Positions 1-64,000 of a DNA stretch of 64,000 bases are shown piece by piece. The notes beneath the pieces are model-generated. The model saw only the letters and a program-made list of their open reading frames with translations, did no database searches and was not told the DNA's origin. Both the position numbers and the translations under genes were made by a program. Position 1 is the first letter of the stretch. Every line of letters starts with the position of its first letter. The DNA comes from Mactra quadrangularis (lineage: Eukaryota; Mollusca; Bivalvia; Venerida; Mactridae): contig CM046307.1 of the NCBI GenBank assembly GCA_025267735.1, positions 60,631,395-60,695,394 on the forward strand, written 5' to 3'.

Positions 1-230
1 CAGCTGAAATCATCAGTTATCATTGGCGTCCGCGCCGAAGCGCGACGCCCCTTATGGAATGAAATCAGATTTTGTGAAAGGGCAACTGCAAAATCTCGGA
101 CATTTTCCATCAGGCATAATAGCCGATTATGAAGGGTCCTCCTAAAACGCAGACCGCTTAACTGACGAGTTAAATAAAGAGCGATTATGTTCTTAACTGA
201 CGAGTTAAATAAAGAAGGGATTAAAATTGA
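1..230. other. Window start: open fragment and 24-bp direct repeat
   Basis: The first ~135 bases are less AT-rich than what follows and are open on the + strand from base 1 to a TGA, about 44 codons (contains WNEIRFCERATAKS). This could be the end of a terminal exon or a repeat fragment; I do not recognise it. It is followed by two copies of a ~24-bp direct repeat at about 158-181 and 192-215. Each copy holds the imperfect palindrome TTAACTGACGAGTTAA followed by AATAAA, so the repeat supplies two possible polyadenylation hexamers. Confidence 0.35.
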
Positions 231-901
231 CTGTATTGCTTGCGTATTTTGTTGATATTGGTGTTTTTTACAACGCTTATGATGACATTGTGATATATTA
301 TCTAATTAAATAATGCCATTTTAAGAAATTATGATTAGAATTAGATAAAATATTGTTTAAGAAATGGCAAAATAGATACTAAAAAGTAGAAAATTGAGAT
401 TGCGATGTTTATAATCTACATTAATAATAATTTTTCACCAATTTATTAATAATAGTGTAGTTAACAATTACCCAAGACGTATTTTCCAAAAAAAATTATA
501 AAATATGCTAACCTTAACCAACAAGATCTGTTCTCCTAGTTAATTATCCGTAAGTACATTTCTTACTTTTAAACATTCTTTTAGACGCCTTTGGTGCTTT
601 GCATCAATGTTTTTTCTTGTAATTTGTTTTGTTCTACAGTTAAAATATATAAATGCTTATACATTTACAATAAATGAAATCAGCATTTTATACATCATAA
701 CTTTAATATGTTTTTGCTATCATAAGAAATGGGTGATTTTTTTCAAATTACAGAATAATAGTTTTGTCAAAATGTTAGTATAAAGCCCAAGATCGTATGA
801 TGGCTATGATATCTTAACATTCGTATTGTTTTACAATAGCAAAACAATTTTTCAATAGGTGTTGTTCAGTTTTTAACTTAAACATATATTGATTATTACA
901 G

Positions 902-2003
902 ATATTGGACATTTATTGACGATCCGAGGAATATAGCATGGTTAGTAGCCTTTCTTGTGATTCTGATTATTGCTGCTGTAATTGTTGCATACTTGGTGAT
1001 AACAGCCAAATCAGCGACTGGTGGATTGAAATGCCAATGGTAAGTCGATCTATAGTAAACACTACAACCACTTTGAATGTAAAAGAAAAACACTAACCTC
1101 AAGACGGAAAATAAAATCAAAGCGCTGAAAGCACTGGAGTTGTTCGACTTAGAAAACATGTGTAGCTGTAGTCACTTGTTGCGGTCAGAAAATGGAATTA
1201 GAGTATGTAGAATAACATTTTGCCTCTATAAAGATAGACTGCAGAACTCTAATTGTATGAAATGTACCAGCAAAATGGTGCTGTTTGTACACATGTACTT
1301 GATTACTGTACATAATAATACAATACATTGCATTGGAATACCAGCAAAAGAAACTGACTAACCTCTACGCAATGCCACTTTCCGGAAATTCATTAAAGTG
1401 GCTTTGTAGAGAATGTAGCTTTGTCAAGAAGTTTTAAGTCAACCTATTATTTAGGAAAAAACTAAAAATGCATGTATGTATTCCAATAGATAGCATGCCG
1501 GACTTTAAATGTGGTGAGTGTTGTCCTGATCTTGGTTAGCAGTATTAGAGTTTTACGAAAGAAGTGGTTTGCATGCGCTGTTAAAAGATTATCAAGTTAT
1601 TCTAACTCCTTTAGTACTTTAAGGAGTTATGAGAATTACAATGTTCGAGTTTGATCGACGGACGTAAAAACTTATATCAAAACGTTACCTACTATGTTAA
1701 AATATGCCCATTTATAATTAGTCACGTAAAAAGTAAACATGGCATTTGTTTTGAGTATTTAACTACACCAAGGAACTTGTGCTTAGACTCTACTAGTAAG
1801 CTATACGTCTGTTAAGCATTACTTATTCTTATTTCAAGTTATTATCATTAGGTAGATGGATATTGAAAAAAAAACTTTAACATTCTCTTGCTTACATTTT
1901 ATTTGTTATATTTAAAGCTGTAGAATACGAAGAGCATTCACACCTGAAAAAACTGAAAGGCGAAGAAGACCAAGAAGTCCTGTTTTTCTGGGACAAACCA
2001 GAC
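902..2003 (+). CDS. Two candidate exons of a single-pass membrane protein (partial)
   Basis: Exon a (902-1039) follows a TTATTACAG acceptor and ends at GTAAGT. It encodes 45 residues: YWTFIDDPRNIAW, then a strongly hydrophobic stretch (LVAFLVILIIAAVIVAYLVI) typical of a transmembrane helix, then KSATGGLKCQ. Exon b (1918-2003) follows AAAG and ends at GTAAGT. In the phase set by exon a it reads CCRIRRAFTPEKTERRRR, a Cys- and Arg-rich juxtamembrane tail that fits the positive-inside rule. Exon b is also fully open in another frame (EYEEHSHLKKLKGEED), so the join is not certain. No first or last exon is identifiable here; the 5' part would lie left of the window. Family unknown. Confidence 0.45.
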
Positions 2004-2231
2004 GTAAGTTTAAGCTTGAATGTTATGTTTTTCACCACTATTATTTCATTTTCTATGATTGACTGTTCACTTAACTGATTTCTAGTGAAGTTTCTACCAG
2101 AATTCTGACACTCCAGAGTGGGCCGATACCTTTTTCTATACTATTAATCAATTCATGCTGGTGGCACCACTTCATAAGAGTCACGTATCACAAATGCAAA
2201 ATAAAAGCGTGCTACTCGGGAGGCTAGAAAT

Positions 2232-2960
2232 TAGGGCTGCAACGATTCGATTCGATACATCGAAACTCGATTGCGAGGGTGCCGATTCGATTTCGATTCG
2301 GGACCTGCGAGTTTCGATTCGATACTGACTTTTAAACATGTCTACATAAGTTATAACGATAAAAACAAAGGCGCACCTAAAAGACAAAGTACGTTGACAG
2401 TGAAACTGGGTTTAACTTAGTTACATTTCTCTAAAGCTTCCAATACGATTTAACAAGCATGGAAACTCTGTTCCAAATATTTATTCATGCCCCCATTTGC
2501 TACGCAAATTGGGTCGGTGTGATTGAATTTTACCTGTCAAGTTTCGATGTTAGTTAATTCAAATTTAAATATATTTCCCAACAAAGCGTAGGTTTATGTT
2601 AAATGTACGGAAGTATATCAAGAACTGCATCTTTCTACAATTTATGCTCCATGCTGTCTATACGTTTTTAGTCGAAATTACAATTATAATACATTTTCGC
2701 GAACTTTACATTCGTACCCAATCCATTTCGTACTTGAAAAAAGCAAATATAAATTTAGCAGATTTTCGAGTTTCGTGTTATCAAATTTCAGTAACACTTT
2801 TAGTATATCCATATTATTTAGTTTTAAGCTCAAATAAATGTATAAATGCATATTTGAAGTAAATTATATTATTAAATGAATCGAATCGAAAAAAATCGAA
2901 TCGAAAGAAAATGTATCGAATCGCATCGAATCGACTTTCCGGTGAATCGTTGCAGCACTA
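2232..2960. mobile_element. hAT-type MITE with perfect 8-bp target duplication
   Basis: The left end TAGGGCTGCAACGATTC and the right end (reverse complement TAGTGCTGCAACGATTC) form a 17-bp terminal inverted repeat with one mismatch. Both ends continue into TCGAT/TCGAA-rich subterminal repeats. The element is flanked by the direct repeat CTAGAAAT (2224-2231 and 2961-2968). An 8-bp duplication with a (C/T)AGGGCTG-like end is the hAT hallmark. There is no transposase, so it is non-autonomous. The host sequence it interrupts resumes at 2969. Confidence 0.85.
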
Positions 2961-2968
2961 CTAGAAAT

Positions 2969-3085
2969 GCAAGTACTTCACCAGTCTCAACCGACTACAG
3001 ATGTTCAACTTGTGGAGGATATTTCCGAGCCCGGATTGGACTCATCATTCATCTCCGGACACATAGGATGAACTCGACAAATTGA
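2969..3085 (+). pseudogene. C2H2 finger fragment, probably a LINE C-terminus
   Basis: The + strand reads TDYRCSTCGGYFRARIGL followed by IIHLRTHR and a stop. This is a single C-x2-C...H-x3-H finger of the 'RIGL..H.R' type found near the C-terminus of many LINE ORF2 products. The frame is short, and just upstream it is interrupted by the hAT MITE insertion, so this is most likely a dead 3' end of a retrotransposon. A host zinc-finger exon is less likely because no acceptor or partner exon is apparent. Confidence 0.4.
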
Positions 3086-3373
3086 AAACATAGTCATTGT
3101 CGATGACGACAGACGAACACCAGATACCATATTTAACATATTCAATGATAGTGTTTATTATTCAAAATTAATGAGTATAACACCATTGTCACTTACTATC
3201 AAGGTATTAATTGAGTGTTTTTGTTTTTCCCTATTTTAGATTTTCCTCAAATAAGTAAGTATAATGTTCAAAGTGTATAAAGTATCGTTAACATTTACAT
3301 TAACATTTACAATTTGTTAAATTTATGTACCTTATTTTCTAATAATACATAATTAAGTTCATGTATTTGATTG

Positions 3374-3755
<382 letters not shown>

Positions 3756-3799
3756 ATATATATTTTATATGTGTGTATGGGCTGATGGCCTTGTAACAC

Positions 3800-5050
3800 T
3801 TTGAAATAAAGAAGAACTTACTTACATTTACAACATTTGTAATGACAACATATTTTTCTAAAATACATTTGGCGCGTGTCTTATTGCAATTGTAGTGTAG
3901 GACAGAGGAAAAGTCATGTAAATTACATTCCAGTATTCATATTTTGTAGATATAGATGATTTTCTACAATTGCAATAGATGATATATAACCTTGTGTTAC
4001 TGATAAAACATACTAGACATTTCAGTAACACAAACTGTAATAGTTTAATGTCTGCATTTTGTACTTATATGTTTTTATTTTATTTTGTTTTTATTATAGA
4101 ACCTAATTAGATGGTGATCCGACTTTGAATGTCCCATGAAATCACGTTGTTTCAATATTACTCTGCCGTCATTGTAAATATTTTACTGTTTTACATACAT
4201 CAATGGGCTCATTCGTGGTAGAAGACGGCGCGATCAAACGCTTGTTAATCTCATCATTTATGGATGGATGTACATCGTCAATACATGTATAGTTTATGTG
4301 AGATATAAGTCATTTTGCGCTTGTTATAACAGTTAAACGCTTGAGTTAAACTTGTGTCATTTACGGGGCTAGTAATGACCCAAATGATTCAATTACTTCA
4401 CTTTCATTAAATAGAGGCCAGCGACAACGAGCAAGTCACATTATTTAGACACTCCTGTTTGTGCCAGTCCAATGTTTTAGGATAATATAACTGTGAAACA
4501 TTGTATCAAGCGCTCGTGATTGAATGAACTATTGTGTTATAACATACACCGATTGCAAGTGATAATTAATTCAATAGCTTTATTGTTTTGTGCTATAGTT
4601 TGTTATTGATTATTATACTTAAAAATATTAATCTTTTAAATTATTTCAAACCACCTGGCATACACTTTGTCTTGATTCATATTATTTAGAAACATATACT
4701 GTATTTCTTGGTTTTTAGTTTTATTATGTAAGAATAATATTAAGTTCGTTTTCGGATTTCTCCATTATGACTTGTTGTTTACTACTCCTTTTATCAATGA
4801 TGGTTGTTAATAATTATCAGGACATGGAAAGTATCTTTATGAGATCCAGGTGTGAATATATGTATTAAATAAGTAATTTAATACAGGCCCTGATAATTTT
4901 CCACGGCTGGTCGTGTTTGCCCGAGACCAAAGGCCAAGGGCCAATGCGACTGTCTCGACGAAAAATAACAGGGTCTATATCGAATCACTTATTTTATGAC
5001 AACTTTATTAAATAACTTTTTATGGACATAGAACTTAATCTGACCTTTAC
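3800..5050. other. Intergenic AT-rich stretch, no gene seen
   Basis: No splice-bounded open frame was found on either strand. At 4884-4978 a short imperfect inverted pair (CAGGCCCTGATAATTTT against AAAATAACAGGGTCT) flanks a G/C-richer core and looks like a small non-autonomous DNA element, without a clear target duplication. Confidence 0.4.
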
Positions 5051-5058
5051 AAAAACTA

Positions 5059-8000
5059 TTAATTTTGAGCAAAATCTGCAGTCACCCTTTGATGTTCGTC
5101 GGCTTTTGCTTTGTTTTTCCTACAAGTTGTGACGAAATAAGACAGGCTGTAAACGACTGATGCAAGGTATGGTATGGTATACCACCATGATGCCAGAAAA
5201 ATGGTAAAAACGACAGGATAACAAGTTTGGTCCCGCTTCGTTTTCAATTGACGATTATTTTTGTTGCGTGAATCCAAACTATAGGTAAGCAAAACAATGG
5301 TCCAGCTGGTGTTATACAACCGAGGAAAAAGAATTTCATGCCCTTTCAGAAGATACCAAAGTCAATATGTAATGTGAGATGTGAATGGAGAAATCGATAG
5401 GGAAACTAAGTACAAACATTCCGCCATCTTGGAATACTTCTTTCTTTTCTAACGTACACCGTTACTAAGTGAGCATATTTTCTTTCTATGTGCACGTTGT
5501 TTTAATCAGCATTTGTTTTGTCAAAGATATGGCAAGTTTAAGATGGCAAAAAGCTAAATTTCAACAATCTAGATTCATTTAACCAATTTAATGAATTTAA
5601 ACAGTAACAATTTGTATAATCTTGTTTTTGCAGAATTTGCATTCTTGCTAATGTAACTTCAAGAGCCTTTTTCAGTAAGTTTACTGAGAACCTACCTTTT
5701 TCCTTGGCAATACCATGAGCTATATATGTATATAGATAATTGTGTACTTTGTAGGCAACATTGTTGAGTTGAAGGGTGGGTTGAAGTTTTTCACCAAGAC
5801 AGTCTGTTATTGTTTCTTCATACATACACCTATTGCGGCAGGTGTGACGTAGGTACACCCTAGATCCTGGTTTAAAGCCCAGTGGCTATTGTTTTGTTGT
5901 TTTGCTGCTGTCCGTTTCAAGTAGGAAACCCCTTATGTTCTTGCTTTCGATAGACCAACTCTACTACTTTTTTATTTGATAGTTTATTGTTTGCATTAGA
6001 TACAATAATATCAACCATTTTATATCATTAAGTATTACAATATAAGATGAAAACTAGAAGCATCATATATATGTGTTGTATTGCCTTTATAGATATTAGT
6101 TATTTCTGTCATAGAATCACATTCTTGATAAGCGATCTGAAAATATATAAAATGTATTAATATAAAAGCTAAAAGAAAGCGGATAGCGATTAGTACAGCA
6201 GTATCTTAATTATTGAAATAATTGGAGAACCAACGGCATTCTACACCACGGTCTAAAATATTGAGACGGCAATGATAGTAACAATGGAAAACACAACTCA
6301 AGAATAACTAGTATAGAAAGTCAATATCCTGTATAACGAACAATGTCTACATGCCATATTTACATCAGAACAATCCTTGAGCCGAGATTATGGATACCTT
6401 TACCCAATTTTATAAATCAACTATACGGTATTGGACTTCAAATTCGGGGTTTATTTGGCGATTACTACATAATTATAACCAAATACTCAGCCATTATGGG
6501 AAAACTTTTCCTTTATGAAATACCTTGGCTATTATGAGATTGGTTTCGAATCTCTAATGGCCGAGTTTTTTTAAAAGTAGTAGTTGGCCGCCATTTTTAA
6601 TGTAGGTACAATCTGAGTGATTTGATAGGGACCATGTTCAATAAATTTTAACCCTTTGGTGTTATCATTTATCTATTGTACTATTTCACAAATTGTATAG
6701 TTAATTAATAAAATTGTAAATACAAAAGTGTTTTGTGACGTATCAGATTGTACTAACATTCAGAATGACGGCATTTTTTATGTGGAAAGAAAAACACGGT
6801 CATTATGAGATTAGGAACCTATCTAATATAACTGTCTTCAGCCAAATAACAATGCAAACACTTAATTATTAACATTATATAACAGTAAGTAAAGTAAGTA
6901 AGTAAATTGTTTATTATAGTGACTAGTACGCATTTACAACTCATTCATTTGTGCTTGATAAGATAATTTCTAAGTTAGAAACTTTATATGATAGAGCTGA
7001 CCAAACGCGAGTAACCAAGAGGCTAAAGACCTATTACAAAGGCATTACCCAGACCTGATTAAAGGTGCTGGCGATCATTAAAAAAATATGACAGCAAAAA
7101 TAAAACGGGTATGAACTACGTTCTTATACATGCATGTATTCAAAATGAGGAATATATTTACCGTTATTCCATTATCAACACATTTAATGAAGACAGCAGC
7201 TAATCCAACGTTGTCTCTATATCCAGGTGTTGACTCAGTAAATGAAGCTATTGGTGTGTAAGCATGAAGTGTTTCACAATTGTCCATTACCTATGAAATA
7301 AAGTATTTTCTGACGGTTAAGCAAATCACATTTGGCGGGCTAACCAGTGATGTTCATATTTCAACCAATGAATCCGTAATTTTAATTCATTAAAAGTGTT
7401 GACAGTGTGTTAACCCCCCTCCCCCCCAAAAAAAAACAACCAGTGCCACTATTTCAGATACAAGATATACAACATGTATAAGATTTTGCAACCTCTTTCT
7501 ACTAAAAGGTATTATTATAGCTGATATATCGCATCAATAAAGGCTACAAAGCCATTCTAAATTTACCTGAAATAATATCGAAAAGCTGTCAATGTTTATT
7601 TTTACTCCTTGTTGTTTCATCTTTGTTATGTGCACAATAACCTAAGTCAGTACAAAATTGGTTAACTAAAGTAAATGTCTTGAAGACTGGATATTGATAT
7701 AACAATCATGTTATGATCAGTGTTGATATAAGATATACTTTATATAATTGCAATAGTCAACAAAAGTGATGTAATATGGTGATTAGGGATTCGATATTGA
7801 CTTCAATAAATCGCAATATCTTTGATCACAATATCATAAAATGTTGATGCCAAGTTGCTTAAAATAGGGTTTGTAAGAAATTAAAACACTCGTCTATGTT
7901 AGTATTTAATTTACGATTAGTCAAGCGTGCGTGGAGAGTATCCTTGTGCAAACTTAGGTTTTCAGAATTTTATAATCTCATTGCATAGCAAATTGTCTGA

Positions 8001-9476
8001 TCCTTTGCAATAGACATTTTTGAAGTACATTTAAAAAAACAAAGATGGCTGCCAATTTTGAAGCCAAATTTTTAAAGTAATTAAGTTCATGGTGGTTTGT
8101 TTAAGGTTCGACTTTAGCAAGAATATATTAAAACTAAAATTGAAGAAAATACATTTGGACCCTTTTTCCAATCCTCTGGTAGGCTGACGTCACATGTTGA
8201 TAATACATAAGCTTCGCTAGATGCTCTTGAACCAGATGGACAAGGATAGGCGAATGCATTGGTAATTACACGTTCAACAGCTACATCAAATATTACATCA
8301 TATTTACGACAGCTAACTTTAGTGTCTGTAATATGAATAGGAAAACATTTACTCTCCCAGATACAGTCCAAGGGGTCACGAGTTAAACGAGGTAAACTTC
8401 TTTAAAAATTCACTATTCAATGCCTTTAATAGTATAGATTCAAGAAACAATATCATTATAAGAATTGTGGAAGGTTACCATTACAGTTCCAGAACCTAAA
8501 GGCTTGAAGCTTGCATTTTTGAATTGTGACCTCAAGATCATAGTTTTTATAAGCTTAAAAATAAAGTGAAATCTTTACACGAACATAAAACAATAAGGGT
8601 TTGTGATTTGCACAGTGGAGGTCTGCTAAATTTGGAATACTCTACTCTTTCCGTTCGATTTGACGATTTTCCTTTTTGTAGATCTAAGCAGATATTCCGA
8701 GCGTTCCGCTCGATATTTTTGCAGAGGTTTGAAGATTCACGTGACATTCGCTAAACAATCATGGCGGCCAGTGAAAAGCAATAGTTACAATTACATATAA
8801 ATCAACAAAAATGGCTAAGAAGGCCTTCAAAACTAGTATTTTTATTAGTATAGGAAGCACCTACAAGGTTAATAGTAATGCAACTCTTGTATGTGACCCT
8901 CTCTCAAAAAGTTGAAAATAGTCGTCGACGAACTATCATAACTTCATAATTTATGGCAGCTGCCATCTTGGATTTGTTCTTCGCGTGTTCGATTAACAAG
9001 CCTATTCCGGAAATTGAAGAAGAACATTTCCATCGAAAAACCTAAATGATATCGGTTTTTCCCCTTCATTAAGGTGTATGGAAAAGTTGACGGTCATGTT
9101 GAAGTGTAAATGATGACTGGTTAAAGCCAAAAAGTCAAGGAATGGTAGATTAGGTGAGCTCATCATCGTAAAAAGTTAGTAAACATTATTGAGTCGACGC
9201 GTCGTATAACCCAATAGAAATGTTTTGTTAAAGTCCTACCGATAGTTGTAGAAATTGTCGAAACTGTTGATGTTATTGTTGCTGTTTCCGTGGAAGAAAC
9301 AGACTCAGTGGATAATGGTGAAGTTAAAAGTACACTTGTTGTGTTCACTGCTGGTGTATTGGTTGGTAGCGACGACGACAATATAGATGATGATGGTGAT
9401 TTTGGTGATAATGTTAAGAGATCTGAAGGTGATGTTACCACTTTAGTAGAAAAAGCTTCAGGTCCATCAGTCGTAT
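5059..9476 (-). CDS. Candidate 3' exons of a Ser/Thr-rich, Cys-containing surface protein
   Basis: Read on the - strand from high to low coordinates. 9476-9240: 78 codons after TTTTTTCTGCAG, ending at GTAGGA, very rich in Ser and Thr (SSSILSSSLPTNT, SSTETATITSTVS), so mucin-like and probably O-glycosylated. About 8399-8148: contains LDCIWESKCFPIHITD, VERVITNAFAYPCPSGS and VLSTCDVSLPEDWKK, an ectodomain-like Cys pattern, with a weak GTATTT donor. 7641-7567: 25 codons (VIVHITKMKQQGVKI). 7290-7162: 43 codons (VMDNCETLHAYTPIAS), phase 0 with the preceding exon. About 5859-5696: Cys-rich (HTCRNRCMYEETITDC), lower confidence. 5278-5059: terminal exon with a membrane helix (PVVFTIFLASWWYTIPYLAS), a tail rich in Lys and Arg, and a TAA stop. 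Not every phase joins, so at least one exon is unseen. Family not recognised; a type I membrane receptor or adhesion protein is an inference. Confidence 0.45.
6022..6139 (-). CDS. Possible alternative terminal exon
   Basis: On the - strand an acceptor ATATATTTTCAG is followed by an open frame reading IAYQECDSMTEITNIYKG then NTTHIYDASSFHLIL and a stop. It lies between the candidate exons at 5696-5859 and 7162-7290 and could be an alternative 3' end of that gene. There is no other support. Confidence 0.25.
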
Positions 9477-9703
9477 CTGCAGAAAAAAAGCAAGTAAGCT
9501 TACAGCTTCTTGTATAGTATTGTTAAGATCTTATTATTAGTTTTAAATATCGACTTAAAATGTTTGACAAAAATAATCTAACATGATCGTGACTAGTACT
9601 AGAACAGAACGTACAGATCCTAATCTTTATTTTGTAAACACATGTTACATCTATAGATGTAAATATAGCCAAAGCTTTTATAGTACTCTATATAAAGTTT
9701 TTG

Positions 9704-9935
9704 GCATAGGTCATATAACGGCGGTCAGTCAACCTTCTCACTGTTCCTGGAAAGGCTAAATCTCTGGCTATTAACCAACTACTAGGCGTAGTATACATTC
9801 GTCAGTGACAGACAACTTCCCTTATGATTAAGAATCTGTGGAAGGAGGGAGAATGGCCGTAGTCATAAATTCATGACCAAGCCCTATGAAAGTGAGCCCC
9901 GATCGGGAATCGACCTCTGATCAATAGACTAGGGT
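9704..9935 (-). mobile_element. tRNA-derived SINE, family 1 (reverse copy)
   Basis: The reverse complement carries a tRNA B-box-like GGTCGATTCCCGATC, then the body shared with the copies at 16249 and 62668 (TCATGACCAAG..., TGTCACTGACGAATG, CTTTCCAGGAACAG, TTGACTGACCGCCGTTATAT). Moderately diverged from the + strand copies. Confidence 0.7.
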
Positions 9936-10919
9936 GGCGATACTCTATAAAGTAACATTTGTATAATTAAGATAACGGTTTCACTTTTTGGTTATAGTTT
10001 TTGCTGTAATTTACGCGTCAATTTTGTTTCCGAGCTAAAGCCGTTTGTTGACAACATCCTGTGCCATTAACTCCTATACTTCAGAGTAGCCCGATTATAT
10101 TGTTAGTAAACTGTAAAAGAGTTAAATTACCATAAAAAGTAAAATGAAAATATCTTAGCGAATCAAAGGCCCCAATAAGGTTTAGCAATATCGTGATTGT
10201 AATAGAAGCGTGAACATTGCAGCAAACCATATAATAAAATATTTTGTGTACTACATACATATGTAACATTGGCATACATATTCATTTCCACTGGAGTATG
10301 CATCTGTAATTATAACAAAAATACATACTAGTATTGAAATACTTTACCATTCACAACGTTCAATCAAATATGTTGCATCTAATTTCCCATAACGTTGATA
10401 AAATAGAGTCAAATAAACGAAGATAAAAATGGAAAGATATATCATGCATTCGGTTCACTCTAAAACATGTTAAAACTGTCTATTCAAGATTAAAAAAGTA
10501 ACTTTATACGATGAGTAAATAGTAAAAATATCTTATTCCGAAATCGACAAATATCCTGTTTTTTTCTTACATGTTTAGGAATACTTTACATCAATAGTAC
10601 ACAGATCGTTTTGTTGTCTGTGACCTAGAGAGGTTTTGTTTACATTTTAGAATATTTCGTTGTTTTTTCCTACAAGACATCACTTTATCTGATAGTAAGT
10701 TCTCAATTATGAAATTAGACATGTTGCTGATACACATTATATTGACTTTGTATTTATTACGTGCCACTATTTGCTATAATGAATATAGCCAGTTATCCAA
10801 TTTATTGCAATGGCCCTGCACCTATACCATACGGTCATGTAACTTTTTATCATTCTTTTATTAATCTGAACCTGTCAAAGAAAACACATCTACTAAACTT
10901 CACTGTGGAAAGAAGAAAA

Positions 10920-13700
10920 GAACTTCATGTATTTATGTATTGTACTGTGTGGAGATGTACAACCCCACCCAAGTCCATTCAATATTGATGAATGTAATTC
11001 TTCAGATAATAACAAACGTGGTCTTCATATTATTCATGTCAATGCTATAAGTTTAATTTCTAAACTTGATGAACTACGACTGTTTGCATGTAGAACAAAG
11101 GCTGCTTATATTTGTATATCTGAAACATGGCTCGACTTATCTGTACCTGACAATGAAATATCAATTGTCAACTTCTGCTTACAACATAAGGATAGAAACC
11201 GACATGGTAGAGTTGTATGCCTTTATGTTCGAAGTGACTTATCTTTTAACTGTCGGGGATCTTAAACACAACGACCAGAAGCTGCATGGATTGAAATAAT
11301 TTTACCAAAATCTAAACCACTTTTATGTGGTTTTATATATAGACCTCCAGAACAATTAGACTTTTATAATATTCTTGATAATGTGTGTTCATCTTGTAGT
11401 GATTTTACCATTCTTGAATCCTTTATATTAGGAGATTTTAACACTGATGTTTTAATCCAGTAAAATTGTTCTCTATTTTCCTATTTTAATTCCTTTGTTG
11501 ATATGTTTAATTTTAAACAACTTATTTATGATTATACACGCATTTTTTCAATTAGAGTTCCACTGCCATTGATGTGATTCTTGTTTCTGATCATGAAAAA
11601 GTATGCCAGTCTGGAGTAATACTTGTTTAGTAATCATTCTTCAACATATTGTACTAGAAAAGTGTCTAAATCACCCATTAGTCTTCATAATACTGTTAAT
11701 TTGCATTTCTAAAAATATGATAAAGATACTTTTCAAGCTAACTTATTAGCAGCTGATTGAAGTTAAGTTTTGTTAAATGATAGTGTTCAGAAACTTATAG
11801 TAAATTTAAAGTATTTTTCTTTCTTTAAAACTCTTTCTTTCATTAAAACCATTGCTCCTGTAAATCAAATTCGCATAAAGCAAAGAACAGAGCCATGGAT
11901 GACATCTGAAATATTATGTTTAATAAAACAGAGAGATAAATCCTATAATGATTTAAAGAAAATAAAAATGAAGAAAATTATGAGCAGTTTAAGTCTTAAA
12001 GAAATAAAACACAAGAAACTATACACACTGCCAAAATGAACTATTTCTCTGATACACTTGAGCATAACAAACATGACTCTATGTCACTGTGGAATTCACT
12101 TAAAAGTCTAGGATTACTCTATAAAAAATGTTCTTCATCATCATCTCAAGCTAAAGTAAGTAAAACAATAAATTTAGGTATTTGTTTTGGTAAAAGATAA
12201 TTGCAGAAGCGTTTATTTTTTGTACACCACTGTTGCTGCAAACTTAGCATATAAATTGCCTACATGTGTTAATAAATATGGCAAGAAATGTGTAGCAAAA
12301 CAAATCTGACAAAGGTGGTCATTTAGACAGATTTTTTATAAGTGTCTGAAAAGAAAGGTTTTAGATATTTATTAAGCCTTGGTGTCAATAAATCCACAGG
12401 TTTAGAAAACATTCCATCTCGATTTGTTAAAGATGGTGTTCTATCATAGCCTGTCCGTTGGCTCATGTCATCAATGTGTCATTATTACAAGGTGTTGTAC
12501 CCGAAGATTTAAAATTAGCTAGGGTGGTTTCTCTTTACAAAAAGAACGATAAAACTCATGTTGGCAATTACAGGTCAGTCTCAAGTTTAAATGATATTTT
12601 TTTTTTAAAGTTGTATATGATCCAATTGAACTTCGTTTTAATAAGAACAAGTTATTTTATAAATTTCTTTTATAAATTTCCATCAGGTTTCAGAAGCAGT
12701 TTTTTAACTGACACATGCTTAAATACATCTTACTGATTACATTAGACTTAAAATGGATAAAAGTTATCTTGTTGGTATGATCCTTTTGGATTTACAAAAA
12801 AGCTTTTGACACTGTTGATCATGATATTTTACATATAAAACTTAAAGCATCTGGATTAGGTAATGATATACTTATATGGTTAAAATCACATCTTTCTGAT
12901 CGACACCAGTAAGAAGATGTGGCTGGTACATATTCTACTACTGCTCCTATAAAATGCGGAGTCCCTCAGGGATTCATATGAGGTCCTCTTTAATTTTTAA
13001 TTTATGTAAATGACATGTCTGCTGTCATCAATAGTAAACTTCTTTCATATGCAGATGATTCTAGCATTCTTGTATCGGGTATAAGAATTATACTGAAAAC
13101 AGACTTTCTCTTGATAATTATCTTATGAGTGAATGGTTAATGAACAATAAGTTGTCTTTGCATCTGGGTAAAACCGAGTCCATACTTTTTGGATGCAAGT
13201 TTAAATTTTGATTATTCATGTTCTGTATGGTATTACGGATTGACTCAATCTTTAAAAATAAGTTTTAAACAACTCAGAATGAATTAATAAGATTTGTATT
13301 TATTATGGATTTTATAGCTCATGTAGAGGCCGAACATTTTAGACTTCTTAATTGGTTACCAGTCAAACAGACTCATTCTGAGTCACGTATTTAAAATAAA
13401 ACTTGGTATATCTCCCGCTTATATGTCAAATAACTTTATTTCTCAAGACACCATCCGCAATGATGAAACAAGATCACATAATAAATGAGATTTTTCCTTA
13501 CCAAAAGTCAAAGGTTTGGGATTAAATTTTTTTCGCTACTTGAGCTGTTCATTGCGAAACTCTTTACCATCCAACATCTTACAAATAAAAAACTCTTCAA
13601 ATTTAAAAAAATCTGTGAAACAGTATTTATTAGATTATTTGTCTTAGATCTATGTATGTTTTATTGATTCTTTATTATTTTGGCATGGTCCACATAAACT
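10920..13700 (+). pseudogene. Decayed CR1-like LINE (endonuclease plus reverse transcriptase)
   Basis: Pieces of a non-LTR retrotransposon in the correct order, but broken by frameshifts and stops. 10945-11000: CGDVQPHPSPFN, the CR1-type GDVxPNPGP-like entry to the endonuclease. 11015-11230: endonuclease residues GLHIIHVNAISLISK, AYICISETWLDLS and VCLYVRSDLSFN. 12458-12580: GVVPEDLKLARVVSLYKK and NYRSVSSL. 12790-12840: a KAFDTVDHDIL-like reverse transcriptase block. 12958-13020: GVPQG...VNDMS. 13042-13080: the catalytic YADD box (SYADDSSILVSG). The C-terminal region around 13330-13650 retains NWLPVKQTHS-like sequence. The middle (11.4-12.4 kb) is heavily eroded. It lies within the span of the - strand gene. 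Confidence 0.85.
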
Positions 13701-13839
13701 TTTTTTAATTTTTTTAACCTTCTTAAGTAATAACTGACTAAACTCCACTTGATGTAATATTGATGTTTTATTATTTACTTGACCACCTTAGAAGATGTAT
13801 TTTACCATTTAAGCGTAATACTTAGACAAACAGTGATAA

Positions 13840-14025
13840 ATGAGTTATTTCCAATGTAAATCATATGACTATCAACTTGACTGTGATACTTAGATATTTT
13901 CTGTGATTAATTTTGTGATTATTAACTAAACTGTGATACCTGAATATTTTATGAGATTAAAGTAATTAACAACTTAACTGTGACACTTTAATATTTTATG
14001 TGATTAATTTTGTGATATAGTATTA
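13840..14025. repeat. Tandem ~60-bp repeat in the LINE 3' region
   Basis: About three diverged units with the recurring phrase AACTGTGATAC(C/T)T(A/G)AATATTTT followed by TGTGATTAATTTTGTGAT. It follows the LINE frame directly and may be its 3' untranslated region. A further tail-like stretch (GACAGATAAGACATGGAATA, ATAAAATCGATGATAAAA) ends near 14380. Confidence 0.6.
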
Positions 14026-14141
14026 CATCTATCTGGTGCTTATTATAGATCTATTATAATACATAATGTATTAATTCATTGAAATAGTCTAATTATATTT
14101 ATCTCATTATTAGTTTAATATTGCCTATCTTTGTCACGCAA

Positions 14142-14161
14142 ATTATTATTATTATTATTAA

Positions 14162-14205
<44 letters not shown>

Positions 14206-14245
14206 GCATTATCATTTTTATTATCATTATCATTATTATCATTTT
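14142..14245. repeat. (TTA)n microsatellite
   Basis: TTA/ATT trinucleotide tract with a few ATC interruptions. The poly-Ile frames here are artefacts. Confidence 0.95.
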
Positions 14246-14397
14246 AACCGTATGGAAAATATTCGATTTTATATTTTTTACGAATATTAAAATAGGGAAA
14301 TACTGCATTTCAGTATAAATTATGGAAAATGGCCTTGAAGGACAGATAAGACATGGAATAATAAAATCGATGATAAAATTTAAGTAAAATTACTTAC

Positions 14398-15543
14398 TGA
14401 TAAGACGTCCAGTTATTTCACGATATATACCATGAGGCCATCTTATATCTTTTATAGTTTTAAGTTGTTCCCATACTGTAATATATTTAGTTTAACTTAT
14501 ACAGATCATTTCAGCTTAATTGTTAAACAAGTTTTTCAACTAAGAGCAATTACTCTCGAGTCTCCATTATAGTCTCCAAGTATTGGGCGAGTAGGATGAA
14601 GCGTCTTGCTGAAAGAATCAACTAGAATCAACAAACTTTTTGTTTTAATTTGAATCTAAGTGAAACTCTCTAAAGATTACAAGTTCAACGTCGTATAAAC
14701 TTGACCACTCTCGAAATATTTATAATAGGATCGGCATTATGAAAATTATTTATAACATATACATACATCCATCTTTAATGTACATAAACGACATTATACA
14801 CGTGTACATCTATGTAAGACGCTTTGTTATTTTTGTAATGGTACTACGAGTATTTGTAGTTGAGACTACTGAACTATCTTAAAATCTATGTTATATAAAA
14901 GAGTAACATTAAACTTGGTTTCCGAGGCTTTGGCATATCAGGCACTTAATCTCTTAAATGTGTTGCATTCTCAAAATTCAATTTATTTTGTCACAAACCA
15001 TATAAAAATATATAAAAAACAATCATGGTTCTACGAAAACTTTCATTGAAATTAAAAAATATATTTTTTGTCTCCAAACTTTTAGTGAGTACTACATCAT
15101 TGCAATATTAATGATAGTAATTATTAAAGGTAGTGAAACTTGGTCAACAATAGATGCTGATCGACAGAGACTCCGCTGAACCAACAGGGCAATGATACGC
15201 AGGATGTGTGGGACCAAGCCGCATGATTAGATGTTCACAGAACTACTCTGTGCCAAACTAGTTATTCAGGTGGTTACCGTTGCCCTCCGTGCAAGAAGAC
15301 TAAGGTGGTATGATCATGTGATGCGCTCTTAGGGTGCATCAACTCAATAAAAAACTTGAATACCTCATCCACTGGTAAATGTGGACGGCCAAGAAATCCT
15401 GGTAAGAATGCGTGAAAGCAGATTTGAAGACATGCAACATGTATATCAGTGATCCCCTAGACAGGGTTACTTGGAGGTCAGATGTAAGAAGATCTGCTGT
15501 CTATCCCTGGGACACTGGCAGCAGTTGATAAAAAAAACATCCG

Positions 15544-15610
<67 letters not shown>

Positions 15611-15954
15611 GATTGATGATTGATGATTGATGATTGATTGAATGATAAAACTTACCGTGATGATTTGTCTTACACTCGCTAAATTCTCTCTCACTGCCCG
15701 AGTGATGTTTGAAAAAATAATCTGCAAGATCTGAAATAAATGTTTAAAATTGTTTAATTCATTTTATAAAATAAAGTTCAATTGCAAGCATTTCATTGAG
15801 TAAGGCGCCAATCTATATTAAAGCAGTGCAAAGCCAGTTTAAGTAAAGGTATTAGGTAGGCATATAGACGTTTAAGTATGGTATTTTAAAATAGTAGTAC
15901 AAAACTTACATTTACAGGCTGGGCTATGGTGACAAGTCCAAGTTTCAGAATGAG
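14398..15954 (-). CDS. Three candidate internal exons of the - strand gene
   Basis: 15954-15910: TTTTATTTTAG acceptor, 15 codons (LILKLGLVTIAQPVN), GTAAGT donor, phase 0-0. 15730-15656: ATTTATTTCAG acceptor, 25 codons (ILQIIFSNITRAVRENLASV then RQIIT), GTAAGT donor, phase 0-0, which joins the previous exon in frame. 14475-14398: ATATTACAG acceptor, 25 codons (WEQLKTIKDIRWPHGIYREI then TGRLI), GTAAGT donor, phase 1-1, so one exon is missing between it and 15656. The splice sites are strong. The amphipathic, hydrophobic composition gives no recognisable family. They probably belong with the exons at 5-9.5 kb and 17.5-21.3 kb. Confidence 0.5.
15127..15650 (+). pseudogene. LINE ORF2 C-terminal fragment with (GATT)n tail
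   Basis: Translates, with stops, to the familiar end of LINE reverse transcriptases: ETWSTIDADRQRLRRTNRA, then MIRRMCGTK, then LRARRLRWYDHVMRS and GKCGRPRNPGKNA. It ends in a pure GATT tetranucleotide tract (15543-15640), the usual simple-repeat tail of such elements. 5' truncated and inactive. Confidence 0.8.
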
Positions 15955-16074
15955 CTAAAATAAAAAAGAGATATAGACAACGGTAGATAATTTAAGACAA
16001 TAATGTGCAGGACTTTCTCAGGTTTATGTGTAAATGACTGAGCTTGTAAATAAAACGAAATTGTTAAAGACACG

Positions 16075-16650
16075 TAAAAAAGGGCTGTTTAAAAGTCTGC
16101 TTCCAGAAACATGTTCAGTCGACTTTACGATTATGACGATAACCACTGATCGTTGAAATAATCTTGATTATTATGATTCCTAACAGTACCCATTTACACC
16201 TGAGTGAAGTGGAACAACTGTAGGTAATTTCTTGCTCAATGAAATTAGAGCCGCCCGGCTAGCTCAGTTGGTAGCCCGCAAGTCTACTTTCCTGGGCGGG
16301 CCATACTTACATGGAGCTTGGTCATGAAATTATTTCTACGGCCATTCTCTCTCCTACCAATGATTCTTAATTATGTTGGACAGTTGTCAGTCACTGACGA
16401 AAGTATGCGCTTATTAGTTGGTAAACAGCTTAATCCAGAGGTTTAGCCTTTCCAGGAGGAGTGAGTAGGTCGACTGACTGCCGTTATATAACCTATACAA
16501 TGTATTGCTACGGCGTTAAACCCAACAAAAACAAAACAAACAATCAATGAAATTAGCAGTGCCCCTATAGGGTTCCGAACCCGGGACCTCGCGATCTTTA
16601 AACGCGCGTTCTACCAGTGGACTACTGCTTATACATGACCTGATTATGCA
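16075..16650 (-). mobile_element. tRNA-derived SINE, family 3, split by another SINE
   Basis: On the - strand the tRNA-like head (AGCAGTAGTCCACTGGTAGA with B-box GGTCCCGGGTTCGG) lies at 16555-16645. The body continues at 16075-16248 (CTAATTTCATTGAGCAAG..., ending in AAGCAGACTTTTAAAC). The two halves are separated by the family 1 SINE at 16249-16543. The same family occurs at 25255-25440, 25596-25760 and 28780-29017. Confidence 0.8.
16249..16543 (+). mobile_element. tRNA-derived SINE, family 1, with 13-bp target duplication
   Basis: The head CCCGGCTAGCTCAGTTGGTAG is a tRNA A-box-like start. The body contains TGGAGCTTGGTCATGAAAT and CAGTCACTGAC. The tail is ACGGCGTTAAACCCAACAAA followed by CAAAA-type repeats. 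TCAATGAAATTAG occurs on both sides (16236-16248 and 16544-16556), a 13-bp target duplication typical of LINE-mediated insertion. The unbroken site restores the family 3 SINE. The head does not fold into a complete tRNA. Confidence 0.88.
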
Positions 16651-16800
16651 ATAATTAACAAACAATTATTCGTATACTTGTAAAATAAGCTTTAAATAAT
16701 ACATTGTAGAAACAATTTTATATTGGGCATAATTTTAATTTGATGTCATATTCAATTTCTTCGAGACAGGGTTTTTAGAATGGGAAAGAAATACAGCTGC

Positions 16801-17007
16801 GTGTTCAGTAACGACTGTTTGCTAACGTAACGGGAGCGGGAAAACTCAACCCGAAGACAACTCAACCCGTGCAAAACTCAACTCAAAGTTTGGACAACTC
16901 AATCCGTTAGTAGGGATTGAGTTGTCTCGGGTTGAGTTGTCTTTAGGTTGAGTTGTTCCGACACTTTCGTTACGGAACGTTTTGGAACGTTCAGGATAAC
17001 TGAACAC
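16801..17007. mobile_element. Small foldback element with CAACTCAACCCG repeats
   Basis: Ends GTGTTCAGT and ACTGAACAC form a 9-bp terminal inverted repeat flanked by the 5-bp direct repeat GCTGC (16796-16800 and 17008-17012). The interior has several copies of ACAACTCAACCCG, direct on the left and inverted on the right, around a hairpin (GACAACTCAATCC, 7-nt loop, GGATTGAGTTGTC). No coding capacity. The superfamily is not assigned. Confidence 0.6.
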
Positions 17008-17169
17008 GCTGCAGGTATATACATTCGAAATTTACGAGGCTAAATATGTCATTTATAGCTACACTCAACTTGATATAGAAGAACTATTTAGACTTTCACT
17101 GTCAAATATTAACATCCAATATAATGAATATTTTACACACAGAACTATCGTCCCGACGAACTTCCATTT

Positions 17170-17310
17170 CATATCCAGTGTCATGAAGCAGTTTCATAAA
17201 CATGTAGTAAAAGTAATGAATACATAGACATTTGGGTACCAACTTTTTCGATAGTTTGATTGGAACAATTTGAACATTTGCCAATGTATTCGTTATCATC
17301 CTTATTAGGT
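17170..17310 (-). CDS. Possible exon, two open frames
   Basis: On the - strand, after AATAAG, two frames stay open for about 40 codons or more. One reads DDNEYIGKCSNCSNQTIEKV and is Cys-containing. The other reads PIKLSKKLVPKCLCIHYF and then MKLLHDTGYEMEVRRDDSS before a GTGTGT donor. It lies between two better exons of the - strand gene, but neither phase joins cleanly. It may be exonic or a retroelement remnant. Confidence 0.25.
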
Positions 17311-17520
17311 TTTCCAAAAATTAAAATGTATGTTTATTTATAACATTTCTACCTAAACTGGTGGAAAAGCAGGAAAATATATATATTGGTCTATTTTTGT
17401 ATTTTCTAGTTAATAAACAAAATTATGTATGTATATTTTTATTACAGCTCCTTTGTTACAAAATTCGGGTTGCAAAATTTACATTTATGTCAAGTAATTA
17501 TAAACGTAAACGTTACTTAC

Positions 17521-20500
17521 TCCCGTCATCAACTTTTGGAAATTTGTCTGAACAGTGGCATTCTTGTCCTTGGTTTTTATTGCTCGCGTAGTTATCTGAG
17601 GAAGAAACACCATTACAATTATCTGAGGACAATTAATAAAATTTCTTGTTAAATAAGACTTCTTTTTTATCAATTTCATTTCGGCTGTGGTGCATGTGGT
17701 TTCCGTTTGAATTTCATTCGAGCCCGGTAAAATAACTCAGTTCTAGTTCACAGATTTGGTTCATTTTTTTTCTTCTATAATTTCAAAACACCATTCAATG
17801 TCTGAAATTGTGTCAAAAAAATGATTCTTATCATTTTAAGACATACTGACCTATACGTTGCAAGAAATAATCAATAAAAGTTACAAAAATGAACTAAAAG
17901 TGTCTATTACTAACTATTTTGTTTTTAAAAACTGTTACATGCTTCGCCTGTGGTTCGCCTCGCGTATTTAGAAGAAATCAAAGTATTGAAATACAGAAAG
18001 ACTTTCTTGAAATCTAACAAATCCATACTTAAATTGATATTACTCCTTAAACAGTATATATACAGGAATCAAGCTGTGCAAAAAATGCGGGCGAAATGTT
18101 AATTCTACCCTGTATTACTAGCAAATACTATCAGTTCAAAATACAGAGGATTTATTTTCCTCTTCTTCCCATACACAATCTTGAAGTACAATTTTCCCTG
18201 TTCGCTTTGTCACTTTGCATACAAATTCTGTAGGTATTATAATTATGGTACAATACTGTAAAACAACTTAAACTTCAAGTAATACAATTAATGACCGCAG
18301 CACATTACATTAAATAGCTACAGACACTATCAATACAATATACAAATCATTGTATTGCTCTTACAACATAAACTTCTCAACATGGAATGTAAACCTTTGA
18401 TTTGCTGTGGTTAATATTAAAACTTCATTGATAGGTACATGTATACTGCTTAGTGTGTTAACGAGATTTGACTACGCCTCTTCCACGCGCTAATCAATTG
18501 ATGTAAACACCTGACGGAACTATTTTTATCGCTTAAAACTTGACTGCGTAGTTTATCAGAGACACATGTATCACTCCACAGGTTTAACTGGTCAGGCATT
18601 TGAATCGTCGATAGTTTTTGACTTGTGGTATAACTAAAGCCTTTCGGCGAAATCGCCGAAAGTCTGAAAAAAACAAGACTATTGGTGGACCCCCGATGAA
18701 TCCTTCCGAAATTATTAATTGAATGAATGATGGTGGTGTTCCGAATGTAGTAATGGTATAAGAGGTTCATGAATGTATTACATGTAAGTCAATATAATCA
18801 TGATGCGTGGTAGGAATCATTCTCGTACCCAGAGGCTATCAAGTTTCTCGATACGAGATCGGGTACGAGAATGGGTAGGCTTGTACTATGTTTCAACTTA
18901 CCTGTTAATGAATTAATCAATAATTTGTAACAATCATCACGTTGATCGTATAAAGGTTTGATTAATGACCATACTGAAATTAAAGTGATAGCAATTAGCT
19001 TTATACCTGTTGATACGTAAGTAAAGTCTTCTTATAAATGATTAAATACATGTAGTTATGAAATTGAAAGGTAGTAATGTACGTAGAACAAAAATTAAAT
19101 CATTTTAAGTGTCCAATTGATCAGTTACTCAAAGTGATATCTGACGAACAGTTTATAACATTGTTCCATTGGCAGATAGTGAAACGCTTTATTTGTATAT
19201 AAAGCTATTGCACTTTTTACGTAACTTTATCCAATCAATTGTAACTAAACGCAATTAAATTGTAATGCTCAAATATGTCTGTTCACGAGGTATGGAGAAA
19301 CGAAAGTACGTAAATGCTTTAGGTACATGTATGCAATGGCTTTTAAATGCGAATGAAAATTTAAAACAGATTAGTTTCTGTTTTGCTTGACCCTCATGCT
19401 CACGGACATCTGAGTCAATGGGTGCGTTGCTTAAGCAAATCGCTACATATCGCTTTGTGTCCTGGTACCCAAAATTTGATGTCACACACTCATTCCTTTT
19501 GTTGTAAGAAGGGTACCAGGACACAAAGCGATATGTAGCGATTTGCTTAAGCAACGCACCCAATATCTTATGGACGTCCCTATAAATATACTGAAAGAAA
19601 CTTTTAAGTACCTCGATTCCAGTATTGTAGGAAATGTTTATTCTTCAACATATGTCTGTCTGATCGATGATGGAAATGTGTATGGAACCATACTGGCCTT
19701 TGCTTGCATGGTTTTCATGCTACTTTATCGATGCAAAACCGGTTTACTCGTGCATGCGTTGATATATGAAGATTTTTTATTGCTTTAACAGAAATTATCA
19801 ATTACAAATCTTATCCTGCATTTGACGCATAGGTCTTATGCAACCCTATGACAATTTCTCGTTCTCGTTGCGACATTCAAGCCATTTGTTTTTATTTTTT
19901 GTCGTGCATATCGACACACTAATGATTTTTACCAAAACTGACCAAGTGGAAATTTTGGACGAGAAGCACATGCCCATTTCTGCTTTATAGCACATGCACG
20001 CAAAACCAAAATTTCGACAATTAAAAAGCATGAAAACCACGCAAGCAGACGACACTATAGTCCTATACACTTTCCCATTAACGATCGGACATAAATATAA
20101 ATATAAAAAACAACATTGAAATTAGGGTACTTAGAAGTTTCGTCACGTATAGTTCCTCGTATACATATACGACTATGTGTACGGGGTAATCGTGTTCTTT
20201 GAAAAATTATTATTATTAAAGCATATTTGTGCGTATTTTAACGAGTCCAAAGACTCTGCTAGCAGTGGTAATGACATATCTTCAGCCAATCATATGATGG
20301 ACATTGGACAACCACCATTGAAAACACACAGAACAGAACAAAACCTCTTTTACTCAAATGCAACTCGGCATACACGTAAACAGAAGAGTAGAACGAAACA
20401 TGTCCTACTTGCATAAGAACTATATTACTTGTACCCACAATGACAAAAAATAGAGAGGAAACTTGTATATTTGTGAAGTATACACAACGATGAAACAAAG

Positions 20501-21315
20501 CAAATAATTGATTACTAGATATTTTACCTTCAGTGTCACTGATACATGGTTCACTTTTTAACTTTGTCAATAAATCTGAAAACACAAAGTTACATGTATT
20601 GTTGATACTTGGGGTTACTTTGCATTCAACTATTTCCTGTTTGAAATAATAACAAGTTAATTTATACCCGTCGCTTAAATGAAACAACAAAGCTATATTG
20701 ATCTAAAACATTTACATTTGTATTACTGCTGCTGTTGCTGCTGCGGACAAAGTTAATAGCAATTAGAATTGTTTCATTGTATAAAATGTGCGATATATAC
20801 GGTCAAACATTTACATGTATCGCTAATTTGCACTAACGTATATGTCACACGATGTAGGTATGATAAATTCGACCGAATATGTCACACACATGTGACATTT
20901 ATGTTCTGTGACATATACAGTCTAACAAAGGTATATGATGGAGTACCGTGGGTTTCTGACGATGGTGTTATGGTAAATATGTAACAGAGGTATAATACGG
21001 CACATGTACTCCATTGCCTTCAAGTTATTAGCTTTTATGGCGACGTGGTAGTGTCTGCTTACGACTCGAGAGGTCGTGGGTTCGAATCTCACTTCGGAGC
21101 AATGGATTTTTATCGGGTTACACATATACATAATTACAAGCTACGAAAACAAACTATTTATTTGAGTAAGGAGAAGTAGGCAAACATCTTTACAAAATGC
21201 TTGCATACTTTCTATATGAAGTATAATTGCTAACGATGCCAATGAAAAGTATAAAGGTGATTCTACCTACCAGTATATTGACTTAGTTGGTCACATGGTT
21301 GTGGTGGTTTATGAA
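17521..21315 (-). CDS. Three phase-compatible exons of a Cys-rich ectodomain
   Basis: Read from high to low coordinates. 21315-21271: ATTTTTTGTAG acceptor, HKPPQPCDQLSQYT, GTAGGT donor. 20629-20528: acceptor at GAAATAG, ECKVTPSINNTCNFVF then SDLLTKLKSEPCISDTE, GTAAAA donor. 17622-17521: AATTGTCCTCAG acceptor, NCNGVSSSDNYASNKNQGQ then ECHCSDKFPKVDDG, GTAAGT donor. Every boundary is phase 1, the usual phase for extracellular modules, and the joins give an uninterrupted 82-residue stretch with nine Cys and an N-glycosylation motif (NNT). A fourth possible exon at 18227-18145 (FVCKVTKRTGKIVLQDCVW) has weak splice sites. I infer the ectodomain of the gene that ends near 5.06 kb. Family unknown. 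Confidence 0.45.
17735..17930. repeat. Dispersed ~190-bp repeat, copy 1
   Basis: Shares AGTTCACAGATT(T)GGTT, CTATAATTTCAAAA and AATTGTGTCAAAAA, and further matches, with 63190-63380 in the same orientation. Non-coding; class unknown. Confidence 0.6.
18640..18747 (-). mobile_element. Partial copy of the CATTCGGAAC MITE
   Basis: On the - strand the outer end CATTCGGAACACC at 18747 is followed by sequence aligning to the full copies at 43358 and 53836 (TTTCGGAAGGATTC, GGGTCCACC). The other end is not found. It abuts the palindrome CTTTCGGCGA-AA-TCGCCGAAAG (18641-18662). Confidence 0.6.
19419..19562. repeat. Perfect 52-bp inverted repeat with 40-nt loop
   Basis: The left arm 19419-19470 (starts TGGGTGCGTTGCTTAAGCAA, ends CCTGGTACCC) is exactly the reverse complement of 19511-19562. 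The loop is 19471-19510. No target duplication is evident. It is either a very young foldback/MITE or a hairpin RNA source; the sequence alone does not decide. Confidence 0.9.
19650..20095. repeat. Diverged inverted pair of a ~90-bp repeat
   Basis: The + strand at about 19657-19727 (GATCGATGATGGAAATGTGT, GCATGGTTTTCATGCT) matches the - strand at about 20090-20020 (GATCGTTAATGGGAAAGTGT, GCGTGGTTTTCATGCT). The short similar open frames on opposite strands (FACMVFMLLYRC and SACVVFMLFNCR) come from this duplication and need not be coding. Confidence 0.5.
21036..21120 (+). mobile_element. tRNA-like SINE head
   Basis: GCGACGTGGTAGTGTCTGC followed by the strong B-box GGTCGTGGGTTCGAATCTC and then a GGGTTACACATATACATAAT body. 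The arms do not pair as a complete tRNA. A degraded relative lies at 29655-29740 (AGGTCATGGGGTTTGATTTC ... CAGGTTACATTTACATAATT). Confidence 0.5.
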
Positions 21316-21929
21316 CTACAAAAAATAAATCAACGATAACCATGTTAAAGGGTATACGCCTGTAACACACATTCATGTATTACACATATATTTCAAAAAG
21401 TATAATCATTTATTGGTAAAGCATTCAAATGACCGCAGCAAAATGAAAATTTGTAAAACTAAATGTTTGTGAATTAATACAAATAGTTAATCATCATATC
21501 CATATTTATGGTAGACACACCGAAAATTAATGTGATGCGTAATTTGACAATCTTACGAACCCGCTGTCACATAACATATGGGCCCGAAAATCCGTAAATT
21601 TGATACTTGCACCATCATGTTGTGTTCGTTGATAAGGTATTTTTTCATGTTTGTGAGGAATGAAATAAATGCAATGTTCCGTTTGTTCTGTGATCGACTT
21701 ATTCCGGCAATCGTCGTGATTATTCGACAATTTGTTTTTAAGTTGCTTATAAATACTACAGTATGCTTTTTACGGAATGCTTTTTATTTCAAACTCAGAG
21801 AACAATGGTTATGTAAAATTTACTTACAATCGATAAGAAAACCTGACACACAGTTACATGTTATGATTATAACACAGCCTGAAAATACAACAAATAAAGG
21901 TTATCAGTGGATCTCATTAAAAAAATGAG

Positions 21930-24850
21930 GGCCCGATCAATTGGAAATTCTAATAGTACTTTATAGTGCCGTCAAACCTCTACCTTTTCCATCTATTTAG
22001 GTGCTGTGAGTGAAATAGGTAAGATTTAATACAGCAACAAAATGGCGAAAAATTTGGTCGAAACATGTCAATTCATATTGTGAATGAAATCATTGCCTAG
22101 ATACAAATTGTCAGATTTCTTAATAACTCTTTATTCCGAGAAGTGTGCAAAAATCGTGAGAAATTAGCAATTATCTGTTGCAAATTAAAAATCCAAAATA
22201 AAGTTTGAAATATTTGAATTGATTCAGTTACGACAGAAGCTATCGTTAGTATAACCGTTGATAATTGAAAGATTTGGAACTTATTTTTGGGTTCATCTAA
22301 ACCATCCAAGGCTAGCACTCTCTAAAGTTGATAACAACTGAACGAGAATTGTTTTTTATCAGGTTCGTCACGTCTCTATCTCTTCAACAAACTGGGCACA
22401 TGCGTGTATATTTGTCTTTAAACTGCAGACAGTCAATGGCATTGGTTCTCAAATAGTAAACTATGATTTTCACTTATCCAACTTTTCAATTTGAATAACA
22501 AAATGTCTGCCACCAAACATTGCCATTTGTTCTTATGATAATAGTTAATTTGTTGATTAAAATGTAACTGTGAATCGTTGTTTCATAACCTAATATGTTA
22601 GTTCATGAATAGGTTATTTTGTTATACTTCGGTGAAGCGTTTACCATATTAGCAATAACATTAAACAAGAAATATAGTGGTTACAGCCTACAGGTCTAGA
22701 CTGTTTTTCAAAATAATATTTTTGTTGCATCGTTGATGCAGGACGTACGTACTAAGATGGTTATTACTCGAATTGACCTAAATGTACTAGAATAGCAACA
22801 TTTGGTCAATGATTCAGATACATTCCGCCAAAATTAATGACTTATTTCAAATCTATTTTAATGTAAAGTCATGTATGGTACCCACCAAAGGTTTGGAAGA
22901 CAAAATAAATTTACTACAATTTTTGGATTTTAATAATTATTTTTGTTGAATCATTATTTTTAAATTATTTAAGAATGGTCTGTAATAAAATTATAAAAAC
23001 AAATTTCATGAATGCAACACATTTAAAAGATTCAGCATCTGGCACCCTAAGGCATGCACAACCATGTCTATTGTAATTATTTTCCATAATACATGTATAG
23101 CTTTTATGCAGAGACAGAGATATATCTGATATTCAATTCCCTGCTTTTATGCAATTTTTGTAGTCTCAGTTATAATTATAATGATAACCAACAAATAATG
23201 CAAAGCTACAAAGTATTTCAAAATAAACAGTTAAACCATTTTTTTTAAATAAAAGCTATTCAGTGGGCATACAATCTGAAAAAGTCTCCAAACTTTTGGT
23301 GGGTACTGTAAATGTACAGAAAAGTTCCAATATAAGACCACCATATGGTTATGCCACATGCGGCTTTACAATTTGTAAGTCCCAAATGTGTAACTTGTGT
23401 ATTATCAGTAATAGAAAAAAAATAGATGTTTACCAAAAATCCCGAACAATCTCGGACCCATTGTAATCCAAAAATTGTTATAAGATAAAAACATGTACAC
23501 AAATAAAACATACTACTCCGATCAAGTATGGAAGCACATTAATGCCATGAAATAATCAAGAAGCCACGTTCAAAGTAAGTATTCCATTATAAACAAGATT
23601 CACTAATTTTCTTATACATGTACATGTAGTTGGAATATTTACCCTGTAGTAAAGTCCCCGAGTTCAAGTATCGATGTTGGTTTTTTTTTCAAAATAATTT
23701 TTTTTAAAAATTGCTTTCTAAGTTCATGATACTTAGAACTTTCTTATGCTTATTTCGTGAATAGATCGACATGTTTGTAGTCGTTTAATTATTATAATTA
23801 CAAATGAAAAAATGTTGTTTTTTTACCAAACTCATCGATGTTTATACGTAGCTAAGCTTTATACAGGCCGAACAACAAGTGGCCGATAATTATCAATTGT
23901 TTTAAATAATTTAAGTAAAAACTGATGTCTTTTCTTAATCAGTTATTCAATGGCAGGACTTGACCACCATAGTTGAGTGTAGATAAGAAACAAAAATGCA
24001 AAAAGGTGGTCTGTGTTATGTCTTCTTATCACGTTTTTGACTGTTTGAAAGATAATGCTCTGATTTAAATTAAAATAAATTTGTTTTGAAGTTCAAGTTC
24101 AAAATTAGTGTACAAATAAATGTATTTTAATATTAATTTTTTTTTCTGTAGGCCTAATTCTGGTACTGTAATAAGTTGTTATGTAGAACATTGTCGGAAG
24201 AAATGATGCATGAACAAATGGCAGTATTTTATCTTTAATTATAAGCACAACACTACCAAATATATCATTGCATAGAGTTGACCCGTACGAACCGATATTT
24301 ACCCATACCACAGTCATCGATAGTAACCTCCCCTTTTGTAGAATTTCATTGTTTACATTAGTGATGAAACACTAGGGTTATTGAGTTCTTTCAACAGTAG
24401 ATGGACCTGGTCTTTCTTACAGACTTATCTGGTAAGAAACCCTAATATGATGTGTAGCTTGTAACTATACGAATCACTTATAATTGCATCTTGATTTCGT
24501 AATTTCTATTTTATCACGAATGTGTGTTATTCACAGGCTGTTATTGTACGACTCTTCAAATTTTGTGATGTAGACTATGTTAAGAAGTAACTGAACAAAA
24601 TGATGTCATCATAAATATTATAGAAGGAAAGGTCAACTGAGTGTGACCTGTGATATAAAGTAGCAAGATCTAAAATAAGTCAATGAGTGCACTGGCGGAT
24701 AATTTATGGATAGGGTTTTAATCAGATAGATCTAAAGCCTATTTGATTCCTTTTTCAGAAAATTTGACAAACCGATGTAGTTGGTGATTTATTGTGTGCT
24801 AACAAAGAAGAACGGCATGGTGTTGTTATAATATTGACATCCATTGATAT
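21930..24850. other. Intergenic AT-rich stretch, no gene seen
   Basis: Separates the - strand candidate gene from the + strand EF-hand gene. The short open frames at 22097-22318, 23260-23511 and 24105-24317 lack convincing splice signals. The first exon or promoter of the - strand gene may lie here but could not be recognised. Confidence 0.4.
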
Positions 24851-24879
24851 AAGATTAGGTGACCTTTAATGTAGTAACA

Positions 24880-27800
24880 ATGGGTAATCAAGAATCAACA
24901 CCTGCTTCTTCTGGATTACCTCATGACTTTTTGAATTCATTGAGGAAAAATACGCCTTGTGAGTATACACTGTAATCTATTTATTTTAGGACTGATTTTT
25001 AACATTCTTGTTCTGATAGGTTATCAAGGTTCTCATGGTTGATTGAGCATCTTGAAACCTCTTGGGATTGAATTGGATTACTTAAAACTGAAATTGGTTA
25101 AGTGTTTGCTTGAAATCAGTAAGAATTGGCTAATCATTGGAATTATAACTCTCAGAGTCATTCTAGTGGATGTCAGACTGGTGTAGGTAAATCTAAATCT
25201 GGTTTATAATGCCTTTTATACTCATTAAAGATGAAACCATTGTCACAATAGAATTATGCCCCCTCTGCAGGTACCCATTTACACTGACGTAAAGTAATTT
25301 AATGGTAGAAAAATGTCTTGTTCAAAGAAATTAGCTGTGTCATTTTTGTGTGTTTGTTCAAAGAAATTAGCTGTGCTATTTTGGGTTTAAACTCTGAACC
25401 TCTCATCCTGAAGTGTGCAAACTTCCACCGGACTACTGCTTCTACTCATCATTTGAGGCAGACAGTTTTCTTCACCATGATTTTTGGAATGCACTAACTG
25501 CTAGTATAAGACTCGCTTCTTATCCAAGGTTATGTTCACATTCTTATATATTGTCATTTTTTGATATCAGGACTTTTACTCTGACGCTCTATTTGAAGGA
25601 GCAATGGTCCAGTGGTAGGACGTGCACTTAGGGATCAAGAGGTCCTGGGTTTAACCCCACTAGAGGCTCTGCTAATTTCCTTAAGTAATAAATATACTTA
25701 ACAGATGTTCCAATCAACCTAGCTGTAAATCGACACTGTGAGGTGATCATGTCTTGATGATTCAAACTATGTTACAGCAGTAATCTTATGCTAGCAAATT
25801 TACTATATAGAGGATATTCGCCAATTTTGGTGTAAGATCGATTTATATTTCACCGAGTGAGCTTAGAAAACATATTTTCACGAGTGGCGTAGCCACGAGT
25901 GAAAATGTCATTTTCTGAGCTCACAAGGTGAAATATAAATCGATCTTACACCGAAATCGGCGAATTTTCTGTTTCTTTCATGCTGTTCACCTGAAAAATG
26001 ATGCAAGACTATCTAGATCTACCTGTGCCAGTTCATGGACAGACCGTATGACTCATTATTAATGCGATAGAGCGAAAATAAGTAGTTCCAGTGTGCATAA
26101 TTTATTGTAATATAATCGTTCATTTCTTAAGACACTACCCATCCAAATTTAATTAATCCATGTTTGTTACATTAAAGAAGTATGAGGGAAAACAATTTTA
26201 AACTCGAAAATCGTGTAACAGTTTCCTCACGCGGAAGGAGACAAATGTGTACTGCATGAACAGTCAATGTCAAGGTAAATGTGTTTACGTCTGAGTTGGT
26301 ATACGCGAATTTTAAATCAATACAGTTTTTATTGTGATGTCATATTACACGGTTAAACGGAAGGATTTAAACGATATTATCAAGCGACTGGAAAGTACAT
26401 GTTTCACAATTATGATATGGATATAAGGATAATGTAAGGAAACACATATAATCTAGATCTACGCGCTGAAGGGATGTTTCATTGATTTGTCAAAATGGCG
26501 AAGACTCAAGAAAGCCGATGATTTTTAGCCAGTTCATTATATCTAATTTATGCACAGATTGGCTTGGATTTATACTAGCCAACCTTTGTATTTACCGTAT
26601 AATGACTGGATATTCGTCAAATGAATCAATGAATGGAATCCAATGGCAATGCACACGATGCAGCTTTGATACAGTCAACGTTCAGACATGTTTGAGTTTT
26701 TCCTCGCTGGATTTGAATGGTGACGTAAGTTATTCTAAGATTTGTAATGAATTTTCTCATGAAAACCTGTATCAGACTATTCATTAAAAGCGCGAAACTC
26801 TCGCATTTGACCCCAATTATGTACAAAAAATCTCCATTATGCAGTCGCGTGATTGCCGTGTAATCTGGACTGAGCTGTGTCGACTAAATTTGTTGACTTT
26901 CGTTTTAAAAATTAGTTAGCAACAGGATATGTTGGATTTGTTTATATCATCTCCTGCTTTAGCATCAACTAATGCATTTGTCACCATTGAACTCGCTTAT
27001 ATGATGTTTGAAAAAGCTCTAGCTTGTCTGTCTCCCTTGAAAAAAGTAGTCCGTCATTTTTTATATTTTCACCGTAGTGAAAATATAAACCGATATTTTC
27101 ATCGTTTATTTTCATCGTATAACACAGCATTTCATCGTAAAGCATGAAAGAAGATCAGTTTATTTGTCCAATAACTAACTGAGGGCAATGTATGTGTACT
27201 TTATTTTGATGTTCATTCTATCATAAATAAAATTTTCAGTCACTGCTCATGAAATAGAACAGATTGCATACCGCTATACATTAATGGATTCTTCAGAGCT
27301 TGGAAGGGCTGGTATCACTGTCAATGATTGTATAATGATGCCAGAATTTACTGGTTGTGTGTTTGCACCTGATGTTATAAAATACTATCGTGATAGAGAG
27401 ACTGGTAAAGTTCATCCACGACAGTTTGTGAAAATTTGTGCAATGTTGAGTAGGAGAACACCTGCTACCAAGAAAAAAGAGTGTAAGGAATAACATTTTA
27501 TTATATGTAATTTTAACCCAAGTCTGTAGTACAGTAGACAGAGCGTCATGATTTCAAATCTAGTTTCCTGAAGCCTTAGATGATTTAAAACTATTTTAGC
27601 GAAAAAAACTATCTTCTAAATTGTAATACAAAATCAATTTTTCCATGCATTTTAACATTGTGGCAGAAAGGCAAGTCTTATCAATGCAATATTCCGTCAT
27701 CGCTACTGAAGGGGTAATGGGTTCAAATCCCACCAGGGATGGTTAAACGGTTTAACCATGGTAAATTTGTCAATATTGTCAATATACCTCTATAAATAAG

Positions 27801-30347
27801 GTATATGGAGAACTTCCCAGACTTGTGGAAGGGTAGGTGAGCACTTGTAATAGACAAGGATCCAGGAAAGCTAGTTTAAGTACACTGGCCGCACCGCTGT
27901 GAAATTACATAAATTGTGTTGACACGGGGTTAAACCCAGTATAAAGTAAAAGAACATGTTATTTTAATTGTAGTTCCATGTTGTGTTTGGTCTTTTCAAC
28001 ACTTAATGATCATTTTCATCAAAATTGCAGAACTGTCAAGGGCGGCAAGATTCAAAGCTTGAGAAGTAGGTTCCAAGGGCCTGTTGCCCCTGGTAAGGGT
28101 ATCCCCCTAGAAACGAATGCTGTATTCTCAATGATTTTAGTAAAAATATTATCAAACCCATTGCATATTGAGCCAACTAAAATCATGTACATATTTCTTG
28201 CATTATTACATTTATGGTGTCAGTTTTGCTGCACCCATACAGGTAGAGACATCATTTTTCAATCTTCAAGATTGACAAGAAAAGTTGGCATTCCTTCATC
28301 ACAGCAAGCAGTTGCACAAGATTGGTCAAGTCAGTTATAATAAAGATCTTACCAAATTAGTACTGATTGAAAAAACATTTTATAATATTTTTGATTTTGC
28401 GCAAGAAGTTGAATTCTCAGAGTCAGAGCATGATCTCTGTTCTAAATGTGTGAGCCTCATGCTGAATGCCTGAGACTTGACAGTTATGTTACTGTTATAG
28501 AATGATAGCTGGTACTGAGAAATGTTTGTTAAGAAATGTATTTTATATTACTATTTTACAGTTTTATTTGACCTGTATGATGTTGACAGACAGAAGATAC
28601 TTACCCATGATGCAATGTTTAGATTATATAAACTAATGTTTCACAGTGCTATATCAGATGACCATATATTAGGACTAGTGTTCAGTGCATTAAGACATCC
28701 ATATTTATCAAAAGATGGTGAATGCACTAAAGATGAATTTACTGACGTAAGTATGGAGAATATACTGTTAGAAAGTGTGGTTTAAAGTCTGCTTCCATAT
28801 AGATGTTCAGTCAACTTTACAATCTTGTACAATAACTCCTGATCACTGCAATCACCCTCAGGCAGGCAATCCCTCACAGTATCCATGTATACCTGGTTGG
28901 AGTGGAATAATTGAAGGGTAATTTCTTGCTCAAGGAAATTAGCAGTGCCTCTAGTGGGGATCGAACCCAGGACCTCTTGATCCCTAAGTGGGTGTCCTAC
29001 CACTGGACCACTGCTGTTGTTAAGTTTCGCTGCACAGACTACCTTGGTTATTGCATTTCATGCCAATTTTGACAGTTTTTATGTCCCAAATACTTATTTT
29101 GGAGAGGAGATTTCTATAGCTAGACTGTTAGGTTATTGAGACCAGGGCTCATATTTAACAAAAAATAGGACTCACAAATTTTTGCGAGTTGATTTGATTT
29201 CAACTCGCAAAATGAAAATTATCGCTCACATTTTTTTCTTCAAATTTTAATGGCATACATAGTAACTATTCATATATGCAATACAAAAACAACATAGTGC
29301 TACAATTAACTAGATATATCAAGGGCGTTATTGTGGGATAGACAAAAATATCCCAACTATCGATCTATCTGGCCGTTTCAATGCTGATTTGAGCCTTATT
29401 AGTTTAGACAGTAAAATGTTTGTGGCGATTTTAACTCGCGAAAATTTGCGAGTTAAAATAAAAGTAACTCTCAATTTTCAAAATCCACTCGCATTTTGCG
29501 AGTATGCGAGCTTAAATTCGAGCCCTGATTAAGACAATTGATTGTGATGGACCTTATTGTAGTACTTTATTGTATCACTTCATTTAGCTAAGGTATATAA
29601 CATCTCTCAGGTTTCCTTACCTTCATGCTAGCTTTTATACCAATATAGAGGCCTGTCCACTTTCAACTCAGAAGGTCATGGGGTTTGATTTCAGATTAAA
29701 CTGTATATTTTTACCAGGTTACATTTACATAATTAGTTTTATGGTGATTTGGCTCTCATGAATGACTTTTCTATCATATTGTGACAGTGAGTGGACCTAC
29801 ACTTTGTTCATGGAGGTGTTTTAATCTCTAGACAAATGATTTCATCATAACTTTGCACATTAATTACTTCGTCAGTGACTTATAAATGTTCTAATTTATA
29901 CTGTGGTATCGAAAGTTATTAATGTAAGTTTTAAGAAGATATTTCACAATCAAGCTAAAATATTTTAGTATAAACTGATTGATAGCCTGATGAACTACCT
30001 ATGAGTTAATAGAGCCAATTACTTAACAATGAACATGTACTTGATATCTATATGTTGGCTTGTGATTATGAAATCATTATTGGTCTGGTGATGTTCTTCT
30101 GGAGACAAATAACAACTTGACCATGTACAAACTTAGCAACCTTGCCAATACTTACCCACTGGCCAAGTTTATCAAGTTTTCTTTCGGCAATTTATTTCAG
30201 ATTATAACAGATAATGAAATACAAGAGAGATTATCTGTAGACTTTGCATTTGATCCAAGATTTGTCACAGAACAACCTGAACAAGAAGAGGAAGAAGAAG
30301 AAGATGATGATGAAGAAGAAAAAAAACCAGGTGGCCCCACTGAATAA
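24880..30347 (+). CDS. Calcineurin-B/CHP-like EF-hand protein, N-myristoylated (4 exons)
   Basis: Exons 24880-24958, 27240-27482, 28562-28746 and 30201-30347 (stop TAA). All are bounded by GT/AG with matching phases (1, 1, 0) and give 217 residues. The N-terminus MGNQESTPASS fits the Gly2 myristoylation consensus. About residues 28-110 form an EF pair (EIEQIAYRYTLMDSSE; VIKYYRDRETGKVHPRQFV). A linker rich in basic residues (RRTPATKKKE) leads to FLFDLYDVDRQKILTHDAM, the third EF-like unit, and HPYLSKDGECTKDEF, the fourth. The layout is that of calcineurin B and CHP, which dock on membrane or phosphatase partners. The loops are degenerate: loop 3 has Ala where the bidentate Glu belongs, and the others have substitutions or an insertion, so Ca2+ binding may be weak. 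The C-terminus is a Glu/Asp run (EEEEEEDDDEEEKK) then PGGPTE. This last piece comes from the first unit of the downstream minisatellite. Confidence 0.85.
25255..25440 (-). mobile_element. SINE family 3, degraded reverse copy
   Basis: Intron 1 of the EF-hand gene. The reverse complement has the head (AGCAGTAGTCCGGTGGAAG) and AGCTAATTTC(T)TTGAACAAG. An internal ~45-bp part (TGTTCAAAGAAATTAGCTGTG) is duplicated. Confidence 0.6.
25596..25760 (+). mobile_element. SINE family 3, forward copy
   Basis: The head GCAATGGTCCAGTGGTAGGA and the B-box GGTCCTGGGTTTAACCCC are followed by ACTAGAGGCTCTGCTAATTTCC. Nearly identical in the head to the reverse complement of 28780-29017. Confidence 0.75.
25816..27140. 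mobile_element. Foldback-type repeat with long hairpins in EF-hand intron 1
   Basis: 25816-25965 is a large hairpin: about 73-bp arms (ATTCGCCAATTTTGGTGTAA... against ...TTACACCGAAATCGGCGAAT) around GTGGCGTAGCCAC. A second hairpin (TATATTTTCAC-CGTA-GTGAAAATATA) lies at 27062-27087. TTTCATGC near 25976 and GCATGAAAG near 27143 may be matching ends. Overall limits are tentative and there is no transposase. Confidence 0.5.
27690..27957 (+). mobile_element. SINE family 2 copy
   Basis: Lies in EF-hand intron 2. B-box GGGTTCAAATCCC at 27719, then a body matching 55160-55436: CTTGTGGAAGGGTAGGTGAG, AGACAA(T/G)G(G)ATCCAGGAAAG, ATTGTGTTGACACGG(G/C)GTTAAA. Confidence 0.75.
28018..28340 (+). other. Unassigned open frame in EF-hand intron 2
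   Basis: An open frame here includes KGGKIQSLRSRFQGPVAPGK and later RDIIFQSSRLTRKVGIPSSQ. It has no matching acceptor or donor in phase with the flanking exons and I do not recognise it. It is probably a repeat or retropseudogene remnant rather than a skipped exon. Confidence 0.25.
28780..29017 (-). mobile_element. SINE family 3, full reverse copy
   Basis: The reverse complement starts AGCAGTGGTCCAGTGGTAGG, has B-box GGTCCTGGGTTCGATCCCC and the body CTAATTTCCTTGAGCAAGAA, and ends CATATGGAAGCAGACTTTAAAC-like. Best-preserved family 3 copy here, in EF-hand intron 3. Confidence 0.85.
29153..29527. mobile_element. hAT-type MITE with 8-bp target duplication
   Basis: The left end CAGGGCTCATATTTAA and the right end (reverse complement CAGGGCTCGAATTTAAG) are inverted repeats with subterminal ACTCGCAAAATT/GCGAGT motifs. 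Flanks ATTGAGAC (29145-29152) and ATTAAGAC (29528-29535) match at 7 of 8 bases. Non-coding; in EF-hand intron 3. Confidence 0.85.
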
Positions 30348-30505
30348 ACATAGAAACATCTGTATGAACCACTAGGTGGCACCACTGAATAAACAAAAAC
30401 ATAGAAACAGCTGTATGATCCACTAGGTGGCACCACTGAATAAACAAAAACATAGAAACAGCTGTATGAACCACTAGGTGGCGCCACTGAATAAACAAAA
30501 ACATA
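30327..30505. repeat. 51-bp minisatellite, left block
   Basis: Units contain CCACTAGGTGGC(A/G)CCACTG, AATAAAC and CAGCTGTATGAA. Cores start at 30369, 30420 and 30471 (period 51), with a diverged first core at 30327 that overlaps the last codons of the EF-hand gene. Each unit carries AATAAA and a CAGCTG E-box. It continues at 34104 beyond the foldback transposon. Confidence 0.95.
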
Positions 30506-33500
30506 GGGTCATTCCAGCTCAAATCAACCAGTGCTTCCCAGGTCACCCTCTCAGATCTGCCTGAAACTTTTAACATGTATTTGTACATCCAATTCATGGA
30601 CAAAAATGAAATATTTAGTCATTATCTCCAGTACTTTGGAAAAAATTGGCATTTTAAGTAAAGGGGGGTAATTTTGCAGTTTCTGAATTTCGTCCTGAGG
30701 CCATGTTTAGATACTTATATCTCCTGAAATATTATTTCTATACTTCTGAAAGTGATATATGTCACACACTTTTACCTGTAGAGTACAAAAATGGTGTTCA
30801 ATCAAGTGTGAAATTGTTACTTTTTTGTCTATAGACCTCTAAAAATCGAAAAATCTTAAATTTGTCTTAAAATCTTCCAAATTGGAACATTGATTTTTTC
30901 ATAACCATTTCATATTTAGATCTCAAATTTATTAAGCATTTATTTACAACATATAAGAGTATTTTAAAACAAATTTGAATCCAAAATCTCACTTATAGAA
31001 TTTACAATATTTATTTAAATTGAGTATGATCTCAAAATTTTGCGAAAATTGCCTATATTCGAACACCAAAATGGCCATGTCAAGAGTTCACAATCATTTT
31101 CAAATTTTGTACATAAATACTATTACATGTTAACATTATTCAATCAAAAATTTGTTTTGTTTATAAGTTTCTTGACGGAGTTATGCGTAACTTTAGAGAG
31201 GTCGATTTTTTCAGTTCTCGGGGGCTATTAGAGTATATTTTAAAGTTGGTTTTGTCCCGGGGTATGACTGTATGTGCTTGTAATAGACTAAACAGTTGCT
31301 AAATTATGCATGGAAATAATATTTGAACATTAATTTGCATCATACATGTATATCAATATTTTAACAAAAATCTTTTATTTACATAATACTTTAAATATGT
31401 ATGATGCCGATTGCATTGGTGCTCATAATATAAACATTGGAGACTGTATTTAACTGAATGTTTCAGGAACCACTTTTGTCATAAATGGTGTTGGAAGGAT
31501 AATACTTTTTAATAATAGAATGTTTCTTTCTGGAATTAAACATATTCAGTTATTAAATTTAAGCATTTGTAATTGTAATTTAATATTAATTTTTAATTTT
31601 ATTTATTTATTTGAATTATTTTCTTATTATGCATGAAAAAAGCGTAAGACCAATGTTATATTCTTAAACAATGTACATGAAGTCCAAATGTCTTGGTAAT
31701 CAGTTATGGTTATTGCCCTTTGTGTTGTTACAGTAAAACTTTTTTATCCTAGTCAGACAACAACCATATTAGTTTCATCAATTTTTCGACTAAGTGTTCC
31801 AGGTAATGACAAGGAATCCCAATAAGACATGTTATTTTGTTTAATTGACGTAAGCTTTGACTCCTGACAACTTCTGAAAAAAAAACCTCTTAAACAAGTC
31901 TCTCTTTAATACACCTACTTATTTGTGTCCCAGTTACTGCAACTCTGTGGCATTGGAGGTATAGTACAACCTCTCTTGAACAACACCTACTGGAAGGGAC
32001 CAAAAGTGTTGCTTTTCAGAGATTGTTGCTCTGCAGACTGCAGAGGTTAAATTCAATTAAAATCATTTCTAAGGAAAATACCATGAAGTTGTTGTTGTGC
32101 AGAAGATTTGTTTTGAAGAGGGCCACTCTGCAGAGGTTATACTGTATTGTTCATAAATCTTTTCATTCACTCAAAAGTCAGATGTAGACATTTTTCAACA
32201 GCTCATAAAATTTGTTCTTATATTCAAAGTGGACATTTTTAAAATTGGTTAAAAAAAGGCTGGCACCATTTTGAAATCCAAAAAAGAATTTCTTTCATGA
32301 TTGAAAGCACTGTTATAGAGATTGTATGACAAAATTTCAAATACATTTTCCCAAGAATCACTTAGACATCATGAACGTCTAAATATTAATAGTACTGGTA
32401 CATGTATGTGTAAAACCATTCAGTGTATCATAATCAAGAAAGAAGGTATAATACAGTAAAACCTCAATATTCATATCACTGGAGGCCATCTGAATAAATT
32501 CAAGTGATTTTAGTTCTGATTTAAGAAAATAGCACTGGGAAGCAATTATTAGTTTTAAGTATTCATGTATAATTTTGTATTTGTCAAGATATATTACGTT
32601 TAATAAGTGTGGTTTCTGTCATTAATATCATAGGTAACAGGAAAGAGTGTTAGGCTCTAAATTTTTTCGTTGAAGTTGAAAAATACATTGACCATATCAA
32701 ATTTTTTTTAATAATTATCTTATAAAAGTTTACGAATCTATGTATCACTAGTTAACAAATTCTTACTTAATAATGTTTTTGAAACATTTTGAGCCAGTAC
32801 AAATTGCTTTCAGTGTATATGTTCACAAAACAAACCAAAGAACTGAAACTTTATTTTTAAAATGTTTATGTGTTTCACAACACCATCGAGGAGTTTGATA
32901 ACAAAATATATTTTTACTCAGATGGTAAGAATCATAATATGTATGTACAAAATGTACAAGTAAATGATCAAATATTACATCCCTTCATAACATTAGGACT
33001 GTATGAATTCATGGTTATATTTCATGTGCGGGACAGAACTGAATTTATAAAATACTAGGTTAGTCCCAAAGAATTGATAATTGGATACCTTACTATCACT
33101 CAAAACCTACACAATATAATCCTTTAAGACAGAATATGGTTTTGGAAACATTCAGTTAAATACAGTCTCCAATGATGATATGAGCACCTAGGCAATCATC
33201 AAAATATGTATATATTCAAAGTATATGGAAAAAAGATTTTTGTTAAAATATTGATATATGATGCAAATTAATGTTCAAATATTATTTCCATGCATACTAT
33301 AGGGACTGTTAAGTCTATTACAAGCACATACAGTCACACCCAGGGACAAAACCAACTTTAAAATATACTGTAATAGCCCCCGAGAACTGAAAAATCGACC
33401 CCTCTGAAGTTACGCATTACTCTGTCGAGAAGCTCATAACCAAAACAAATTTTTGATTGAATAATGTTTACATGTAATAGAATTCATGTACAAAATTTGA

Positions 33501-34103
33501 AAATGATTGTGAACTCTTGACATGGCCATTTTGGTGTTCGAATATAGGCAATTTTCGCAAAATTTTCAGATCATACTCAATTTAAATAAATATTGTGAAT
33601 TCTATAAGTGAGATTTTGGATTCAAATTTGCTTTAAAATACTCTTATATGTTGGAAATAAATGCTAAATAAATTTGAGATCTAAATATGAAATGGTTATG
33701 AAAAAATCAACGTTCCAATTTGGAAGATTTTATGACAAATTTAAGATTTTCCGATTTTTAGAGGTCTATAGACAAAAAAGTAACAATTTCACACTTGAAT
33801 AAGCACCATTTTTGTACTCTACAGGTAAATGTGTGTGACATATATCACTTTCAGAAGTATAGAAATAATATTTCAGGAGATATAAGTATCTAAACATGGC
33901 CTCAGGACGAAATTCAGAAACTGCAAAATTACCCCCCTTTACTTAAAATGCAAATTTTTTCCAAAGTACTGGAGATACTGACTAAATATTTCATTTTTGT
34001 CCATGAATTGGATGTACAAATACCTGTTAAAAGTTTCAGGAAAATCTGAGAGGGTGACCTGGGAAAATTTCTAAAAATTGGTTGATTTGAAATGGAATGA
34101 CCC
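30506..34103. mobile_element. 3.6-kb foldback DNA transposon with ~965-bp inverted arms
   Basis: The left arm, 30506 to about 31471 (starts GGGTCATTCCAGCTCAAATC), and the right arm, about 33137-34103 (ends GATTTGAAATGGAATGACCC), are inverted copies with scattered substitutions and small gaps. The 4-bp flanks are CATA (30502-30505, 34104-34107); removing the element restores an intact minisatellite unit. The 1.66-kb core has no convincing transposase. A 62-codon frame at 32870 lacks recognisable motifs. Terminal GGGTCATTCC with a 4-bp duplication is compatible with Sola- or Academ-type elements, but that is inference. Confidence 0.9.
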
Positions 34104-34700
34104 CATAGAAACAGCTGTATGAACCACTAGGTGGCACCCCTGAATAAACAAAAACATAGAAACAGCTGTATGAACCACTAGGTGGTGCCACTGAATAAAC
34201 AAAAACATAGAAACAGCTGTATGAGCCACTAGGTGGCGCCACCGAATAAACAAATAAACATAGAAACAGCTGTATGAACCACTAGGTGGCACCACTGAAT
34301 AAACATGGAAACTACTGTATGAACAACTAGATGGCATCTTTGCACTGAATAATCATGAAAACAGCTGTATGAACCACTAGGTGGCACCACTGAATTTATG
34401 GAAACAACTGTATGAACAACTAGATGGCATCTTTGAATAAAGATGAAAACAGCTGTATGAATCACCAGGTTGGATCACTGAATAATCATGAAAACAGCTG
34501 TATGAATTACCAGGTTGGATCACTGAATAATCATGAAAACAGCTGTATGAACCACCAGGTTGGATCACTGAATAATCATGAAAACAGCTGTATGAACCAC
34601 CAGGTTGGATCACTGAATAATCATTAAAACTGCTGTTTGAACCACCAGGTGGCATCTTTGATTAAACATGGAAACTGCTGTATTAACCACCAAGTATTTG
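34104..34700. repeat. Minisatellite, right block (51-bp then 45-bp units)
   Basis: Continuation of the block at 30327. CCACTAGGTGG cores start at 34124, 34175, 34226, 34279 and 34375. Variant ACTAGATGGCATCTTTG units lie near 34325 and 34410. Four 45-bp units with CACCAGGTTGGATCACTGAA follow, and a last CCACCAGGTGGCATC at about 34642. The period shift and motif change show separate local amplification of a diverged unit. Confidence 0.95.
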
Positions 34701-34832
34701 TATTTAAAGAATCAACTGTTAGCTTCTACTGCAGAATTTTAAAAATGTGGCAATATGTTGGGTTGGTTTGGAAACTGCAATCTTACACCTTTTAAAGCTT
34801 GGCTTATTGCCTATACATTTGTAGTTACTCAC

Positions 34833-37800
34833 GGAGTAGGTGCGATTCGGCCCTGTAAAATCGCCGAATTTTAAATGTACGATTTCGGCCATAATATTTC
34901 TCATACAAATAGATCTATCTTTTAACTTTAAGAAAATGTAAAATATGTGTCCATTCAAGTCTATTTTGACTGCTCATGGGGCCCTTGAATAGGGTCAGGT
35001 GCGGCGAAATTCGCTAAATTTGACGGATTTTGACCTCTTCTACTGTCATTTTCAATACGAGTGCAGCATTGCAAAGATTTGAAATTTTCAGGAAATGTTT
35101 ATTTTATCATAATAAAAAACTGAGCGAAATATAAAATCTTTGTCGTTTTGCACTCATATTCAATTTTGAAAAAAGTGTTTAAAAATCATTACTGAAATCC
35201 AAGGGACGCAACTTCGACTTGTTTGTACTAGCGTCCATAACAACGGTTTTGTAACTAAATTTATGTGTTTACCAGTCTCATTTAAGAACAAAAGTGTTAT
35301 GCATATACTTTTCTATGTATTTACTATTCACATTCACAACTATAAGGGGAAATCACTCGTTATCAGCATTAGATTCAATTGCATATATCTTGGGCTAAAA
35401 ATAGCTCATTGACCTGAATGCATAAACCAAGATGGCAGCCTCCATGAATATGTCAGCAAAGTAAAATTGCTGTACTTTTTTTGGAAATACGAAGTAAACA
35501 GAGGATACTGGAGAATTTATGGACTTGATGGCTAATATTAAAAGCTTGTTTTAGTCTGTGGAATAAGCCATGAAGCCGACATGAAAGGAGTGAATGACGT
35601 CAATACACACAGTTCAATTCACGGCGGCTTTGAACTTAGATCAACATGAAATTATGATAACACTGTCTATTTACGTTATGCAGATTGGCTGTATGGTTGA
35701 CTAGTCTCTCTGTATATAAAGTAAATGGTGTTTGTCACATCATCTAAGAACTATTGAACAAATGGATCCAGCGATAGTGCATGCTTTGTAACTTGATCAA
35801 AATTTAACTTCTACTTTCGGTTTCAAATCAGCACAGACATAAAATTCCCTGAAATCAGGTAGATAATTTTAATATTTTCACACTATTTGCATAAGTGCTC
35901 TAATATTGATATTTTTGGCATTGAAGCTAATTTCTGCTGTTCTGCCATACATGTATATACAAGACATTTGCAATGCTTGGGTTTGATATAAATTACAAAC
36001 TTGATTGCCCTAATTTCATGTGAAACTGTGAAAGTTTATTTGGGTCTTGGACCCAAATCTAGCAGTCAACCTTTGTGAACATGTACAGTAAATGCAGTTT
36101 GTTAAAATATTGTTTGAATATACATTTGAAATTGTACTTACACTACAAAAACATGTCAGATTGTCAATATATGCTGCATTTTGCCAATACCTGCATGCTA
36201 TCAACTCATTATATATAGCATGTTGTAACTAGTATATACATGTAATTGATGTAGTAAATATAGCAGTGCCCATTCACATAAACAACTGCCCAGGACAATT
36301 AACCAGAACTTGCTTATACCCCATATGCAATAGGAAGAAAAGTTGCTTTTGAATATATATACACTGTAAAACACATGCAAAACTCTTAATATATACTGCA
36401 TGTACAGCCCTGCTAGTCTGCAAGTATGTTGCAATGAATAGCTAGTATTTGAAACCATTGTGATCTGTCAATTTGTTCTCTTGTGATCAGGTTGCTTTTA
36501 AATAATGCACTATTCATAACTGAAAGAGTCAAATAAGTTTGTCAAAAACCTTACAAAAATGATAAAATCTGGTACTTACAATGAGTATTTGTACACTAAT
36601 GATGTTATGTACAAGATTCAGATAAAATCTGACTTCCATGGTTAGAAGTAAAAATATAGAAGCATTTTGTTATGATCTGTACATAATGATGTACAGTTTT
36701 ACTAAATATCAATGTATACTTCAAATTATTTCCATTGTATATGCATTTTACAATATGTATTCCCTGATTTGGACACATTCAATAATATGAATTTACAAAA
36801 ATATGGCTGATAGACCTTCATTGTTTCACATCTATATATGTTTAAAGCTATATGACTGACTGTATGTTGCAAATGATCAAATATATAAGTCTATCTGGGC
36901 TCTCATATAAAGTCATATGAAGTTATATGTCTTAACATAGACTGCAGCTTGATAATTGCATCATGAAAGTACAACTTCTTGCATGGACTTCCTGCAATTC
37001 TTGATTTTTTTTCATTTCACAAAGTAAATTGTAAAAATCATTTTCACTTGTTATTTTGTATAACATTAATGTGACAATTAAAAGGATTCTTTTGGCTCTG
37101 TACAAGGAATGACATTATAGATTGTCCAACAGTACTGGGTTCATTCAGGATTTTCATAAAAGATAACATCTATGTGAGGACTCTCTGTGATGATGTAACT
37201 TTTTGTACATTTTGTATCATTGTTAAGCACAATGTGAGCTAAGTGATTCTGTATTCACATTTTTTTCAACAATTAAAATGAAATCACTGCTGGATTCTAT
37301 TCACTACTACCTAGACCATTTATTGTATCAAATGCTGAATCTGCTTTAATATGATGATGACATAACTGTCTTAACTAAGAAAAAGTAAAGGAATCATTGT
37401 ATATCTTTTTATATGATTTTTACTTTATTCCAATATGTTCATATTATGCCATCCATTTATCACAAAATGCAATGCAATTTGTAGAAAATATTGTTAAAAC
37501 CTTGTTATACTATTAATAAGAGTGATCCTTACATCCCAATTTAAAAGCTTGGAAGCTAATCTCTTATGCAGTTTTCCTGACCTAAACTCTATTGTATCTT
37601 GTTATCTTATTAGGATTTGATTTACTCTTTTTGCACATTTTCAACATTTTTATATGAGAAACTTATACAAAATTAATTTTATTTGATCTGATCTTTTTAA
37701 TTTCTATGAAATAATTGGTAAAAAATCAGGTTTCATAATCTTGAAAGTTGCATTTCAAATTGTTACATTTTCATTTTCTGTTACCATAGCAACCACAGCT

Positions 37801-38931
37801 TTCAATAGAGAAGAATAGCATATGATTGTGGTCTTTATACTTTGCACATCTTGCATACCAAATTTCATTAATTTAACTTATGCAGTATGGTAGCAATGAC
37901 TGAATCTCATTTTTAGAGCTTTATTTAATAATTCTGTTTTCATGGCAACCACTCATAAAAAGATATAAATTTATAATGTGATGTAATGTTTTAATACTGA
38001 TACTATATAATAATTAAGCACTTTTTACTTCAATATTGTTTTTTTTTATTTTGGCCTATTTGCATGATACATCCTCCCTATACAGATTTAGGTAACTTTT
38101 TTTGTAATGCTCAAAAACTGGGATATTTGTTGCCTTAGAAACGACCTTAGCAACGAGTAACTAAGTCAGTGCTAATGTATTATTTTTACTGTTTCAATTC
38201 AATTAAGTGGTAATTGTGATAAAATTTAGAAACAAAACTATTAAAAACTATATATCTTTGAATATCATAATTTTAGTAAAAATGATAAAGTTTCCATGGC
38301 AACGAGAACCTATTGACTAAAATGTATTTCTTTAATTGAATTTACTCAATCATAGATGGGATAACCAGAACACTAAGAACAAGGCATGCATATAAAATCT
38401 AAACTTCAACTTCAAACTTTACATTCTTAGCGAAAGTATAACATTCTATTTTAAACATGTTATTTCTTGGTATAGAATACATTTATTTTGTTTCCATGGT
38501 AATGAATATTACAATAAATGAGGTCAAAGTGTTGTGTTGTTAATTTTATATAATTACATCAACATAATATTTGAATAAGGTTTCTTTAGAATTGCAAAAA
38601 GACTGCAAAAAACATGTTTTTAAAAAAATAAAAGATTTTCAATTTCTGAAATTGGTTACCATGGCAACCAAATATTAACAACTCAAAAAGAAAGTGCTTC
38701 CCTCATGTGACAATATGTGACTATAAAACTATCAATTTTGAAAGTCAGTTTGAAGGGATATCTATATTTTCAAATTAAGCAATTTATTTTGTTCCGTTGC
38801 CATGGTAACGGACTTCACAGAATTCACTTAAAAATGTTAATTCTGGGTAACTTATTCATTTCCCTATCATATGACATAATTTGAACCACTTTGGCAACAG
38901 GGCCAAATTTGGGGGTAAACGCACCTACTCC
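34833..38931. mobile_element. Possible 4.1-kb DNA element with GGAGTAGGTGCG ends
   Basis: The left end GGAGTAGGTGCG followed by ATTCGGCCCTG and the right end (reverse complement GGAGTAGGTGCG, then TTTACCCCCAAATTTGGCCC) are inverted. TTTGTA occurs at 34819-34824 and 38932-38937, but only the right copy is adjacent to the end, so a target duplication is not proven. The interior has no open frame of note. It is AT-rich, with CAAGATGGCAGCCTCC near 35430 and an X-box-like array at 37780-38809. Confidence 0.5.
37780..38809. promoter_or_regulatory. Array of X-box (RFX-type) palindromes
   Basis: Seven matches to GTTRCCATGGYAAC: GTTACCATAGCAAC (37780), GTTTTCATGGCAAC (37936), GTTGCCTTAGAAAC (38129), GTTTCCATGGCAAC (38290), GTTTCCATGGTAAT (38490), GTTACCATGGCAAC (38655) and GTTGCCATGGTAAC (38796). 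Steps are 141-200 bp. RFX-family proteins bind this palindrome; binding here is inference. The flanks of the units are only weakly alike, so this is an eroded tandem repeat or an independent cluster. Confidence 0.6.
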
Positions 38932-39639
38932 TTTGTAATTTATGCTTATATTGATTTGTTAGTGCCATGGTCTTGCCTGATCATTTCAAAAGCTTGTTAA
39001 AAGAAGTAAAATTAAAAAGTAGTTTAGAATCTACTGATGTGTTAATAAACAATGCAAAGTCAAATTGAAATATCATTTTAGAAATATGTGTGCATAAACA
39101 TGTTATAGCATACACAAAAATTGTAAGTGTTGACCTTCCAAATGTCCATGTGCAAATCATTTTTAATAAAACAACATACATTTACCATTGAAAAAAACTG
39201 GGATTCATTTGAGCAAAATTCCAAAATTGTACATATACTAGTTAGACAACATATGATTCAAACTAGTTTACTCTTATATGCTTTAATTAAAATAAAATAA
39301 CTTGTAGTATAAATGATCATTATTTATCGATGTTTTAATTGTTTTAAAAACTTTTGGAAGGCACTGTATATGCACTTTTAATTGTTTATTTTAATGTTTT
39401 ATAATTTATTCAACTTTATGTGTTCTATTATATTTTGTTGTTGTTGTTTTTTTATAATAAATTTGTTTTAGTGTATACCAGTGTCAACAACTATCATTTC
39501 ATATTTATACATACCTAACTTTCAGGCCCATCAAGATTTTGGGTATTTGATACAGTTATATACCCAATTGTAGCTTCTTATATGAAACCGATTTCCTGTC
39601 TTCATACTATGACAAACAAAACACAAATATTCAAGTTCA

Positions 39640-40470
39640 TTCCAGATCTTTTGCACCCTCTAACATTTCTTTATCATTTCATCAACAATCAACATGTCGT
39701 TGTTATTAGTACAAGGTACGAAATGATTACAAAACATGCCCGTCGTCCGTCCTCACTTAGTTTGTTAACACTCTACTTAGTCAGGGCGAATGTCCCAGTA
39801 ATTACTCGGATGAGTTTGAATTTGGGTCATCTGGGGTTAAAAAATAGGTTGCAGTTACTAAAAATAAAAAATCTTGTCCAGACTGTAAATGTGTTATTTG
39901 TCACTGGATTTTAAAATAACTTGGAATTCATGTTCACCATAGCAAGACGTTGGGTCACATACAATACTCATACCTGTAGGTCCAAGGTCAAGGTCACTGT
40001 TACAGAAAATAGAATTTTCTCGTCTTGGCTGTCAATTTGTTATTTCTCATTGGATTTTGAAATAACTTAGTATAAATGTTCACCATATCAAGACGTTGGG
40101 TGACGTACAACCCACATGCCTGTAGGTCCAAGGTAAAGGCCACTGTTACTTAAAACAGATTATCTTTTTCTGGGCTGTAACTTCGTTATATTTCGTATGT
40201 TTTATGGCTCATGTTTTGTTTAAAAAAATTTCTGGAAATTAGTCTGAAAAGCTGTTACGATTATTTCTATCTTCTTATATGAGGAAGCCTTCTGAACAAT
40301 TTAGTGGTGACTTTTTTACCCAATGGTCATCAAACTTGGTCAGGATGCTTGCCCATGTAATTGCTCGCATGAGTTGGAAAATGGGTCTTATTGGATGTAA
40401 AACAAGGTCACAGGAGCTAGAAATAGAAAAATATTGTTATTCTAGTGATCCATGTGCCACAAAGACGTAT
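39640..40470 (+). repeat. Dispersed mollusc-type repeat, degraded cluster
   Basis: Contains CCGTCGTCCGTCCTCACTTA, two phrases close to GTCCAAGGTCAAGGTCACTGTTAC, and AACTTGGTCAGGATGCTTG with GAGCTAGAAATAGAAAAAT. The same repeat is at 53240-53570. Non-coding. Confidence 0.6.
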
Positions 40471-40479
40471 ATATGTCAT

Positions 40480-40695
40480 TCCATCTCAAATCAACCAATG
40501 ATTCCCAGATCACCCTTGCAAAATTACCCCCCCCCCCCCCCCCGTTAATTAAAAAGCCATTTTTCCAAAGTACTGAAGATACTGACTAAATATTTCATTT
40601 CTGTCCATGAATTGGATGTACAAATACATGTTGAAAGTTACAGGCAGATCTGAGAGGGTGACCTTGGAAATTGGTTGACTTGAGACGGAATGACC
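40480..40695. mobile_element. Short MITE derivative of the foldback transposon
   Basis: Its two ends (GTCATTCCATCTCAAATCAA and TTGACTTGAGACGGAATGAC) and inner parts (TCATTTCTGTCCATGAATTG, CAGATCTGAGAGGGTGACC) match the outer arms of the 30506-34103 element, with almost all of the interior gone. It includes a C17-20 run near 40519-40542. Confidence 0.8.
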
Positions 40696-41266
40696 CATTT
40701 TTCAAATTTGTGCAAATGGCATTGGGAAGCAATTTTTTCTTGTTTTCGATACTTTTTTAAAAAATATCTTAATGAAGTTTTGATCCCATTTACATTTTTT
40801 TCCAAAAGTGAAAGAAGAAATTGAAACAACGTTTGCACAAAATTGATATCTTAAAAATAAAAGCTATATGATCTATCAAAGAATTTTCACCTATACAATG
40901 TACTTTTCTATCGTAATTCGATTATCTACTCGAGACGTTGAGATCATGTATCGGCCTAAAAGTAGGACATAATAATAATTACTAATTTAAGTAAATATAT
41001 CAAGATAAAGTGATGATTTATTTAGTACGAGTACACAGCCTGTCATATCTTCTCCTCATCCTTAAGTTGACTATCACGTTGACATCACGTCGTCAAATAC
41101 TTTCAATTATTATCAATACCTCTTTATCATTGAATATCTGAGTAATCTGCTTTCCGCTGGTTTATTAAACAAAATAAGAATGTTATAAGTGAGGATAGTT
41201 CATTTTATTAGGAGGCTAATTTCATGACATCAATATTAACTGGTTTAAAGGACGAGCGCGACGAGA

Positions 41267-44200
41267 ATGGAATTCTTAAGATTGGCGTTTGTGTTAATAT
41301 TGTTTACGTCAGAATGTAAGGGAGATTTTAAAGAAGCTGGTTTTGAAAATGTTGATTATTTATCAATGATAGAAGATGCCATATATGAGGCACAAAGACC
41401 TTTAAAATCAATTCCTAAACCCAAACTCGTGTTAGCGGATAAATTTCTGGCTAAAAATAAAGCAGACGACATTCAGACACGTGCTGGTGAACTTTTAGAA
41501 GCAGGCGATACATATTTAGCAGCAGCAGAAAACGTCAGTGACTTATGTAGGAATCAAACAAACCTTTATTTAGATGCACTTCAAAACGAGGCTCAATGGG
41601 CTTTAATGAGTAAGTAAATACCTAGTATCAGTATTAAAGAATGTATACATTGTATGTTTTGTTATAATAAAACTTTAAAATGTCCTGTTTTGAACTACAT
41701 TGTAGTTAGTTCGATATATATAGCTCGTTTAGGATAACTTGAGACAAACGACTCAGTCTGTTTACATATTTGGGACTCAGGTATTACATAAAATAGGGAG
41801 GTCAGCTGATTTTGTGTAATGAAAGTATTAAGCATGTCTTAATGCATGGAACGTGTGTTCTTGTACTAAATTTAATACATCAAAAACACACTGATAATGG
41901 TCGATAATTACGTGTACTAAACTTAAATCCACCTGTGTATAATAAGGGTATCGTTGTATTTTGTCTCAAGTTATCCTAAACGAGCTATAGCTGTTTAGCT
42001 CACCGACGCTGTATTATTACGAGTCTTATTATACAATTTTACGATGAACTAATGAATTCAACGTACATGTATATCATAATAATGATGCTAGTGTTTTGAA
42101 CTCGGCTTACCTCATTGTCATTTGACGTATGCAAATTATGTTGGTACCAATCGAAAGAGCAAACCATTACCTATAAGTATTTATAAACCACTTTGGTTAT
42201 TGCATAAATCACTCTACTCGGTTTTTTGGTCTAAATGCTTAATTTATAAGGAAAGTGTCAAGATTAAGATCGCCCGCTATGAGGATCACCGACTTCGACG
42301 CCTAATAATTTATGAAACTTTAAGTACTGTACTGTACCTGTCTGATTTCAGTGTTTGATTCGGCTGGTAAACCTCCTAGCGCAATTTTTCAAGGTCAAAC
42401 AAAATGGCTTGGTAATTGGGAAGAATGTAAGAATGTGAAATCTGAAAGTTACTATAGAAACGGGACACCAGTTGATGTGTCCACACCTTTTGTCGGGAAA
42501 TATTGTACAGCTTATGTCCCTGTCAAATCTGTGAGTAAAATCTAAACCTATAATATTTATCAAGGTGACTTTATCAATATGCATTATCCTACTACAGTCT
42601 TATCATACAATAATAACTTGTATGACAGTAGCGACCCCCATGACTGTCTGAGAATGGTGTGTGGAGCAGTAAAACACGAGGGGTTCCGCATGCAGGGAAC
42701 AATTCAAAATCTATTCCATAAATGCATCATTATTATCAGTAATGCCATCACTATTATTGTCATCATCATCATCCCCGCCAGGAGCATTATCAATATCGCC
42801 ATCATCATCATCTTAATCATTACTTCCATCATCATCATCATCATTATTGTCATAATTATCATCACCAATATTATCATAATCATAACTTTCATCAACATTA
42901 TATTTTAATCATAACTGCCATCATCATCCTCATCATCATAATCAAAATTGTCATTATCATCATTAATAGCATCATAACCATACTGCCATAATCATAATCT
43001 TTATCATTATAATCATTACTGTCATCATCATAACCATCATCATTATAATCATCACTTCCATCATTTTAATAATCATTACTGCTTTCATCATCATTATCAT
43101 AACTGCCATCATCATAATAACAATCTTTACTGTCATCATCATTGTCGTCATCATTGCTTTCTTGCATTTCAGACATTATTAAATGGTAGACTGGAGATTG
43201 GTGTATGTTTTCCTGATTCGTGTTCTAACTCTGATGCTAGTGAACTTATGACTACATGTATGTAGCACTTATACATCTATACAATGCTTGACTTGTCCCC
43301 TCTAGGGCTGGGTATCTCCAGTCGAGATACGATACGATACAGGTTACAATAAAGAGGCATTCGGAACACCTCGACCTTTCATGAATGAATAATCTCGGAA
43401 GGATTCGTGGGGGGGGTCTTCACTGGATTTTTGTGATTTTACTACCTACGCGAGGCGAAGCACGTAACGGTTACACAAAATAGTTCTTGCAGTTTACACA
43501 CAGATCTTTGTCTAAACATATTTATTCGTTTTAGATTGAACTAAATATTGTTCATTGATATCATTGAACCATGTAATTTCAACTTTACGGACTAAAAGCG
43601 AAAATTCAGTCATCGCCTAAACGAACGTGTATTTGTTTACTTCAACACCGATTTTTCCAAAATGGCGTCTAAATATGTCCGAGGTTATTTGTAGCGAATG
43701 GCCTAGGAGTTCCGAATGAATAAAGAAGCTGTGATATGTATCACGATACAAGTGAAATTCAATCGACAGTCTAAGTTTATCAATCTGTTAATGTGAGCAG
43801 ATATAAGAATGCCTCTTAAATATTTACTCATTCTGTTAATCTATACATCCAGATTTGGCGTGCTCTATTTATAAAATGATCAATCGACAAGAATGTTTTC
43901 TGATGAGAAAGTTAATTTGATTTTTCTACTAACTTACGGATAATTTGAATTGCGATTTTAATATCGATTATTTCTGTTCCGATACGACTCGTTGCCAACG
44001 ATACGGTTTAGGAATGCAGCCCTATTCGTCAGTCGCTTCAATGTTGTAACAAAAATCCAAGCACTATATCAGTGTTACACTTATTTAAACTCCATATTTT
44101 TGATGAGTGGGAAAAAGAGTTATCCTGAAATCTGTTGACTTGCTTTCTTTTCTGAGATAAAATTGTATATATTGTGTTCTTTCAGTTCTGGAGTTGATTC

Positions 44201-47200
44201 CACTAGAGGGTATTCGCCCAGGGTCGGCATCTTGTCGTGAAAATGAATTGGAACTTTCAGATAAAGCCATTGCTGTAACGTAAGTTTTGTCCCCTTAAAG
44301 CTTTCAGTTCACAGATTTCAACGTAAATATCAACTTTTCGACAGCCCCCTCCCCCCAATTGTATAGAAAGATTTTGAAACAAGTAAAGCAGTGTTCGGAT
44401 GTCAACAATTTTTATGCGAATTGACGTACAACTCTAAAATAATGATGATTTTATGTATCAACCCATGCGCAGTTAATGACAGTATAGATGATTTCAGTGC
44501 GTTTTATATGATTTTTTATTTTCTCTTATTCTATAGCTCAGGTTTCCTAAAATAGTCAAGAAATCATTTTCTTTACACAATTACATACACTAACAAGTAA
44601 TTCTAAAATATCAAAACTAACAAAATCTGTGAGTGGGTAAGTTTAAAACAAATACTGTTTCAATGATTGTTTGAACTATGCTCCCGTTCGATACAAAAAA
44701 TATAAAGTATGCAAGCACAATGCTGTAATACATTGCAGCTTCGGTGTATTTTCACATCAACGAACACTGGTCATTACTCTAATTTTTTTAAGAAATGAAC
44801 AATTTAGATGGCCCGTTTTGGCAAGAAGTAAAAGAGTAATCACACATGCGCAATGAAGCAAAATGGCTTGTGGTTTTAAAGTTGGAAATGATTGTATCAA
44901 AGGATAGGACGATGCTTCATGTTCATGTCAACCGTTAATCCATATTTTCTATTGGGACCATGTGATTCAATTGCAAACGCTAATGTTTCAGGTCAAGTTG
45001 CAATTACAATGTTTGTACACAAATGCTTGAAAATATGGTAATACCTTATTTGTTCTTGCTTTTTTGTAGGATTGTTTGTAGTATCATCGGCTTCATAATT
45101 GTCATGGCAACCATCTATGACGTCATTATACAACATGTTATACCAATATTTCATCTCTCAGGTTACAATAGATTAGTAAGTATTATATAAATACATCATA
45201 GCGGTTACGTTAATCGTTGTTCTATCCTCGGCGTTACTCCTGTTATTAATTTGATAAAGGGAAATAATCTCAGCAAAGAGTTTGGGTATTTCAATTTTTT
45301 CCCCATGTTTAGTAGTGGACTGTGGCAAATCCTCATCAAAATTTGTCGCGGACTATTACATTCGGCAGTGCGTGCGCATTCCAAGGGATAATTACTACTG
45401 CAATTAATGTAGTCCGCATTACACGTTAACAAGCAGACGATAAGAAGTACATGTATATCTAATCTGGCTTATGTAAGGTAAAGGTCCCTTGTATCGCTCC
45501 CGTTTGTTGTATACAGCCATATATGCCATCAAAACCCCATGTCTGACAGCGCTATTGGCGCTTTGATTAGTACACATATAGTAAACTTAAACTTAAACTA
45601 AATATTTTAATAGACAAATTCTAATGCAGTGCCGTTTGCAAACTTTAAAGATGAGATGATGATTCTTTTTACAGTTTGAAGACCCAATGTATGGTTCTAT
45701 AAAGTTTGATCTCGCCAAGCCTCCAACACAGAAAGGGTTTTACCTTTCAGACGAAGAAGCAGAAACTAAACTTCTGAAACCACCGGAACCGGAAGTGTCC
45801 AGACCAGAGTTAGACGATAAGAAATATGACAATAAATATGTGTACGAACCTAGTAAGATGAAACTTTTGAACAAGTCCATTAAATCACTAAATATCTATC
45901 GAAAATATAGTCGTCCATTGCATCACCGAATCACTCCTGGAAATAAAGTAGTTCATTGCATCACCGAATCACTCCTGGGAAATAAAGTAGTTCATTGCAT
46001 CACCGAATCACTCCTGGAAATAAAGTAGTTCATTGCATCACCGAATTACTCTTGGAAATAAAGTAGTTCATTGTATCACCGAATTACTCTTGGGAAATAA
46101 AGTAGTTCCTTGCATCACGGAATCACTCCTGGAAATATTTATAAAGTAGTAAAATAATGAGTCGATCAAATCCAATAGTCCTTCTCGAGAAAAGCAGGCC
46201 ATTAAATCATTGAGCCATATTCAGAGAGGGAGTAAATTCTTGTTCATCCCTTGACAAGGTGTATTTTGATTACCCGAGTATATAAAAGCTTTTCATTTGG
46301 TTTAAACGGAAGGCAAATTTACAACTTAACTGTTTGTCCGTTTCAAACGTACTTCTTGGCTATTCTGCTTTGAAGTAATAAGGATTATAATTTCTTGCTC
46401 AGCATTATCATTGGTATCCGTAGTGAGAGAGTACTTGGAAGACATTAAACATCCTATAAAAACCCTATTTCATAATATTCATCATGTAAAATACGTTAAT
46501 TAATACAATTTTGGAGGAACATATTCATACCATTGCCGTTACGCCTAGCAACAAGGTACATTTTGGACCCGTTAACGCGTTGTAAGCGGCAATGCCTACA
46601 GTGATGCTGTCCAATATTGTAACTGTTACTGCTGAGTCCAACCTGATTAAACCACATCTAAAACAATCCATTCTCGCATACGCTTTTTTAGCCCATGCAA
46701 CACTACACTAGCAATTACGGTGATAATAGTAGTGTTTCGTCTCGAAGAAAGCTGCTTATGATTGGTGGACTCAAAAGTCATCTGAACATGTCCCCTGTGC
46801 AATATCTAAAAATCCCTTGACTACTGTCTCTAGGATAAAGAGATACGGAGATTGCTGCTCAACCAGGCATCATTCTGACTATGACATTTTTTTCAGGTAT
46901 TGTTGGCAATGCTTTGTTGTCTTTCTCTGTATATACAAATGCAAAGAAGATATTAAACACTGACCAACCAACAGGGACATTGACTAGTATTAATGGTATA
47001 AGATTTATCAGTATGACCTGGGTTATTCTTGGACATACGTATTCTTTTGGAACCCGCACTGTCGGTAAGGAGATCTTTTATCACACACTTTTACCTGATA
47101 TTGTGATTGTTAAGAGGTACTAAAATATGCATACATGTGTAACTTCAGTCTTCCTTAATGATATGTTCGAAATTTTAGTCAAATCCAGCAACTTGCAAAA

Positions 47201-50200
47201 CATTTGGGAGGGGGCGTGATGGTGTTTAGATATCAGTAGGATAAAAATAATCAAGATAGCCTCAATTTATTGAGGCTAATGAGGATAATGAGTTAAAATC
47301 AATAATCTAGGTCCCTTAAGGGTCTTTTATTTTCAGTAATCAATATTTTGAGTCCCTGAATGGTATGTTCAAGAATTAATATCATACAGTTTCATATGAG
47401 GCTAAGTTATGATCAATATTTTTAGGTATGGTTCAATAGTTTCATAAACTTCTGATTCAAAGTATGATGTTTCACCCCTCAGGGTTTTGTTTCAATGTTG
47501 TAGAGTTTTGGTGGGAAAATCAGTACAAAATTCAAAAACCATAAAGTCACTGTTACCATGACAACCTACTGTCATTTCAATATTCATAGTTCAATAGTTT
47601 CATAAAATTCTGATTCAAAGTATGTTTCAATCACCCCTCAGGGTTTTGTTTCAATGTTGTAGAGTTTTGGTGTTAAGTCAGTTCAATATTCATAATACAA
47701 AGACTATAAATATAAATAAATATATTTTTAAGACGTAAATATTAAGTTTATTATATTCTTGCATAAAGGTCAAGCTCAGGTTAATTCTGTTGGACTATAT
47801 CAATGTTTATATGTAAAAAAATCATGGGGTCGATCGTGAACAAATTGTCGAAATTTTAAATTGATAATCAGGTAATTGATTTTTTCTTACGTCGACGTCA
47901 GTTTGAAATGTTATAATTTACAAAGTCTAACAGCGTAATCATTATAGTAAAGCATTGTTTTGGAATACATCAGATGTAATGATGACACTAAGACACACAT
48001 ATCATGGCACTGGACTAATACAGAATATTGAACATTTTTACAAAAAAAGTTTGATGAGATTATTGAGAATTCCAGCCATGATAACAGCATAAGGGTCAGA
48101 ATAAAAAATCAGTATCTGGTATGTCCACCTCTAGCTTGAATGACAGCCAAACAACGTCGTCTCATTGAACTTATGAGACGCCGGGTGAAGTGAGCAGGTG
48201 TCTGTGCCCATTCCTCGTGCAAAGCACTCTCCAAATCACGTACGTTATTGACGTCATTCCTGTCACGCAACTTACGACCAAGATAGTCCAACATAGGTTC
48301 TATTGGCGACAGATCTGGTGATTTCTCTCAAGATGAAAGAAATATCAAATCATTTGCAATATAGTTATTTAATTAAATATAGGGAGGCGAGACAGGATAG
48401 AGCGCCATGATCGTGCGACCACGTACACGACTCATGCAGGTTGTTTCGTCATCGTGATGGCCCTGGACTGTCTCTATATACATGGAAACACGTCCATTTG
48501 TCATTTTCATGTCAACATTTAGTAATAACCTTGTTACTCAATTATCTCATCATTACATCAGAACAACGACTCACACGTCGTATTTCTGTGCAATTCAGAC
48601 TACATTACTACAGAAACTAAATTCGTAGATCTACTTTTTTCACCTTATGATATCCGAGATTTATCTGCATAGAAGATCGCCGAGGTAAGTCCGGTGGTAA
48701 AGTTATAACTTCCTCGACAGACCTCTCTCAAAATGCCAATATTTTTCCGACAAAACTATTTTAATGGTTTCATATTGTTTGCATATTTTTAAATATGAGA
48801 GGCAATGCATTAAACTGACGTGACCCGGGTGCGTAGAAATTCATTTTATGTATTTTTGAATATATTTTTGTTTATCATAATACTGCATTTTGACCATGGC
48901 ACTCTTCCTGTCTTCGATTATAGGAGGTTGGATTTAAAACAATATGAATTTTTCGAAGGGGTAATAAGTACAGAAATGTATGAAATGGACATAGCAAATT
49001 TACCAATTAATCCATTTTATAGTGTACATGTATTCATTGATATTTTTTTCAAATTTCTCTCAAGATGAAAGAAGTATTAAATCATTTTCAATAAAGTTAT
49101 TTAATTAAATATAGGGAGGCGAGACAGGATAGAGCGCCATGATCGTGCGACCACATGCACGACTCATGCAGGTTGTTTCGTCATCTCACGATGACGAACG
49201 CAGAAAACAAAGCGTTTGACCAAGTCCTAGCAAAACATCAACAGCTCTGGTAACCATGCCATATTTCCCTTCTCTAAGAAAAAGGAATGACTTGGTATTT
49301 GGGAATGACCAGAGCCAGTAAAATGCTTCGCCAGAAAAAGGCAAACGCTTGACAAAGTGAACAGACGCAGCTTGTCTGTTTGATACAAGAACGTCCATAG
49401 ATCTATATACAAAATATTAATTACAAGGTTTTAGGTTAAATCATACCGCTGTACATAATTTATTAGTATGTCAAATAAATCGTACATGGGGTTATTTTAC
49501 TTGAAATTTCATAACTATCATTAATACGTTTTTTTACAAATTATAATTCAGTTGCTTTTTTTAATTTGATAGTGCAGTTTATTTGTATTTGATAACAACT
49601 CACAAAATTTAGGATTCATCTTCCAAAATTATCTTCCCCATATTTAATGTCCTTATTACAGTATTTAACTATTGTTACATGCTCTGCCCTTTAGGACCCA
49701 AATAGCTCAGTCGGCTAAAGGGAAGGAACGGAAATAATCATATGAAATGATAAGTTCAAGAGGTCGCTGGTTCGAAACCTAGCAAATGCATACATTTTTA
49801 TTTTTATATTTTATTTTTTTATTATACATGTATATCTATATTTTATATTATACATATATGTATTTACGTATTAAGAGGTAACATTGACATATTGAGATAT
49901 ATGCTGAGAGGAAAAAGTTTAGTCAGTAAGAATGTTTTATTTAATATTTTATTATAAACCCCATTTTATTGACAAAAAATTGATTTGTAACAAAATTTAT
50001 TCAATCGACAGAATATTGAACATTTTTACAAAAAAAGTTTGATGAGATTATTGAGAATTCCAGCCATGATAACAGCATAAGGGTCAGAATAAAAAATCAC
50101 AAACTAATCAGTATCTGGTATGTCCACCCCTAGCTTGAATGACAGGCAATCAACGTCGTCTCATTGAACTTATGAGACGCCGGGTGAAGTGAGCAGGTGT

Positions 50201-53200
50201 CTGTGCCCATTCCTCGTGCAAAGCACGCTCCAAATCACGTACGTTATTGACGTCATTCCTGTCACGCAACTTACGACCAAGATAGTCCCACATATGTTCT
50301 ATTGGCGACAGATCTGGTGATTTCTCTCAAGGTGAAAGAAATATCAAATCATTTGCATTTGTTTTAATACATAACTTACTTGTTAATAGTAATAAATTTC
50401 TCTTGCTGTACAACTGATCTGTGATAAATTTCTGTTCTGTTCTGTTTAAATCAAAGGAATTTCTATATACATGTATTATAGCTTTATGTTATTTTCGTCA
50501 TATATAACTTTATTTCTTCAAAATTTGAAGATACAAACATGATATAAATATAAAAATAAACAATAGAAAATAGAAATGGAAAGAAGAATAAATTAGACTG
50601 AACATATATACTAGGGCTGGGGATCGTTGAGCAAGTGGCGATTCGATCCGAACTACGATTCATGTGTAGCGATTTACAAACCGAACTACGAATCACTTGT
50701 TAATAAGAATCATAGAGGAATTCATGTAATAACAAAAATAAGTAAAAAAAAATACAGAAACTTAAATTACATTGTACTTCATGTAAATCCATGTACTCCA
50801 AACATTTCTTTTACCAGACGTTTTATGGACATTTTCAGTGATAACATTTTTGTTTAAAATGTTTATCAATCAAACTTTTGGCAAAAGATAACTCGGTTCT
50901 TACATAAATTAACGTTTTCATTAGTAGTGCGGCTCGTTTTCAGTGATAATTAAGCTGAAAATGTTCTTTCATTTTTTTCCAAACTTAGATCGCGATTCGA
51001 CGATTTCCGACGTGACGAATATTCGTACTCTATTTTCTGGTCGGGATAGCGAATACCCAAGCACTCGAATACTCGCAGCAGCCCTAATATATACATACCT
51101 GCAGATGACTTATTGCATAACATGTGATATTTAAGTCAGTTTAAATACATATTTAATTTGTTTCTATTACAGATAATTATCTCCTCTTTGCATCAGAACT
51201 CAACAGTAGATTAAGTTTTCAAGCGATTGCCAATGCCACAGTATCCGTGGATACATTCTTTGTTCTCAGGTAAATATTCTATGGAAAGCCAAAGTTATTC
51301 TAACTGACATGGATGATAAAAAGTATGTGTCTGTTATTAAAAGAAGAAATCGATTTTTATTTTTAAAAAAAACCCATAGAGTTGCTAAATTGCAATAATC
51401 ACAGTGCTATGAACACTATGAATCTGTTTATAGCGATTATATGGAAAGCCGCAGTTCATTTTTAGCAATATGTACAATTTATATTATAAAGAACAATATA
51501 TATTATAAATAACTCATGGAAATCTTAAGTTTTTTTATAAAAGTTAAATGGCAAGATGTAATATGGCTTTGAATGGCATTCGTTGCAACCTTAGTTGTTC
51601 CATTGGTATAGATCGGCCTATAGCACTGGCCCAAAATTGCTGAAATTCGTTGATGTAATATTTTATCAATGAACACTAAAACGGACCCGTACACATTATT
51701 GTGTATATGTACTATATATTGGTAACTATACATGTAAATAGGAGCACTTTTTTATGATCATAAGTTACAGAATCTGGTGCTAGTGTCTTATAACTTATAT
51801 CCACGCTTGTAGATTAAAAATGCATAGAATCAGAGAATTTCTTGGTGAGTTAGCAACATAATAATTTTCAACTGTTAACCCTGTGGTTTATTCTTAGAAT
51901 TCATCATTTCCTGTTTTGAATCATAAACGTGTCATGCTTAACTCGCCCGTGGAAATAGACCCAGCCAGTGGACGTTGGTACTGTTGTTCTTATTCTTTGA
52001 TGTTGTTCATTTATATAGAAGATTTAAGTTTGTTTAATTTAGTTGGTTTCTCGGAACTGACATTGTCTTTAAGATAAATATAAATAGAAAGCACTTGGGT
52101 TTAAATATGGAACGCTTGGGGACCACTTATAACCGGTTTAAAAAAAACAGTCGACCGTAAAATGGTGTTTGTTACAATTCTTAAACTTTGAAGGAAATGT
52201 AAGGGACTGCCCCGTCTTGTGGAAAACATGAACTTTGGATTTGTCTTTATGTTATAATAATCGTTGAATCACACTGTATATATACAGTCTTGTATACATG
52301 TACATATTTCAGTGGCTTATTAGTCGGATATTTATCATTAATTGAAATGAAGAAGAAAGGTGGACCATTAAAGATAAACTGGTTCATGTTTTACTTTCAT
52401 AGGTTTTGGAGGTGAGCAATAGTTACAACTATTCACAATTTTTCCTATTTAGAGACATTATTAAATGTATATAAACGATTTCTGTAATTGATACTTGTAA
52501 TTGGATATAGGCCAGATGCCTTTTGGTGAAAACCAGTGTACTAATTGATATGCAGTTTAATAAATATTCATGAATACAGTAAAGTTCCACTAGTTGTACC
52601 TTTAACATTGGTGGTCTAAATAGCGAAAAAGTCTTTATATAGGGCCTTTTTCTTATTAAATTAATTCTCGTACCCACAGGTTATCAAGATTCTTTATTTA
52701 ACGAGAATCTTGCCAACCTCTTGGTTCGAGAATGATCAAATCAAGCATTAAGAACTTTGAAATTATCACGTTTCCCATAGTTTTGCTATAACCAATGATG
52801 TATTGTACGTTTTTTCTCAACTATCAAAGCTTGAATAATTTGACGCTGACTGAATGCATTGTTTTTGTACTGGCGGCCTAATTGTTAATAAATATATCTT
52901 GACTAAAACATATCATACGGCATTAGAAGCTTTACTCGATCATTACACACACTTTCGGAAAGTCATGAATGTATCACCACGATAATTTTAACAAACTCTT
53001 TCACCGTGAAATTATTCATGTTTTGACAGTTGAGAAAAAACGAACTATATTTATTGCGGAACTTTACTGTAAATCATACATACTCATTAAGCAAACAAGT
53101 TATTTCTGTAAATGCTACATTCTATACTGGTTTTATACGGAATACGTATAGCGTCGATCAATTCTTTATTAAGATACAGGAGTTGGTTGAGTGATCAAAT

Positions 53201-56200
53201 CTCTCACTAAAAATCTGAATATGTTTAAGCTCACATGGTCTAGCTCAGGGTAAGCTTTTAGTATCGTAGAATGTCCGGCGTCCGTCGTCCGTCCACATTT
53301 CTTTGTGTACACTCTAATGGTAACATTGTACATTCAATTGTCATCACATTTGGTCAGGATGCTTGTTAATTAGGTAACTGCTCAATTAGCCCGAGCATTG
53401 GTCATCTTGGATGAAAACCTCGGTTACAGGAGCCAGAAATAGAAATATCTAGCAAACACTCTAGTGGCTACTTTTTATCAAAATATGGTTTGGTTTTACT
53501 CTGATTCATGTATATATCAATGGTACTTAGGTGAGCAATAAGGCCATCATGGCCCTCTTGGTTAGATTACTAGAGTAAAGCGGTATGCTACCACTGGTAC
53601 GTTGCCCCACCGGTGTGTGTATCGTGTCTCTGGTTCACAAGCACCAACATTTGATTCTTAGGATGAAGTTTATAACAACACAAAAACTGTATTATAACGT
53701 TTAATGATAGTGGTCTGAAAACGGTGTAGTCTATAATTGTTCTTGATACAGCTATAAATCCAAACTTGTGATGCATTTAAGTCCTGATTCAAATCAATGT
53801 TTATAAATCTCGTGTTCGAGCCACCTAACATGTTACATTCGGAACACCTCGATCATTTATTGAATAAATAATATTGGAAGGATTCGTGGTGTCCACCAAG
53901 GAAACTGAGATTTTAATACATACGCAAGGCAAAACACGGGCGAAACACCTAACGGTTATAAATGCAAAATAGTTCTTGTCGTAAACACTCAATGCTTTGT
54001 TAAAACAAGTTTCTATCTTATATATTTGACTAAATATTGCTCAGCGTTATTGAATAGTGTATTTTTAATTTATTGACCAAAATGAGACAATTATCACGGC
54101 CTAAACAATCGTGGATTTGTTATATTCAATACCGGTTTAAGCATTTTGTTCGAGCATGTGACGCATAGGTAGTTCCAAAATGGCGTCTAAATATATCCGA
54201 GGTTATTCCTAGTGAATGGCCGAGAAGATCCGAATGTAACATGATGGCGAAAACATATTGTCTTTAAAACAGGTTGACACCACCATACATGTTACTGCTT
54301 ATGCTATATGTTCCAACAATCAAATATTGGAGCGATGGTCCATTGTGGCCACAGACTGGCACTGAGAGAGACGAGTGTGAAGAAACATGGTGGACAAACT
54401 TGCTATACGTAAACAATGTCGTCAAGTCAGAAAAAATGGTAACAATTTTTTAAACAAATCTAAAAATTTCACATTATCAAGTCACTAGTTCTTCAGTCAA
54501 CATCATGCTGAATATAAGTTCATAAAAGCACTTCTCAATCATATGCATTACATGTACTAATATTATGAATAAATGTAATTGGTTAAAAGATGCATAGGTA
54601 ATAAAATGAATACTAATAAAAAACCAAGGATTAGATATAAATTTAGCGATAATAGAAGTTACAAGTTGGTTTTTAACTTTTTCTTCAATTACTTAGAGAC
54701 TGGGCTCACTAGAATGAGTCTAAAACGGCATCCCACAGGTTTTGCGCCGCATGACTGAAACTACGGTTGCCAAAAGTAGACGCAGTTGTTTTGCCATCGT
54801 ATCTCCTTAGTACGAAGGCTTATTGTCTTCTCTGTGTATAGTCTCGATTAACTCCAAAAGTAGATCTCATTTGTTTTATTTTATTTTAGTGCATGGGTTG
54901 GAGTTGGTATCTTGCTAATGACATGCAATTTTATTGGATAAGTCCATTCATGTTGATTCCATTGTTTTAGTATGTATGCTTATTTCTATTCTTTTTATTT
55001 ATAATTTATAATTACCATCAGTGCTTTGCTTTTGGGAATTTCAGTTCCGGTAGCGCCAATAAGCTGGTACGTCAATCTATGACCAATTTAATTAAAACCC
55101 AATCTAAAATTATCCGCTCACTCACTCGATTATTTTGGATCTGGCTACTTTTAATAAAACCCGCGTCGATAGCGCAGTTGGTAGCGCGCCGGGATTTGGA
55201 ATCTCGTGCCCGAGGGGGTGCGGGTTCGAATCCCATCCGGAAAGGTTATACCCTTCCATGAAAATTTGACAATAATGTCCATTTTCCTCCATTGATTAGA
55301 TAATACGGAGAAGTTTCCGGCCTTGTGGAAGGGTAGGTGAGTACTGGTTATAGACAATGGTCCAGGAAAGCTAGTTTATGTGCGCTGGTTGCCGTAAAAT
55401 GACCTAAATTGTGTTGACACGGCGTTAAATCTTATTACAAAAAAAACTTCATATAATGGGTCACGTTCAGCTGACGTTAGCTTTTATGATATTCATGACC
55501 AAATCATTGTGCTCGGTGAATTGTTTACTTGTAATATGTTGCATAATTTGCCCAAAATTTTTCTAATCACAGCTCGCGAATATCACTACCGTGAAATTAG
55601 CTAAAAACCCTCGGAATGCTTTTAAACGATGCATTTATTAGTGTTTCGTCTAGTAGATGAAAGCTACACATTGATTGGTCAACACAAAGGTCATCTCAAC
55701 ATGACCTCCTGAGCGATGTCATGAGATCCTATACGACAGCTGTCTATAGGATATCTGTTTACGAAGATTGTTCTACGACCATACAAAGGAACGAGCATGA
55801 CCGAGTGGTTACGACGTTGGACTGACAATTATTGGATAAAGAGCTACTTTAATTGCGGTAGTAATTATCCTTTGATTTGCGCATGTGCGGCCTAATGTAA
55901 TCGTTTGCGTCAAATTGAAATGATGATTTGCCATTGTCAGCATTTGAGATTGGGGAAACCCATGCAATTAATGAATGTGTAACACAAGTAAGCCGAATAC
56001 CAACAGTACATAACAAGGTCTGGATTTCGCAGGATCTCGGGTTACTCGTAGTTTTCGCTTAGGAATATGTTTATGGACTGAGGAAATAGTTAAGAAATCA
56101 AAGTATCATGGTTTTAGGGTGACAATACCACGTCACTATGACATCATAAGTGCTACGGTTTCAAGAAGAAAACATATCGCAGACATCCTGGGAAACCTAG

Positions 56201-59200
56201 CAACATTATTTATTTTCAGTGCGCTACAGTGACGAGTCTTTGTCCTTCTTTGAATAGGAATAACATTGACCAGTAGGTTTTCCAGGGGTTTTGCAAAAAA
56301 GTATATTGAACTAGCGTTGACGATCTGATGTGCAGCTATGAGTAATAAATAGGTTTCATGGAAATCTGACTAGTATAAAAGACTTACAGTTCTTTAAAAC
56401 TTCGAGTCGAGGCGGATTTTTCATTGTTTTCTTCCTCGAACCGTAGTGTTTGTAGCATGATGTTATTGTCACGTGGTGTTGCCACTTAGGGTTTCAAATG
56501 ATTCATATTTCACAGATTGATTGATTTATAATATTCATGTTTCATTATTAACCAACTAATTAAAGTAATTCAATGTTATTTTTTTTAATTTCAGTTCCAA
56601 GTTTTTTGGTACATTGGCTTGTTTAAGTCTCATATTAGCAAACTTTCTAAGCGCTGCATTGGTATCAAAACACAATGAAATTGTTTTAGGGTAAGTGACT
56701 CACACTTTGCGCTTCTAAACTCAATACCTATGAGATAACTTTTACCTTTTTGTCCCCGAAAATCATCAAATGGTTCCGTTTTTGAATATTGATCTAAAGC
56801 TTTTTAATATTGTGCAAAAAATATTAATAGAACGGTAAGTTAGGCCATTTGTAAACATATTTTTTACAGAATTCACATGCTTGTGTAGGCATTTTTGGAC
56901 ATACAGTAAGGCGCGCATAATAGTTGAAATACGATCTTTACCATATGCGAAGAGAATACGCATGCGATCCGCACGTTATACCATACCAAAAGTCAAACAC
57001 GAACGATACGTTTTACGATCTTTACGCAGGTCTTACGATATAAATCTCCATGCGTTTTAGAGTAGTTATTTGTGCAGTATTTTTAAAAATCCTTGCATTT
57101 GTTTGGCTATCGCAAGAATTTGATGAACAGGAATTTGTTTACATTTTGAACGTCACGTGACTATATTTTCTATCTTCCGACATATATATATATAAACGAA
57201 AAAATAAAATTGATGATTGATGATGCCACTAAATTTAATTTGAATTTCAATATAAAGTTATATCACAGACTAGTTTCGCCGTATATGGCTCTTCAGTGTG
57301 TATAATATAATAATGACGTGACGTTGACGTTGTCATGATTATATATTGAATATATATATATATTACGGAAAATGTGTTAAAACTGGTATCCGCTGAAAAA
57401 TAAACATAATATTTAATCAAAGCATTGAAGGTACTGAATTTGTTGAGTTTGGACAGTTTTATTAAGAATTTCTGTGTCATTCCTCATCGTTGGCCCCATT
57501 AATGTTTAATTGCACGACATCACCGGGTAATATTGAATATGTTGTGCACAATCACAGTTGATAAATAAACGTAAAAAATGAAACACAACCAAATGTTGAC
57601 AATCATTAGTGACTAGCCTTGATGTCGTTTTTAAGCTATACCTTATTTGTCTGTACCCTAACAAATGAAAGCATGCTTATGGTTTATTTATTCCAGAGGT
57701 AAAACACTCTTGTTTGATAAGATATACATAAAACCATGGTGTAGAGTTGGTCCTTACGTTGTTGGTATATTTACTGGATATATATTATACATTTCAAAGT
57801 GTAAAGTTAAAATGAACAAGGTAAGTTTATACATGAGGTTTCCCCATAAATTATAGTGGACTGTAACAATCCTCATTATAATCCTCCGCGGACGATTACA
57901 TTAGGCTGCGCATGCGCAATTAAATGTATATTTAATTACTACTGCAATCAAAATATTCATCTTTACGTGTTTACACACAAACGATGCTGTTTGTGCCATT
58001 GTAATATGTCTGATCTATACTAATAGACAAAAGATACTGGACATTTACATTTTGTGTAATATTTTTACAATTAGGAAACCCTTTGAAACGAAATTTATCC
58101 ACAAGTTTCAAATTATGTGTCACTAAACTTACCCACGATTTTGCGACAAAACGCTCAACCGATAACAATATTAAGCTCTTTGTTGAAAAAAAAAACGTTT
58201 TCCTCGAGCACGTCGAGAAAATAATCATGTCATTGTGTTGACGTCGAATTTCGATTAGACTTTCAACACGACTTTCGAAAAATCAAAACCATTTCATTGC
58301 CTTATCCTCATGAAATATGCATAACTTAAACGAAACTGATCATATCCTAGGTCTGATGCTCTTGGCGTCCGGGCAAAGCGCAGTAGACGTTGCTCGTACG
58401 TTAAACTGCAACTGAAAGACTAAAATAAATATCAGTGAGTAGTTTGACACTACGGTGTCGACAAAAGACGAAGCAATGTCTAGTTGACCAACAGTCACGA
58501 ACGTCAGAACTGACCAAGCTTTTACGTTGGCGCACGTCCGTAATCCGTTCAGAACGGCGACTGCAACTGCTCGACAATATGGGATCTCATACAAGATGGT
58601 ACGACAATGTCTTAAAAATAATGCTCGACCCATACGTCATAGGCGTCCATACTTTGGACAGAAGCTACTTCTGCGACATAGACGAGCGCGAATATTGCTT
58701 TCACGACGTCATTTGCGTTATATATGGCAATCTTGCCACACACGTATATGTTGACCAAATTTTACAACCTGATCTAATGTCATTTATTGCACGAAATTTT
58801 TGGACTGACTGTGCTCTACATTGCTTTGTTGGAGGAATGGGAACGGCTTCCAAATGCCGATGTTTTAAAGTACGTGCGGTAAATGCGTTAACGAGTGGCC
58901 ACTTGAAGAAGTCAGCGAGGTGGTCACACTCGTTGTTAGACACAAAGCATAGCAATTTGGCTTTATACTACTCGACTAAATTTACCTTTAAAATCAAAAT
59001 CATCTATTGCAGTTGATTTGCAGCTTTTAAAAAGGCATTTCTTATGTATAATAGGAGCTTACGTTATACAAATGTACATTGAACGTATTTTCAAATTATA
59101 TTGTTATAAATGTAAAGTATAATATGATCCCTTCAATTTGATACCACATTTATATGGAGTTTCCATTTCTGAAACATAAAAGGTCAGGTTTATACAGATG

Positions 59201-61761
59201 TCCAGCTTCTTTGTTGTCTATTAATATAGTTAAATGTTCTTATGATAGATAAATGTATAGTTAAATGTTCTTATGATAGATAAATGTATAGTTAAATGTT
59301 CTTATGATAGATAAATGTATAGTTAAATGTTCTTATGATAGATAAATGTAAAGTGATTTTCCTTGTAATGTTTCCATTTGTTGTGTAATTTCGTGTTTGT
59401 GTCCTCCTTAAAAGACCAAGGTAGCTGTCTAGGCGCATTAATACTCACATGCGACAGGTACGGTTACGATCCTAAAATGCTTAATCTCTGGATTTAATCT
59501 CTGAATTTTGCTGTTAATCGGTTTATTTGGTGCACTTTTATTTGTATTTCTGATTACCTTTGCACACTTTTTTGTATTTGTGCTTTAACATTTTGAATAT
59601 TTTCAGATTGTGAACTTATTTGGTTGGTTATGTGCTACTGTTGTAGCATTACTTGTATTGTATGGTTTGTATAATGACAGTCCTGAACCAAAGTTTAATG
59701 TAGATACTTCAGCTCTTTATACAGCCACACATAGAACTGCTTGGGGTATGGCAGTATCTTGGGTTATATTTGCCTGTGCTACTGGAAATGGAGGTTTGTA
59801 CTACCCATAGGTGCCGGATGCAATTTTTCCTCCTTATTGTATAAAAATATAATCTACAACAAGAAGGAAATATTGCGTCCAGCACCTGTGACATAATCTT
59901 CAAAATTTGGGTACAATATGGAGAGCCTTGGCAGAAAAACTGAACTAAGTCGAATTTTTAACTTTGTCAGGAGTTAAGAACGTCATACTTTCTCTTAGCT
60001 TTTGGTCAATATGATATTGCGCTTAGTATAAAACATTTACTTATACCTTGAATATTTAGATTAAGAAGTTTTTGAAAAAGTAACTAACACGACTATTTTA
60101 TACCGGCAGCCTGTGTGTTAAATGGGACGACGAATTACCAGAAAATAGCTAATTAACATTTGAACATTCTATAACGTTATTGCAATTTAGCTAAGCGTTG
60201 ACTTTAGCCTTCGTGGTTATTAACCCGTCTTATCTCTGAACAGCGATTCATTCATCCGTAAATGACAATGGGTTGTTTATTATTTTCTATTTTATTACTA
60301 ATAGAACCCATGACCATGGCACTGAAGGCTAAGCACATGATTTCAAATCAAGTGTCTTGATGGGATGGGTTGCTGGTTCAAAACATATGCTTGCTGGTTA
60401 TACCCTTCAGTTAAAACTAAGTCAATTTTCCGCCACTAATAGAGAAGTTGTTGGTCTGATGGAAGGATAGCTGAGACATAACTTCAGAAAAACTATGTTA
60501 AGAGCTGGCCGACATATAATGACCATTATATGAGTGTTGAACCAATGAAAATAGTGCATTGATTTTTTTATATTCTAGGACCTATAAATTCTCTACTATC
60601 CTGGAAAGCGATGATACCATTGAGTAGATTAACTTATTGTGCATACCTTGTTCATCCATTAGTATTAAATGTATACTATTATAGTAGACGTACACTGATG
60701 AGATGGTATGACTTAGAAATGGTGAGTAGTGTTTTTGTTATTCAAGGGAGGTTACTCTTATATTTGACACGTCATTTTGGATCACTTCGGAGTTCATCGA
60801 TCTGCATTATTCAGAATTTCCCAGCAAATTTCTACGCATATCTTCGTAGCAGATTGCCGTGGTGTTCCGATTGTATCTTTATGGAAAGTCGCTCGACAAG
60901 TTGAGTTCTGAATAGACATACGTGCATGTATTTGGAATTTACCAATATTTGCCAAGCCTGTCCGATTACCTCAGACGGCAGCGCGCCTGCCTTAGAATCA
61001 AGAAGGTTGTGGTTAACTTTGGGGGGTAAATTATGGTTGTACATTATGCACTTGAGTCTATGCCTGGTTGAATACAACTGGTTATACAACAATCATTGTA
61101 GATTAAGTTAGAAAAATCGAGAAAATAAAATATGTTTACCTTTTTATCAGCGTTCGGTCCGCCATCTTGGTTGACTGTGCCGTTTAGTGCTACATGACAG
61201 AGATAATTTGGTGAACCTTATAAGTTGTTGTGGGTCACGTGACATTTAAAATGTTTTTTAAAACTAGTATGAAGGCATTCAACCATTATACAAACAAATA
61301 TATAAATACAATTTACAAACAAATATGATTTGGTTAAAACGCTTTACCTAAACAGTAGCGCTTTTCTCAAAAAATCGTACGATTAAAATTATCGTAAGTT
61401 AAGAGCAAGAAACTTCCATGATATGGTCATTTTGGCCAATCAATTTCAAATATCATTGAATTGTGTATAATATTGTATACCTTTTGAATGTCATAGCATA
61501 TTTATGTTTATTATCCATTATTGTCTTTGAATAAATTTATTAATCATACGATAAAATTTTTCGTAAGGTTAATTATGAAAAGATGCACTTGCTTTTTGGG
61601 ATACTTATTTTTTCAAACTGTGTGTCTTTATTTTTCAGATATATCTATTTCTAGCACATCTGGTCATATCATATGTCGCAGCTTTTGTGATTTCTTTAGC
61701 ATTTGAATCACCAATGATGGGACTGGAAAGAGTACTACTAAGGAAACAGAAGAAAAAATGA
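41267..61761 (+). CDS. NRF-6-like acyltransferase-3 multipass membrane protein (16 exons)
   Basis: Exons: 41267-41609, 42352-42530, 43173-43257, 44186-44279, 45070-45175, 45675-45852, 46897-47064, 51173-51269, 52313-52411, 54273-54438, 54890-54969, 56595-56690, 57697-57820, 59607-59793, 60579-60721 and 61639-61761. All sites are GT/AG, every phase joins, and the product is 755 residues, normal for the family. Residues 1-19 look like a signal peptide (MEFLRLAFVLILFTSECKG). Residues ~95-205 are the NRF ectodomain (MFDSAGKPPSAIFQG, GKYCTAYV, IGVCFPDSCSNSD), ending in a first membrane helix near 234-255. From ~350 the acyltransferase-3 domain carries INGIRFISMTWVILGHTYSF with its conserved His, RLTPPYMLLL, CMGWSWYLANDMQFYWISP, YIKPWCRVGPYVVGIFTGYI, CAYLVHPLV and a C-terminal FESPMM...RKQKKK. 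In nematodes and insects relatives act in lipid or xenobiotic movement across epithelia; the substrate here is unknown. The 5' untranslated part was not located. Confidence 0.95.
42720..43165. repeat. ATC/ATT-rich low-complexity tract in intron 2
   Basis: Imperfect (ATCATC/ATCATT)n over about 440 bp up to the acceptor of exon 3. Ile- or Met-rich frames on either strand are artefacts. Confidence 0.9.
43303..44023. mobile_element. hAT-like element interrupted by another MITE
   Basis: The left TAGGGCTGGGTATCTCC and the right (reverse complement TAGGGCTGCATTCC) share the TAGGGCTG end, with GATACGATACG/CGATACG subterminal motifs. No 8-bp duplication is visible in the flanks. It is split by the CATTCGGAAC MITE at 43358-43718. 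Intron 3 of the NRF-like gene. Confidence 0.6.
43358..43718. mobile_element. MITE with CATTCGGAAC ends and 10-bp target duplication, copy 1
   Basis: Ends CATTCGGAACACCTCG and (reverse complement) CATTCGGAACTCCTAG are inverted. Flanks AATAAAGAGG (43348-43357) and AATAAAGAAG (43719-43728) match at 9 of 10 positions. The internal phrases CTCGGAAGGATTCGTGG, TACGCGAGGCGAAGCACG and AAAATGGCGTCTAAATAT recur in copy 2. A 9-10-bp duplication is typical of Mutator-like or IS4EU-type elements; no transposase is present. Confidence 0.8.
45325..45440. repeat. Dispersed CGCATGCGCA-type repeat, copy 1
   Basis: Contains TAGTGGACTGTGGCAAATCC, GCGGACTATTACATT, GTGCGTGCGCATTCC and GATAATTACTACTGCAATTA. Related copies at 55848-55935 (inverted) and 57855-57960. 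Intron 5 of the NRF-like gene. Confidence 0.55.
45905..46140. repeat. 38-bp minisatellite just after NRF exon 6
   Basis: About 5.5 units of GTTCATTGCATCACCGAATC-ACTCCTGGAAATAAAGTA, beginning about 55 bp after the chosen exon 6 donor (CCTA|GTAAGA). Exon 6's frame stays open into the repeat for some 58 codons, so read-through would append repeat-encoded residues before a stop at 46026. Each unit has AATAAA. Confidence 0.9.
47065..47980. other. Start of NRF intron 7: imperfect local duplication
   Basis: A ~100-bp phrase is repeated at about 47425-47510 and 47590-47680 (AATAGTTTCATAAA, CTGATTCAAAGTATG, CCCCTCAGGGTTTTGTTTCA, TGTTGTAGAGTTTTGGTG). Otherwise nothing recognisable. Confidence 0.6.
48010..48350 (-). 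pseudogene. Tc1-like transposase C-terminus, copy 1
   Basis: The - strand reads EEWAQTPAHFTRRLISSMRR then RCLAVIQARGGHTRY and stop, the C-terminal end of Tc1-type (IS630 superfamily) transposases. The upstream catalytic part is missing. The surrounding 340 bp (from GAATATTGAACATTTTTAC to ATTTCTCTCAAGATGAAAGA) is repeated nearly exactly at 50010-50355. NRF intron 7. Confidence 0.85.
48335..49190. repeat. Direct duplicate of a ~115-bp segment around 0.6 kb
   Basis: 48335-48450 and 49068-49185 share ATTAAATATAGGGAGGCGAG, GATAGAGCGCCATGATCGTG and GACTCATGCAGGTTGTTTCG in direct orientation, both starting at CTCTCAAGATGAAAGAA. The piece 48489-48590 (CATTTGTCATTTTCATG...CTCACACGTCGTATTTCTGTG) is also found at 63903-64000, so this is part of a larger dispersed repeat. 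Confidence 0.7.
49693..49790 (+). mobile_element. tRNA-like SINE head
   Basis: AATAGCTCAGTCGGCTAAAG is an A-box-like start and AGGTCGCTGGTTCGAAACC a B-box. The variable spacing and the absence of a paired acceptor stem argue against a functional tRNA. NRF intron 7. Confidence 0.5.
50010..50355 (-). pseudogene. Tc1-like transposase C-terminus, copy 2
   Basis: Near-identical to 48010-48350, with an extra ~9 bp (CACAAACTAAT) and a few substitutions. It ends at the same CTCTCAAGGTGAAAGAA boundary, which suggests local duplication together with flanking repeat sequence. Confidence 0.85.
50612..51086. mobile_element. hAT-type MITE with perfect 8-bp target duplication
   Basis: Ends TAGGGCTG and CAGCCCTA, flanked by ATATATAC at 50604-50611 and 51087-51094. 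Subterminal regions are GATTCG/CGAATA-rich. The element ends only ~85 bp before the NRF exon 8 acceptor. The 76-codon frame inside has no recognisable motif. Confidence 0.9.
51300..52300. other. NRF intron 8, no gene seen
   Basis: AT-rich, without convincing coding sequence. The - strand frame at 51503-51733 is in a stretch resembling a dispersed repeat (AAAACGGACCCGTACAC) and has no splice support. Confidence 0.4.
53240..53570 (+). repeat. Dispersed mollusc-type repeat
   Basis: Contains GTCCGGCGTCCGTCGTCCGT, TTGGTCAGGATGCTTGT, CAGGAGCCAGAAATAGAAAT and the tail GGTGAGCAATAAGGCCATCA. Related to 39640-40470. NRF intron 9. Confidence 0.65.
53836..54236. mobile_element. MITE with CATTCGGAAC ends, copy 2
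   Basis: Same family and orientation as 43358-43718. The left end is intact, the right end reads GATCCGAATG. Flanks TAACATGTTA (53826-53835) and TAACATGATG (54237-54246) agree at 7 of 10 positions, all in the first seven. It ends 36 bp before the acceptor of NRF exon 10. Confidence 0.8.
55160..55436 (+). mobile_element. SINE family 2, well-preserved copy
   Basis: The head GCGTCGATAGCGCAGTTGGT and the B-box GCGGGTTCGAATCCC are tRNA-like. The body has CCTTGTGGAAGGGTAGGTGA and the tail has TGACCTAAATTGTGTTGACA, CGGCGTTAAAT and an A-run. Acceptor-stem ends do not pair, so it is not a tRNA gene. NRF intron 11. Confidence 0.85.
55787..55940 (+). repeat. tRNA-like head next to CGCATGCGCA-type repeat
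   Basis: GAGCATGACCGAGTGGTTACG resembles a class II tRNA 5' half but has no B-box. It runs into an inverted, diverged copy of the repeat at 45325 (TAATTGCGGTAGTAATTATC, TTTGCGCATGTGCGGCCTAA). Confidence 0.4.
57855..57960. repeat. Dispersed CGCATGCGCA-type repeat, copy 3
   Basis: ATAGTGGACTGTAACAATCC, CGCGGACGATTACATTAGGC, GCGCATGCGCA and TAATTACTACTGCAATCAAA parallel the copy at 45325 in order and orientation. NRF intron 13. Confidence 0.6.
58340..58930 (+). pseudogene. Tc1-like transposase with the catalytic core deleted
   Basis: Across frames the + strand keeps the N-terminal DNA-binding part (AHVRNPFRTATATARQYGIS, YKMVRQCLKNNARPIRHR, KLLLRHRRARILLSRRHLR). It then jumps to the C-terminal end (LEEWERLPNADVLK, LTSGHLKKSARWSHS). 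The intervening DDE residues are missing, so it cannot be active. A 193-codon open frame overlapping it is in another frame and does not resemble a protein family. NRF intron 13. Confidence 0.75.
59225..59352. repeat. 31-bp minisatellite, four units
   Basis: TATAGTTAAATGTTCTTATG-ATAGATAAATG repeated four times almost without change, about 250 bp before the NRF exon 14 acceptor. Confidence 0.95.
60310..60560 (+). mobile_element. SINE family 2, degraded copy
   Basis: GGGTTGCTGGTTCAAAACAT in place of the B-box, then GGTTATACCCTTCAGTTAAA, CTGATGGAAGGATAGCTGAG and GAGTGTTGAACC follow the family 2 order with many changes. It ends just before the NRF exon 15 acceptor. Confidence 0.5.
60955..61035 (+). 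mobile_element. tRNA-like SINE head
   Basis: GATTACCTCAGACGGCAGCGC then GAAGGTTGTGGTTAACTTTG has the spacing of tRNA A and B boxes, but the B-box is degenerate. NRF intron 15. Confidence 0.35.
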
Positions 61762-61897
61762 ACAAATATCTTGATTTAACTGACGTCATAAGCTTTACTG
61801 TGATATTTCATGAATGTTTTGACGATTATGTTGTGGTTTTGTTGTATAAATTCTGTTAATTTGCTAGATCTTGATTTACACAATTGTTAAATAAGAC

Positions 61898-61903
61898 AAT
61901 AAA
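61898..61903 (+). terminator. Probable polyadenylation signal of the NRF-like gene
   Basis: AATAAA 137 bases after the TGA stop at 61759-61761; first canonical hexamer downstream of the stop. Confidence 0.6.
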
Positions 61904-62369
61904 TATGTGACAGAAAAGTGGTATGCTTTGATCTTCATATTTATGCCAATTTTCAAGAAAATTAAACAAGAGGGACCCTTTGTGAAAAACACGTTTTGTG
62001 AAAAATGAGGTTTAACGTTGCACCTCATTTTTCATAGAACAAATATAATGAAATATATGAAAATTAAACAATCTTCTCGTCTGAAACCGCTAAGCCTAGA
62101 GCTTTGGTATTTGATCAATAGCAAAGTTTATTGTTCCTCATTAAGTTTGCTAAAATTATGTCACTTTCACAAAAACAGACTGTATGGTTTTACTATTATT
62201 ATAGAGTAGAACAGAACATCTGTTCTGTTCTGTTCATGAAATCTAAAAATTATTATATTTTTTCTAAAGCATAAGATGTTTCCAAGGTAAGTAAACGATA
62301 TATAAGTATCATTTGTACAAAAAGTATTTGTTATTATACTTGAAAATCTTTGTTTTAATGGACGTAAGC

Positions 62370-62520
62370 TCTAACCTTTGACGAGGGGAAGGGTACTCCG
62401 CTTCTGTACCGCCCCTCTTTGTTTGTTTGTTTGGGTTTTACGGCGCACCAACACAAAAAGGTCATATCGCGCCGAAACCGCCCCTCTTAATCCATCCTTG
62501 GTGTACACATGAAAAGAGGG
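62370..62520 (-). repeat. SINE-tail-like repeat
   Basis: TTTTACGGCGCACCAACACA then AAGGTCATATCGCGCC is the reverse of the GACCTAAATTGTGTTGACACGGCGTTAAA-type tail of family 2. It is flanked by CCGCCCCTCTT direct repeats. Confidence 0.5.
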
Positions 62521-62667
62521 CAACCAAAATTCCAAATCTAGAAAAACGTAGCTGGCAACATGTTTATTTAAGAGAGAACAATAGCCGACCGATTCTAGAT
62601 CAAGTACATTTTCCATCCCTGATTGTCATCGTAACCAATGCATATTTCACTCATAACAAAATGTACA

Positions 62668-62968
62668 GCCGCTCGGCAAGCTCAGTTGGTAGCGCTCAAT
62701 ACTACTCACCGTGGGGTCGATTACTTGGTGGGGCATACTTTTGTGGAGCTTGGTCATGAAATAAGTTTCTACGGTAATTATTCCTTTTACCACTGATTCT
62801 AAAATGTATATGACAGTTGTCAGTCACTGACAGAAGTACGCGCCTGGTAACTGGTTAGAAGTTAGTTCCAGAGATCTAGCCTTTCCAGGAACGGCGAGTA
62901 GGTTGACTGAACGCCGTCATATAACCTAAACAATGTGTTGGCGTTAAACCTAACCAAAAAAAGGTACC
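62668..62968 (+). mobile_element. SINE family 1, third copy
   Basis: Head CGCTCGGCAAGCTCAGTTGGT, B-box-like GTGGGGTCGATTACTTGG, body TGGAGCTTGGTCATGAAATA and CAGTTGTCAGTCACTGACAG, tail GGCGTTAAACCTAACC and an A-run. Same order as 16249-16543. Confidence 0.8.
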
Positions 62969-63189
62969 TGTGGGTGATTAATTTTCTTTTTTTTATTAGT
63001 GGCTTATTACTTTTTTGCTAAACATAAATCAGCAAACAAGATAGTTGTCTGTTTAAAAATAACTTTATTAAAATTATAAACAAGTAACAATAGTATGGAC
63101 GGATAATATTAACACAAAGTTGTGGCCTGGTTTCAAAATGCTTCAAAATGAATCAGCTCTCAAGTGATATATTTTGGATAGTTAAAGGT

Positions 63190-63380
63190 ACAAGTTCACA
63201 GATTGGTTTAATTTTTCTATAATTTCAAAATATACCATTCAGTATCTGTAATTGTGTCAAAAATTAATTCTTATTTTTTTTAAGACAAACTGACCAATAT
63301 GTTGCATGAAATATACAATGAAAGTCACAAAAAATGCACTAAATTGTCTATACAGTGACATACGGGGTAGATATTTACTA
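63190..63380. repeat. Dispersed ~190-bp repeat, copy 2
   Basis: Same orientation as 17735-17930: CAAGTTCACAGATTGGTTTA, TTTCTATAATTTCAAAATAT, AATTGTGTCAAAAATTAATT, GACAAACTGACCAATATGTT. Confidence 0.6.
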
Positions 63381-63589
63381 CATGAAACACCATCATTTGT
63401 AGTTGCATGTAATTTTTTAAATATAGAAAAATATCAACAATAAATACATAGATTTAAAATATGAAAATCCGGGCAAAAAAGGGCAAGTTACAAGGCTGTT
63501 CCGTTTTTCATCTTATGTGATTTGAATGAATATCATAACCAAATATAATGGCCTTAGTCAAAGTAGAAATTGTTGATGAGTTGGTGTCA

Positions 63590-64000
63590 CGTGACACACA
63601 AGGTAGGTAACTCTTGTATATCTAATCTGCGTTCTGAAATCTTCGGCCACATTCCTCGGAACAACCTCGGCGATCATCTAGATATACCTCGGAAATCAGA
63701 CGTAGTAGGAATACAACCATGTTATAGGGTCTGACGATTAACTCGCTGGCAAGTTGTTCTATTAATGTTTATACATGGACGTGTAAAGTCAATATTAACT
63801 AACAACTTGCCTTGATTCATACAAGTTAGCTACAAAACAACATTCAGAAGTCATAATCATAGCAAATGACCATGGATTGTCTACATATACATTAAACACG
63901 ACCACCTGTCATTTTCATGTACAACACTTAATAATAACATTGATACACGATTTATCAAAACATTTTTTCAGTGCAAATCTCACACGTCGTATTTCTGTGT
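63590..64000. repeat. Repeat shared with NRF intron 7
   Basis: 63903-64000 (CACCTGTCATTTTCATG..., ...CTCACACGTCGTATTTCTGTG) matches 48489-48590 and runs off the window end. No coding sequence recognised in 63.4-64.0 kb. Confidence 0.6.

Follow-up and report, generated by a model that had tools for sequence, protein, structure and literature searches.

A stretch of 64,000 nucleotides of the Mactra quadrangularis genome, here called the window, carries a short tandem repeat split by a transposon. Its core was originally predicted to resemble the CTCF binding motif and, in a tandem series between two genes, to be a possible insulator. The locus raises the question of whether these cores are competent CTCF sites and whether the array persists for insulation or for a different reason. 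The coordinates of the features are collected in Table 1.

Table 1. Features of the array and of its flanks, as positions in the window.
Feature	Position	Strand	Basis or remarks
Gene A, calcineurin-B-like EF-hand protein, 4 coding exons	24880..30347	+	splice sites, open frame, protein search
First, truncated unit	30327..30352	+	encodes C-terminus PGGPTE, stop codon, AATAAA (30343-30348)
Left array, three 51-bp units	30353..30505	+	cores 30369, 30420, 30471 = 23.0, 22.0, 24.5 bits
TIR DNA transposon, ~3.6 kb, ends GGGTCATTCC...GGAATGACCC	30506..34103		without recognisable transposase; inserted in one unit
Right array, mixed part, units of 43-53 bp	34108..34416	+	matrix scores, unit listing
Right array, 45-bp part	34417..34700	+	matrix scores, TRF, unit listing
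Gene B, first part, nose-resistant-to-fluoxetine (NRF-6)-like protein, downstream	41267..47123	+ (same strand)	Pfam PF20146; putative start codon 41267

Structure of the array

The array comprises 17 unit positions at 30327-30505 and 34108-34700, mostly of 51 or 45 bp, with unit lengths of 43, 45, 50, 51 and 53 bp and a truncated first unit of 42 bp. TRF returned periods of 51 and 45; the units follow one another head to tail and fall in the 10-100 bp size range of a minisatellite. CCACTAGGTGG is present eight times (30369, 30420, 30471, 34124, 34175, 34226, 34279 and 34374) and the close CCACCAGGTGG once, at 34642, in steps of 43-53 bp, in good agreement with the original prediction of about nine close copies in 45-53-bp steps on both sides of a transposon. 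Other core variants are CAACTAGATGG (two copies) and NNACCAGGTTGG (four copies), while AGGTGGCGCC, predicted for at least two units, was found in exactly two (30471 and 34226). At the edges of the array the first unit (30327) is truncated and the last (34687) is degenerate.

The arms of the transposon are 96% complementary, and the element is flanked by a CATA target duplication (30502-30505 and 34104-34107); leaving it out restores a perfect 51-bp unit at the junction.

With two array units as query, the whole genome gave nine matches among the best candidates scored, all inside the window, and a dispersed repeat element was rejected on this basis; the unit, as far as these candidates go, was found at one locus only. 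SINE copies were also rejected as the source of the array, which is not a SINE, nine of 66 sampled core matches belonging to one SINE family. An Rfam scan of the window gave no matches, and a protein search with the open frame of the repeat gave no candidate. Raw folding energies of the native RNA were -5.0 kcal/mol for a single unit and -34.8 kcal/mol for the whole left array, values from which no inference is drawn.

Position at the end of a gene

The coding exons of gene A were placed at 24880-24958, 27240-27482, 28562-28746 and 30201-30347, with the stop codon at 30345-30347. Its product shares 88% identity with a protein of Mactra antiquata and matches calcineurin B chains (E 3.4e-12); Pfam found nothing in its open frames, the gene being recognised through exon reading and protein search. 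Gene B was identified by its match to PF20146 (E 1.2e-10) at about 42348-42536. The open frames 41249-41617, 45663-46028, 46839-47123 and 60563-60904 are presumably part of it, as assigned by reading, and further exons probably extend out to ~60.9 kb. Pfam, applied in six frames to 34701-41300, found nothing.

The array starts within the last coding exon of gene A, to which the first unit contributes the last codons, the stop codon and an AATAAA. The originally predicted location between two genes thus needs correction, the array being not wholly intergenic. The M. antiquata homologue ends in PQGGATE, one residue off the PLGGATE encoded by a full unit.

An alternative is that the array would serve the formation of RNA 3' ends, as a row of poly(A) signals among which CTCF pausing would adjust the choice. 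AATAAA lies 7 bases past the 12-base core in most 51-bp units and is present at 30343, where the stop codon overlaps it, at 30388, 30439 and 30490, and at six places of the right array. In human cells, alternative polyadenylation dependent on CTCF/cohesin is reported (Nanavaty et al. 2020, as cited in PMC8373115). However, five units of the right array have AATAAT and one AATTTA, the signal being lost there, and AATAAA is cheap in AT-rich DNA, so that this role is considered unlikely.

Strength of the CTCF motif

On the vertebrate CTCF matrix (JASPAR MA0139.1), applied here to a mollusc, eight of the 17 unit positions scored 20.0-26.2 bits and a ninth 17. In the mixed right part, the strong cores at 34124, 34175, 34226, 34279 and 34374 gave 22.9, 20.0, 26.2, 23.0 and 23.0 bits, and a weak core at 34324 gave 6.0 bits. 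In the 45-bp part, the core is weak at 34417 (6.0 bits) and kept at 34642 (17.0 bits), and the last unit scored -4.4; the motif is lost in four near-identical units (34462-34597, -2.7 to 4.8 bits), that is, in four of the five full units, all of 45 bp, across 34462-34642. The strong units are far above shuffled ones: shuffling the unit 20,000 times by mononucleotides and 20,000 times by dinucleotides never reached 20 bits (0 of 40,000). The window outside the array is at background, with a best score of 11.3 bits and seven sites above 8 bits vs 5.9 expected.

The pattern CCASYAGRKGG, with at most one mismatch, has 22 matches in the window vs 2.65 expected, a number reached by none of 100 shuffles. 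Fourteen of the 22 are in the array; the remaining eight are still more than any shuffle gave (at most 6), and two of them (25657 and 28947) sit, by reading, in SINE-like copies.

Genome-wide, CCASYAGRKGGC occurs 501 times against 81 for the reversed pattern. Of 57 sampled non-SINE sites, 33 have G at the next base past the searched 12-mer (base +12; p 1.7e-12), which is also what CTCF sites have, and eight have A. Among the strong units, base +12 is G at 30471 and 34226, G beside a C-to-T change at 34175, and A in the other five; beyond the searched core, agreement with the native sites is full in two strong units and partial in the rest. The eight strong units scored 19.7-27.2 on a native clam matrix, the native site mean being 24.8, and the core of the array is equal in predicted quality to the single CTCF-like sites of the genome. 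Use of the CTCF motif in the clam genome is supported, and the likeness to the CTCF core claimed at the outset was confirmed by the vertebrate matrix and by the clam's own genomic sites; the outcome named in advance as contradicting it, unit scores that do not surpass those after shuffling, did not arise. The eight best units should probably be able to bind CTCF.

CTCF orthologues exist in molluscs, according to PMC10658182. The human zinc-finger region gave 313 matches in the clam genome, the listed ones being 37-49% identical, and no clam CTCF gene was recognisable among those listed (127 of 1,529 candidates scored). No bivalve CTCF was present among the best 120 of 4,305 protein database matches to the human CTCF zinc fingers, the named ones being from vertebrates.

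The core CpG position reads GGCGCC in two of the eight strong units, GGCACC in five and GGTGCC in one, and CpG is depleted in the array (o/e 0.10). As the core CpG is kept in only two of eight, germline methylation is suggested; the depletion across the array hints at the same modification, which could exclude CTCF altogether.

Insulation or neutral turnover

The array may be viewed as a working CTCF insulator or boundary between calcineurin-B-like gene A and NRF-6-like gene B, since it offers eight strong co-oriented cores in less than 500 bp of array DNA, the transposon left out, in a genome where the motif appears to be in use; in addition, PMC10658182 and PMC9023564 place a CTCF-like motif at squid domain boundaries. 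Core conservation does not consistently support this role. The mean pairwise difference is 0.210 for the core vs 0.138 for the spacer (15 of 17 units, permutation p 0.13), whereas the order is reversed when only the eight strong units are compared (0.052 for the core vs 0.092). In the largest strong array elsewhere (L100, 26 units) conservation is higher in the core (5/312 vs 25/546, p 0.021). The four other arrays gave a mixed picture, the core being better conserved in L100, worse in L009 and no different in L101 and L102. The lower divergence in the eight strong units and in L100 would fit selection on the core; across the arrays, the cores show no consistent extra conservation of the kind expected of an insulator.

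Tandem CTCF-like cores were found at ten further genomic places, one of them at what appears to be the end of an exon in a formin gene. Three are weak by matrix (C14 without a hit of at least 12 bits, C2 and C5 peaking at 14.3 and 14.8 bits), and the assumption that all such places are strong sites was rejected through these scores; the strong sites form tandem series of 2 to 25 at different loci. The 12-mer is in tandem at seven of ~445 places holding it (1.6%), and minisatellites of period 20-60 make up 1.4-2.5% of sampled DNA, so the number of arrays fits neutral capture, in a comparison for which the samples were small and a single backward pattern served as control.

This frequency, the loss of the motif in the four 45-bp units and the core CpG retained by so few strong units argue further against insulation. 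The echinoderm and squid data give no CTCF orientation rule, and in an annelid the CTCF motifs in open chromatin are mostly single and located in promoters (PMC7854359). The insulator role originally predicted is thus unsupported; insulation by the array is unproven, and we regard it as decidedly improbable.

It is also conceivable, if doubtful, that the CTCF likeness is a coding coincidence, the core having come from the C-terminal codons of gene A and been amplified by chance. The core does overlap the codons P-x-G-G-x-T-E-stop. With the two halves of this array taken as one, the 64 kb of the window hold six separate arrays of period 20-60, which extrapolates to ~90,000 genome-wide; from this number, and as a rough estimate from the shuffle p-values, chance should give ~0.1-1 array scoring at least 23 bits. 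Against coincidence, the site would more likely have been drawn from the several hundred CTCF-like sites of the genome than have arisen by chance.

Taken together, the array is best explained, and with reasonable probability, as a CTCF-competent minisatellite of a gene's 3' end that persists by neutral turnover. It would have originated at the 3' terminus of a clam gene of mactrid type, where a segment with the last codons, the stop codon and the poly(A) signal, or else sequence joined to that segment, became the tandem 51-bp unit. The 45-bp variant would then have expanded at the far end of the array, and the TIR transposon would have inserted later, splitting it. The unit brings a CTCF recognition core, the eight best copies probably being able to bind CTCF. 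The array was most likely kept by neutral turnover and not by selection for insulation, because the core is no better conserved than the spacer over the units compared and because the tandem fraction of 12-mer places resembles the minisatellite cover. If it has an effect, this would more likely be a local one at the gene end, on the pausing of the polymerase or the choice of poly(A) site, than that of a domain boundary.

A 33-bp minisatellite with a CTCF core (L100 and L101), in a formin gene pair on C16, likewise starts at an apparent coding-exon end, and its units couple the core to an RNA-processing signal, a GTAAGT donor, as the array couples it to AATAAA; its spacer is unrelated to that of the array and its core is opposite to the gene's strand. 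A far-fetched proposal would be that CTCF-like sites at clam coding-exon ends are repeatedly amplified, giving copy-number-variable modules of core and AATAAA or GTAAGT that tune 3'-end or splice-site choice via CTCF-dependent polymerase pausing.

Comparison with known systems

For the role of CTCF in spiralians, the clam genome adds sequence evidence that a vertebrate-like motif has been kept. Its naturally occurring series, with 2 to 25 strong sites in tandem depending on the locus, are ready-made test objects and, if copy number varies between animals, would provide alleles of the same gene with different numbers of CTCF sites. If the arrays are bound, the influence of site number and of methylation on CTCF could be studied in a mollusc; if they are unbound, they show how easily neutral repeats carry along strong CTCF motifs. 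No report of CTCF minisatellites in molluscs was present among the literature matches listed.

With respect to a vertebrate CTCF site, the core CCACTAGGTGGC(G/A)C agrees with the JASPAR MA0139.1 matrix at its high-information positions, but in this mollusc it recurs every 43-53 bp, as a predicted binding site. The units of the macrosatellite DXZ4 are about 3 kb, whereas those of the clam, at 17 positions at a gene's 3' end, are 42-53 bp and far from kilobase size. DXZ4-type macrosatellites (PMC3491370) are likewise tandem repeats with a CTCF motif in their units, and DXZ4 is reported to be bound by CTCF on the inactive X, while for the clam array binding is predicted. The tandem CTCF sites that serve as insulators in the protocadherin and beta-globin clusters (PMC7087399) similarly place several cores near genes, but those are separate sites with tested function and the clam array is a minisatellite. 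Like an ordinary 3'UTR minisatellite or VNTR, the array consists of variant units in tandem at a gene end, degenerates at its edge and has taken up a transposon; it differs in the strong factor motif of its unit and in the stop codon inside its first unit.

Results

The array lies in the window at C15:60631395-60695394 of the 979 Mb genome, and reading it unit by unit gave 17 positions. Its left part has a truncated first unit and then three 51-bp units, of which the third is completed beyond a transposon with terminal inverted repeats (TIR), and its right part has units of 51, 51, 53, 45, 50, 43 and 45 bp and then six units from 34462, the final one degenerate. As had been predicted, repeated CTCF-like cores flank the element, namely eight copies of CCACTAGGTGG and one of CCACCAGGTGG, all on the + strand except for a near-palindromic reverse reading at 34642. 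With up to one mismatch the core has 22 matches in the window, 14 within the array and 8 beyond it (mean 2.65 and maximum 6 in shuffles); two of the 8 are, by reading, in SINE-like copies (25657, 28947) and one in the transposon (31983).

The two arms of the transposon measure 676 and 147 nt and show 96% and 93% complementarity, and a Pfam search of all six frames gave no domain. Excision of the transposon in silico restored a perfect 51-bp unit, and therefore the array predates the insertion. By reading, a short MITE-like copy of the transposon (GTCATTCCA...GGAATGACCC) occurs at 40475-40695, and 34835-38929, which has GGAGTAGGTGCG close to one end and the reverse complement of it close to the other, is perhaps a second mobile element beside the array.

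Coordinates and CTCF-matrix scores of the array, the transposon and the loci compared with them
Feature	Location	Structure	Score (bits)
51-bp array	30329-30506	Tandem Repeats Finder	
Mixed 51/45-bp array	34104-34692	Tandem Repeats Finder	
TIR element	30506-34103	ends GGGTCATTCC/GGAATGACCC, CATA on either side	
Strong unit core	30369		23.0
Strong unit core	30420		22.0
Strong unit core	30471		24.5
Strong unit core	34124		22.9
Strong unit core	34175		20.0
Strong unit core	34226		26.2
Strong unit core	34279		23.0
Strong unit core	34374		23.0
SINE copies with CTCF-like site	L002, L012, L035, L037, L039, L046, L047, L048, L050		L002, 21.0
L100	C16	33-bp unit, 26.8 copies	25 sites at least 20
L101	C16	33-bp unit as in L100, 10.8 copies	6 sites at least 20
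L103	C8	56 bp	4 sites at least 20, best 29.4
L104	C7	42 bp	3 sites at least 20, best 29.6
L105	C16	21 bp	2 sites at least 20, best 29.2
L107, L108	C17	no tandem array at sites	2 sites at least 20 each
L009	C5	50 bp, 34 copies	best 14.8
L106	C2	23 bp	best 14.3
L102	C14	30 bp	no match at 12

The units were scored on the vertebrate CTCF matrix JASPAR MA0139.1, with the base composition of the window as background. Eight strong units reached 20.0-26.2 bits and are competent for CTCF by this matrix; the core at 34642 scored 17.0 and the remaining eight units -4.4 to 7.2, so that the motif is absent from part of the array. A score of 23.0 corresponds to p 1.3e-8 per position for independent bases and to 1e-7 if the base composition of the array is used. 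Among 20,000 mononucleotide shuffles (maximum 17.3) and 20,000 dinucleotide shuffles (maximum 19.8) of the 51-bp unit, not one reached 20 bits. The eight units thus exceed every shuffle, and the CTCF likeness proposed in the original prediction withstood this preset comparison. Eight other tandem arrays in the window all fell below 0 bits, and outside the array 7 matches exceeded 8 bits against 5.9 expected.

The motif was then considered in the clam itself. Genome-wide, CCASYAGRKGGC occurs 268 + 233 times and its backward pattern 37 + 44 times. Native sites were sampled from the first 100 listed places, 15 of which form one array on C5; 68 of the other 85 were used (L001-L008, L010-L069) and 17 left out. 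Removal of L003 (same element as L001), L008 (overlapping L007) and L066 (near copy of L065) gave 66 sites, with the seemingly related L061 and L063 both retained. L001 and L003, both on C1, share near 1470-1520 a two-site element with cores 26 bp apart and identical surroundings, which may be a mobile element. A tRNA-type SINE, bearing CCCAC(T/C)AGRGGGCAC directly behind a B-box-like stretch, accounts for 9 of the 66 sites; rodent B2 SINEs dispersed CTCF sites similarly. In 33 of the 57 native sites left, the searched 12-mer is followed by G (expected 16.5%, p 1.7e-12); the four matrix columns downstream stand 5.2 standard errors above nearby DNA, but the three upstream do not stand out (z 1.5). 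The downstream continuation is that of vertebrate CTCF sites. On a matrix built from native sites the strong units scored 19.7-27.2 and the native sites a mean of 24.8, a value inflated by their use in training.

A search of the genome did not recover the clam's own CTCF gene among the 127 of 1,529 candidates scored; molluscs have CTCF orthologues according to a review (PMC10658182). A CTCF-like motif is described as enriched, without orientation, at squid domain boundaries (PMC10658182; PMC9023564), and motif enrichment without orientation is also described in echinoderms (PMC13317027). In the annelid Dimorphilus CTCF is given as the commonest open-chromatin motif, mostly single and in promoters (PMC7854359).

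Upstream of the array, the calcineurin-B-like gene A has four exons with canonical splice sites and a 217-residue product, which shares 88% identity with a Mactra antiquata protein and 56-73% with seven others (the named ones from bivalves) and also matches PDB calcineurin B subunits. By these matches the animal is probably a mactrid. Its last coding exon enters the first unit (CCA GGT GGC CCC ACT GAA TAA), which encodes the C-terminus PGGPTE and a stop codon with an overlapping AATAAA. A similar C-terminus occurs in one of the eight relatives, M. antiquata, as PQGGATE; since this is close to the PLGGATE that a full unit gives in the same frame, the first unit, or its precursor, probably predates the split of the two species. 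Downstream on the same strand, the NRF-6-like gene B has a Pfam match at about 42.35-42.54 kb, preceded by an open frame whose first ATG, at 41267, is taken as the start. The array is therefore for the most part gene A's 3' UTR or 3' flank and ends about 6.5 kb short of gene B. It had been placed between two genes, but not all of it lies there, as it begins inside the last coding exon of gene A. The CTCF insulator that had been proposed between the two genes could exist but is rather unlikely.

Over 15 units (first and last excluded) the 15-bp core showed 0.210 differences per site versus 0.138 in the other 28 ungapped columns (permutation p 0.13), so that conservation of the core is, if it differs at all, lower than that of the spacer; for the eight strong units alone the order is reversed (0.052 versus 0.092). 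The near-identical 45-bp units at 34462-34597 hold AGGTTGGATC and are non-sites by matrix. The strong cores read GGCGCC (two), GGTGCC (one) or GGCACC (five), a mixture that deamination of methylated CpG would leave, and GGCGCC would be the older state, as the M. antiquata alanine codon supports. For CpG, the ratio of observed to expected is 0.10 in the array, 0.21 across gene A exons and 0.79 over the window; values of at most 0.15 were found around 1 of the 57 native sites and in 6.9% of 550-bp window tiles. The array value is weak taken alone, because an array built of units has little room for CpG. Elsewhere in the window, 35818-38142 comprises 2,324 bp without any CpG, against an observed/expected of 0.79 for the window (next longest CpG-free run 589 bp). 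At 37780-38809 lie seven near-palindromic GTTDCCATRGYAAC sites (at most 2 mismatches), 141-200 bp apart and RFX X-box-like; both strands of the window hold 22 such matches against 3.9 expected, a number reached in 0 of 100 shuffles.

CCASYAGRKGG occurring twice within 27-57 bases was sought genome-wide, giving 39 + 16 matches versus 1 + 15 for one backward control (control places not listed). The 55 matches fall in 11 places (C2, C5, C7, C8, C14, the window, three on C16, two on C17), and all ten outside the window were fetched. By reading, their spacers look unrelated save for the pairs L100/L101 and L107/L108. No copies of the window's unit were found elsewhere in the genome among the best candidates scored, the 9 matches of two units being all inside the window. 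L100 (1456-2339) and L101 (1537-1892) hold a 33-bp minisatellite in which a GTAAGT splice donor and a CTCF-like core recur from unit to unit. Their flanks are nearly identical, and the array starts at the GTAAGT donor that closes an open frame, read as a formin exon; L100 elsewhere matches a diaphanous FH3 domain, and a Pfam search of L101 gave no match. The host is apparently a formin-like gene of which C16 carries two copies, with the array at an exon end.

Of the 501 occurrences of the 12-mer core, 63 fall in the 11 tandem places and 438 elsewhere, and in 7 of about 445 places (1.6%) it is present two or more times. Arrays with periods of 20-60 take up 588 of 33,060 bases (1.8%) and 450 of 18,072 bases (2.5%) in fetched single-site loci, and 1,657 of 64,000 bases in the window, or 890 (1.4%) without the CTCF-like array. 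The tandem share of core places agrees with this minisatellite share (1.4-2.5%), in small samples and with loci chosen for holding the core. The core is better conserved than the spacer in L100 (5/312 vs 25/546, p 0.021), worse in L009 (15/396 vs 14/1254, p 0.0014) and no different in L101 (5/120 vs 6/210) and L102 (2/252 vs 3/378); no consistent sign of selection on the core was seen across these four arrays. Neutral turnover of a repeat that has taken up a CTCF-like site is the best account, with moderate confidence.

Discussion

CTCF could bind the strong units. Its footprint, about 45-51 bp, is about as long as the unit spacing, and neighbouring units 45-51 bp apart would therefore probably not all be occupied at once. 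The strong units may be methylated in the germline. Genome methylation in oysters tends to fall on gene bodies (PMC3840415). An effect of the array on gene A's own 3' end is conceivable, because in human cells the choice of poly(A) site is influenced by CTCF and cohesin (PMC8373115, citing Nanavaty et al. 2020).

Among the papers listed in literature searches of open-licence PMC articles, none described short minisatellites with CTCF motifs in molluscs. A tandem repeat with CTCF motifs is already known in DXZ4 (PMC3491370).
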